Below are positions 1 to 49,976 of a stretch of 49,976 nucleotides of DNA, piece by piece. The stretch is from contig JAMOWA010000028.1 in assembly GCA_027061805.1 (NCBI GenBank), positions 1 through 49,976 of the forward strand, given 5' to 3'. A program made the position numbers and the translations under genes. A model generated the notes under the pieces. It was not told the origin of the DNA. It ran no database searches and saw only the letters and a list, made by a program, of their open reading frames with translations. Each line of letters begins with the position of its first letter. Positions within the stretch are counted from its first letter, which is position 1. The stretch comes from Thermoanaerobaculia bacterium. Its GTDB lineage: Bacteria > Acidobacteriota > Thermoanaerobaculia > Thermoanaerobaculales > Sulfomarinibacteraceae.

Positions 1-156
1 GGCGTCGGCGTCACCGTCGGCGTCGGCGTGATCGTCGGCGTCGGCGTGATCGTCGGCGTCGGCGTCACCGTCGGCGTCGGCGTGATCGTCGGCGTCGGCG
101 TCACCGTCGGCGTCGGCGTGGCCGTCGGTGTCACCGTCGGCGTCGGCGTCGCCGTG
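1..156 (-). repeat. 18-bp coding tandem repeat (Thr-Pro linker of PilY1-like gene)
   Basis: Seven 18-bp units at 1-126, then a 12-bp unit and one more 18-bp unit. On the minus strand each 18-bp unit encodes TPTPT followed by V, I or A. A second, shorter 6-bp version (about 986-1020) encodes the linker in front of the PA14 domain. Such linkers are usually extended and often O-glycosylated in secreted proteins. The array is cut by the window edge, so the copy number is unknown. Confidence 0.9.
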
Positions 157-2063
157 GGTTCGGCCACCGAGAGGGTCTCGGTCACCGTGCATTCCGTGCC
201 ATCCGGGAAGCGGAACCTGAGCTCGAGGGCGTAATCGCCGTAGAGCGGCTTCGGGACACTGTCGAAGTCAGCGTCCCAGAGGCCCCCCGTGGTTGCGGAG
301 TGGAACCAGCGGGTCCTGGAAGTCTCGGTGGGCGGGGTGGCTCCACTGCTCGAATCGAAGTTGGCGTACCGGTCGCCGTCCAGTTCGAACCAGTCCACGT
401 ACTGGCCGGAGGCGTTCTTGGGCCAGTCGAACGAGGTCCAGAAGAGGTAGGCGTCGGCGTCCGTATCGTTCGAGACCGTGGCCTGGATGTTGTCGTCGTT
501 GACGAACAGGGAGTCGATGTGGATGTCCGAGCACTCGTAGTCCCTGTCGGCGGGGTACAGGTACTCCTTCGGAATCGCCTCGGTCACGCCATCGGGCCGG
601 AGCCAGTACAGCCGTGCAACCGCGTCTCCTCCCCTCTCATAGAACTCGTACCGGATGTCGTGGAGCGTGCAGGCGCCCAGATCGATCTCGTCGGACCAGT
701 ACCACGTCCTCCCCTGATCCCGCCAGGCATCGATGAGGCTTGCTCCGTCGAGCCACAACCTGGAGCCGTCATCTGTCTGGAAGCCGAACCGGTAGATGCC
801 GCTCATGGGCGCCATGACCTGTCCGGTCCACCGGACCGAGAAATAGTTTTTCCAGATCCCGGGGGCAGGCGCGCCGCGGCCCCAGTCGAAGTCGACCGTT
901 GGGTCGATCCGCTGGACCCTGAACCTTGCGAGGTTCCGCCCCACGGAGTATTCGCCCAGCAACCCCGTCCCGTCGGTGGCGCACGGTGTGGGCGTGGGCG
1001 TGGGCGTGGGCGTGGGCGTCCAGGTGGGCAGAGGCACCGGCGGCACGCAGTCCCGCCAGCGGCGTTCCTCGGTCATGTCCACGTAGACCAGCCAGTCCGT
1101 GGTGTCGTCACCGTCCATGTCCTTGGTTCCCGTGCCCAGCCAGGCGTCGGGAACGTGGCCGTTCATGTTGTAGTCCCCGAAGTCGGCATCGGGCGTGCCG
1201 TCGTGGTCGTAGTCGGGGGGCGTCGTGTCCTGGGCAACCACCTTGGGGCTCGTGGGGTCCTTGGAGAGCTTGAGGTAGGCCCGGCGCTGCCACTGGCGCG
1301 TCCCGCCCGATGCCAGGGGCTCCGTCCAGGTCCCGGCACACTGCTCCGGTGGCCCCGTGCACCGCTGGAAGGAGGTGATGTACCGGCCCGCCGGGAAGAA
1401 ATAACGGTTGCTGTCCTGGCCGAAGTAGATGGGCAGCGTGTCCACCGCCAGCCCCGCCAGCGTCGAGGCGTTGAGCAGGGGGTTGGTCACGGAGTTGTAC
1501 GGTTGGGTCGGGTCCTTCAGCGGCCCGTACCGCCCGGGAGGCGGCACGTAGTTCGCACTCGATGAATCCGGGCTGAAGTACTGGCGGTAGCCGATCATCA
1601 CATCCGGGGCGATGTCGGCGGGATCGATCATGGGCTCGAAGCTGTCGGTGACGGGCGTGTAGCCCTCGTTGATGCCAATCCGGTAGAGGTAGTTGGGCTC
1701 GACGATCGAGAACCGGTCCCCGCCCAGGGCCTCGGTGATCCAGTGCTTCTGGTGGACCTCCTCGATCTCCTGGGCGTAGTGGGCGAAGGCGAAGTTGGAC
1801 CTGGCCGCGGCGTCCAGCAGGAAGCCCTCGAGCACCCGCTTGGCGATGGCCATCCTCGAGCGGATGTCGTCTCCGGAGCCCGGGAGCTCGTAGTTCGAGT
1901 AGGGATCCCACACCATGGAGGTGGACGAGTCCAGGATCACCAGGATGTTGGGTGGAGCGCTCCGCTCCCGGAGGAGGTCCCGGTCATCGGCGCTCGCGGG
2001 ACCAGCGCACACCGCCGCCACCACTGCCAGCACGATCAACGTTCGCAAGGGTTTCCTGAACAT
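1..2063 (-). CDS. pilY1: PilY1-like pilus tip/adhesin protein with PA14 domain (3' end outside window)
   Basis: Partial: about 687 residues are visible and the frame is still open at the window edge. The start ATG (2063) is followed by a signal peptide (about residues 1-25). A VWA-like segment follows with the metal-site motif D45-x-S47-x-S49 (ILDSSTSM), as in PilY1 N-termini. Around residues 290-320 is an Asp-rich, calcium-loop-like stretch (DYDHDGTPD). A Thr-Pro linker then leads to a PA14 domain, about residues 366-495 (GLLGEYS, FGFQTDDGSRLWLDG). A second, longer Thr-Pro repeat begins near residue 634. PilY1 proteins sit at type IV pilus tips and promote pilus assembly and adhesion. Gene order after fimT-pilV-pilW-pilX supports the call. 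PA14 often binds carbohydrate, so a glycan-binding tip is inferred. The usual PilY1 C-terminal beta-propeller would lie outside the window and cannot be checked. Confidence 0.82.
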   Translation of the reverse strand, partial: MFRKPLRTLIVLAVVAAVCAGPASADDRDLLRERSAPPNILVILDSSTSMVWDPYSNYELPGSGDDIRSRMAIAKRVLEGFLLDAAARSNFAFAHYAQEIEEVHQKHWITEALGGDRFSIVEPNYLYRIGINEGYTPVTDSFEPMIDPADIAPDVMIGYRQYFSPDSSSANYVPPPGRYGPLKDPTQPYNSVTNPLLNASTLAGLAVDTLPIYFGQDSNRYFFPAGRYITSFQRCTGPPEQCAGTWTEPLASGGTRQWQRRAYLKLSKDPTSPKVVAQDTTPPDYDHDGTPDADFGDYNMNGHVPDAWLGTGTKDMDGDDTTDWLVYVDMTEERRWRDCVPPVPLPTWTPTPTPTPTPTPCATDGTGLLGEYSVGRNLARFRVQRIDPTVDFDWGRGAPAPGIWKNYFSVRWTGQVMAPMSGIYRFGFQTDDGSRLWLDGASLIDAWRDQGRTWYWSDEIDLGACTLHDIRYEFYERGGDAVARLYWLRPDGVTEAIPKEYLYPADRDYECSDIHIDSLFVNDDNIQATVSNDTDADAYLFWTSFDWPKNASGQYVDWFELDGDRYANFDSSSGATPPTETSRTRWFHSATTGGLWDADFDSVPKPLYGDYALELRFRFPDGTECTVTETLSVAEPTATPTPTVTPTATPTPTVTPTPTITPTPTVTPTPTITPTPTITPTPTVTPT

Positions 2064-2072
2064 GGCCGCCCC

Positions 2073-2648
2073 CTAGTTGCAGAAGGTCACGGGAACGAAG
2101 TTGGACATGTCGAAGGGCCAGACGGTGACGTCCGCCTCCACGGCGGCCGCCGTGCTGCCCATGAGACCGCCCACGGACCGCACCGCCTCGGCCCGGATGT
2201 GGAAGAATCGCATCTTGTACTTCTGCTCCCACACCTGATTGTTCTCGATGATTGGTGATGGAGGTTCCGCCTCGCAGAGCTCCCGGACTGTCACCGTGTA
2301 CTCGCCGCGCAGCGGACCCGGGAGGTCCGGGTCATCGACCAGGATGAAGGATGTCCCGCCAGGGAAGGTGGCGGGATCCACCACGAAGCCCGACTGGATC
2401 ATCTGGATCTCCATCATGAGCCCCGCATCGGCCGCCGCGAGCGACTTCACGACCCAGCGGTCGGTCCCGCTGGCCTGGAGGCCCAGGGAGGTCTGGAGCA
2501 GCAGCCCCACACCCAGGAAGGCCAGGACGAGCGCCACCATGAGGGTCAGGATCAGGGCCGACCCCCGTTCGCCGGAGGGATTCACCGCTCCCGCTCCAGT
2601 CTGCACCACGGTCTTGCATGTCGTGTCCATCATCCTCGTCCTCGCCAT
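2073..2648 (-). CDS. pilX: PilX-like minor pilin
   Basis: 191 residues. After a short basic/polar leader comes ERGSALILTLMVALVLAFLG, a hydrophobic N-terminal helix of the PilX kind, followed by a segment ending SLAAADAGLM that matches the PilX N-terminal pattern (AAEAGL). PilX proteins join PilV, PilW and PilY1 in the priming complex at the pilus tip. The start ATG at 2648 shares one base with the pilW stop (TGATG), indicating translational coupling; an ATG five codons later is an alternative. It ends 9 bases before the pilY1 start. Only the N-terminal region is family-diagnostic, so the call rests on that and on gene order. Confidence 0.75.
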   Translation of the reverse strand: MARTRMMDTTCKTVVQTGAGAVNPSGERGSALILTLMVALVLAFLGVGLLLQTSLGLQASGTDRWVVKSLAAADAGLMMEIQMIQSGFVVDPATFPGGTSFILVDDPDLPGPLRGEYTVTVRELCEAEPPSPIIENNQVWEQKYKMRFFHIRAEAVRSVGGLMGSTAAAVEADVTVWPFDMSNFVPVTFCN

Positions 2649-3739
2649 CACAGAATGAAATCCCGCAGCGCCGCCTGGACCCTGAGCGCCCGCCACTTGG
2701 CCCGGCGGGCCGCCGCTCCCGGCGTCACCATGTTCTCCGCCCGGAAGGTCCTCAGGGGCTCGGTCCAGTCCATGACGGGGAACGGCGTCCTGCCAAGGAC
2801 CGTGATCCTGAGGGCCAGCGGCCTGTTGTTGGGATCACCGGCCACGGCGTTGCTGGGCCCGCCCGTGGTGACCTCGCTGTAGAACCACTCCGCGGGCTGG
2901 AGCTGGCGGTCCTGGTTGATGTCCAGCCCCAGGGCCACCTGGAGCGATCCGATGTTGACGGCCACCGGCTCCACGGATCCGTTGCCCGCGCCCGCCCGCC
3001 ACCGCATGAGCTGGAGGTCGGGGTCCACGAAGTAGTTGTAGGAATCCAGGATCCCCACGCGATAGACCTGGTAGGTGGGAGCTGACCAGGTGCCGCTCGG
3101 GTTGAGGGACTCCCAGAAGTCCCCGCCATTCCCGGTGAACTTGATGGTCAGCTTGTGGTTCTGGACCCCCGAGGGGGGGTTGCCCTCGTTGGTCTCCGTG
3201 ATGGCCGAACCCGACGCCACCGTGCCCACGACGTACTGGTTCCGGCCCATCAGGACGATGCCCTTGTTCTCGGGAGGCTCCAGGAGCCGCTGCTCCCGGC
3301 CGTTTGTGGTCCACTCCAGGACCTCCACCGTGCCGGACGAGACATTCACGCTCGCGGGCTGCACGAAGTATGGCGTGGCCTCGAAGAACCCCCGCAGGCG
3401 CAGCACGTCGCTGCCCGAGAGGGTGTCGTGGGCGTTGCCGAAGTCGTCATTGAAGGTGGTGCCGTTGTTGTCCACCACCTCCAGCGAGACCCACTGGAAG
3501 CCGGTGTCGTTGCGGGCCAGGGGAAGGTTCGTCCCCCCGCACATCCGGGCCGTCCTGACCAGGTGGTAGGCGGCGTACCGGACGTTCTCCTGGGTGTCGG
3601 CCAGGGCGGACTCCACCTTGGAGACCCTGGTGGACTGGTCCAGCAGCTGGAGGATGCCCACGAAGACCAGGGCGAAGACCACGATGGCCACCAGGAGCTC
3701 GACGAGCGTGAACCCGCGGGAGGGTTGTCGAGGATCCAT
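2648..3739 (-). CDS. pilW: PilW-like minor pilin, prepilin-type N-terminus
   Basis: 363 residues. The N-terminus MDPRQPSRGFTLVELLVAIV is a class III prepilin signal: short basic leader, Gly then Phe at the PilD cleavage site, and Glu at +5 of the mature protein. A hydrophobic helix and a coiled segment follow. Length and position between pilV and pilX match PilW, which helps initiate type IV pilus assembly. The stop overlaps the pilX start (TGATG), and the start lies one base after the pilV stop codon region. The C-terminal body has no motif I recognise. Confidence 0.83.
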   Translation of the reverse strand: MDPRQPSRGFTLVELLVAIVVFALVFVGILQLLDQSTRVSKVESALADTQENVRYAAYHLVRTARMCGGTNLPLARNDTGFQWVSLEVVDNNGTTFNDDFGNAHDTLSGSDVLRLRGFFEATPYFVQPASVNVSSGTVEVLEWTTNGREQRLLEPPENKGIVLMGRNQYVVGTVASGSAITETNEGNPPSGVQNHKLTIKFTGNGGDFWESLNPSGTWSAPTYQVYRVGILDSYNYFVDPDLQLMRWRAGAGNGSVEPVAVNIGSLQVALGLDINQDRQLQPAEWFYSEVTTGGPSNAVAGDPNNRPLALRITVLGRTPFPVMDWTEPLRTFRAENMVTPGAAARRAKWRALRVQAALRDFIL

Positions 3740-3740
3740 G

Positions 3741-4193
3741 TCAGCCCCCGTTCGGCACCTTCAGGGCCGTGGTCACGAACTCGCGGCGCCCCAGCAGCTG
3801 GGACCTGGTGGAGCGAACGTGGAGCGTCACCTTCTTCAGGTTGGCGGGAAGAGCCCCCGTGGGCGCCGGCCACACCGAGGTGTTCTGGACCTGGTTCCAG
3901 TTGAGGACCGAGAAGTCCTCGATGGCGTACCGCACCGTGATCCCGTCCGGCACCCCGATGGTCCAGTCGGCACCCGTCGTGGCATCGAGAAGGGGATCCG
4001 ACCAGGGGCGGGACTGGATGTCCTCCAGCACCTGGCGCGCCACGGCGGCCAGCCTGGCGTAGTCGTACCCCGAGGCGTTCACCACCACGGAGTGCGTGAA
4101 CAGACCCACGATCCCCAGCACCACAACGCCGAGGATCGCCAGCGCGATCAGCACCTCCAGCAGCGAGAAACCGCTCTCTCGCCTCGCTCGCAT
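3741..4193 (-). CDS. pilV: PilV-like minor pilin
   Basis: 150 residues starting MRARRESGFSLLEVLIALAI. This is a short basic leader, the Gly-Phe prepilin peptidase site and Glu at +5, followed by a hydrophobic helix, so it is exported and inserted as a pilin subunit. PilV connects the tip complex with the pilus fibre in other species. I chose the ATG at 4193 because it overlaps the upstream stop by one base (TGATG) and leaves an 8-residue leader; the upstream in-frame ATG (4226) would add 11 residues and lies inside fimT. Confidence 0.83.
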   Translation of the reverse strand: MRARRESGFSLLEVLIALAILGVVVLGIVGLFTHSVVVNASGYDYARLAAVARQVLEDIQSRPWSDPLLDATTGADWTIGVPDGITVRYAIEDFSVLNWNQVQNTSVWPAPTGALPANLKKVTLHVRSTRSQLLGRREFVTTALKVPNGG

Positions 4194-4807
4194 CAGTACC
4201 TCCAGTGCCTGAGCTCGGTGGTCCACCCGCCGGACCCGTCTGGCATCTCCACAATCACGGTCCCCGTCCCGCTGGCGATGGAGACCCTCACCACGTTCGA
4301 GTTCCCGTCGGTCAGGGTCACGGCGCCGTACCCGACGTCGCCGGCAGCGCTGGCCAGGACCACACCGTCCCTCCGGAACAGCACACCCTTGCTGCCGTCG
4401 GCCAGGGTGTGGAGCCGCCTCGTGGAGTCCTCGGCGATGGTGATGTCACCCGCCAGCTGCCGTTCCCAGACGATCCTCTCCCCGTCGTCGTAGGCCTCGT
4501 TGCCGTTGGAGTCCTCCCAGAGGCGGAAGACCGTCCCCGTTCCGGCCGCAAGACCGAGCACCACGGGGGTTCCCGCGCGGATGGCGTTGATCCGGCCCAG
4601 TGCCACGCCCTGGCGCAGGGTCCTCACCTGCTCCAGCATGTGGGCGCGGACCCTGGCCCGCCGCATGTTGGGGATGGCGATCACCAGGATGATGCCGATC
4701 AGGGTCACGACCACGAGAATCTCGATCAGCGTGTACCCGCGCTGCGCCCCGCGCCGTGCGGCCCCTCCGGCATACGTTCCCTGCAGACTCGTGTCCATCG
4801 CTGTCAT
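4193..4807 (-). CDS. fimT: FimT/FimU (GspH-type) minor pilin
   Basis: 204 residues. A leader of about 23 residues ends QRGYTLIEILVVVTLIGIIL: Gly-Tyr cleavage site, Glu at +5, hydrophobic helix. The body is a GspH/FimT-like beta-rich domain with an Asp/Asn-rich loop (WEDSNGNEAYDDGE). The start at 4807 has GGAG eight bases upstream; a second ATG three codons later is possible. First gene of the minor pilin operon. The 97-bp gap behind the glycosyltransferase holds an imperfect hairpin at 4890-4910 and an AT-rich patch at 4851-4869, but no promoter I can defend, so cotranscription with 4905-7265 is possible. Confidence 0.82.
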   Translation of the reverse strand: MTAMDTSLQGTYAGGAARRGAQRGYTLIEILVVVTLIGIILVIAIPNMRRARVRAHMLEQVRTLRQGVALGRINAIRAGTPVVLGLAAGTGTVFRLWEDSNGNEAYDDGERIVWERQLAGDITIAEDSTRRLHTLADGSKGVLFRRDGVVLASAAGDVGYGAVTLTDGNSNVVRVSIASGTGTVIVEMPDGSGGWTTELRHWRY

Positions 4808-4904
4808 CTTCCGTTCTCCGGATGGCTGCGTCAACAACTGCCGGCCCCCTTTCAAAAAGCTTTGACAAATGGACCCCGGCCCGCTGCGGCGGTCACGGGG
4901 GCCG

Positions 4905-7265
4905 TCACCGCCCACGGCCCAGCTGCCACACCCTGCCGGACGCATCCGCCAGGAACAGCTCACGTCCGGTCCATGCCACCCCGGTTGGCGCGACCCCCGC
5001 GGCACCCAGGTCCACACTGTGGACCACACCGTCCTCGACGATCACGAGCCGGCCCGCCGGCCAGTCCGAGGTCACCCAGAACCCCGGTGCCAGCACGGCG
5101 ATCTGGGGACGGGGGTAGGGATCCCGCCACGTGCCGGCCAGCTCCACCACCCGCCTGACCGAGCCGTCGCGGCCGAAGACCTGGATGCGGTGGTTCCCCG
5201 TGTCGCACACCACCAGCTCCCCGTCACCCTGCCAGGCCACACCCACGGGCTCCTGGAGCTGGCCGCGGCCCGAGCCGGCCTCTCCCAGCGTCCAGCTCCG
5301 GCGTGCGCCGGGTGCGTAGAGCACGATCCGGCGGTTTCCCGTGTCGGCCACCGCCAGCGTCCCGTCGGGCGCCACCGCCACCGACCTGGGCCCGTACCAG
5401 CCCCCCGGGGGCACCGGGAGCTCCCGGACCTTCCCGTCCGCGGGGTTGAACAGCAGCACCCGGTGGTTCCACGTGTCGGCCACCACCAGGACACCGCCGG
5501 GGGCCCAGGCCACGTCCTCCGGCTCCCTGAGGGTCTCGGGAACCGCCAGGTTGGCCAGCCGTCCCTCCCCGTCCAGGAAGGCGACCCGGGAGGCAGCAGT
5601 GTCCGCCACGGCGAGCCAGGTCCCACCCCAGGCCAGGCCGTGGGGTTCCCGGAGGAGGCCCTCGCCCCCCACCCGGGCCGTACGGACCCCCAGGCTCTCC
5701 TCGAGACCCGGGGGGGGTGGCACCGTCCGCCAGCTCCCCAGGGCCTCCTCCGAGCGGCGGAGCACCACCGTCTCCGCGAAGCCTATGGGGCTCCACGGTT
5801 TCCGGGTCACGAGGTAGGCGAGGAGCCGGGACACCGGGGGCCACGGGCCGTCCTCGGGGACCCACCAGGCCCTGAGGGGAATGCGCGTGGCCACATACCC
5901 CGGCCCCAGCCTCTGGAGAACCGCCTCCTCCTGGGCGGGATCGCACACCACCAGCGGCGGCCGCATGCCCGGCTGGGGCTCCCCCCACCACACCGGGACG
6001 TGCCGCCAGTACCAGGTCAGCGGCCACCCCGCCTCGCCCGGAACCGCCGCCACGGGGTCCTCGGTGCCCGCGAGGGCCAGGCCCTCCCGGACCACCTCCT
6101 TGAGCTCGGGACAGGTCTGCACGTAGACGAGTGACTCGACCCTCGGGAGCCTCGGTGAGATCTCGTCGTTGACGAAGGCGGCCGCCACGCCCGCCACCAC
6201 GGTGGCGGCGAGGCCCGCCCCCAGGACCACCCGGGGCACCCACCGTCCCTCCCGGGAGAAGGTCCGGGCGAGCGCGAGGCCCGCCAGCGGGATGAAGGCC
6301 CACACCTGGTGGACCTCCAGCCAGGGCGTCTTCTCCCCCAGCCAGGCGTACATGGCCACGGAGAGCACACCGACGGCGAGGAGGAACACCTCGAGCCTCG
6401 TCCGGCGCCCCCTGCGGAGCATGTACCACACCGCGGCGCCGAGGGGCAGGAACTCGTACTGGACGAGCCGGGGCAGGTGATACCACCACGGTCCGCTCAC
6501 CCGCTGGATGCTGTGCTGCTGCCACCAGTAGGTCACCGCCTTCACGGGAAAGGCCCAGTCGGCCGGCCACCGGAACCCCACCGTGTAGAGCGGCACGGCC
6601 ACCGCCACGGCCACGCAGGAGGCCGCCAGGATCCCGAAGGCGTGCTCCCGGAGCCACGCCACGGCCGCCGGAACCGATTCCCGGATCCCCTCCCGGATCG
6701 CCACCACACCGGCCGACGCTGCCAGGAGCACCCCCGTGACGTAGACGTTCTCCTTGGTGGCCAGGGCCAGCCCCGCCCACAGCCCGAGCCACAGCCAGGC
6801 CCGGGACGAGCCCTCCAGCACCCCCAGGAAGGCCACCAGGGCCGCCGAGGCGGTGACCGCCTCCAGCACGTCCATGCGCAGGAACCGGCCGTAGTAGAGA
6901 AAGATCGGCGAGACGGTGAAGAGGAGCCCCGTCCACCAGGCCGCTTCCTCGCCCAGCGTTCTCCGGAGCTCCCAGGCCACCCCCAGCATCAGGATCCCGG
7001 CCAGCGCCACCGGCAGCCGGGCCGTGAAGTCCGAGTCCCCCAGGATCAGGTAGGACGCGGCGGTCAGGTGGTAGAGCAGGGGCCCGTGGTAGGTGGGGTC
7101 GTAGCGGTACCGGCCCTGGTTGGCCAGGTCCCAGGAGAGCGCGGCGTGGATGGCCTCGTCGTGGTGGAAGCTCCGCTCCTCCAGCCGCCAGAGGTGGAGC
7201 CCCACACACAGGATCGCCAGCGCGATCCAGGCCAGCCACCGTCCGAGCCGACGCCGAGGAGCCAC
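4905..7265 (-). CDS. Agl23-like GT-C glycosyltransferase fused to NHL beta-propeller
   Basis: 786 residues. The first two thirds is a multi-pass membrane protein of the GT-C fold, closest by eye to the Agl23 family (TIGR03663). The diagnostic acidic loop after the first helix reads FHHDEAIHA (D36, E37). Residues about 537-786 form a soluble propeller with NHL-type blades; signatures such as VADTWNHRVLLF, VADTGNRRIVLY and CDTGNHRIQVF recur. GT-C enzymes use polyprenyl-phosphate-linked sugars and act on the outer face of the membrane, so the propeller is expected outside. GTG start; a TAGAGT -10-like hexamer ends six bases before it, so the mRNA may be leaderless. It lies directly upstream of the minor pilins on the same strand, so pilin glycosylation is a plausible but unproven role. 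Confidence 0.78.
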   Translation of the reverse strand: MAPRRRLGRWLAWIALAILCVGLHLWRLEERSFHHDEAIHAALSWDLANQGRYRYDPTYHGPLLYHLTAASYLILGDSDFTARLPVALAGILMLGVAWELRRTLGEEAAWWTGLLFTVSPIFLYYGRFLRMDVLEAVTASAALVAFLGVLEGSSRAWLWLGLWAGLALATKENVYVTGVLLAASAGVVAIREGIRESVPAAVAWLREHAFGILAASCVAVAVAVPLYTVGFRWPADWAFPVKAVTYWWQQHSIQRVSGPWWYHLPRLVQYEFLPLGAAVWYMLRRGRRTRLEVFLLAVGVLSVAMYAWLGEKTPWLEVHQVWAFIPLAGLALARTFSREGRWVPRVVLGAGLAATVVAGVAAAFVNDEISPRLPRVESLVYVQTCPELKEVVREGLALAGTEDPVAAVPGEAGWPLTWYWRHVPVWWGEPQPGMRPPLVVCDPAQEEAVLQRLGPGYVATRIPLRAWWVPEDGPWPPVSRLLAYLVTRKPWSPIGFAETVVLRRSEEALGSWRTVPPPPGLEESLGVRTARVGGEGLLREPHGLAWGGTWLAVADTAASRVAFLDGEGRLANLAVPETLREPEDVAWAPGGVLVVADTWNHRVLLFNPADGKVRELPVPPGGWYGPRSVAVAPDGTLAVADTGNRRIVLYAPGARRSWTLGEAGSGRGQLQEPVGVAWQGDGELVVCDTGNHRIQVFGRDGSVRRVVELAGTWRDPYPRPQIAVLAPGFWVTSDWPAGRLVIVEDGVVHSVDLGAAGVAPTGVAWTGRELFLADASGRVWQLGRGR

Positions 7266-7277
7266 GGGAGCACTCTA
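7266..7277 (-). promoter_or_regulatory. Possible leaderless promoter (-10) of the Agl23-like gene
   Basis: On the minus strand TAGAGT (7277-7272, fits TAnnnT) is followed by six bases and then the GTG start at 7265. No good Shine-Dalgarno precedes the GTG. No convincing -35 is visible. Confidence 0.35.
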
Positions 7278-7322
7278 CCGCGGGCCGCGGACGAGGGGAA
7301 GGGCACCCCCTCCACCCGCCCG

Positions 7323-7415
7323 GTGAAGAGGTGAAGACGTGAAGAGGTGAGGAGGTGAAGACGGCCCCCGCCCGTCCGGGAGGGGCAGGGGGGCAGGGAG
7401 GCAGGGGGGCAGGGG
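7323..7415. repeat. Composite repeat module A1: 8-bp array, core, G-rich array
   Basis: Five 8-bp units of the GTGAAGAG type (7323-7362) run into the core CGGCCCCCGCCCGTCCGGG (about 7362-7380). Four GGGGCAGG-type units follow (7382-7415). The core recurs exactly at 7535-7555, and reverse-complement relatives occur at 14790-14820 and 37871-37940. Confidence 0.85.
7382..7415 (+). other. Potential G-quadruplex-forming tract
   Basis: Five runs of three to six G are separated by loops of two to five bases (CA, CA, AGGCA, CA). This meets the usual G3+N1-7 pattern on the plus strand, upstream of the minus-strand Agl23-like gene. Confidence 0.55.
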
Positions 7416-7505
7416 AGAGTACCCGGCCGCTGCCGTGAGCCGCCGCCCGAAGCAAAGCGCCGCCAGGGCGGCGGCGCCGCGGTCCCATGAAGGTGAGTGA
7501 AGGGG

Positions 7506-7556
7506 GTCAGGACGTCAGGGCGTGAGGGCGTGGGGACGGCCCCCGCCCGTCCGGGG
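7506..7556. repeat. Composite repeat module A2
   Basis: Four 8-bp units (GTCAGGAC, GTCAGGGC, GTGAGGGC, GTGGGGAC; 7506-7537) are followed by the same GC-rich core as module A1 (7535-7555) and a GTGCAGGGGC tail. Order and period match A1. Confidence 0.8.
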
Positions 7557-7604
7557 TGCAGGGGCGAGGAAGAGAAGCCCGGAGAGGCCGGCGCGCGGAG
7601 GGGC

Positions 7605-7636
7605 GTCCTGACGTCCTAACGTCCTAACGTCCTTAC
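7605..7636. repeat. 8-bp tandem repeat, 4 units
   Basis: GTCCTGAC, GTCCTAAC, GTCCTAAC, GTCCTTAC in tandem. No interruptions or spacers. Confidence 0.9.
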
Positions 7637-7643
7637 CCTCTTT

Positions 7644-7672
7644 CGTTTCACGTTTCACCTTTCACGTTTCAC
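7644..7672. repeat. 7-bp tandem repeat (CGTTTCA type), 4 units
   Basis: Units CGTTTCA, CGTTTCA, CCTTTCA, CGTTTCA, preceded on the plus strand by CCTCTTT. The reverse complement of array plus flank (GTGAAACGAAAGAGG) is present at 37634-37648, so the array and its edge are shared between two distant regions. Confidence 0.9.
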
Positions 7673-7806
7673 GAATGGGCGCGCGGAGGGGCGCAGCCCC
7701 GGCGGGGTGCACGCGACGGGGCACCGGGCGCCCGCACCCGGGTGGACTGGAGCGGGCAGACCGGAGGCGCGGCCCGGCCGCGCCCCGCGCGCCACACCAC
7801 CACCGA

Positions 7807-7848
7807 CACGGACACGGTCACGGTCACGGTCACGGTCACGGTCACGGT
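7807..7848. repeat. 6-bp tandem repeat (CACGGT), about 7 units
   Basis: CACGGA/CACGGT units without interruption, 60 to 100 bp upstream of the plus-strand GT-C gene. The related reverse-complement unit CCGTGN forms arrays in regions B and C. Confidence 0.9.
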
Positions 7849-7906
7849 CGGAACCGGGAATCCCGCCGGTCCCATTCCCGGGTGGACGGACGGGAATCGT
7901 TCGGGC

Positions 7907-7918
7907 TAGGATCGCGCC
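7907..7918 (+). promoter_or_regulatory. Possible leaderless promoter (-10) of the plus-strand GT-C gene
   Basis: TAGGAT (7907-7912, fits TAnnnT) is six bases before the GTG start. Eighteen bases upstream lies TGGACG, a 4/6 match to a -35. The AGGA inside the same hexamer could instead serve as a Shine-Dalgarno, so leaderless initiation is not certain. Confidence 0.35.
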
Positions 7919-10183
7919 GTGACGAAGGACCAGGAACAGCGTTCGAAATCGGGTCACACCGGAGGATCCGGCGCCTCCGGAACGCTGCAACGGCATGTGC
8001 TGCCGGTGCTCGCCCTGGGGTTCACCGGTCTCTGTGCCGCGCTCCTGGCCCTGGTCCACGCCGACCGGGCGGCCGGGCGCGAGATCCTCGCCGTCCTCCA
8101 CGATCCCATGCTCCGCCTCGCCGTCCTGGGGAAGGCCCTCGTCGTGCATCACTCCCGGGTGACCACCGTGACCGCCGTGGTCTTCCTGGTTCTCGCGGCC
8201 TGGGCCGCGGCGGGCCATGTGGCACCGCCCCGCCGGGCCAGCAGGGCGATCCTCGCCGGGCTCGGCCTCTGCCTGGTGGGGCAGGGCGCCGTGGTGGTGG
8301 GCCGGACGGCCCCCGGAACGCTCCTGTGGCTCGTCGGCGCCGCCCTGACCCTGGCCGGGCTCGCGGGCCTCCGCAGGGCGGCCCCCCCGTCCTGGCGGCG
8401 GCTGACACCGCGGGTGGAGCCGGTGCTCGCCCGGGAAGTCGTGCTGCTCCTGGGGCTGCTCCTCGTGGCCGCCGCCTTCCGGTTCTTCATGCTGGACCAG
8501 GTCCCCAACCGCTTCGAGGGCGAGCTGGCGCCCTACTACGCCGCCGCCACGGACCTCTGGGGCATGTGGTGGGCGGACGCGGGGTGGCACGGGCCCTGGG
8601 CCCCTCTCCACCTCTCCTTCTACCTGCCCGTCTGGCTCACCACCCGGGTCCTCGGCACCAACGTCCTGGCCATCCGTACCGCCGCAGCGCTGGTGGGGCT
8701 CCTCTCGGTGTCCCTCCTCTGGGCCCTGGCCCGGCGCATCGGAGGACGCACGGCCGCCCTGGTGGCCACCGCCTTCTTCGTCCTCGACCCGCTCCAGGTG
8801 GGGTGGAGCCGGAGCGACGTCCACCCCCACGCCTCGACGCTCTGGGCTCCACTCCTGGTCTGCCTGGCGCTCCTCCACGCTCTGGACCGGCGAAGGCGGC
8901 GGGACTTCGCCCTCCTGGCCGTGGCCATGGGGCTCTCCTGGTACACCTACCCCTCGGGCGCCTCTGCCGTGGCCATCCCGGTGGTCTACCTGGCGGGTCT
9001 GGCCCTCTGCCGCCGGCGGGAGCTCCGCCAACTGGGGTTGCGCTTCCCTGCGGGCGTCGCGGCCGGCGTGCTCCTCTGGCTGGCCCAGCTCCCCCTGCCG
9101 TGGCTCCTGGTGGAGCGCCGCTGGTACGTGCCCGACCTGGTCCACCAGTTCGGGGCCCGGACGGCCTGGGATGCCGACGTGGGGATGTCGTTCTCCGACA
9201 CCACGCAGAAGATCGTCACCCTCGCCTGGTCCAACACCCTCCACCTGCTCGAGGGCCTCGTCCACAGGGTCCCGGAGATCACCCACCAGACCTTCCTCCC
9301 GCTGGTCAACTGGGCCGCCCCCAGGACGCTCGTCTGGTGGGCACTGCCTCTCGCCCTCCTGGGCCTGGGCGCGGCCGTGATCCTCCCCACGCTGCGACGG
9401 GCCCGGGTCGTCGTGGCGTGGGCCCTGGTGGCCGCCGTTCCCGCCATCCTGTCCTCCCACGGCTTCCCCAAGCGTGCGGCCACCCTCTACCCCGCCCTGC
9501 TGGTCCTTGCGGGCCTCGGGTTCGCCGTGGCGTGGGCCCGCCTTCCCCGGACCCGTCGCTGGCTCCGGGGGGCCGTGATCCTCACCGCCATCGCGGGATT
9601 TTCGGGTCTGTCGGCCGCCACCGCCTTCCTCTGGTTCTCCGGCGCGGTCTACACACCGGCCCATCCGGCCATGGAGACCAGCATGGAGGCACTGAAGTCC
9701 AGGATCCGGCCGGGCACCATCCTGGTGATGGACGGCTCCCACCCCTACACGCCCGGCATGACCACCTTCCTTCTCCTGGACGTCCTGGCCGACCCCGCAC
9801 GTCAGCCCGTGGCCTGGATCCCCGTCTACGAGGAGAAGGCCTCGTTCCCGGCCCTCCTGGAGGACCCCGTCCGGGGTGTCGACACCATCTCCAACACGCC
9901 CTGGTACATGTGGACCAGGCTCCGGCGGCTGGTCCCCCGCCTCCAGGCCACCCGGTGCTGGAAGAGGGTGGTCTTCCTCTTCCAGACCGAGGTGCACGAC
10001 GAGGCCCAGGAGCGGGTTCTCGACGACCTGGCCCGGGTCCTGGCCTGCCACCCCGAGGCCACCGTGGACGTCCTTCCCGGCCCCAACTCCGACTACACCT
10101 TCACGGTGGTGGAGTACCCCCTCCCGCCGTGTGGGGAACAGACCGGGGCCGACACCGGCGTGCCGACTCCACCCACGGACTGA
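7919..10183 (+). CDS. GT-C fold membrane glycosyltransferase (ArnT/PMT-like)
   Basis: 754 residues, GTG start. A hydrophilic N-terminal tail (about 25 residues) and three or four extra hydrophobic segments (to about residue 155) precede the GT-C core. The core's first outer loop carries the acidic motif MLDQVPNRFEGELAPYY (D193, E200, E202), typical of GT39/ArnT/PMT-like enzymes that transfer sugars from polyprenyl-phosphate donors outside the membrane. Several helices follow, then a soluble C-terminal region (about 560-754) with no family I recognise. It is divergent from the Agl23-like GT-C gene across repeat region A and convergent with the histidine kinase, with 52 bp between. Substrate and acceptor are unknown. 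Confidence 0.75.
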   Translation: MTKDQEQRSKSGHTGGSGASGTLQRHVLPVLALGFTGLCAALLALVHADRAAGREILAVLHDPMLRLAVLGKALVVHHSRVTTVTAVVFLVLAAWAAAGHVAPPRRASRAILAGLGLCLVGQGAVVVGRTAPGTLLWLVGAALTLAGLAGLRRAAPPSWRRLTPRVEPVLAREVVLLLGLLLVAAAFRFFMLDQVPNRFEGELAPYYAAATDLWGMWWADAGWHGPWAPLHLSFYLPVWLTTRVLGTNVLAIRTAAALVGLLSVSLLWALARRIGGRTAALVATAFFVLDPLQVGWSRSDVHPHASTLWAPLLVCLALLHALDRRRRRDFALLAVAMGLSWYTYPSGASAVAIPVVYLAGLALCRRRELRQLGLRFPAGVAAGVLLWLAQLPLPWLLVERRWYVPDLVHQFGARTAWDADVGMSFSDTTQKIVTLAWSNTLHLLEGLVHRVPEITHQTFLPLVNWAAPRTLVWWALPLALLGLGAAVILPTLRRARVVVAWALVAAVPAILSSHGFPKRAATLYPALLVLAGLGFAVAWARLPRTRRWLRGAVILTAIAGFSGLSAATAFLWFSGAVYTPAHPAMETSMEALKSRIRPGTILVMDGSHPYTPGMTTFLLLDVLADPARQPVAWIPVYEEKASFPALLEDPVRGVDTISNTPWYMWTRLRRLVPRLQATRCWKRVVFLFQTEVHDEAQERVLDDLARVLACHPEATVDVLPGPNSDYTFTVVEYPLPPCGEQTGADTGVPTPPTD

Positions 10184-10235
10184 ACGGCCCCCACGCCTCG
10201 CACCCTTCGCTCCGGCCCCTCCCGGACGATCCGGA

Positions 10236-12626
10236 TCAGGACACCAGCGCACCGAGGAGGCGGTCCGCCTCCCCGGGGTCCAGGGGCAGGATGCCGGTGG
10301 CCGCGAGGCCGGGGGATGTCCATCTGCCCCCGGGAGGAACCTCCGGTGCCACCAGCAGCACGGTGGGAATGCCGGCGGACTCCACGGCCCCGGCGAGGTC
10401 CGCCCCGTCCGTCCCACGCTGCACCAGGACGATGCCCTCCGGCTTCCAGCCACGGACCGCTCTCGAGACCTGCTCGGGTGTGGCGGCATGCCGGAGCTCC
10501 CCCACCCGCCCAGAGAACACCTCGGCCACCGGACCCACCCCTCTCCCGTCGGCGTCCACCAGGAGCAGGCGCCCCAGGGCTGGGCGGCCGCTCGCCGGGA
10601 CCGGCTCCAGCTCCTCGTCCCCCACGGTCCCGGTGGCCCGCGGGAACCGCAGCGTCATGCAGGTACCCTGCCCGGGCGCCGAGTCCACCAGGACATCGCC
10701 ACCGTGCTGCTGGACCACGGCGTAGACCACGGCCAGGCCGAGCCCGGCTCCCCGGCCCTCCCGGCGCTGGGACCAGAAGGGCTCGAACAACCGCTGGCGA
10801 ACGTCGGAGGGGATGCCCGATCCGTTGTCCCGGACCCTCAGGATGGCCCACTCCCCACCCTCCTCCACCGTCACCGTGATCCGGCCGGTGGGAGGCTCCA
10901 CGGCGTCCCGGGCGTTGAGCACGAGGTTGAACAGTGCCCTCCGGAGGCCCACCGGCGACGCCTCCACCGGCACCTCCCCCTCCGGTGTGTCCACCTCCAG
11001 GTGGATCCCCTCCGGGAGGAGGTTCGAGAGCAGGGGTTCCTGCGAGCGGACGAGCTCCGCGAGGTCCACCCTCCGGGCCGGCGTGCTCTCCCGCCGGGCG
11101 AAGAGGAGCAGCTCCCCGACCACCTCGATCCCCTCCTCCGCCAGCCGGCGGATGGCCGCCAGCGTCTCCGCATCACCCTCCCCGTGCTCCAGGAGCCGGA
11201 CGTGGAGCAGCACGCCCGTGAGCAGGTTGTTGAAGTCGTGGGCGACCCCTCCGGCCAGCGTGGCCACCGCCTCCATCTTCTGGGCCTGCCGGAGCCGCTC
11301 CTCGGCCTCGAGCTCGTCGGTCACGTCACGGACCACGAGCACCCGGTGGTCGCCGCTGGTGGACGCCGTGAGGGTGCAGTGGAGCGTCCTGCCCCCGGAC
11401 CGGACCTCCCACTCCTGCCTCCCGTCCCCGGCCACCCTGCGGCGAAGCTCCCCGGCGAGCGTCCTCAGGTGGGACGCCAGGGCACGGTTGCTCTGGGTCA
11501 CCGTCCCGTCGGCCCGGACCAGGGCCACACCGTCCTGCATCTCGTCGAAGGTCCGCTGCCACCTGTGCTCCAGGGCCCTCAGCCGGTCCGTGAGGTCGTG
11601 GAGGGCCACCAGCAGGTGGGGGCCGTTCTCCCCGTCCACCCTCCGGATCCGCAGCTCCACCCGGGCCGCCCCGCCGCCGGGCAGCCGCCAGGTGCGCTCG
11701 AGGACACTCTCGCCGTTCGCCCCCTCCGGCAGCAGCAGCCCGTCCTCGCGGCGGTCGCCATCCGCCCCCACGAGCTCCTCGAGACGGGGAGGTTCACCAT
11801 CGGCGGGGTTCAGGTAGGGAGCCGCCGCGGGGTTGGCGCGCCGGAGCACACCCTCCGCGTCGAAGAGGAGGAGCGGGCTCGGGGAGCTCTCGAAGAGCTC
11901 GCGGAAACGGCGCTCGCTCTCCACCAGCGACCGCCGCTGGAGCGCGAGGCGCCGGGCCATCTGGTGGAAGGCGGAGGTGAGCTCCTCCACCTCCCGGGTC
12001 CCCCGGGGGCCCCCGGGCTCGGGAACCGGATCCCCGGGATGGAACACGGCCATCCTCTCGGCAAGCTCCTTCAGGGGGGAAGCCACCCTCTCGAAGATCA
12101 TCGCTCCCACCAGGAGCGCCACCGCCAGGGCCGCCGCGAGACCCAGCACCAGCCGGAGGCCCGAGCGCAGCACGTGGACCCGGATCCGGGAGGTGGAGGC
12201 CGCCGCCATGACGGTGATCTCCCCGCCCCCGCCGGACGTGATCACCTCCTCCACCTGGAGGAGGTCGGTGCCGGTGCCCACCACGTCGGGCGAGCCGAAC
12301 TGCCAGATCACGGTACCGTCCGGCCCCACGATCCTGGCCCAGCGGAGCTCCGGAACCCCTCCCAGCGGCACGCGCGAGGCATTGCCGTCCTCGGCCGCCG
12401 CCATGGCCAGGAGGTGGGCCAGGGCCCGGGTCCGTCCCTCCAGCTCACGGGTCAGGAAACGGGATTCGTCCAGGAGGACCAGGGCGCTCGTGAGGATGAG
12501 GACCAGGACCAGGACCCCCACGAGCCACACGAGGGCGAGGCGGGAGAGGGAGAACCGCGCGAGCCCCCTCGGAGATCCGCTGCGGCCCGGGCGTGTTCCG
12601 GGGTCGTCCCCGTTCACCGTGTCCAC
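10236..12626 (-). CDS. Membrane sensor histidine kinase with two PAS-like domains and a pseudo-receiver
   Basis: 796 residues. Transmembrane helices at about 30-52 and 155-178 bracket a roughly 100-residue outer sensor; HAMP about 180-232; two PAS-like domains about 240-350 and 353-440. The HisKA H-box [13 protein letters not shown] holds the phospho-accepting H463. ATPase boxes: N ([11 protein letters not shown]571), G1 (RDNGSGIP, D600), F (LFEPFWS) and G2 ([10 protein letters not shown]), all intact. The C-terminal 686-796 segment looks like a receiver (RLLLVDAD), but the expected beta-3 phosphorylation Asp is replaced (GIVLVQRG, Gln) and the conserved Lys is absent, so it is probably not phosphorylated. 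GTG start one base after the YbjN-like stop. No response regulator gene is nearby. Confidence 0.87.
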
Positions 12627-12627
12627 C

Positions 12628-13137
12628 TCAGTTGGGAGGGCCGTCGTCCCCCGCCTCGGGGGATTCCTCCTCCGACTCCAGCTCCTGCCGCAGCTTCTCC
12701 AGAGAGGTCATGCCACCCCAGCGGGCGATGATCTCCGGGGCGTGCTGGGCCGAGGCGCCCGCCACCACCTGGATGGCGAGCCGCACCACGTCGGGGGTGA
12801 CCGAGGATCCCAGCACCGTGTAGTCGAAGCAGACGTCGGAGTCCTCGTCCAGGGAGAAACCTCCGAACACCTGGTCCGCGTTGAGCCGTGCCAGGTACTC
12901 CCCCAGCTCGGCATCCGGCCTCTCCACGTCGCGGACCAGGTAACACCTCACGTTGAGCAGCGCGTCGTCTCCCAGGGGACTGCCCACCAGGAAGACCACC
13001 GCCCCGTCCTCCACCCGCATGAAGGCCTGGTCGCCCCACCTGTAGAAACCGTCGGGGCCGTAGAGGGACTCGAGCTCGTTGCCCACCAGCTCCAGCACCC
13101 TGTCGAGGACCGCGTTGCCCGCAGATTCGTCCGTCAC
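12628..13137 (-). CDS. YbjN-like (type III secretion chaperone-like fold) protein
   Basis: 169 residues, soluble, acidic. The pattern of alternating short strands and a long C-terminal helix (FDYTVLGSSVTPDVVRLAIQ then HAPEIIARWGG) resembles the YbjN / T3SS-chaperone-like (TY-Chap) family; no catalytic residues are evident. The last 25 residues are a Glu/Asp/Pro-rich tail. GTG start overlaps the upstream stop by four bases (GTGA). Fourth gene of a five-gene operon ending in the histidine kinase. YbjN-like domains are thought to mediate protein interactions; what this one binds is unknown. Family call is by eye and moderate. Confidence 0.6.
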   Translation of the reverse strand: MTDESAGNAVLDRVLELVGNELESLYGPDGFYRWGDQAFMRVEDGAVVFLVGSPLGDDALLNVRCYLVRDVERPDAELGEYLARLNADQVFGGFSLDEDSDVCFDYTVLGSSVTPDVVRLAIQVVAGASAQHAPEIIARWGGMTSLEKLRQELESEEESPEAGDDGPPN

Positions 13138-13511
13138 CCGCGATCCTCCCCCTCGTCGCCCGGACCGGGTTCCGCCTCCAGTGCCTCGTCCCGCTCGGCC
13201 AGCAGGTCCAGCGCGCGGTCCAGGTCACCGGCGGGCACCTGGACCTCGATGATGGAGAGCTCCCCGAGGGTCGTCACGAGCTCGCTGTCGCTCCGGTCCA
13301 GGAGACGGACGGGGAACCCCTGCTCCAGGAGGAAGCCCTCCACGATGGCCGCCGTGGCGCGGTCACCGACCTCCTCCACGGTCACCCAGTCCGTGGGATC
13401 CCACTCCGGCTCGGTCTCGGAAGGCAGCTCGTCCACGAGCGCCTTCCCGCACTCGGGGCACACGGTCACCCCCTCGCGATACTCGGACCGGCAGAGGGGG
13501 CACCATGCCAC
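13134..13511 (-). CDS. Zinc ribbon + DUF2007 protein
   Basis: 125 residues. The N-terminus begins with a zinc ribbon: C4-x2-C7 and C18-x2-C21 (WCPLC, VCPECG). A DUF2007-like alpha/beta domain follows at about 45-110 (AIVEGFLLEQGFPVRLL, then VQVPAGDLDRALDLL), a family labelled putative signal transducer. The tail is acidic. I chose the GTG at 13511 because GAGG lies five bases upstream and it leaves the ribbon at the N-terminus; the longer frame (from 13559) would add a Ser-rich stretch inside the upstream gene. The stop overlaps the next start (GTGA). Confidence 0.72.
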   Translation of the reverse strand: MAWCPLCRSEYREGVTVCPECGKALVDELPSETEPEWDPTDWVTVEEVGDRATAAIVEGFLLEQGFPVRLLDRSDSELVTTLGELSIIEVQVPAGDLDRALDLLAERDEALEAEPGPGDEGEDRG

Positions 13512-13518
13512 CTGGACC

Positions 13519-13839
13519 TCACTCGAACTCGAAGAACTCGCCCTCGAAGACGTCCGCAAGCTGGCGCGTGATCACCGAGGAGAGGCCGGCGGCGAGCCCC
13601 GCCACGATGGACGAGCCACGGGTCCGGCCCAGCAGGTACCCCGTGACGCCCACCGCCAGCACCGATCCCACGGGGTGCTTCCGGACCGTTCCCCTCCAGT
13701 CGATGGAGGACGGGATCAGGGTATCCAGGATGACGTCGGCATCCAGCCCCTTCGGCTCGGCCTGCTCCCTGCCCGGACTCCCGGGAGCCGTCCCCGGGGA
13801 AACGTCGTTCAGTGGCGCATCGTCCATGCTCATCTCCAT
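13519..13839 (-). CDS. Small glycine-zipper membrane protein of unknown function
   Basis: 106 residues. The first 45 are acidic and Pro/Gly-rich; residues about 57-95 form two hydrophobic segments with small-residue spacing (GSVLAVGVTGYLLGRTRG, SSIVAGLAAGLSSVI). The first resembles the C-terminal anchor of the preceding gene product (GKAVLIGLAVGFLAGYLTR), suggesting related membrane anchors or partner packing. ATG at 13839 has GGGAG six bases upstream. It ends 7 bp before the zinc-ribbon gene start. No family recognised. Confidence 0.6.
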   Translation of the reverse strand: MEMSMDDAPLNDVSPGTAPGSPGREQAEPKGLDADVILDTLIPSSIDWRGTVRKHPVGSVLAVGVTGYLLGRTRGSSIVAGLAAGLSSVITRQLADVFEGEFFEFE

Positions 13840-13852
13840 GGGCAGCTCCCGC

Positions 13853-14389
13853 TCAGTCCCGGGGACGCGTCAGGTATCCCGCCAGGAACCCCACGGCCAG
13901 GCCGATCAGAACCGCCTTGCCGGGATTCTCCTGGACGTACTGGATCACCTGGTCGCCCTTGCCCTTGAGGTCCATCTCGGCCACCCTTTCCCGCACCCTG
14001 CCGTAGGCCTCCCTGGTCTTCTGGGAGAGCGCCTCGTACTGGGCCTGGCTCTTCTCGTAGAGGGCCTGGGCCTGCTCGCGCGTCCTCGCCGCCGTGGCAG
14101 CCGCCCGCTCACGGGCCACCGCCAGGTGCTTCCGGGCCTCCTCGAGGTAGACCTTCGCACGCTCCGCAGCCTCCTTCGAGACGTCACGGGCCTTGCCGTA
14201 GGTGTCCTGCAGGGTGACACGGGCCTTGTCCATGGCCTCCTGGGCCTTGGCCAGGGACTCCTTCACCCTGGACAGCTCCTGCTCGTCCACCACCCCGGCA
14301 TCCGCAGCCACATCCCTGGCGGTCTCCTCCACGGCCCCGGCGACCTCGTCGATCGCCTCGTCCACGCTCCTGGTCTTCTTCTGCGCCAT
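13853..14389 (-). CDS. DUF883/ElaB-like coiled-coil protein with C-terminal membrane anchor
   Basis: 178 residues. Residues about 1-150 are charged, Ala/Glu/Lys/Arg-rich and predicted helical/coiled coil (repeats of A-x2-A with K/R/E). The C-terminus is ENPGKAVLIGLAVGFLAGYL plus TRPRD, the glycine-zipper anchor typical of DUF883 (ElaB/YqjD) proteins, which attach to the inner membrane and in E. coli bind ribosomes in stationary phase. This protein is longer than those (about 100 residues). ATG at 14389 follows GGAGGTGG. First gene of the five-gene operon reading toward the histidine kinase; the operon promoter must lie in repeat region B. Confidence 0.7.
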   Translation of the reverse strand: MAQKKTRSVDEAIDEVAGAVEETARDVAADAGVVDEQELSRVKESLAKAQEAMDKARVTLQDTYGKARDVSKEAAERAKVYLEEARKHLAVARERAAATAARTREQAQALYEKSQAQYEALSQKTREAYGRVRERVAEMDLKGKGDQVIQYVQENPGKAVLIGLAVGFLAGYLTRPRD

Positions 14390-14698
14390 CTGCCACCTCC
14401 GGTTCTCTCGTGCTTCAGCTTCGATTCTACGCCCTTCCGCTCCATGCGTCCACAGGAGAGCCTCCCCCGCCCCCTCGAGCCCGGTACGGGCGCCCTGCCG
14501 GCTCCGGTTCGGCCGATGCAGCACAAGGGGGATGGCTGTCCAGTGAACCAGGACAGGCCCAGGCACCGTGACGGCGGCCCCCGGGGGCAGCTGACGGCGG
14601 CGGTTCGCGGCGGCGGATGGCGGCAACCGTCTGCAGCCACGACGCCTCGGAACGCACCCCTGCACCCCCGCTCCTCTGCCCGCGACCCTGTCCCCGTC

Positions 14699-14820
14699 CC
14701 TGACCCTGACCGTGGCCGTGGCCGTGACCATGTCCGTGACGGGTACTCCCCCTCACCCCTGCCCCCCTGCACCCCCGCTCCTCTGCTCCTCCCGGTTGGG
14801 CGGGGGACGTCCTCACGGCT
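14699..14820. repeat. Composite repeat module B (reverse orientation to A)
   Basis: Read on plus: degenerate 6-bp CCGTGN/CCCTGA units (14699-14740), then CCCCTGC-type units (14747-14798), then the core TTGGGCGGGGGACGTCCTCAC (about 14800-14818). This is the order seen on the minus strand in module A1, with a less regular tail. Confidence 0.7.
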
Positions 14821-14906
14821 GGCCATGATCATGGACAGGGACACGATCATGGACGAGGCCGCGGGCAGGAACAGGGTCGTGGCCGGGTCCCTGGCCCCGA
14901 CCCCGT

Positions 14907-14936
14907 CCGTGCCCGTGCCCGTGCCCGTGCCCGTGA
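14907..14936. repeat. 6-bp tandem repeat (CCGTGC), 5 units
   Basis: Four CCGTGC units and one CCGTGA. Same unit class as the arrays at 7807-7848 (reverse complement) and 37730-37759. Confidence 0.9.
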
Positions 14937-14965
14937 CTGTGCCGGTGTGGCGCGCGGGGGCCGCC

Positions 14966-15011
14966 CTCACGCCCTCACGCCCTCACCTCTTCACTTCCTC
15001 ACTTCCTCACC
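14966..15011. repeat. 8-bp tandem repeat (CTCACNNC), about 6 units
   Basis: CTCACGCC twice, then CTCACCTC, TTCACTTC, CTCACTTC and CTCACC. It runs directly into GGGCGGGCGGGGGG, which resembles the module core, just upstream of the MBL RNase. Confidence 0.88.
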
Positions 15012-15055
15012 GGGCGGGCGGGGGGATACAGTACGATGGCACCCGGAGGCTATGC

Positions 15056-16450
15056 ATGAAGATCACCGTCCTCGGCGCCGGAAGGTGCGTCACCGGTTCC
15101 AAGTACCTGCTCCAGTGGAAGCACCACGCCGCGCTCGTGGACTGCGGGTTGTTCCAGGGTCCCGCCGAGAACCGGCGGCGCAACTGGAAGCCGCTGCCCT
15201 ACCCCGAGCACCGCCTCGGTGCGGTCGTTCTCACCCACGCCCACATCGACCACTCCGGGTACCTTCCCCGGCTGGTCCGGCAGGGCTTCCGCGGTCCCAT
15301 CCACTGCACGCCACCCACGGCCGCGCTGCTCAGGGTCCTCCTTCCCGATGCCGCCCATCTCCAGGAGGAGGAGGCCCGCTACGCCAACAAGAAGGGGTAC
15401 TCCAAGCACAGGCCGGCCCTGCCCCTGTTTCGCCTGGCCGACGCCAAGGCAGCCCTCCGCGCACTGGAGCCCGTACCCTTCGGGGAATGGGTCGACCTGA
15501 ACCCGGGAGTGAAGTTCCGCTACCACCGCCAGGGCCACATCCTTGGCGCAGCCGCCGTGGAGGTCGTCACGAAGGTCTCCGGTGGCCAGCACCGCTCGGT
15601 CTACTTCTCCGGCGACGTGGGCCGCTACGGCGTCCCCATCCTCAGGGAACCGGAGTCCTACCCCGGCTCCGACGTCCTGTTCGTGGAGACCACCTACGGC
15701 GATCGCCTGCACGACCGCCGGGATCCCTACAGCGTCCTGGCCGATGCCGTGAACGCCGGGATCAGGCGGGGGGGCGTGATCCTCATCCCGGCCTTCGCCG
15801 TGGATCGCACCCAGGAGATCCTCTACATCCTCCACGAGCTCATGGAGAGCGGGGAGGTCCCGGAGATCCCCATCTTCCTGGACAGCCCCATGGGGATCGA
15901 GACCACCGCGCTGTACTCGCGGTTCGTGGAGGAGCACGACGCGGAGATGCGCGAGTACTTCTCCGAGGGCAAGAACCCCATCTTCCCCCCGAACCTCACG
16001 GTGACGCGCTCCACGGCGGAGTCCAAGAAGCTCAACCACGTGGACGGTCCCGCCATCATCATCTCCGCCTCGGGCATGGCCACGGGCGGCAGGATCCTCC
16101 ACCACCTCAAGCTCCGCCTCCCCGACCCCCGGAACACCGTCCTGTTCGTCGGCTACCAGGCCCAGGGGACCAAGGGGCGCCGCCTGGTGGAGGGTGAACC
16201 CGAGATCAAGATCCACGGCGGCTGGATCCCGGTCAGGGCCCACGTGGACTCGCTGGGGGCCTTCTCCGCCCACGCCGACCAGGAGGAGCTCCTGGTCTGG
16301 CTGAAACGCCGGAAGCGCGAGCCCTCCACCGTCTGCCTGATCCACGGGGAGCTCCCGGCCCAGGAAACGTTCGCGGATCTTCTGAAGAAGGAGCTCGGAT
16401 GGGAGACGCTGATTCCCGAGATCGGGGACGAGATCGACCTGAGCCGCTGA
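15056..16450 (+). CDS. MBL-fold/beta-CASP RNA-processing nuclease (CPSF73/Ysh1-like)
   Basis: 464 residues, full length for the family. Metallo-beta-lactamase motif HAHIDHSG (H61, H63, D65, H66), further ligands H161 and D187 (SGDVGR), beta-CASP motifs around FLDSPMG and SASGMATGGR (about 337-346), and the C-terminal H406 in SAHADQ plus H430 in LIHGE. This is the RNA-specific branch (bacterial relatives of CPSF73 and RNase J), expected to cleave RNA with two zinc ions in the cytoplasm. ATG at 15056 has GGAGG six bases upstream. The last 52 bases overlap the YihY-like gene. Confidence 0.9.
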   Translation: MKITVLGAGRCVTGSKYLLQWKHHAALVDCGLFQGPAENRRRNWKPLPYPEHRLGAVVLTHAHIDHSGYLPRLVRQGFRGPIHCTPPTAALLRVLLPDAAHLQEEEARYANKKGYSKHRPALPLFRLADAKAALRALEPVPFGEWVDLNPGVKFRYHRQGHILGAAAVEVVTKVSGGQHRSVYFSGDVGRYGVPILREPESYPGSDVLFVETTYGDRLHDRRDPYSVLADAVNAGIRRGGVILIPAFAVDRTQEILYILHELMESGEVPEIPIFLDSPMGIETTALYSRFVEEHDAEMREYFSEGKNPIFPPNLTVTRSTAESKKLNHVDGPAIIISASGMATGGRILHHLKLRLPDPRNTVLFVGYQAQGTKGRRLVEGEPEIKIHGGWIPVRAHVDSLGAFSAHADQEELLVWLKRRKREPSTVCLIHGELPAQETFADLLKKELGWETLIPEIGDEIDLSR

Positions 16451-17694
16451 TCAGGCGGGTCGGGTGGTGGGCGTGGCTGACGATCCGCTGTTTCTTCAGC
16501 GATCACGGCTTCGACCAGTCGGCCACGCTGGCCTACTTCTCCCTCCTTGCCCTCGTCCCCCTGCTGGCCGTGGTGGCGGCGCTCTACCGGACATTCTTCT
16601 CCACCCACACCGAGGACCTGGTGGGCATGGTGACGGCCTTCCTGCCGTACTCCAGCGAGACCATCACACGGACCCTCAACGAGTTCGTCCAGCGGGCGGG
16701 CACGGTGGGGGGCATCGGCTCCGTGGTCTTCCTCCTGGTGGGGTTCCGGCTCTACCTCCTCATCGAGGAGGCCCTGAACCGCGTCTGGAGCGCCCCGGCC
16801 CGCCGCAAGGTCAGCGTCCGTTTCCTGGCCTTCACCGTGGTCCTGTTCTGGGGCCCGGTGGTCATCGGGCTGGGATCGACGCTCCAGATCTGGCTGAGGC
16901 ACCAGGGCTGGGGTGTGGACTCCCCGTGGCTCCTGACCCTGATGCACCATCTCGTACCCTTCATCGGGCTCACCATGGTCTACCTCCTCGCGCCTCATAC
17001 AACCGTGAGACCGGTCCCCGCCATCGTGGGGGGCATGACGGCCACCGGGGGCCTCCAGCTCCTCAAGGCCAGCTTCGTGGCATACGTCAAGCACTTCCCC
17101 CAGGTGAACATCATCTACGGGTCGCTGACCCTGCTGGTGCTCTTCCTCGTCTCCCTCTCCGCCTTCTGGGTGCTCGTGCTCCTGGGGGCCGAGGCGTCCT
17201 ACGTGGCCCAGAACCTCGACGCCCTGCTCCGGCGGCGCAGGGACCGGGACCGGGGTGATCCCGATCCGATCCTGACCCCCGTACTCCTGCTGCTCACCTG
17301 CTACAGGTTCGTCCGGGAGGAGGCACGGCCACCCACCCTCGACGAGCTCTCCCACAGGATGGGGATCGACGACCGCACCACGGGGCGCTTCGTGGAGCTC
17401 CTGGTGGACCGGGGCCTGCTCGCGGCCGTGGGTGGCGAGCACGAGGCCTATCTCCCGGTGGTGGAGTCCGCCCAGCTCACCCTGAGCGAGGTGGTGGAAC
17501 GGCTGTGGCCCGTCCGCGGCATCACGCCGCCCGGTGCCGATCCCAGGATCGCCCGGAGGCTCGAGGAATGCCTCGAATCGGCCCGCCTCGGGATCCGTCG
17601 TCCCCTGGAGGGGATCCGGCTCAGCGAGCTCCTGGACGACTCCGCGGACCCGCGGGGGGACCGATCCCCGACCGGCGACGAACCCACCGCATGA
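16399..17694 (+). CDS. YihY/BrkB-family membrane protein with C-terminal winged-helix-like domain
   Basis: 431 residues. About six hydrophobic segments between residues 25 and 275 (for example DQSATLAYFSLLALVPLLAV near 39-58) carry the YihY/BrkB pattern; this family was once called RNase BN, an assignment now withdrawn. After residue 285 the protein is soluble; residues about 295-380 resemble a winged helix (TLDELSHRMGIDDRTTGRFV). The start is inside the MBL gene in another frame: AAGGAG lies five bases upstream of ATG 16399, giving a 52-base overlap and probable coupling. Function unknown; envelope location certain from the helices. Confidence 0.82.
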   Translation: MGDADSRDRGRDRPEPLIRRVGWWAWLTIRCFFSDHGFDQSATLAYFSLLALVPLLAVVAALYRTFFSTHTEDLVGMVTAFLPYSSETITRTLNEFVQRAGTVGGIGSVVFLLVGFRLYLLIEEALNRVWSAPARRKVSVRFLAFTVVLFWGPVVIGLGSTLQIWLRHQGWGVDSPWLLTLMHHLVPFIGLTMVYLLAPHTTVRPVPAIVGGMTATGGLQLLKASFVAYVKHFPQVNIIYGSLTLLVLFLVSLSAFWVLVLLGAEASYVAQNLDALLRRRRDRDRGDPDPILTPVLLLLTCYRFVREEARPPTLDELSHRMGIDDRTTGRFVELLVDRGLLAAVGGEHEAYLPVVESAQLTLSEVVERLWPVRGITPPGADPRIARRLEECLESARLGIRRPLEGIRLSELLDDSADPRGDRSPTGDEPTA

Positions 17695-17720
17695 AAATTC
17701 GCCGCACCCGGAGGTGCGGC
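17694..17720 (-). terminator. Hairpin terminator after rplQ
   Basis: Perfect 8-bp stem GCCGCACC/GGTGCGGC with a 4-base loop (17701-17720), followed on the minus strand by GAATTTT. It closes the str-S10-spc-alpha cluster. The T-run is short and overlaps the yihY-like stop codon, so strength is uncertain; the plus side has no T-run. Confidence 0.7.
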
Positions 17721-17751
17721 GGCCGATCATCCCCGAGCAGGGACAGCGTCC

Positions 17752-18372
17752 CTACTCGCTCTTCTCCTCGGATTCCTCCTCGGCCTCCGGAGCCTCCTCC
17801 GTTGCCGCATCCGCACTCTCTCTCACGTCCCCGGCGGGCCCGGCGGGCTCCCGGGCGTCCTCCGTGGCAGGCGTCTCCTCCTCCGCGGTGCCGACAGCCT
17901 CCACGGCGTCCTCCGCGGCGTCCTCTTCACCCCTCCGCCCGCCGAACATGCCGCGGGCACGGTCCATGAGCGACTGCTTGCCCTCGGCACCTGCCGACTC
18001 GCCCCTCTCCGGCGGGGTGTAGTCCACGAACTCGATCAGTGCGAGCTCGGCGCCGTCACCCCGGCGGTTGCCGAGGCGGACGATCCGGGTGTAGCCGCCC
18101 GGCCTCTCCATGAAGCGCGGTGCGATCTCGTCGAAGAGGCGACGCACCACGTCCCTGTCGGGGACCATGGTGAGGACCTTGCGGCGCGCGGGAAGGGTTC
18201 CGGTCCGCGCCAGCGTCACCATGCGTTCGGCGATGGGCCGCAGCTCCTTGGCCTTGGGCACGGTGGTCACGATGCGCTCGTGGGTGAAGAGGGCCGTCAG
18301 CTGGTTCCTGAACAGCGCCTTGCGGTGGGCGGTGGTCCGCCCCAGCTTGCGTCCGTGTACGCGATGTCGCAT
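17752..18372 (-). CDS. rplQ: Ribosomal protein bL17 with long acidic C-terminal extension
   Basis: 206 residues against about 120-130 usual. Residues 1-119 are a standard bL17 ([20 protein letters not shown] ... IEFVDYTP). Residues 120-206 are an Ala/Glu-rich, low-complexity extension ending EEESEEKSE. bL17 binds 23S rRNA near the tunnel exit. Last gene of the cluster, 19 bp after rpoA and before the hairpin at 17694-17720. GGAG lies eight bases upstream of the ATG. The tail keeps frame and codon style, so it is a genuine part of the gene; its role is unknown. Confidence 0.95.
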
Positions 18373-18391
18373 GCCGTCTTCTCCGTTCGCC

Positions 18392-19363
18392 TCAGAGATC
18401 CAGCTTCATGCCGAACCCGAGCCCCATGGCCTCGAGCTTCTCCCGCACTTCCTTGAGCGACTTCTCGCCGAAGTTGCGGATCTCGACCATCTGCTTCTCG
18501 GTCCGGGTCACCAGGTCCCTGAGGGTCTTGATCTGGGCGTTCTTCAGACAGTTGAGGGAACGGATCGAGAGCTCCAGGCTCTCGATGTCACGGTCGAGGA
18601 TGCTCTCGCTCTCACCCGTCGGCGCGGGCTCCGGGGAAGGCTCCATGGTGGCACCGGACGGCTCGTCACCGGCCACGGTGACGTAGAGGTCCATGTGCCC
18701 CTGCACCAGGCGGGCGGCGAGCGCGAGGGCGTCCTCGGCGGTGATGGCACCGTTGGTCCACACCTCCATGACGAGCCGCTCGTAGTTGGTCATCTGGCCG
18801 AGGCGGGCCATCTCCACGCGGAAGTTGGCCCGGCGGACGGGGGAGTGGGCGGAGTCCACCGGAATGAACCCCAGGTCCAGGTCCTCGGTCTGGTTCTCCT
18901 CGGCGGGGATGTAGCCCCGGCCCTTGGCCACCCGGACGGTCATGTTGAGCTCGCCGTCCGCGGACAGCGTGGCCACGTGCACGTCGGGGTCGGTGACCTC
19001 CACGTTGTGCGGCATGGTGAACTGCCCGGCCGTCACCTCGCCGGCGCCCTTGGCGGTCAGCGTCAGGAAGACGGGCTCCTCCCCGTGGAGCACGAAGGGG
19101 ATCTTCTTGAGGTTGAGGATGATGTCGGTGACATCCTCCACCACGCCGGGGACCGCGGAGAACTCGTGGTCCGCACCCTCGATCTTCACGGCGGTCACCG
19201 CGGCACCGGGAATGGAGGACAGGAGCGCCCGACGGAGGGCGTTGCCCACCGTGGTCCCCCAGCCGCGCTCGAAGGGCTGGGCGATGAACCGCGCGAAGGA
19301 ATCGGTCCGGCTCTCGGACTCGATCTCGACCCTCTCGGGCCTCTGGAAGTCGTACCAGATCAT
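18392..19363 (-). CDS. rpoA: RNA polymerase alpha subunit
   Basis: 323 residues. N-terminal dimerisation domain about 1-230 with the hallmark [20 protein letters not shown], a linker with acidic/Pro residues (about 230-255), then the C-terminal helix-hairpin-helix domain ([30 protein letters not shown]) that contacts UP-element DNA and activators. The open frame extends upstream to 19927 but that part is an rpsD shadow; ATG 19363 with GGAGG four bases upstream is clear. It follows rpsD by 11 bp. Confidence 0.98.
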
Positions 19364-19374
19364 GGGTCCTCCGT

Positions 19375-20001
19375 CTACCGGGAGTACAGCTCGACGATGA
19401 GCTGCTCCTGAATGGGAATGCGGATGTCCTCGCGGGTCGGGAGCTCCACGACCTTGCCGGTGAAGTTGTCCATGTCGAGCTCGAGCCACGCGGGAATGCC
19501 GCGTCCCTGGGCGAACTCCATGGACTCGCGGATCTGCTGGTTCTTGCGGCTCTTCTCGCGGACGGTGATCTCCATGCCGGGCTTCACCCGGAACGAGGGG
19601 ATGTTCACCCTGCGGCCGTCGACATCGATGTGACCGTGCCGCACGAGCTGGCGCGCCTGGTTCCGCGAGGTGGCGAACCCGAGCGAGTACACCACGTTGT
19701 CCAGCCGGAGCTCCAGGAGCTGGAGCAGGTTGTCGCCCGTGACACCGCGGCGCCTGGCCGCCTCCACGAAGGTCCGGTGGAACTGGCCCTCCAGGAGGCC
19801 GTAGACGCGGCGGAGCTTCTGCTTTTCGCGAAGCTGCAGGCCGTAGTTCTGGACCTTGCGGCGGCGGGCGCCGTGCTGTCCCGGGGGGACGTTCCGGCGC
19901 TCGATGGCGCACTTCTCCTTGAAGCACCGCTCCCCCTTGAGGAACAGCTTCATGCCTTCACGTCGACACAACCGACAAACAGGGCCTCTGTAGCGTGCCA
20001 C
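19375..20001 (-). CDS. rpsD: Ribosomal protein uS4 (zinc-binding form)
   Basis: 208 residues, normal length. Zinc-binding (C+) N-terminus: C9-x2-C12 and C26-x4-C31. The S4 RNA-binding domain follows ([37 protein letters not shown]). It is a primary binder of the 5' domain of 16S rRNA and in many bacteria represses the alpha operon. GTG start with GGAGAGAG upstream. It lies between rpsK and rpoA. Confidence 0.97.
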
Positions 20002-20018
20002 TTGCTCTCTCCTTCAGC

Positions 20019-20414
20019 TCAGACCCGGCGCCGCTTGGGCGGGCGGCAGCCGTTGTGGGGGATGGGCGTCACGTCGCGGATGCTCTTGATCTCGAGGCCG
20101 CACGCGGCCACGGCGCGGATGGCGGACTCCCGGCCGGGGCCGGGACCCTTCACACGGATGTCCACGCTCCGCACCCCGTTCTCCTGCGCCTGCTCGGCGG
20201 CATTCCGGGCCGCGAGCTGGGCCGCGTAGGGGGTCCCCTTGCGCGAGCCCTTGTACCCGATCCGCCCACCGGAGGACCAGCAGATGGACGCCCCGCCCGG
20301 ATCCGTGAAGGTCACGATCGTGTTGTTGAAGGTGGCGTGGATATGCGCCACCGCATGGGGAATGTTCTTGCGCTCCCGACGGGGCTTCCGCCCACCCTTG
20401 CGATCCTTTGCCAT
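20019..20414 (-). CDS. rpsK: Ribosomal protein uS11
   Basis: 131 residues, normal length. Signature segments [18 protein letters not shown] and [20 protein letters not shown], ending in the basic tail PKRRRV. uS11 sits in the platform of the 30S subunit beside the mRNA exit. ATG is preceded by GAGGAG. It lies 17 bp after rpsM in the alpha-operon order rpmJ-rpsM-rpsK-rpsD-rpoA-rplQ. Confidence 0.97.
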
Positions 20415-20431
20415 CTCTCAGCTCCTCGCTG

Positions 20432-20815
20432 CTACTTCTTGCCGACCTTCTTCTTGCTGGCCACGGCCGCGCGCCGCGGTCCCTTGCGTGTCCTGGCGTT
20501 GGTATGGGTTCTCTGCCCCCGCACGGGAAGCCCCCGGCGGTGACGGATGCCGCGGTAACAGCCGATCTCGATGAGGCGCTTGATGTTCATGGCCACCTCC
20601 TTGCGGAGATCACCCTCCACACGCCCCTCGTCCTGGATCACGCGCTGCAGCCGCAGAACCTCGTCCTCGGAGAGGTCCTTGACCTTGATGCCCTCGGACA
20701 CATCCGCCTTGGCGAGGATCTCCTTCGCCCGCGAACGGCCGATGCCGTAGATGTACGTCAATCCGATCTCCACGCGCTTGTTGGCGGGAAGATCCACACC
20801 TGCAATTCGTGCCAC
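20432..20815 (-). CDS. rpsM: Ribosomal protein uS13
   Basis: 127 residues, normal length. Starts [20 protein letters not shown] with the helix-two-turn-helix segment [14 protein letters not shown] and a basic C-terminal tail ([16 protein letters not shown]) that reaches tRNA in the P site. uS13 lies in the 30S head and forms bridges to the 50S. GTG start with GGAGG six bases upstream. It follows rpmJ by 15 bp. Confidence 0.97.
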
Positions 20816-20830
20816 CGCAAACCTCCCCGG

Positions 20831-20944
20831 TCAACCCTGCCGCTGCTTGTGCTTCGGGTTCTCGCAGATGACCCGAACCACGCCCTTGCGGCGGATGATC
20901 TTGCACTTTGCACACATCTTGCGAACCGACGGGCGAACCTTCAT
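20831..20944 (-). CDS. rpmJ: Ribosomal protein bL36 (zinc-binding form)
   Basis: 37 residues, canonical length. Sequence [20 protein letters not shown] continues [17 protein letters not shown]. Zinc ligands C11, C14, C27 and H32 are all present, so it is the C+ form. It lies 13 bp after infA and before rpsM. bL36 packs against 23S rRNA near the stalk base. Confidence 0.96.
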
Positions 20945-20957
20945 CGCCGCCTCCCAA

Positions 20958-21176
20958 CTATTTGTAGCGGTACACGATGCGCCCTCTCTTCAGATCGTAC
21001 GGAGAGAGCTCCACCAGCACCTTGTCTCCCGGAAGAATCCGGATGAAATGCTTGCGCATCTTCCCGGAAATATGGGCGAGGACCTCGTGCCCGTTCTCCA
21101 GCTCCACGCGGAACATGGCATTGGGCAGAGGCTCCACCACAGTTGCAACCACTTCGATCGCTTCTTCCTTCGCCAT
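20958..21176 (-). CDS. infA: Translation initiation factor IF-1
   Basis: 72 residues, canonical length. A single S1/OB-fold domain ([20 protein letters not shown], then [20 protein letters not shown]). IF-1 occupies the 30S A site during initiation. Two ATGs are adjacent (21179, 21176); I chose 21176 because GGAG is then five bases upstream and the length matches the family. The start shares one base with the map stop (TGATG), so translation is probably coupled. Confidence 0.96.
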
Positions 21177-21931
21177 CATGACTCCTCGAAACCGAGCACC
21201 CGGGGACCGTTGGCGGTCACCGCGACCGAGTACTCAAAATGGGCTGCGAGTTTACCGTCTTCGGTCCGTGCTGTCCAGCCGTCGTCGTCCACACGGACCC
21301 GCCAGGACCCGGCGGTGATCATCGGCTCGATGGCCAGCACCAGCCCCGGCTTGAGTTGCAGCCCCGTTCCCGGCTTCCCGAAATTGGGAACCTGGGGATC
21401 CTCGTGGAGCGAGCGCCCGATGCCGTGGCCGACGAACTCGCGGACCACACCGAAGCCCGCTGCCTCGGCACGGCGCTGGACGGCCGCTCCGATATCTCCC
21501 AGCCTGCTGCCGGGCCGCACCTGATCCACCGCGTCCTCCAGGCACCGCCGGGTGGTCTCCATCAGCCTCTCGGCCTCGGAGGAGGCCTTCCCCACGGCGA
21601 AGGTGACCGCCGCGTCCCCGTAGTAGCCCTCCACCACGGCGCCGCAGTCGACGCTCAGGATGTCGCCCTCCGCAAGAACCACCTTCGGGCTCGGGATCCC
21701 GTGCACGATCTCGTCGTTGACCGAGGTGCACAGGGTGGCCGGAAACCCGCAGTACCCCTTGAAGGCGGGACGGCCCCCACCCTCGCGGATCAGGTTCTCG
21801 GCGAGCTCGTCCAGCTCCGCCGTGGTGACCCCCGGTGCGGCCGCCTCGCGAACCAGCTCCAGGGCACGGTGCACCAGGACGTTGGCCCGGTGCATGAGCT
21901 CGAGCTCACCTTCCGACTTGAGAAAGATCAT
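21176..21931 (-). CDS. map: Type I methionine aminopeptidase
   Basis: 251 residues, normal length. Metal ligands are intact: D95 (SVDCG), D106 (GDAAVTF), H169 ([10 protein letters not shown]), E202 (IEPM) and E233 (HFEY), with the substrate-contacting H77. It removes the initiator methionine from nascent proteins at the ribosome. Four-base ATGA overlap with the upstream adk stop and a one-base overlap with infA: one of the tightest runs in the cluster. Order adk-map-infA-rpmJ is common in bacteria. Confidence 0.97.
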
Positions 21932-22605
21932 TGACCCACCGGCGAACCGATGGCCTCCATGATGGACGCCGTCACGGCCTCCATCGACTGGGAACCGTCC
22001 ACCGAGACCAGCAGGCCGCGGTTGGAGTAGAAGTCCACGAGCGGCGCCGTCTTCTCGTGGTACTGGCGCAGCCGCTCGCGGATCACCTCTTCACGATCGT
22101 CGTCACGCTGGATGAGCGGGACACCGCAGTCGTCACAGTTCTTCCCGTCCTTCGGCGGGTTGTACACCACGTGGTACACCCTGCCGCACCTGGGACACGA
22201 CCGGCGCCCGCCCAGCCTCCTGACGATCTCCTCGTCGGGCACGTCCACCAGGACCACCCGCTCCAGCGTCCGGCCCAGCTCGGCCAGGATGCCGTCCAGC
22301 ACCTGGGCCTGCTCCACCGTCCTGGGGTAGCCGTCGAGGATCACGCCACGGGCGCAGTCCTCCCGGTCCAGGCGCTTGAGGATCATGGCCGCCATCACGT
22401 CGTCCGGCAGGAGCTCTCCGCGATCCATGATCTCCTTGGCCCTGATCCCCAGGGATGTCTGGTTCCGGACCTCCTCCCGCAGCATGTCACCGGTGGACAC
22501 GTGGGGAATCTGGTACTTCTCGGACAGCACCTTGGCCTGCGTCCCCTTCCCCGATCCGGGGGGGCCGAGCAGCACCAGGTTCAGGCTCCGGTAGATGCTC
22601 GTCAT
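21928..22605 (-). CDS. adk: Adenylate kinase, long-lid zinc form
   Basis: 225 residues. P-loop GPPGSGKGT (14-22), AMP-binding region (STGDMLREEV), and a long LID with four zinc-type cysteines C137, C140, C157, C160 (SCPRCG ... NCDDCG). It interconverts ATP, AMP and ADP. I chose ATG 22605 over the GTG one codon upstream because GGAGG lies five bases before it; it overlaps the secY stop by one base (TGATG). Confidence 0.97.
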   Translation of the reverse strand: MTSIYRSLNLVLLGPPGSGKGTQAKVLSEKYQIPHVSTGDMLREEVRNQTSLGIRAKEIMDRGELLPDDVMAAMILKRLDREDCARGVILDGYPRTVEQAQVLDGILAELGRTLERVVLVDVPDEEIVRRLGGRRSCPRCGRVYHVVYNPPKDGKNCDDCGVPLIQRDDDREEVIRERLRQYHEKTAPLVDFYSNRGLLVSVDGSQSMEAVTASIMEAIGSPVGQ

Positions 22606-23984
22606 CACTTCCTCCCGCGCAGGCGACCACGGCGCATGAAGCCGTCATAGTGCCGCATCACGAGCTGGGACTCGATCTGCTGGACCGTGTCCATGGCCAC
22701 ACCCACCACGATGAGCAGGGAGGTGCCACCGAAGTAGAACTTGACGCCGAGGCCCTCGGTGAACCAGCGGGGCAGGACGGCGTCCAGCGACGGCCCGATG
22801 AAGGGGATCGTGGCCACCTTGAAGCCCGCGATGAGGATCTCGGGGAGGATCGCCACCAGCGCCAGGTAGATGGCACCCACCAGGGTGATCCGCGTGAGAA
22901 TCCTGTCGATGAACTCCGCGGTCCTCCTGCCGGGCCGGATGCCCGGGATGAACCCGCCGTACTTCTGCATGTTCTCCGCCGTGTCCTCGGGGTTGAAGAT
23001 GATGGAGGTGTAGAAGTAGCAGAAGAAGATGATCGACAGGAAGTACACCAGGTTGTACAGGGGCTCGCCCCACGCCAGCGCCGCGGTGATCTTCTTGAGC
23101 CAGGGGTGCTGGATGATCTGGCCCAGCGTCTGGGGGAAGGACATGATCGAGGCCGCGAAGATCACGGGGATCACGCCGCCGGTGTTGAGCCTGAGCGGCA
23201 GGTAGGTGCTCTGCCCACCGTAGACCCGCCGTCCCACCACGCGCTTGGCGTACTGGATGGGGATGCGCCGTTGTGCCCGTTCCATGTAGACGATGGCCGC
23301 CACCACGAGCACCATGAAGATCACCAGGATGGCCACCGTCAGGATGCTCAGCGAGCCGGTCTTCACGTCGGTGATGGTGTTCACGATGGCACCCGGCAGG
23401 CCCACCACGATGCCGGCGAAGATGATCAGCGAGATGCCGTTGCCGACGCCCCGCTCGGTGATCTGCTCGCCCAGCCACATGACGAAGGCGGTTCCCGTGG
23501 TCAGGGTCAGCACCGTCAGGAGCCGGAAGCCCCAGCCCGGGTAGGGGACCAGGGGCGCCCCGCCGGGTGCCGTGGTGCGCTCCAGGAAGAACGAGATACC
23601 CAGGGACTGGATGACGGACAGGACCACCGTTCCGTACCGCGTGTACTGGGTGATCTTCCGCCGCCCCAGCTCGCCCTCCTTGGAGAGCTTCTCCAGGTAC
23701 GGCCACACCACGGTGAGCAGCTGCAGGATGATCGAGGCCGAGATGTACGGCATGATCCCCAGCGCGAACACGGTCATGCGGCCGAGCGCTCCACCCGAGA
23801 ACAGGTTCAGGAACCCGAGGACCGTACCCGCGGCGGCCTGGGTGAACTCCGCGATGGCCTGGGGATCCACGCCCGGCGTGGGGATGAACGCGCCCAGACG
23901 GTACACCGCCAGCAGGAGGAAGGTGAAGATCACACGCTTCCTCAGGTCGGGAATGGCGAAGATGTTGCGGAAGGATTCGATCAC
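22605..23984 (-). CDS. secY: Protein translocase channel subunit SecY
   Basis: 459 residues, about ten transmembrane helices. Family signatures: [11 protein letters not shown] near residue 32-42, [20 protein letters not shown] in the second helix region, and the cytoplasmic loops between helices 6-7 and 8-9 ([22 protein letters not shown]). It forms the membrane channel for secretory proteins with SecE (49379-49588). GTG start overlapping the rplO stop by four bases. Confidence 0.97.
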
Positions 23985-24430
23985 GGCGCCACCACCTCGC
24001 AGCTGCCGCCGGCGGCCTCGATCTTGGCCTGGGCCGCCCGCGAGAACTTGTGGGCCTGGACGGTCAGCTTCTTGCCGAGCTCACCGTCGGAGAGCACCTT
24101 CACGGGACCCTTGCCGGCCCGGATGAGGCGCTTCTCCGCCAGGGCCTCCAGGGTCACCTGCGCACCGTTGTCGAAGGCCTCCTCGAGGTCGGCCAGGTGC
24201 ACCAGCTGGTACTCCACCCGGAAGATGTTGGTGAATCCACGCTTGGGGATCCGGCGCACGAGGGGCATCTGGCCGCCCTCGAAACCGTACCGGCGCGAGT
24301 AGCCGCTGCGGGACTTCTGTCCCTTGTGGCCGCGGCCCGCCGTCTTGCCGGTTCCGGAGCCGGGGCCCCGGCCCACCCGCTTGCGCCCCTTCTTGGCGCC
24401 CCTGGCGGGACGAAGGTCATGAAGTTCCAT
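23981..24430 (-). CDS. rplO: Ribosomal protein uL15
   Basis: 149 residues, normal length. The basic, Gly-rich N-terminal arm ([33 protein letters not shown]) that penetrates 23S rRNA is intact, followed by the globular domain. ATG 24430 lies one base after the rpmD stop. Stop overlaps the secY start by four bases. Confidence 0.97.
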
Positions 24431-24431
24431 C

Positions 24432-24638
24432 TCAGCCCTCCACTTCCTCGACGGAGACCAGGTGGGGGATCTTGTTCACCATGCCCCTGGTGCAGGGCTC
24501 GTCCGGACGCACCACCGTCCGTCCGATCTTGCCCAGGCCCAGGCCGGCCAGGATCCTCTTGTGGTTCTCCTTGCACCCGATCCCGCTCCGGACCTGGGTG
24601 ATCTTCAGCTGACCGATCTTCTTCTTGCGCGCGGTCAT
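24432..24638 (-). CDS. rpmD: Ribosomal protein uL30
   Basis: 68 residues. A short N-terminal extension (MTARKKKIG) precedes the core [20 protein letters not shown] and the motif [20 protein letters not shown] with MVNKIPHLV near the end. A small 50S protein. Four-base ATGA overlap with rpsE. Confidence 0.96.
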
Positions 24639-25315
24639 GACTCCTCAGCCTCCTTGCCTTCGGCAGCCTCGTCCACCTCGGGCGCGGCCTCCGCGGCTCC
24701 GGCGGTCTCCTCTGCGGGAGCCTCGGCGGCGGCCTCTGCGGTCTCGGGCTCTCCTGCCGGCGACTCCTCCACGGCCTCGGGGACCTCGGGGGCCTCCGCG
24801 GCCGGGGCGGGCAGGGGCTCCAGGCCCCGGAGGCGCCGCACCCGCTCCTCGGTCATGAGGTTGGTGAGCGCGTCGAAGGTGGCCCGGACCACGTTGAAGG
24901 GGTTGCGGCTCCCCACGATCTTGGTGAGCACGTCCTGGATGCCGGCCGACTCCATCACGGCGCGCACGCCGCCGCCGGCGATCACGCCGGTGCCGGGCGC
25001 CGCAGGGCGGAGCAGGACACGGGTCGCGCCCCACCGGCCCCAGATCTGGTGGGGCACGGTGCCACCCACCATGGGGACGGTGATCATCTCGCGCTTGGCC
25101 TCCTCCATGGCCTTCTGGATGGCCGGGGGCACCTCGCGCGCCTTGCCGGTCCCGTAGCCCACGCGGCCGTTGCCGTCGCCGGCCACCACCACCGCGGAGA
25201 AGGAGAAGTTCTTGCCGCCCTTGACGACCTTGGCCACGCGGTTGATGTGGACCACGGTCTCGACGAACTCGGACTCCTGCTGCCTGTTCTGCTGCTGTCT
25301 CATGGGTTGCCTCAT
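24635..25315 (-). CDS. rpsE: Ribosomal protein uS5 with long acidic C-terminal extension
   Basis: 226 residues against about 165-170 usual. Core residues 1 to about 166 include the dsRNA-binding domain ([20 protein letters not shown]) and the signature [20 protein letters not shown]. Residues about 167-226 are Ala/Glu/Pro low complexity ([18 protein letters not shown] ... GKEAEES). uS5 lies at the mRNA entry channel and acts in decoding fidelity. ATG 25315 preferred over the GTG one codon earlier (GGGG six bases upstream). A similar tail is on bL17. Confidence 0.95.
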
Positions 25316-25324
25316 CACGATCCC

Positions 25325-25693
25325 CTAGAACTTCAGGCCGGCCTCGCGGGCCGCCTCGGCAACGGCGCGGACGACGCCGTGGTACGGAAAGCCTCCGCGG
25401 TCGAAGACCACCTGCTCGACACCCTTCTCCCTGGCACGCTCGGCCACCACGCGGCCCACCACCTCGGCGGCCTTGCGGTTGCCCGTGCTCTCCAGGGAGC
25501 CGGCGACGCTCTTCTCCAGCGTGGAGGCCGCTGCGAGCGTGACGCCCTGCTCGTCGTCGATGACCTGGGCGTACACGTGCCGGAGGCTGCGGTATACCGC
25601 CAGGCGCGGCCTGGCAGCCGTGCCCCGCACCAGGTGCCGGTACCGCCGCCTGATCCAGTTGCGACGCTGCTTGCGATCTCGGTTGCGACTCAT
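25325..25693 (-). CDS. rplR: Ribosomal protein uL18
   Basis: 122 residues. Basic N-terminus ([20 protein letters not shown]), then [20 protein letters not shown] and the closing signature [20 protein letters not shown]. It binds 5S rRNA with uL5. The open frame continues to 26035 but that is inside rplF; ATG 25693 overlaps the rplF stop by four bases (ATGA). Confidence 0.97.
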
Positions 25694-26235
25694 ACCTTCG
25701 CTCCCTGCTTTCCGGCCTTCCGGCGGACGTACTCGCCCACGTACCGGATTCCCTTGCCCTTGTAGGGTTCCGGCGGCCTCAGTGCGCGGATCTCCGCGGC
25801 CACCTGGCCCACCTTCTGGCGGTCGATTCCGCTGACCTTCACCCTGTTGGCCTTCGGGTCCACATCGATGGTGATGCCCTCGGGCTCCGGGTACTCCACC
25901 TGGTGGGAGAACCCCAGGTTCAGGATCACGTTCTTGCCCTGCTTGTCCACGCGGTACCCGATGCCGACGATCTCGAGCTCCTTGGACCACCCTTCGGACA
26001 CACCCACCACGGCGTTGTTGAGCAGCGCCCGGCACAGGCCGTGGAAGGCCCTGGTCTGCCGCTCCTCGTTGGCACGCTCCAGGGAGAGCACGCCATCCTC
26101 CATCTTCGCGGTGATGTGGGGCATGAGGTTCACCAGCATCTGGCCCCTGGGGCCCTTGACCTGCACGACGCCGTTCCCCACGTGGATGTCCACGCCCTTG
26201 GGGATGGAGATCGGCGCCAGTCCGATTCGTGACAT
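25690..26235 (-). CDS. rplF: Ribosomal protein uL6
   Basis: 181 residues, normal length. Starts [17 protein letters not shown]; two repeated alpha/beta domains; C-terminal signature [20 protein letters not shown] that contacts the sarcin-ricin region. Start ATG 26235 follows GGGGGGAGCC; the longer open frame to 26376 is within rpsH. Overlaps rplR by four bases. Confidence 0.97.
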
Positions 26236-26245
26236 GGCTCCCCCC

Positions 26246-26644
26246 CTACCAGATCTCGCACAGGATCTCGCCACCTGTGCGGAGTCGGCGCGCCTGCTCG
26301 TCCGTGACCACGCCGCGGTTGGTGGAGACGATGGCGATCCCCAGGCCGTTCCGGACCTTGGGGAGCTCCTCCACACCGCGGTACACGCGGCGGCCGGGCT
26401 TGGAGACCCGGCGGAGCCCGTGGATCACCGGCTCGCCGTCGTCGGAATACTTGAGGTAGATGCGCAGCACCCCCTGCGGGCCCTCCTCGAGGACCTTGAA
26501 GGTGCGGATGTACCCCTCCTGCTTGAGGATCTTCGCCAGCTCCAGCTTCATCTTCGAAGCCGGGATGTCGGTCCGGTCGTGCCGCACCATGGTGGCGTTC
26601 CGGATCCTCGTCAGCATGTCGGCAATGGGATCGGTCATGCTCAT
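26246..26644 (-). CDS. rpsH: Ribosomal protein uS8
   Basis: 132 residues, normal length. Starts MSMTDPIADMLTRIRNATMV, ends with STNRGVVTDEQARRLRTGGE and the terminal EILCEIW. It binds helix 21 of 16S rRNA and in E. coli represses the spc operon by binding near rplE; I did not identify such a site here. Two start ATGs (26644, 26638) are possible; the first matches the E. coli N-terminus. Confidence 0.96.
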   Translation of the reverse strand: MSMTDPIADMLTRIRNATMVRHDRTDIPASKMKLELAKILKQEGYIRTFKVLEEGPQGVLRIYLKYSDDGEPVIHGLRRVSKPGRRVYRGVEELPKVRNGLGIAIVSTNRGVVTDEQARRLRTGGEILCEIW

Positions 26645-26657
26645 GCTCCCGGCCCTC

Positions 26658-26843
26658 CTACCAGCTCGCCTTGGTCACGCCGGGGAGGTATCCCTCCAGC
26701 GCGAGCTTCCTGAAACACACGCGGCACAGCTGGAACTTGCGCATGTAGCCACGGGGCCTGCCACAGAGACGGCACCGGTTCCGCTGCCGAACCTGGAACT
26801 TCGGCTTCTTCAATGACTTTGCCATCAAAGATTTACGAGTCAC
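26658..26843 (-). CDS. rpsN: Ribosomal protein uS14, short zinc-binding (type Z)
   Basis: 61 residues, the short form. Zinc ligands C24-x2-C27 and C40-x2-C43 ([20 protein letters not shown]). GTG start at 26843: the residues before the internal ATG align with other type-Z uS14 proteins, and AGGAGG lies just upstream. It assembles late in the 30S head. Eight bases after rplE. Confidence 0.96.
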
Positions 26844-26851
26844 GACTCCTC

Positions 26852-27394
26852 CTATCGACGCTGAAAGGGCATCCCGAGACCGGCGAGCAGGGCACGGGCC
26901 TGGTCGTCGCTGGGAGCGCTCGTTGTGATGGTGATGTTCATGCCGACGGTGCCTTCCACCTTCTGGTAGTCCACCTCGGGGAAGATCAGGATGTCCCGGA
27001 CGCCCAGCGTGTAGTTGCCGCGGCCGTCGAAGGCCGAGACGCTCACACCCCGGAAGTCCCGCACACGCGGCAGGGCAATGTTGATCAGCCGCTCGAGGAA
27101 CTCGTACATCCTCTCGCGGCGCAGGGTCACCTTCACGCCCACGGGCATGCCCTCACGGAGCTTGAACGCGGCGATGGACTTGCGGGCCTTGCGGATCACG
27201 GGCTTCTGCGCCGTGATGTTGGCCATCTGTTCCATGGCGGACTCCAGGAGCTTGGCGTTCCTGGAGGCCTCGCCGACCCCGATGTTGCAGGTGATCTTCG
27301 TGATCCGCGGCACCTGCATGGGGTTCTTCAGGTCGAACTCCTTCACAAGCTGCGGAAACACGTCCTCGCGGTACTTCTCCATCAAGCGCGCCAT
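26852..27394 (-). CDS. rplE: Ribosomal protein uL5
   Basis: 180 residues, normal length. Signatures [20 protein letters not shown], the [20 protein letters not shown] segment, and [20 protein letters not shown] near the C-terminus. It binds 5S rRNA and bridges to the 30S head and the P-site tRNA. GGAGG lies four bases upstream of the ATG. Confidence 0.97.
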
Positions 27395-27402
27395 CGTCCC
27401 TC

Positions 27403-27729
27403 CTAACGGTCGAGAATCGCGCCATCGACCTTGGCCACCCGCACCTTGCGGCCGTCCTCCAGGATCGAGTATCCGACCCGGGTGGGACGTCCGCTCTCGG
27501 GCGAGACGACCATCAGATTCGAAACATGGATGGGGGCCTCGCGCTCCACGATGCCACCCTGGATGTTCTTGGAAGGGTTGGGCCGGGTGTGGCGCTTGAC
27601 GAAGTTCACGCCCTCCACCACCACACGGTTCCGGCCGGGATCCACACGCAGGACCTTCCCGCGGCGGCCGCGGTCCTTTCCGGCAATGACCTCGACCATG
27701 TCACCCTTCTTGATCTTGAGCTTCGCCAT
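27403..27729 (-). CDS. rplX: Ribosomal protein uL24
   Basis: 108 residues. KOW motif near the N-terminus ([20 protein letters not shown]), then [20 protein letters not shown]. It is an early assembly initiator of the 50S subunit, bound near the 5' end of 23S rRNA. GGAGG lies four bases before ATG; 9 bp after rplN. Confidence 0.96.
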
Positions 27730-27738
27730 GGCGTCCTC

Positions 27739-28110
27739 CTACAGAACCTCGGGAGCAAGCGACACGATCTTCATGAACCGGCGCTCCCGGAGCTCCCGCG
27801 CCACCGGACCGAACACGCGGGTGCCGAGCGGCTCCTTCTGGGCGTTGATCAGCACCGCCGCGTTCTCGTCGAATTTGATGTAGGAACCGTCCTTGCGGCG
27901 CGTCCGCGCCCGGGTCCGGACGATGACCGCCCGCACCACGGTCCCCTTCTTGATCTCGGACTCCGGGGCGGCCTCCTTCACGGAGCACACCACCACGTCG
28001 CCGATCCCGGCGTACCGCGGGGCCGCCGACCCGCCGAGCTGACGGATGGCCATCAGCTTCCGGGCCCCAGAGTTGTCCGCCACCTTGAGCATCGTTCCCA
28101 TCTGGATCAT
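27739..28110 (-). CDS. rplN: Ribosomal protein uL14
   Basis: 123 residues, canonical length. Starts [20 protein letters not shown]; signature [20 protein letters not shown] and [20 protein letters not shown]. It lies at the subunit interface beside uL19. ATG 28110 has GGAGG seven bases upstream; the open frame to 28197 continues into the rpsQ gap and is not used. Confidence 0.97.
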
Positions 28111-28133
28111 GGCCTGGCCTCCACTGCCTTCAA

Positions 28134-28400
28134 CTACTGCGCCCGCGCAATGATCTTGCGCACCCGCCACCGCTTGCGCGCAGAAAGCGGCCGGCACTCC
28201 TCGATGACCACACGGTCACCCACGTTGCAGGTGTTCTCCTCGTCGTGGGCCATGAACTTGGAGGTGGTCCGCATGAAACGGCGGTAGAGGGGATGCATCA
28301 CGAAGTTCTCGACCTTCACCACCACCGACTTGTCCGGCGCGTTGGAGGTCACCACACCCACCTTCGTGGACTTGCGCGGTTTCTGCACCTTCTCGCTCAT
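28134..28400 (-). CDS. rpsQ: Ribosomal protein uS17
   Basis: 88 residues, normal length, OB-fold. Signatures [19 protein letters not shown] and [20 protein letters not shown]. It is an early-binding 30S protein. Start overlaps the rpmC stop by four bases (ATGA). Twenty-three bases separate it from rplN. Confidence 0.97.
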
Positions 28401-28600
28401 CCTGCACTCTCCTCGTTCCGTCGCTCGTTGAGGACGGTCAGCACCCGCGCGATGTCCCTCCGGACCTCGCGGATCTTCACCGGGTTCTCGATCTGCCCCG
28501 TGGATTTCTGGAAGCGAAGCTTGAAGAGCTGGTCTTCGAGATCGCTCAGCATCCTCTGGAGCTCCTCGGCCGACTGTTCACGAAGCTGCGCCGCCTTCAT
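28397..28600 (-). CDS. rpmC: Ribosomal protein uL29
   Basis: 67 residues, all helical. Starts [20 protein letters not shown], with the family segment [20 protein letters not shown] and [14 protein letters not shown]. It lies at the peptide tunnel exit and helps dock trigger factor and SRP. It overlaps both neighbours, rplP and rpsQ, by four bases each. Confidence 0.97.
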
Positions 28601-29013
28601 GGCATCTCACTCCTCGTGATGAACCGGGTCTTGATGGGAAGCTTGTGGGCCGCCAGGCGCATGGCCTCGCGGGCCACGGACTCCGGCACACCCTCCATCT
28701 CGTAGAGGATGCGGGCCGGCTTCACCACCGCCACCCACTGCTCGGGGTTGCCCTTGCCCTTGCCCATCCGGGTCTCCAGGGGCTTCTTGGTCACGGGCTT
28801 GTCCGGAAAGATCCGGATCCACACCTTGCCACCACGCTTCACGTGACGGGTCATGGCCACACGGGCGGCCTCGATCTGCCGGGCGGTGATCCAGCCCGCC
28901 TCCAGGGCCTGCAGGGCGTAGTCTCCGAAGGAGAGCGTGGACCCCCGGTAGGCCAGACCGCGACGCCGGCCGCGCTGCTGCTTCCTGTACTTGACCTTCT
29001 TCGGCATCAACAT
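28597..29013 (-). CDS. rplP: Ribosomal protein uL16
   Basis: 138 residues, normal length. Starts [20 protein letters not shown]; signature [20 protein letters not shown] and [20 protein letters not shown]. It lies near the A site and helps position tRNA. GGAGGAG eight bases before the chosen ATG (29013); an in-frame ATG two codons on is possible. Confidence 0.97.
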
Positions 29014-29028
29014 GGCGTCATCTCCTCC

Positions 29029-29685
29029 CTACAGGTGGCGGCGGAAACCGCGCGCCCGGTGGCGCTCTCCGCGGTACACCCACACCTTCACGCCGATCAC
29101 GCCGTAGGTGGTGAAGGCCTCGGCGAACCCGTAGTCGATGTCCGCCTTGAGGGTGTGCAGGGGCAGGCGTCCCTGCTGGTACCACTCGGAGCGCGCGATC
29201 TCGGCACCGTTGAGGCGGCCCGAGCACTTGATCTTGATCCCCTGGGCTCCGAAGCGCAGGGCGTTCTCCTGGGCCCGCCGCATGGCACGCCGGAAGGCCA
29301 CCCGCCGCTCCAGCTGCCGGGCGATGTTCTCCGCGATGAGCTGGGCATCCACCTCGGGGCGCTGGATCTCCTGGATGTTGATGTGGATGTCCTGCCCGTA
29401 GCGCCGCATGAGATCGTCACGGAGCTTGTCCACCTCGGCGCCCTTGCGGCCGATGATGATGCCGGGACGTCCGGAGAGGATGTTCACGCGGAGCTTGTTG
29501 GCCGTCCGCTCGATGTCCACGGCGCTCACCGCGGCGTTGGACAGGCGCTGCTTGAGCTCCGACCTCAGCTGCAGGTCCTCGTGCAGGAGGTGCGCGTAGT
29601 CCTTCTTGCCGGCATACCACCTGGAACGCCAGGTGTTGTTGTAGCCGAGCCGGAACCCGTACGGGTGTGTCTTCTGTCCCACCAT
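29029..29685 (-). CDS. rpsC: Ribosomal protein uS3
   Basis: 218 residues. Starts [22 protein letters not shown] domain with [21 protein letters not shown]-terminal signature [20 protein letters not shown] and [14 protein letters not shown]. uS3 lines the mRNA entry channel and contributes to helicase activity. Short gaps on both sides (15 bp to rplP, 7 bp from rplV). Confidence 0.97.
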
Positions 29686-29692
29686 ATCCTCC

Positions 29693-30037
29693 CTAGTTCT
29701 CGCGAACGCCGAGCTCGACGGTGATGTGGCACATCCGCTTGAGGATGCGGTGCCACCGGACCCACTTCGAAGCGGGACGGCCGCGCTTGAGCCGCGGACC
29801 CTCGTCCACCGTGATCCTCGTGACGAAGACCGTGCCCTCGTCCACGCCGGGATTCGCCTGCTCCAGGTTCGCCATGGCGGACCGCACCAGCTTCTCGAGA
29901 TCCTTCGCCGCGTACTTGTTGCTCAGGCTGAGCATGCTGAGCGCGCGGGTGACCTGCTGGCCGCGGATCATGTCGGCCACGAGGCGGACCTTCTGCGGCG
30001 AGGACCGATAGTAGCGCAGTTTTGCTCGTGCTTCCAT
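29693..30037 (-). CDS. rplV: Ribosomal protein uL22
   Basis: 114 residues, normal length. Starts [20 protein letters not shown]; ends with the extended hairpin ([20 protein letters not shown]) that lines the exit tunnel. Two ATGs are adjacent (30040, 30037); the second is five bases after AGGAGGAG, so I used it. Confidence 0.97.
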
Positions 30038-30050
30038 CATCTCCTCCTGC

Positions 30051-30326
30051 CTAGCGGCCCTTGTCCTTCTTGCCGGTGTGCCCGCGGTAGGTCCGGGTGA
30101 GCGCGAACTCGCCCAGCTTGTGGCCCACCATGTTCTCCGTCACGTAGACCGGGACGAACTTGTGACCGTTGTGGACGGCGATGGTGAGTCCCACCATGGC
30201 CGGCGTGATGGTCGAGCGGCGGGACCAGGTCTTGATCACACGCTTGTCGCCCGACGCGATCACCGCCTCCACCTTCTTCATCAGGTGGTCGTCGACGAAC
30301 GGGCCCTTGCGGATTGAACGTGCCAT
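30051..30326 (-). CDS. rpsS: Ribosomal protein uS19
   Basis: 91 residues, normal length. Starts [20 protein letters not shown]; signature [20 protein letters not shown] and [20 protein letters not shown]. uS19 pairs with uS13 in the 30S head. ATG directly follows AGGAGGAGGAG; 9 bp after rplB. Confidence 0.97.
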
Positions 30327-30335
30327 CTCCTCCTC

Positions 30336-31160
30336 CTACTTCCGGTTCCGCCGCGACACGATGAGCCGGTCCGAGGCCTTCCGGCGGCGCGTCTTGGCAC
30401 CCTTGGTGGGCCAGCCCCAGGGCGAGACCGGATGACGGCCCTTGTTGCGTCCCTCACCACCACCGTGGGGGTGGTCCACCGGGTTCATGGCCGTGCCGCG
30501 GGTCTGGGGGCGGATGCCCAGCCAGCGCGAACGGCCCGCCTTGCCGATGGAGAGGTTGGAATGCTCCACGTTCCCCACCTGGCCGATGGTGGCCATGCAT
30601 GTGGAGAGCACCATCCGCATCTCGCCGGAGGGGAGACGCAGGGTGGTGTACTTGCCTTCCTTGGCCATGATCTGGGCCGAGGCGCCGGCGGACCGGACCA
30701 TCTGGGCACCCTTGCCGGGCTTGAGCTCCACGTTGTGGACCAGCGTACCCAGGGGGATGTTGCCCAGCGGCATGGCGTTGCCGGGGCGCACATCCACCTT
30801 GGCGCCCGCGATCACCGTGTCGCCCACCTTGAGCCCAACGGGGGCCAGGATGTAGCGCTTGTCGCCGTCGACGTAGTGCAGCAGGGCGATGAACGCGGAC
30901 CGGTTCGGGTCGTACTCGATGGTGGCGACCTTGCCCGGAACGTCGAACTTGTTCCGCTTGAAGTCGATGATCCGGTAGCGGCGCTTGTGACCACGGCCGC
31001 GATGGCGGGACGTGACGTGCCCGTCGTTGTTGCGTCCGGACGACCGCTTCTTGCCCTCGGTCAGCTTCTTGAACGGCTTCGACACCGTGAGCTCGGAAAA
31101 GTCGAGAACGGTGACGAACCGGCGCCCGGGCGATGTGGGCTTGTAGCTCTTGATACCCAT
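30336..31160 (-). CDS. rplB: Ribosomal protein uL2
   Basis: 274 residues, normal length. Starts [40 protein letters not shown] region; C-terminal signature [20 protein letters not shown] with the conserved His needed for peptidyl transferase function in E. coli. GGAGG lies five bases upstream of ATG; 10 bp after rplW. Confidence 0.98.
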
Positions 31161-31170
31161 CCCGGCCTCC

Positions 31171-31464
31171 TCAGATACCTTCGAAGAACTCGGGGGTCTT
31201 GGACCCCGGAGCCAGCTTCACGTACGCCTTGCGGACGAGGGGGCGGTGGCTCACCACCCGGCCGTACCGCATGACGGGCTTGCCCTTCCTGTTGACGATG
31301 TGGACGTCCACCACCTTCACGTCGAACAGCTCCTCGACGGCCTTGCGCACCTCGATCTTGTTGGCACGGCGATCCACCTCGAAGCACACCGTGTTCTCGC
31401 GCTCCTGGGCGAGGGTGGTCTTCTCGGTGATGACCGGTCTCAGGATGATCTCGCGCGCCTTCAT
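31171..31464 (-). CDS. rplW: Ribosomal protein uL23
   Basis: 97 residues, normal length. Starts [20 protein letters not shown]; the segment [20 protein letters not shown] and [15 protein letters not shown] is family-typical. It lies at the tunnel exit and docks SRP and trigger factor. The longer open frame (to 31842) is a shadow of rplD; the chosen ATG overlaps the rplD stop by four bases. Confidence 0.97.
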
Positions 31465-32084
31465 GACAGCACCTCCACCAGCGCCTTGATGGACTCCTCC
31501 GAGGCCACGATCCACCGGTGGTTGAGCACCTCGTAGGCGTTGAGCGACCGCGCGTCCAGGGCCTTCACCCCGGGGCGGTTGCGGCTCGCCAGGTAGAGGT
31601 TCAGGTTCTCCACGCCATCCACCAGCAGCACCTTCTCGTCGCCGAGCCCCAGCCTGCCCAGCCGCTCCAGGAACGCCTTGGTCCTGGGCTCGGGCAGCTC
31701 GAGGCTGTCGAGGATCACGATCCGGCCCTCGGCGGCACGCTGGGACAGCACGCCGGCCAGCGCGTTCTTCCGGGCCTTCTTGTTGACCTTCATGACGTAG
31801 GAACGGGGCTGCGGTCCGTGGACCGTGCCACCGTGCCGCCACAGGGGCGACCGGCGGTCACCGGCACGGGCGCGGCCCGTGTGCTTCTGCTTCCACGGCT
31901 TGGCGCTCGTGCCCTTGACGTCGGAGCGGGTCTTGGTCTTGTGGGTGCCGCGGCGACGGGAGGCCAGGTACGCGCGCACCACCTCCCACACCAGGTGCTC
32001 GCGCACCTCGCGGGCGAAGACCTCGTCGGGGAGCTCCACGGAGCCCACGACCTCGTTGTCCCAGTTCTTCACATCCATCTTCAT
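31461..32084 (-). CDS. rplD: Ribosomal protein uL4
   Basis: 207 residues, normal length. The RNA-binding loop GTHKTKTRSDVKGTSAKPWK and QKHTGRARAGDRRSPLWRHG extends to the tunnel constriction; C-terminal Rossmann-like part (KVLLVDGVENLNLYLASRN). In E. coli L4 represses the S10 operon; no leader of that kind can sit here, because rpsJ follows tuf by 3 bp. ATG 32084; an in-frame ATG two codons on is possible. Confidence 0.97.
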   Translation of the reverse strand: MKMDVKNWDNEVVGSVELPDEVFAREVREHLVWEVVRAYLASRRRGTHKTKTRSDVKGTSAKPWKQKHTGRARAGDRRSPLWRHGGTVHGPQPRSYVMKVNKKARKNALAGVLSQRAAEGRIVILDSLELPEPRTKAFLERLGRLGLGDEKVLLVDGVENLNLYLASRNRPGVKALDARSLNAYEVLNHRWIVASEESIKALVEVLS

Positions 32085-32100
32085 GATCCCGCCCCTCCCC

Positions 32101-32727
32101 TCACGAAACCTTCACGATGCGCAGGTAGGAGTTGCGGGCCCCGGGCACCCCACCCTTGAGGAAGAGGAGGTTCCGCTCGGGATCCACCTTCACCACCTGG
32201 ACGTTCTTGACGGTCACCTTCTTGTTGCCCATCTGGCCCGGCATGCCCGCGCCCGGGAACACCCGGGAGGGGTAGGCCGCGGCGCCGATGGAGCCCGGGG
32301 CACGGTGGAACATGGACCCGTGGGTCGCCCGGCCGCCACCGAAGTTGTGCCGCTTGATGACGCCCTGGAAGCCGCGCCCCTTGGAGGTCCCGCTCACGTG
32401 GACCGTTTCGTTGGGCTCGAACATCTCCACGAGCACCGCGTCGCCCGGGGCCGTCTCGTCGCCCGGCTCCACCGGGACCTCCGCCAGGAAGCGCGTGGGC
32501 GGAATGCCCGCCTTGGCGAAGTGGCCCGTGATGGGCTTCGTGGCCTTTCGGGGGGGCTTGCCCTCCACCAGGCCGATCTGGGCGGCCTCGTACCCGTCGG
32601 TGTCCGTGGTCTTCCGCTGGACCACCACACACGGCCCCGCCTGGACGACGGTCACCGGGATGACCCGGCCCTGGTCGTCGAAGACCTGGGTCATGCCGAT
32701 CTTCTTGCCGAGGATTCCCTTCACCAT
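32101..32727 (-). CDS. rplC: Ribosomal protein uL3
   Basis: 208 residues, normal length. Starts MVKGILGKKIGMTQVFDDQG; signature FHRAPGSIGAAAYPSRVFPG with GMPGQMGNKKVTVKNVQVVK. An early 50S assembly protein that reaches the peptidyl transferase centre. ATG 32727 follows GAGG by five bases; the frame open to 32766 lies in the rpsJ end. Confidence 0.97.
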   Translation of the reverse strand: MVKGILGKKIGMTQVFDDQGRVIPVTVVQAGPCVVVQRKTTDTDGYEAAQIGLVEGKPPRKATKPITGHFAKAGIPPTRFLAEVPVEPGDETAPGDAVLVEMFEPNETVHVSGTSKGRGFQGVIKRHNFGGGRATHGSMFHRAPGSIGAAAYPSRVFPGAGMPGQMGNKKVTVKNVQVVKVDPERNLLFLKGGVPGARNSYLRIVKVS

Positions 32728-32734
32728 GATCGCC

Positions 32735-33055
<321 letters not shown>

Positions 33056-33058
33056 GAC

Positions 33059-34252
33059 TTACTCCAGGATGTCGGTGATGGAGCCGGCGCCCACGGTGCG
33101 GCCGCCCTCGCGGATCGCAAAACGCAGACCCTTCTCCATCGCAATCGGGGTGATCAGCTCGACCTCGATGTTCACGTTGTCTCCCGGAAGCACCATCTCC
33201 ACCCCCTCCGGCAGCGTCACCGAACCCGTGACGTCCGTCGTCCGGAAGTAGAACTGCGGACGGTACCCGTGGAAGAACGGAGTGTGACGACCACCCTCCT
33301 CCTTCGTCAGGATGTACACCTCGGCCCGAAACTTCGTGTGCGGCGTGATCGACCCGGGCTTCGCCACCACCTGACCACGCTCCACTTCCTTCCGCTCCGT
33401 CCCACGCAGCAACAGACCAACATTGTCGCCAGCCTGGCCCTGGTCCAGCAGCTTCCGGAACATCTCCACGCCCGTCACCACACGCTTCATCGTCGGACGA
33501 ATCCCAACGATCTCCACCTCCTCACCCACCTTCACCACCCCACGCTCGATCCGACCCGTCACCACCGTCCCACGACCAGAAATCGTGAACACGTCCTCGA
33601 TCGGCATCAGGAAATCCTTGTCAACATCCCGCTCGGGCAACGGAATGTACTCGTCCATCGCCTTCACCAGCTCCCAGATCGACGCACACTCCTCAGAATC
33701 AGGATCCGACGACTCCAACGCCTTCAACGCCGAACCCCGAATCACAGGAATCTCGTCCCCGGGAAACTCGTACTCGCTCAAAAGCTCCCGAACCTCCAAC
33801 TCCACCAGGTCCAGAAGCTCCTCGTCGTCCACCATGTCCACCTTGTTCATGTACACCACGATGTACGGCACCCCCACCTGACGCGCCAGCAAGATGTGCT
33901 CCCGCGTCTGCGGCATCGGACCGTCTGCCGCCGACACCACCAGCACCGCACCGTCCATCTGCGCCGCCCCAGTGATCATGTTCTTCACGTAATCCGCATG
34001 ACCGGGACAGTCCACGTGCGCATAGTGACGATTCTCCGTCTGATACTCCACGTGCGCCGTGTTGATCGTGATCCCACGCGCCTTCTCCTCCGGCGCCTTG
34101 TCAATCGAATCAAACGGCGTGAAATCCGCCAGACCCTTCGCCGCCAGCGTCTTCGTGATCGCCGCCGTCAACGTCGTCTTCCCATGGTCAACATGACCAA
34201 TCGTCCCGACGTTCACGTGCGGCTTCGTCCGCTCAAACTTCTCCTTGGCCAT
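33059..34252 (-). CDS. tuf: Elongation factor Tu (copy 1)
   Basis: 397 residues, full length. GTPase motifs GHVDHGKT (19-26), DCPGH (81-85), NKVD (136-139) and SGS-type G5 (RGSALKAL); domains 2 and 3 are intact. It delivers aminoacyl-tRNA to the ribosome. Codon use is strikingly unlike the neighbours: Ala mostly GCG, Gly GGT/GGG, Arg CGT/CGG, Leu TTG/CTG, Thr ACG, while flanking ribosomal genes use C-ending codons. The final ~45 bases (Gly-Arg-Thr-Val-Gly-Ala-Gly onward) switch back to C-ending codons. GGGAGG five bases upstream of ATG. The last 114 coding-strand bases visible in both copies match copy 2 (49863-49976) exactly. Confidence 0.99.
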
Positions 34253-34265
34253 TCCTGCCTCCCTC

Positions 34266-36353
34266 TCAGGCGCCGAGCCCCTTGGCCCGGGCCACGAGTT
34301 CGTCCGCCAGCTGCTTGGGAACCTCGTCGTAATGGTCGAACTGCATGGTGTAGGTGGCTCGCCCCTGCGTCGCGGACCGGAGGTCCGTGGCGTAGCCGAA
34401 CATGGCCGCCAGCGGCACGTGGGCCGTCACCACCTGGAATCCGGCCTTGGGCTCCATGCTCACGATGCGCCCGCGCCGGCTGTTGAGGTCGCCGATGACG
34501 TCTCCCATGTACTCCTCGGGAGTCACCACCTCCACCTCCATGATGGGCTCCAGCAGCACCGGACGCGCCTTCTTCGCCGCGTCCTGGAAGGCCATGGAAC
34601 CCGCCACCTTGAAGGCGATCTCCGAGGAATCCACCTCGTGGTAGGAGCCGTCGTAGAGGGCCACGCCCACGCCCACCAGCGGGTAGCCCGCCAGAACGCC
34701 GCGTTCCATGGCCTCCCGGACGCCGATCTCCACCGGCTTGATGAACTCCTTGGGGATCACACCCTGGGTGATCTCGTTCTCGAACTCGAAATCGGTCCCG
34801 TCGGTGAGGGGCCAGATCCGGATCTTGGCGTGACCGTACTGGCCGCGGCCTCCGGACTGGCGCACGAAGCGGCCCTCGCCCCTCGCCTCCTCCGTGATGG
34901 TCTCGCGGTAGGCCACCTGCGGCCTGCCGATGTTGCCCTCGATGCTGAACTCCCGCGTGAGCCGGTCGACGATGATCTCCAGGTGGAGCTCGCCCATGCC
35001 GGAGATGATGGTCTGGCCCGTCTCCTCGTCGGTCATCACGCGGAAGGTGGGGTCCTCCTGGGTGAGCTTGCCGAGGGCCATGCCGAGCTTGTCCTGGTCC
35101 GCCTTGGTCTTGGGCTCGATGGCCACCGAGATCACGGGCTCCGGGAAGTGCATGGCCTCCAGCACGATGGGCCTGGCAGGATCGCAGATGGTGTCGCCGG
35201 TGGACACCGACCGGAGCCCCACCGCGGCGCAGATGTCACCCGCGTAGACCTCGTCGATCTCCTCACGCTTGTTGGCGTGCATCTTGAGGAGGCGGCCGAT
35301 GCGCTCCTTCTTGCCGGAGGTGGCGTTCACCACGGAGGTCCCCGTGGCCACGTGGCCCGAGTAGACCCGCATGAAGGCCAGCTGGCCCACGTAGGGATCG
35401 GTCATGATCTTGAAGATCAGCGCCGCGAAGGGCTCGTCGTCGTCGGCGTGGCGCACGTCGAGCTCGCCGGTGTTCGGGTCGTGCCCCTCGATGGGCGGCA
35501 CGTCCAGCGGCGAGGGCAGGTAGTCCACCACCGCGTCGAGCAGCGGCTGCACGCCCTTGTTCTTGAAGGCGGAGCCGCACAGCACCGGCACGATGTGGCC
35601 GGCCAGGGTCCCCTCGCGGAGCCCCCGGCGGATCTGCTCCTCGGAGAGCTCCCCGTCGCCCAGGTAGACGTCCAGCAGGTCCTCGCTGCTCTCCGCCACG
35701 CCCTCCAGGAGGCGCTCCCGGTACTCCTCGGCCTCGGCCCGGTACTCCTCGGGGATCTCCTCCACGTGGTACTCGGCGCCCAGTGTCTCGTCCAGGTACC
35801 GGAAGGCCTTCATGGTCACCAGGTCGATGACGCCCGCGAAGGTCTCCTCGCTCCCCAGTGGGATCTGGATGGGCACCGGGTTGGCCTTGAGCTTGTTCCG
35901 CATCTGGTCCACCACGCCGGCGAAGTTGGCGCCCACGCGGTCCATCTTGTTGATGAAGGCCACCCGCGGAACGTGGTACCGGTCGGCCTGGCGCCAGACC
36001 GTCTCGGACTGGGGCTCCACACCGCCCACGGCACAAAAAACAGCCACCGCACCGTCGAGGACGCGGAGGCTGCGCTCCACCTCGGCCGTGAAGTCCACGT
36101 GGCCCGGCGTGTCGATGATGTTGACCCGGTGGTCCCGCCAGAAGCACGTGGTGGCCGCGGAGGTGATGGTGATGCCCCGCTCCTGCTCCTGCGGCATCCA
36201 GTCCATGGTGGCGGTGCCGTCGTGGACCTCACCGATCTTGTAGTTGATGCCGGTGTAGTACAGGATCCGCTCGGTAGTCGTCGTCTTACCGGCATCGATG
36301 TGGGCCATGATGCCGATATTCCGGACCTTGTCGAGCGGTATCTTTCGGGGCAT
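34266..36353 (-). CDS. fusA: Elongation factor G
   Basis: 695 residues, full length. GTPase motifs AHIDAGKT (17-24), DTPGH (81-85), NKMD (135-138); domains II-V follow, with family signatures such as [14 protein letters not shown] and the domain IV loop. It drives ribosomal translocation and, with RRF, recycling. Codon use is C-ending like the other genes here, unlike tuf. The Shine-Dalgarno (GGAG) is 12 bases upstream of ATG, a long spacing. It lies 42 bp after rpsG and 13 bp before tuf. Confidence 0.99.
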
Positions 36354-36395
36354 GTTGTCAAGGATCTCCTGCGTTCGGTTCGTTGTCTTCGTTGC

Positions 36396-36866
36396 CTACC
36401 AGCGGTAGTGGGCGAAGGCCTTGTTGGCCTCGGCCATGCGGTGCGTATCGTCACGCTTCTTGATGGCGCCGCCGCGGTTGTTGGCCGCGTCCAGCAGCTC
36501 CCCGGCCAGCTTCTCGGTCATGGTCTTCTCGTGACGCTGCTTGGCGTACCCCAGGAGCCACCGGATGGCCAGCGAGAGCTGGCGCTCCGAGCGGACCTCC
36601 ACGGGAACCTGGTAGGTGGAGCCACCCACACGCCGCGACTTGACCTCCACATGGGGCTTGGTGTTCTCCACCGCCCTCTTGAAGAGCTTGAGCGGGTCGT
36701 CCCCCGTCCGCTCCTCCATGATCTTGAGCGCGCCGTAGAAGATGCGCTCCGCGGTGGTCTTCTTGCCGTCCCGCATCACGGAGTTGATGAAGCGGGTCAC
36801 CAGCTGCGAGTTGTAGACGGGATCCGGAAGGATCTCGCGCTTGGTCACGGTTGCTCGGCGGGGCAT
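36396..36866 (-). CDS. rpsG: Ribosomal protein uS7
   Basis: 156 residues, normal length. Starts [20 protein letters not shown]; signature [20 protein letters not shown] and the closing segment [17 protein letters not shown]. It organises the 16S rRNA 3' major domain at the exit site. In E. coli S7 represses the str operon from the rpsL-rpsG gap; that gap is only 12 bp here, so the E. coli site is absent. Confidence 0.97.
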
Positions 36867-36878
36867 GGTCTCGTCTCC

Positions 36879-37253
36879 CTAGTTCTTCGGGCGCTTGGCG
36901 CCGTACTTGGAACGCTGCTGCCGGCGGCCCTCGACACCCTGGCAGTCCATGGTGCCCCGGATGATGTGGTACCGCACACCCGGAAGGTCCTTCACACGGC
37001 CACCCCGGATCATCACCTGCGAGTGCTCCTGCAGATTGTGACCCTCTCCGGGGATGTAGGCCGTCACCTCGATCCCGTTGGTGAGCCGGACACGGGCCAC
37101 CTTCCGGAGGGCCGAGTTCGGCTTCTTGGGCGTGGTGGTGAACACGCGGGTGCACACACCCCGGCGCTGCGGACAGGCCTGGAGCGCGGGGCTCTTGGTC
37201 TTCTCCGTCGCCGTTCGGCGTCCCTGGCGGACAAGCTGCGAAATCGTCGGCAT
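36879..37253 (-). CDS. rpsL: Ribosomal protein uS12
   Basis: 124 residues, normal length. Starts [20 protein letters not shown]; decoding-site loops [19 protein letters not shown] (K43, K44) and [16 protein letters not shown] (K88). The lysines matching E. coli streptomycin-resistance positions are unchanged, so it has the sensitive form. First gene of the str-S10-spc-alpha cluster; ATG 37253 is preceded by GAGAGAGG and lies about 90 bp downstream of a near-consensus promoter. The frame open to 37595 is not coding. Confidence 0.98.
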
Positions 37254-37350
37254 AACCTCTCTCTCCGATTCAGGATGGAAAAGCCAAGCGCAGAAGCGCC
37301 TGGCCGGCCTGCTGCATTCGGATTCCGGGCTCGGGACCCGGAGCCGCGGA

Positions 37351-37379
37351 AGAATACCCGGAACCGCCCCTGTTGTCAA
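37351..37379 (-). promoter_or_regulatory. Sigma-70-type promoter of the rpsL (str) operon
   Basis: On the minus strand TTGACA (37379-37374, perfect -35), a 17-base spacer, then TATTCT (37356-37351, 4/6 match to TATAAT). Transcription would start near 37344, giving a leader of about 90 bases. This is the clearest promoter in the window and it would drive the whole translation cluster. Confidence 0.82.
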
Positions 37380-37605
37380 CCACCCCGCGGCCGGATTCCG
37401 CCCATTTCCCCGGCGCCGCCGGGCCGGAGCCCACCGGCGGCACGATCCGCAGCGCCCCGCCACCGGACGGAGGGGCGCGACGCGGGGACGACCCCCGCCA
37501 TCACTGTCGTGGAACGTGAAGCATGAAACGTGAAACGAATGAGGGACTTCCGGTGTGCATGTCACGGATGGGTGCGGGATGTTCGCCCCCGCCACCCCGC
37601 TCCTC

Positions 37606-37640
37606 GTGAAACGTGAAACGTGAAACGTGAAACGTGAAAC
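37606..37640. repeat. 7-bp tandem repeat (GTGAAAC), 5 perfect units
   Basis: Five uninterrupted GTGAAAC units, then GAAAGAGG. The reverse complement of this array and its flank occurs at 7636-7672. A degenerate pre-array lies at 37514-37534 (ACGTGAA, GCATGAA, ACGTGAA). Confidence 0.93.
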
Positions 37641-37729
37641 GAAAGAGGATACGAAATCGTGTGACGATCCGCCCCGGGACGACGGCCGTCTCCGTCACCG
37701 TCGCTCACCCCTGCGCCCCTGCTCCCTGC

Positions 37730-37759
37730 CCGTGTCCGTGTCCGTGTCCGTGTCCGTGA
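37730..37759. repeat. 6-bp tandem repeat (CCGTGT), 5 units
   Basis: Four CCGTGT and one CCGTGA, preceded by CCCCTGC-type units and followed by CCCTGTCCCCGGCCCTGG. Same unit class as regions A and B. Confidence 0.92.
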
Positions 37760-37870
37760 CCCTGTCCCCGGCCCTGGACCTGGCCCTGGCCCCGGTCGTA
37801 CCCCCGACTCCGCCCGAGGCAGCCCCGGCCGGGTTTCACTCTTTCCCCATCCTCCACCCGCCTCCCTCCG

Positions 37871-37940
37871 CTCCCCTGCTCCCCTGCTCCCCGGGCGGGT
37901 GGGGGACGTCTTCACCTCTTCACCTCTTCACCTCTTCACC
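37871..37940. repeat. Composite repeat module C
   Basis: Read on plus: CTCCCCTG units (37871-37892), the core CCCGGGCGGGTGGGGGACGTC (37890-37910), then TTCACCTC units (3.75 copies, 37911-37940). It matches module A1 in reverse complement, block for block. It ends 4 bases before the T-run of the rpoC terminator. Confidence 0.9.
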
Positions 37941-37943
37941 ACG

Positions 37944-37968
37944 AAAAAGGCGGCCCCGGAGGGCCGCC
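37944..37968 (-). terminator. Intrinsic terminator after rpoC
   Basis: On the minus strand: stem GGCGGCCC, loop TCCG, stem GGGCCGCC, then TTTTT. The 8-bp stem is perfect. About 30 bases after the rpoC stop, it ends the secE-nusG-rplKAJL-rpoBC transcript. Confidence 0.92.
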
Positions 37969-37998
37969 GCTGGTTCCTTGCCGTTGTGCCGTCCCGGA

Positions 37999-42198
<4,200 letters not shown>

Positions 42199-42215
42199 GT
42201 GGTCGTGCCCCCTTC

Positions 42216-46469
<4,254 letters not shown>

Positions 46470-46677
46470 GGGCACGTCCTCCTGAGCCGGCCGGGGCAGC
46501 GCATGCCACGCACGCCCGGACCGCAGGTTCGCACGCTGTCACGGCGGTTCGCGGCGGCACGGGGCCCCGGGCCTCCGGAGGAGGTCCCGGTTCCTGCACC
46601 GTCACGCCGCGGCCGACCGTCCAGCATCACCACACCACCGCGCGGGGCGCACGCCGCCCCGGCGGACAACACGGACA

Positions 46678-46698
46678 CGGGGAGCGACATCCTCCCCG
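46678..46698 (-). other. Hairpin in the rplL-rpoB spacer, possible attenuator
   Basis: Seven-bp stem CGGGGAG/CTCCCCG with a 7-base loop in the 280-bp rplL-rpoB gap. Many bacteria partly terminate transcription between rplL and rpoB. There is no U-run after this stem, so the role is a guess. The rest of the gap holds no gene. Confidence 0.3.
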
Positions 46699-46749
46699 CA
46701 TCCTCATCAGAGGCTCGAGAAAAGCCCGAACGAACTGGCACGAGGATCG

Positions 46750-47136
<387 letters not shown>

Positions 47137-47157
47137 TTCAATCCTCCTTGGGGTTGC

Positions 47158-47679
47158 TCACGATTCCTTCTGCTCGGCCACCTGGTTGAGGGCCGAGGCA
47201 AGCTTCTGGATGGGGCCGTTGAGGGCCACCGCCAGGCGGCGCATGGGCGACTGCAGGACGAAGGCCAGCTTCGTCAGCAGCTCTTCCCTCGTCGGCATCT
47301 CGGCGAGTTTCACCGCCTGGTCCGCGGGCAGGACCTGACCCTCGAGGAAGACCTCCTTGAAGGTGAGGGCGGGATGCTCCTTGGTGAAGGCCTTGAGGAC
47401 CTTGGCCAGCTCCACCCCGTCACCCATGGTGAAGGCGAAGGCATTGGGGCCTGTCAGGCGCTCGCCGAGGGACTCGAGCGGAGTGCCCTCGATGGCCATC
47501 CGGACCACGGTGTTCTTGTAGACCTTGTACATGCCCTCGATGGCCCGGATCTTGGAGCGCAGCTCGTTCACCTCGTTCACCGTGAGGCCACGGTTCTCGA
47601 GCACGAACAGGGTGCTGACACCCTCCAGGGCCTCGCGCAGGGCCTGCGACTGAATGTTCTTCTGCTCTCGTGTGAGCAT
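47158..47679 (-). CDS. rplJ: Ribosomal protein uL10
   Basis: 173 residues, normal length. Starts [20 protein letters not shown]; segment [20 protein letters not shown] and the helical C-terminal region that binds bL12 dimers ([20 protein letters not shown]). It anchors the stalk to 23S rRNA. It begins 9 bp after rplA, so the long L10-binding leader seen in E. coli is absent. Confidence 0.97.
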
Positions 47680-47688
47680 GGCGACTCC

Positions 47689-48387
47689 CTACTTCACATC
47701 CAGGCTCGTGAGGTCCACCTGGACACCGGGGCCCATGGTGGAACACACGTGCACGGTGTGGACGTACCGCCCCTTGGCGGATGACGGCTTGGCCTTCAGC
47801 ACCGCGTCGACCAGAGCCTTCGTGTTCTCGAGAAGCTTGTCCTTTTCGAACGACACCTTGCCCACGGGGGCGTGGACGATGGCGGTCTTGTCCACGCGGA
47901 ACTCCACACGGCCCGCCTTGATCTCGTTGACCGCGGCGGCCACGTCCTGGGTGACGGTGCCGGACTTGGGGTTCGGCATGAGACCACGGGGCCCCAGCAC
48001 CCGCCCGACCTTCGACAGCGTCCGCATCATGTCCGGGGTCGCCACCACCGCGTCGAAATCCAGCCATCCGCCCTGGATCTTCTCCACGGCCTCCTCCGCA
48101 CTCATGACGAAGTCTGCGCCGGCGGCCTCCGCCTCCTTCTGCGCGGGCCCCTCGGCCACGGCCAGGACGGTCCGGGTCTTGCCCGTCCCGTGGGGAAGGA
48201 CCACCGTCCCGCGAACCATCTGGTCGGCGTGGCGGGGGTTGACCCCGAGTCTCATGGCGATCTCCACGGTCTCGTCGAAGCCGGCGTAGGCCTTCTCCTG
48301 CACGAGACTCAGGGCATCCTCCAGGGGATAGGGTTTCCGCTCGATGCCGGCGGCCGCTTCACGGTACTTCTTGCCCTTGCGTGCCAT
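47689..48387 (-). CDS. rplA: Ribosomal protein uL1
   Basis: 232 residues, normal length. Signatures [39 protein letters not shown] and [20 protein letters not shown]. It forms the mobile L1 stalk beside the E site. In many bacteria it represses rplKA by binding the mRNA leader; I did not find a convincing mimic. GAGGAG three bases before ATG; 10 bp after rplK. Confidence 0.97.
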
Positions 48388-48397
48388 CGGCTCCTCC

Positions 48398-48823
48398 TCA
48401 GTCCTTCACCTCGATGCCCATGGAACGGGCGGTCCCGAGGACCGTCTGCATGGCAGCATCGAGGGAATCCGTGTTCAGGTCGGGCATCTTCGTCCTGGCG
48501 ATCTCCTCCACCTGGACCGTGGTCACCGTTCCGACCTTCTCCCGGTTGGGAACGCCGGACCCCTTTGGGATGCCGGCCGCCTGCTTGAGGAGGAACGACA
48601 CCGGGGGGGTCTTGGTGATGAAGCTGTAGGTCCGGTCCGCGTAGACCGTGATCTCCACGGGGATGATGATGCCCGCCTGCTTCTGCGTCCTGGCGTTGAA
48701 CGCCTTGCAGAAATCCATGATGTTGAGGCCGTGCTGGCCGAGCGCGGGGCCCACCGGGGGTGCCGGTGTGGCCTGCCCGCCGGGCAGCTGCAGCTTGATG
48801 AATCCTATGACTTTCTTGGCCAT
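48398..48823 (-). CDS. rplK: Ribosomal protein uL11
   Basis: 141 residues, canonical length. Starts [20 protein letters not shown]; signature [21 protein letters not shown]-terminal RNA-binding domain with [13 protein letters not shown]. It forms the GTPase-associated centre with 23S rRNA. GAGG lies eight bases before ATG; 10 bp after nusG. Confidence 0.98.
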
Positions 48824-48833
48824 TGATTGTTCC

Positions 48834-49367
48834 TCACGTGAGCTTCTGGACCTGACGGAACTCCATCTCCACCGGCGTCTCGCGCCCGAAGATGGTCACC
48901 ATGACCTTCAGCATGGTGCGGTCCAGGTTGACCTCCTCGACCACACCGGTGAAGTTGGCGAACGGCCCGTCGATGATCTTGACGCGCTCACCCTTTTCAA
49001 AGATCTCCTTCGGCCTCGGCTTCTCCTTGGTGCTCACCGACTGGTGGAGGATCTGGTCGACCTCCTCGTCGGAGAGAGGCGTGGGCTTCTTGCCCGCGCC
49101 CACGAAGCCGGTCACCTTGGGCGTGTTCCGCACCAGGTGCCAGGCGTCGTCGGTCATCTCCATCTCGACCAGCACGTAGCCCGGGAAGAACTTCCGCCGC
49201 ACCTCGCGGCGCTTCCCGTTCTTCATCTCCACCACCGTCTCGGTGGGAACACGGATCTCGCCAAAGAAATCCTGCATCCCCAACGCCTCGATGCGCTGCT
49301 CGAGGGTCTTCTTCACGCGATCCTCGAAGCCCGAGTACGTGTGGATGATGTACCACTGCTTGGCCAT
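48834..49367 (-). CDS. nusG: Transcription elongation/termination factor NusG
   Basis: 177 residues, normal length. NGN domain about 1-110 ([40 protein letters not shown]), linker, then KOW domain about 123-175 ([20 protein letters not shown]). NusG binds RNA polymerase beta' and links it to Rho or to uS10 on the leading ribosome. GGGGGAG upstream of ATG. Standard order secE-nusG-rplK. Confidence 0.98.
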
Positions 49368-49378
49368 GCTGGCTCCCC

Positions 49379-49588
49379 CTATGAGAACACGTTGAAGACG
49401 GAGAAGACCGAATTCACCAGCTTGAAGAATACGAGGTCACAGAGATAGAGGTAGATGCCGAAGATGAACGAGGCGATGATGACGACCGTGGTCGTGTTGA
49501 TCACCTCCTGCCTCGTCGGCCAGGTTACCTTCTTGGTCTCCGCGGTCACCTCGCGAAGAAAGGTCTTGAGACGATTCCACCACTCCAT
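49379..49588 (-). CDS. secE: Protein translocase subunit SecE
   Basis: 69 residues. Amphipathic N-terminal part with the conserved [20 protein letters not shown], then one transmembrane helix (about 30-62). It clamps SecY (22605-23984) in the membrane. Single-helix short form, as in most bacteria. GGGAG eight bases before ATG. It directly follows tRNA-Trp. Confidence 0.95.
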
Positions 49589-49614
49589 GTGCTCCGACTC
49601 CCGTCAGGGATGGA

Positions 49615-49690
49615 TGGCAGGCCAGGAGGGACTCGAACCCCCAACAACCGGTTTTGGAGACCGGGACTCTACCAATTGAGCTACTGGCCT
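49615..49690 (-). tRNA. trpT: tRNA-Trp (anticodon CCA)
   Basis: 76 bases with encoded 3' CCA. Acceptor stem AGGCCAG pairs with CTGGCCT, discriminator G; anticodon stem CCGGT/ACCGG with loop CTCCAAA, giving anticodon CCA; T arm GGGGG-TTCGAGT-CCCTC. It lies between rpmG and secE, a common location for the tryptophan tRNA. Confidence 0.97.
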
Positions 49691-49707
49691 GCACGCATGT
49701 TAGGGTC

Positions 49708-49857
49708 CTATACCTCTTTGTGCAGAGTGTGCCTGCGGCAGAAGGGGCAGTACTTCTTCAGCTGGAGCTTTGCCGTCTGCTGCTTCTTGTTGCGCGAGCC
49801 GGAATAGTTGCGCCGCTTGCACTCGGTGCACTGGAGGTGGACGGTATCTCGAGGCAT
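49708..49857 (-). CDS. rpmG: Ribosomal protein bL33 (zinc-binding form)
   Basis: 49 residues, canonical length. Starts [20 protein letters not shown]; zinc ligands C10-x2-C13 and C37-x2-C40 (YCPFCRRH). It lies near the E site of the 50S subunit. ATG 49857 is 3 bases after the second tuf stop, and its Shine-Dalgarno is the GGAG of tuf's last codon, as for rpsJ after the first tuf. Confidence 0.95.
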
Positions 49858-49860
49858 CAC

Positions 49861-49976
49861 CTACTCCAGGATGTCGGTGATGGAGCCGGCGCCCACGGTG
49901 CGGCCGCCCTCGCGGATCGCAAAACGCAGACCCTTCTCCATCGCAATCGGGGTGATCAGCTCGACCTCGATGTTCA
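49861..49976 (-). CDS. tuf: Elongation factor Tu (copy 2, 5' part outside window)
   Basis: Only the last 38 codons and stop are visible. They are identical to copy 1 (33060-33174) and differ only in the third base of the stop codon (TAG here, TAA there). It would be the first gene of this block in the common order tuf-rpmG-trpT-secE-nusG. Two tuf genes, one per operon, are frequent in bacteria. Confidence 0.95.

Follow-up and report, generated by a model that had tools for sequence, protein, structure and literature searches.

A putatively composite gene row in Thermoanaerobaculia with a conserved pair of predicted membrane anchors and a histidine kinase neighbouring minor-pilin/PilY1 genes

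Introduction

ElaB and YqjD of E. coli carry the features of tail-anchored proteins, as described in the excerpted text of PMC5525287. In Pseudomonas, the DUF883-YqjE operon PA3040-3042 is linked to envelope stress in passages of PMC11302039; it is the nearest described case that we found for the membrane pair analysed below. FimS-AlgR controls the minor pilin and PilY1 genes of Pseudomonas and is in turn under feedback from them (excerpts of PMC5979040). Proteins of the YbjN family have a type III chaperone-like fold and act by protein-protein contact, according to partial texts of PMC5398634 and PMC10948618. DUF2007 appears in neither title nor abstract of the four open-licence papers found to name it.

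Here we analyse five genes (A to E) from a genome of the class Thermoanaerobaculia, Acidobacteriota (assembly size 3.1 Mb). The window, that is the whole stretch of DNA analysed, comprises bases 1-49976 of its contig. The row is best explained as a composite operon of several modules and not as one five-part machine. We tentatively propose, at a little short of an even chance, that the minor-pilin/PilY1 cluster next to the row is sensed or controlled by kinase E, which would act as FimS does without belonging to its family, and that A-B is a separate and older pair of membrane proteins of the YqjD/ElaB type. A search of open-licence papers returned no described function for the A-B pair and no match that combined DUF883, operon and Acidobacteri.

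Genomes and gene maps

The window's family is designated f1, and a second family within the same order f2. Relatives are mostly fragmentary metagenome assemblies, and their gene maps were built from our own profiles. Mapping covered the B loci of the window and of 49 relatives from the class (20 loci in f1, 16 in f2, 14 in other families); of the class genomes that B had matched in the phylum search, only some were taken.

Organization of the gene row

The genes run on the minus strand from 14389 to 10236 in the order A, B, C, D, E (Table 1). Coordinates of the ORFs confirmed the packing described in the earlier note, with gaps of 13, 7, −4 and 1 bp. All five ORFs have homologues in relatives and are therefore not chance ORFs. 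A scan of positions 9900-15200 detected a single promoter-like site, located upstream of A (mean for shuffled sequences 0.0), and no terminator-like sites; the search for RNA elements found a single tRNA and nothing else. RBS-like sequences, as judged by eye, are clear before A, B and D and weak before C and E.

The row is partly common to relatives, so the neighbourhood is conserved beyond the source genome. The five-gene whole, however, is contiguous in only 3 of the 20 f1 loci (G000, G004 and G007).

Table 1. Features of the gene row and of the pilin region in the window
Feature	Position	Strand	Description
Promoter-like site	14424-14452	minus	35 bp upstream of A; consensus match only
Gene A	13853-14389	minus	178 aa; long charged helical protein, single membrane segment at the C-terminus, DUF883_C-like tail anchor
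Gene B	13519-13839	minus	106 aa; acidic N-terminus, DUF883_C-like membrane helix, second glycine-rich helix
Gene C	13134-13511	minus	125 aa, GTG start; zinc ribbon + DUF2007
Gene D	12628-13137	minus	169 aa; YbjN / TY-Chap1 family
Gene E	10236-12626	minus	796 aa; predicted membrane histidine kinase: TM ~30-50 and 154-178, weak HAMP, PAS, HisKA, HATPase_c
C-terminal receiver-fold domain of E (pseudoreceiver)	10239-10610	minus	without phosphoacceptor Asp
Convergent glycosyltransferase gene	7919-10183	plus
PMT_2 glycosyltransferase-NHL protein	4905-7205	minus	in many f1 relatives stands between kinase and pilin genes
GspH-like minor pilin	4193-4807	minus
PilV-like minor pilin	3741-4193	minus	N_methyl; PilV name from position and size
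PilW-like minor pilin	2648-3739	minus	N_methyl; PilW name from position and size
PilX-like protein	2073-2633	minus	by position; no Pfam match
PA14 protein, PilY1-like start	3-2063	minus	VWA-like start by eye; cut by contig start

Kinase E and the minor-pilin/PilY1 genes

In the Pfam search E matched HATPase_c (99.4 bits, cut-off 26.4), PAS_8 (36.2, cut-off 21.8) and, slightly below threshold, HisKA (26.7, cut-off 26.9). The phosphoacceptor His box AHDFNN is present in all 15 aligned homologues; judged by this box and HATPase_c, E is a sensor histidine kinase. About 100 periplasmic residues separate its two predicted membrane helices. The closest named kinases in NCBIfam (VirA-like and CckA) match far under cut-off and were rejected as assignments. 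FimS/AlgZ is of the His_kinase (PF06580) type, and Pfam gave no match of E to PF06580 at an E-value ≤1; by its catalytic region, with HisKA and HATPase_c instead of PF06580, E would not be of the FimS/AlgZ type.

No separate response regulator adjoins E, as the earlier note had stated; the C-terminal receiver-fold domain, which lacks the phosphoacceptor Asp, had been overlooked. The last 124 residues of E are predicted to adopt a receiver fold (pLDDT 79.5), and the model matched nine PDB entries at E-value ≤0.001, all of them response-regulator receivers (TM 0.63-0.69). The Asp at the end of receiver strand 3 is absent in all 10 aligned E-type domains, as read at the sixth/seventh residue after the P of a W-x-P motif (one row without the P was read in register). 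By this residue, E is predicted not to be a hybrid kinase with a phosphoaccepting receiver. Three f1 kinases (L029, L034 and L035) have no C-terminal receiver-fold domain, and two (L022 and L025) no PAS region. The sensor region of E (aa 1-239) was matched in 18 of 20 f1 genomes, the misses being G001 and G016, and in 2 of 17 f2 genomes, where the matches are weak and partial. The contig of G016 stops after B.

According to the earlier note nothing linked the row to a known pathway. This claim has to be withdrawn: of the 14 f1 genomes with contigs long enough, 13 carry minor pilin/PilY1 genes downstream of A-B (G000, 001, 002, 005, 006, 007, 008, 009, 010, 012, 013, 014 and 017; G008 is counted on a partial pilin match where its contig ends), while G003, 011, 015, 016, 018 and 019 were not judged. 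The one exception, G004, has A-B-C-D-E without pilins downstream. In the window E is separated from the pilin genes by the convergent glycosyltransferase gene, so E and the pilins do not make one transcript there. A counterpart to the order leading to the PA14/PilY1-like gene of the window was seen in L145 and L146.

Gene E adjoins A-B(-C)(-D) in 15 of the 20 f1 maps. G005 and G010 have the order A-B-(C)-E-glycosyltransferase-pilins-two PilY1-like proteins, with the whole run on one strand. The order in G009 and G013 is A-B-(C)-D-pilins-PilY1-E (PilY1 of G013 passes PF05567, with 33.4 bits against a cut-off of 28.1), and in G008 PilY1 and E are together on another contig; E thus remains close to PilY1 also in genomes where it does not adjoin A-B. 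G001 has A-B beside pilins, with no E. Pilins were found by A-B in none of the 16 f2 maps. Three f2 minor-pilin/PilY1 clusters (L147, L149 and L150) are located elsewhere in the genome with no match to an E-like kinase, so such clusters do not need E. Among the gene-neighbourhood links of E, that to the minor-pilin/PilY1 cluster has the best support.

A neighbourhood can be conserved without a common function. A-B could be a housekeeping membrane pair, with the kinase and the pilins brought next to it by lineage-specific synteny and read-through transcription, which we consider rather unlikely yet worth serious weight. The beta-CASP RNase and YihY genes upstream of A-B are likewise conserved neighbours throughout f1 and f2, and C, D and the kinase vary while A-B remains, as synteny of this kind would have it. 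Against it stand the three genomes named above in which E follows PilY1 away from A-B, as well as the kinase linkage, seen in 16 of the 19 loci with C and in none of 30 other DUF2007 loci, the latter being the best of a longer match list.

The putative A-B membrane pair

The domain assignments of the earlier note were upheld, with A slightly below the Pfam cut-off for DUF883_C (26.5 bits against 27) and the zinc ribbon of C sub-threshold, its CxxC...CxxC pattern being apparent in the sequence. DUF883_C was matched at E-value ≤0.01 by 20 of 26 A homologues; the DUF883 N-terminal domain (PF05957) was matched by one of the 26 (E-value 0.0095) and not by A of the window. The sole hydropathy peak of A, at residues 156-174 of 178, indicates a single C-terminal membrane anchor.

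B matched no Pfam family above cut-off. Among its homologues 12 of 31 matched DUF883_C at E-value ≤1, and profile-profile comparison of A with B revealed a common membrane segment (23 columns, probability 83%), which bears out the similarity noted earlier. Both results favour a DUF883_C-like helix, and the description of B as an unrelated glycine-zipper protein was dropped. Ahead of the membrane helix B has the conserved segment (L)DAD-ILD--VP-IDWR--VRRHP; in the homologue alignment further invariant positions lie outside the membrane segment, and the acidic-aromatic C-terminus is conserved as well. A low-confidence structure model of B (mean pLDDT 66, too poor for a structure-search query) has a disordered start and helices at 34-41, 48-54, 56-74 and 76-102, two of them long.

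B was detected in 47 of 59 relatives (f1 20/20 including the window's genome, f2 16/17, other families of the class 11/22). The B alignment matched 31 of 297 genomes in the phylum sample; among the 33 matches listed, 27 are from the same class or nearer and four are weak matches outside the class (E-values 1.5e-4 to 3.4e-4), which were left out of the B count. The 32 B loci in named genomes are from Acidobacteriota; many of these genomes bear the label Thermoanaerobaculales or Thermoanaerobaculia, Ca. Sulfomarinibacter and Thermoanaerobaculum among them, and the class of the window's genome was assigned from these labels. A immediately precedes B, on the same strand, in all 50 mapped loci (f1 20/20, f2 16/16, outside the order 14/14), which were chosen by B alone and, as the genomes are kin, do not represent independent events. 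Outside f1 and f2, YihY is found upstream in four of the 14 loci and the beta-CASP RNase in two, and A-B is kept in all; the pair thus outlives its surroundings. A-B is best seen as an old, separate unit of the class, a predicted membrane pair of the YqjD/ElaB (DUF883) type whose members may bind each other.

If A-B were a ribosome-tethering or envelope-stress pair like YqjD/ElaB, the remaining genes might merely use its promoter. The DUF883_C-like tail on both A and B fits this explanation, as does the Pseudomonas operon, a tightly spaced pair-plus-one tied to envelope stress in the available text of PMC11302039. Given, however, that A falls just short of the DUF883_C cut-off and that the N-terminal model is found in a single A homologue, we think it quite unlikely.

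C, D and the kinases beside C

C passes the DUF2007 (PF09413) cut-off (34.7 bits versus 25.7), and D passes two, TY-Chap1 (PF22551; 42.5 versus 27) and YbjN (PF10722; 35.1 versus 22 bits). Sequence searches against solved structures gave no significant match for either protein. Judging by their families, both are probably small cytosolic proteins, adaptors or peptide-binding helpers. Close relatives of D occur in 6 of 20 f1 genomes, each time within the gene row. Viral spread of D was considered and rejected, as the IMG/VR scan returned no relative in viruses.

Of the mapped loci, 7 of 20 in f1, 8 of 16 in f2 and 4 of 14 in other families contain C. A kinase follows C on the same strand in 6/7, 7/8 and 3/4 of these, respectively; in f1 this kinase is the histidine kinase E, and in the loci of f2 and of the other families it is of the Ser/Thr type. 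The f2 kinase of L044, counted here, is in pieces. In the 30 comparison loci, one of which (L130) is from the same class, no histidine or Ser/Thr kinase was found within ~1.5 kb on either side of DUF2007. DUF2007 as a generally kinase-linked gene was thereby ruled out for these loci elsewhere in the phylum.

In G021 a pair of C and Ser/Thr kinase is located apart from A-B (its C is below the DUF2007 cut-off, at 20.8 bits). A-B and C-kinase are therefore two units, often but not always co-located. G021 is congeneric with G023, a genome with a contig labelled Thermoanaerobaculum. An ortholog of the Ser/Thr kinase is retained elsewhere in the f1 genomes G001, G012, G016 and G018 (50-58% identity). 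A simple swap of kinases has to be qualified on both counts, the persisting ortholog and the G021 pair lying off A-B.

It is conceivable, if improbable, that A-B-C forms a membrane-anchored signalling platform that exchanges kinases of two unrelated superfamilies (Ser/Thr in f2 and other families, histidine in f1), with C as the common adaptor and D as a peptide-binding helper, and that f1 recruited this platform to control type IV pilus priming.

Discussion

In the reading that we prefer, with E acting on the minor-pilin/PilY1 cluster, the head of the row would be A-B, small inner-membrane proteins anchored through their common DUF883_C-like helix. E, joined in f1 to the type IV minor-pilin/PilY1 cluster, would sense the state of minor pilins and PilY1 or the surface contact that they report, and would pass phosphate to an unlinked response regulator that sets expression of the cluster. 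The C-terminal pseudoreceiver may modulate E instead of taking phosphate. A-B, presumably co-expressed, might gather the complex into clusters or hold it at the membrane, a role that would not be specific to pilin function.

One dedicated membrane sensing complex of all five proteins, as the earlier note had supposed, is very unlikely: the tight packing, the single promoter-like site, the lack of an internal terminator and the contiguity of the five genes in G004 and G007 too would suit it, but the complete row occurs in 3 of 20 f1 genomes only, and the ranges of E and B differ.

Two leads follow, a class-wide pair of putative membrane anchors and a kinase tied through gene order to pilus-tip genes in a family of uncultured Acidobacteriota. 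If C indeed serves both histidine and Ser/Thr kinases, an adaptor can outlive its kinase, and DUF2007 would gain a role.

Comparison with known systems

With YqjD/ElaB of E. coli and PA3040-3042 the row shares a small, putatively tail-anchored protein (A) with what may be a glycine-rich helix of the DUF883_C type, in a tight operon that also encodes another small membrane protein. It differs in that A is under the DUF883_C cut-off and has no recognisable DUF883 N-terminal domain, and in that B has a DUF883_C-like helix of its own, a second helix and conserved motifs.

As with FimS-AlgR of Pseudomonas aeruginosa, a membrane histidine kinase is tied to a set of minor-pilin/PilY1 genes. Unlike FimS, E combines HisKA and HATPase_c with PAS and a pseudoreceiver; no regulator lies beside it, and its tie to the pilin set is one of gene neighbourhood alone.

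D resembles YbjN, AmyR and DR1245 (TY-Chap1) in passing the cut-offs of both families and differs in that its operon also encodes a tail-anchor pair. C is like other DUF2007 proteins by its family match, whereas it is fused to a zinc ribbon and, in most C loci of Thermoanaerobaculia, followed by a kinase.

Contig boundary and intergenic repeats

The PA14/PilY1-like gene at the left end of the window is cut by the contig start (Table). Judging from L145 and L146, two loci in relatives that give the counterpart gene order, the next gene should encode a 1273-aa PilY1-like protein; such a gene is located close to one end of contig C54, and the window's contig and C54 are therefore probably neighbours.

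Table. PilY1-like genes at the contig ends
Feature	Position	Remark
PA14/PilY1-like gene	window 1-2063	truncated by contig start
PilY1-like protein, 1273 aa	L151:6865-10686	near contig C54 end

Short tandem arrays with recurring units of 6, 7 and 8 bases form islands in three intergenic gaps of the window (7322-7849, 14654-15025 and 37605-37940). The first two islands are mutual inverted copies (65 nt at 83% and 68 nt at 79%).

Surroundings of the paired anchor genes in other genomes

In L060, L093 and L095, loci from some of the class's other families, the gene immediately 3′ of B, the second of the paired small membrane-anchor genes A and B, is metallophosphoesterase-like (by eye, GNHD motif). 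In L044, a locus of another family of the window's order, the Ser/Thr kinase adjoining A, B and the zinc ribbon-DUF2007 gene C is split into several pieces (about 7752-8997 of the oriented map), as if decaying.

In three loci from beyond the class, L102, L103 and L104 (L104:5543-5899), a weak B-like match is found ∼0.5 kb downstream of an A-like match of DUF883 type. A small membrane protein, YqjE-like by eye, is encoded between the two in L104; this A-like, YqjE-like, B-like order is possibly the ancestral arrangement.
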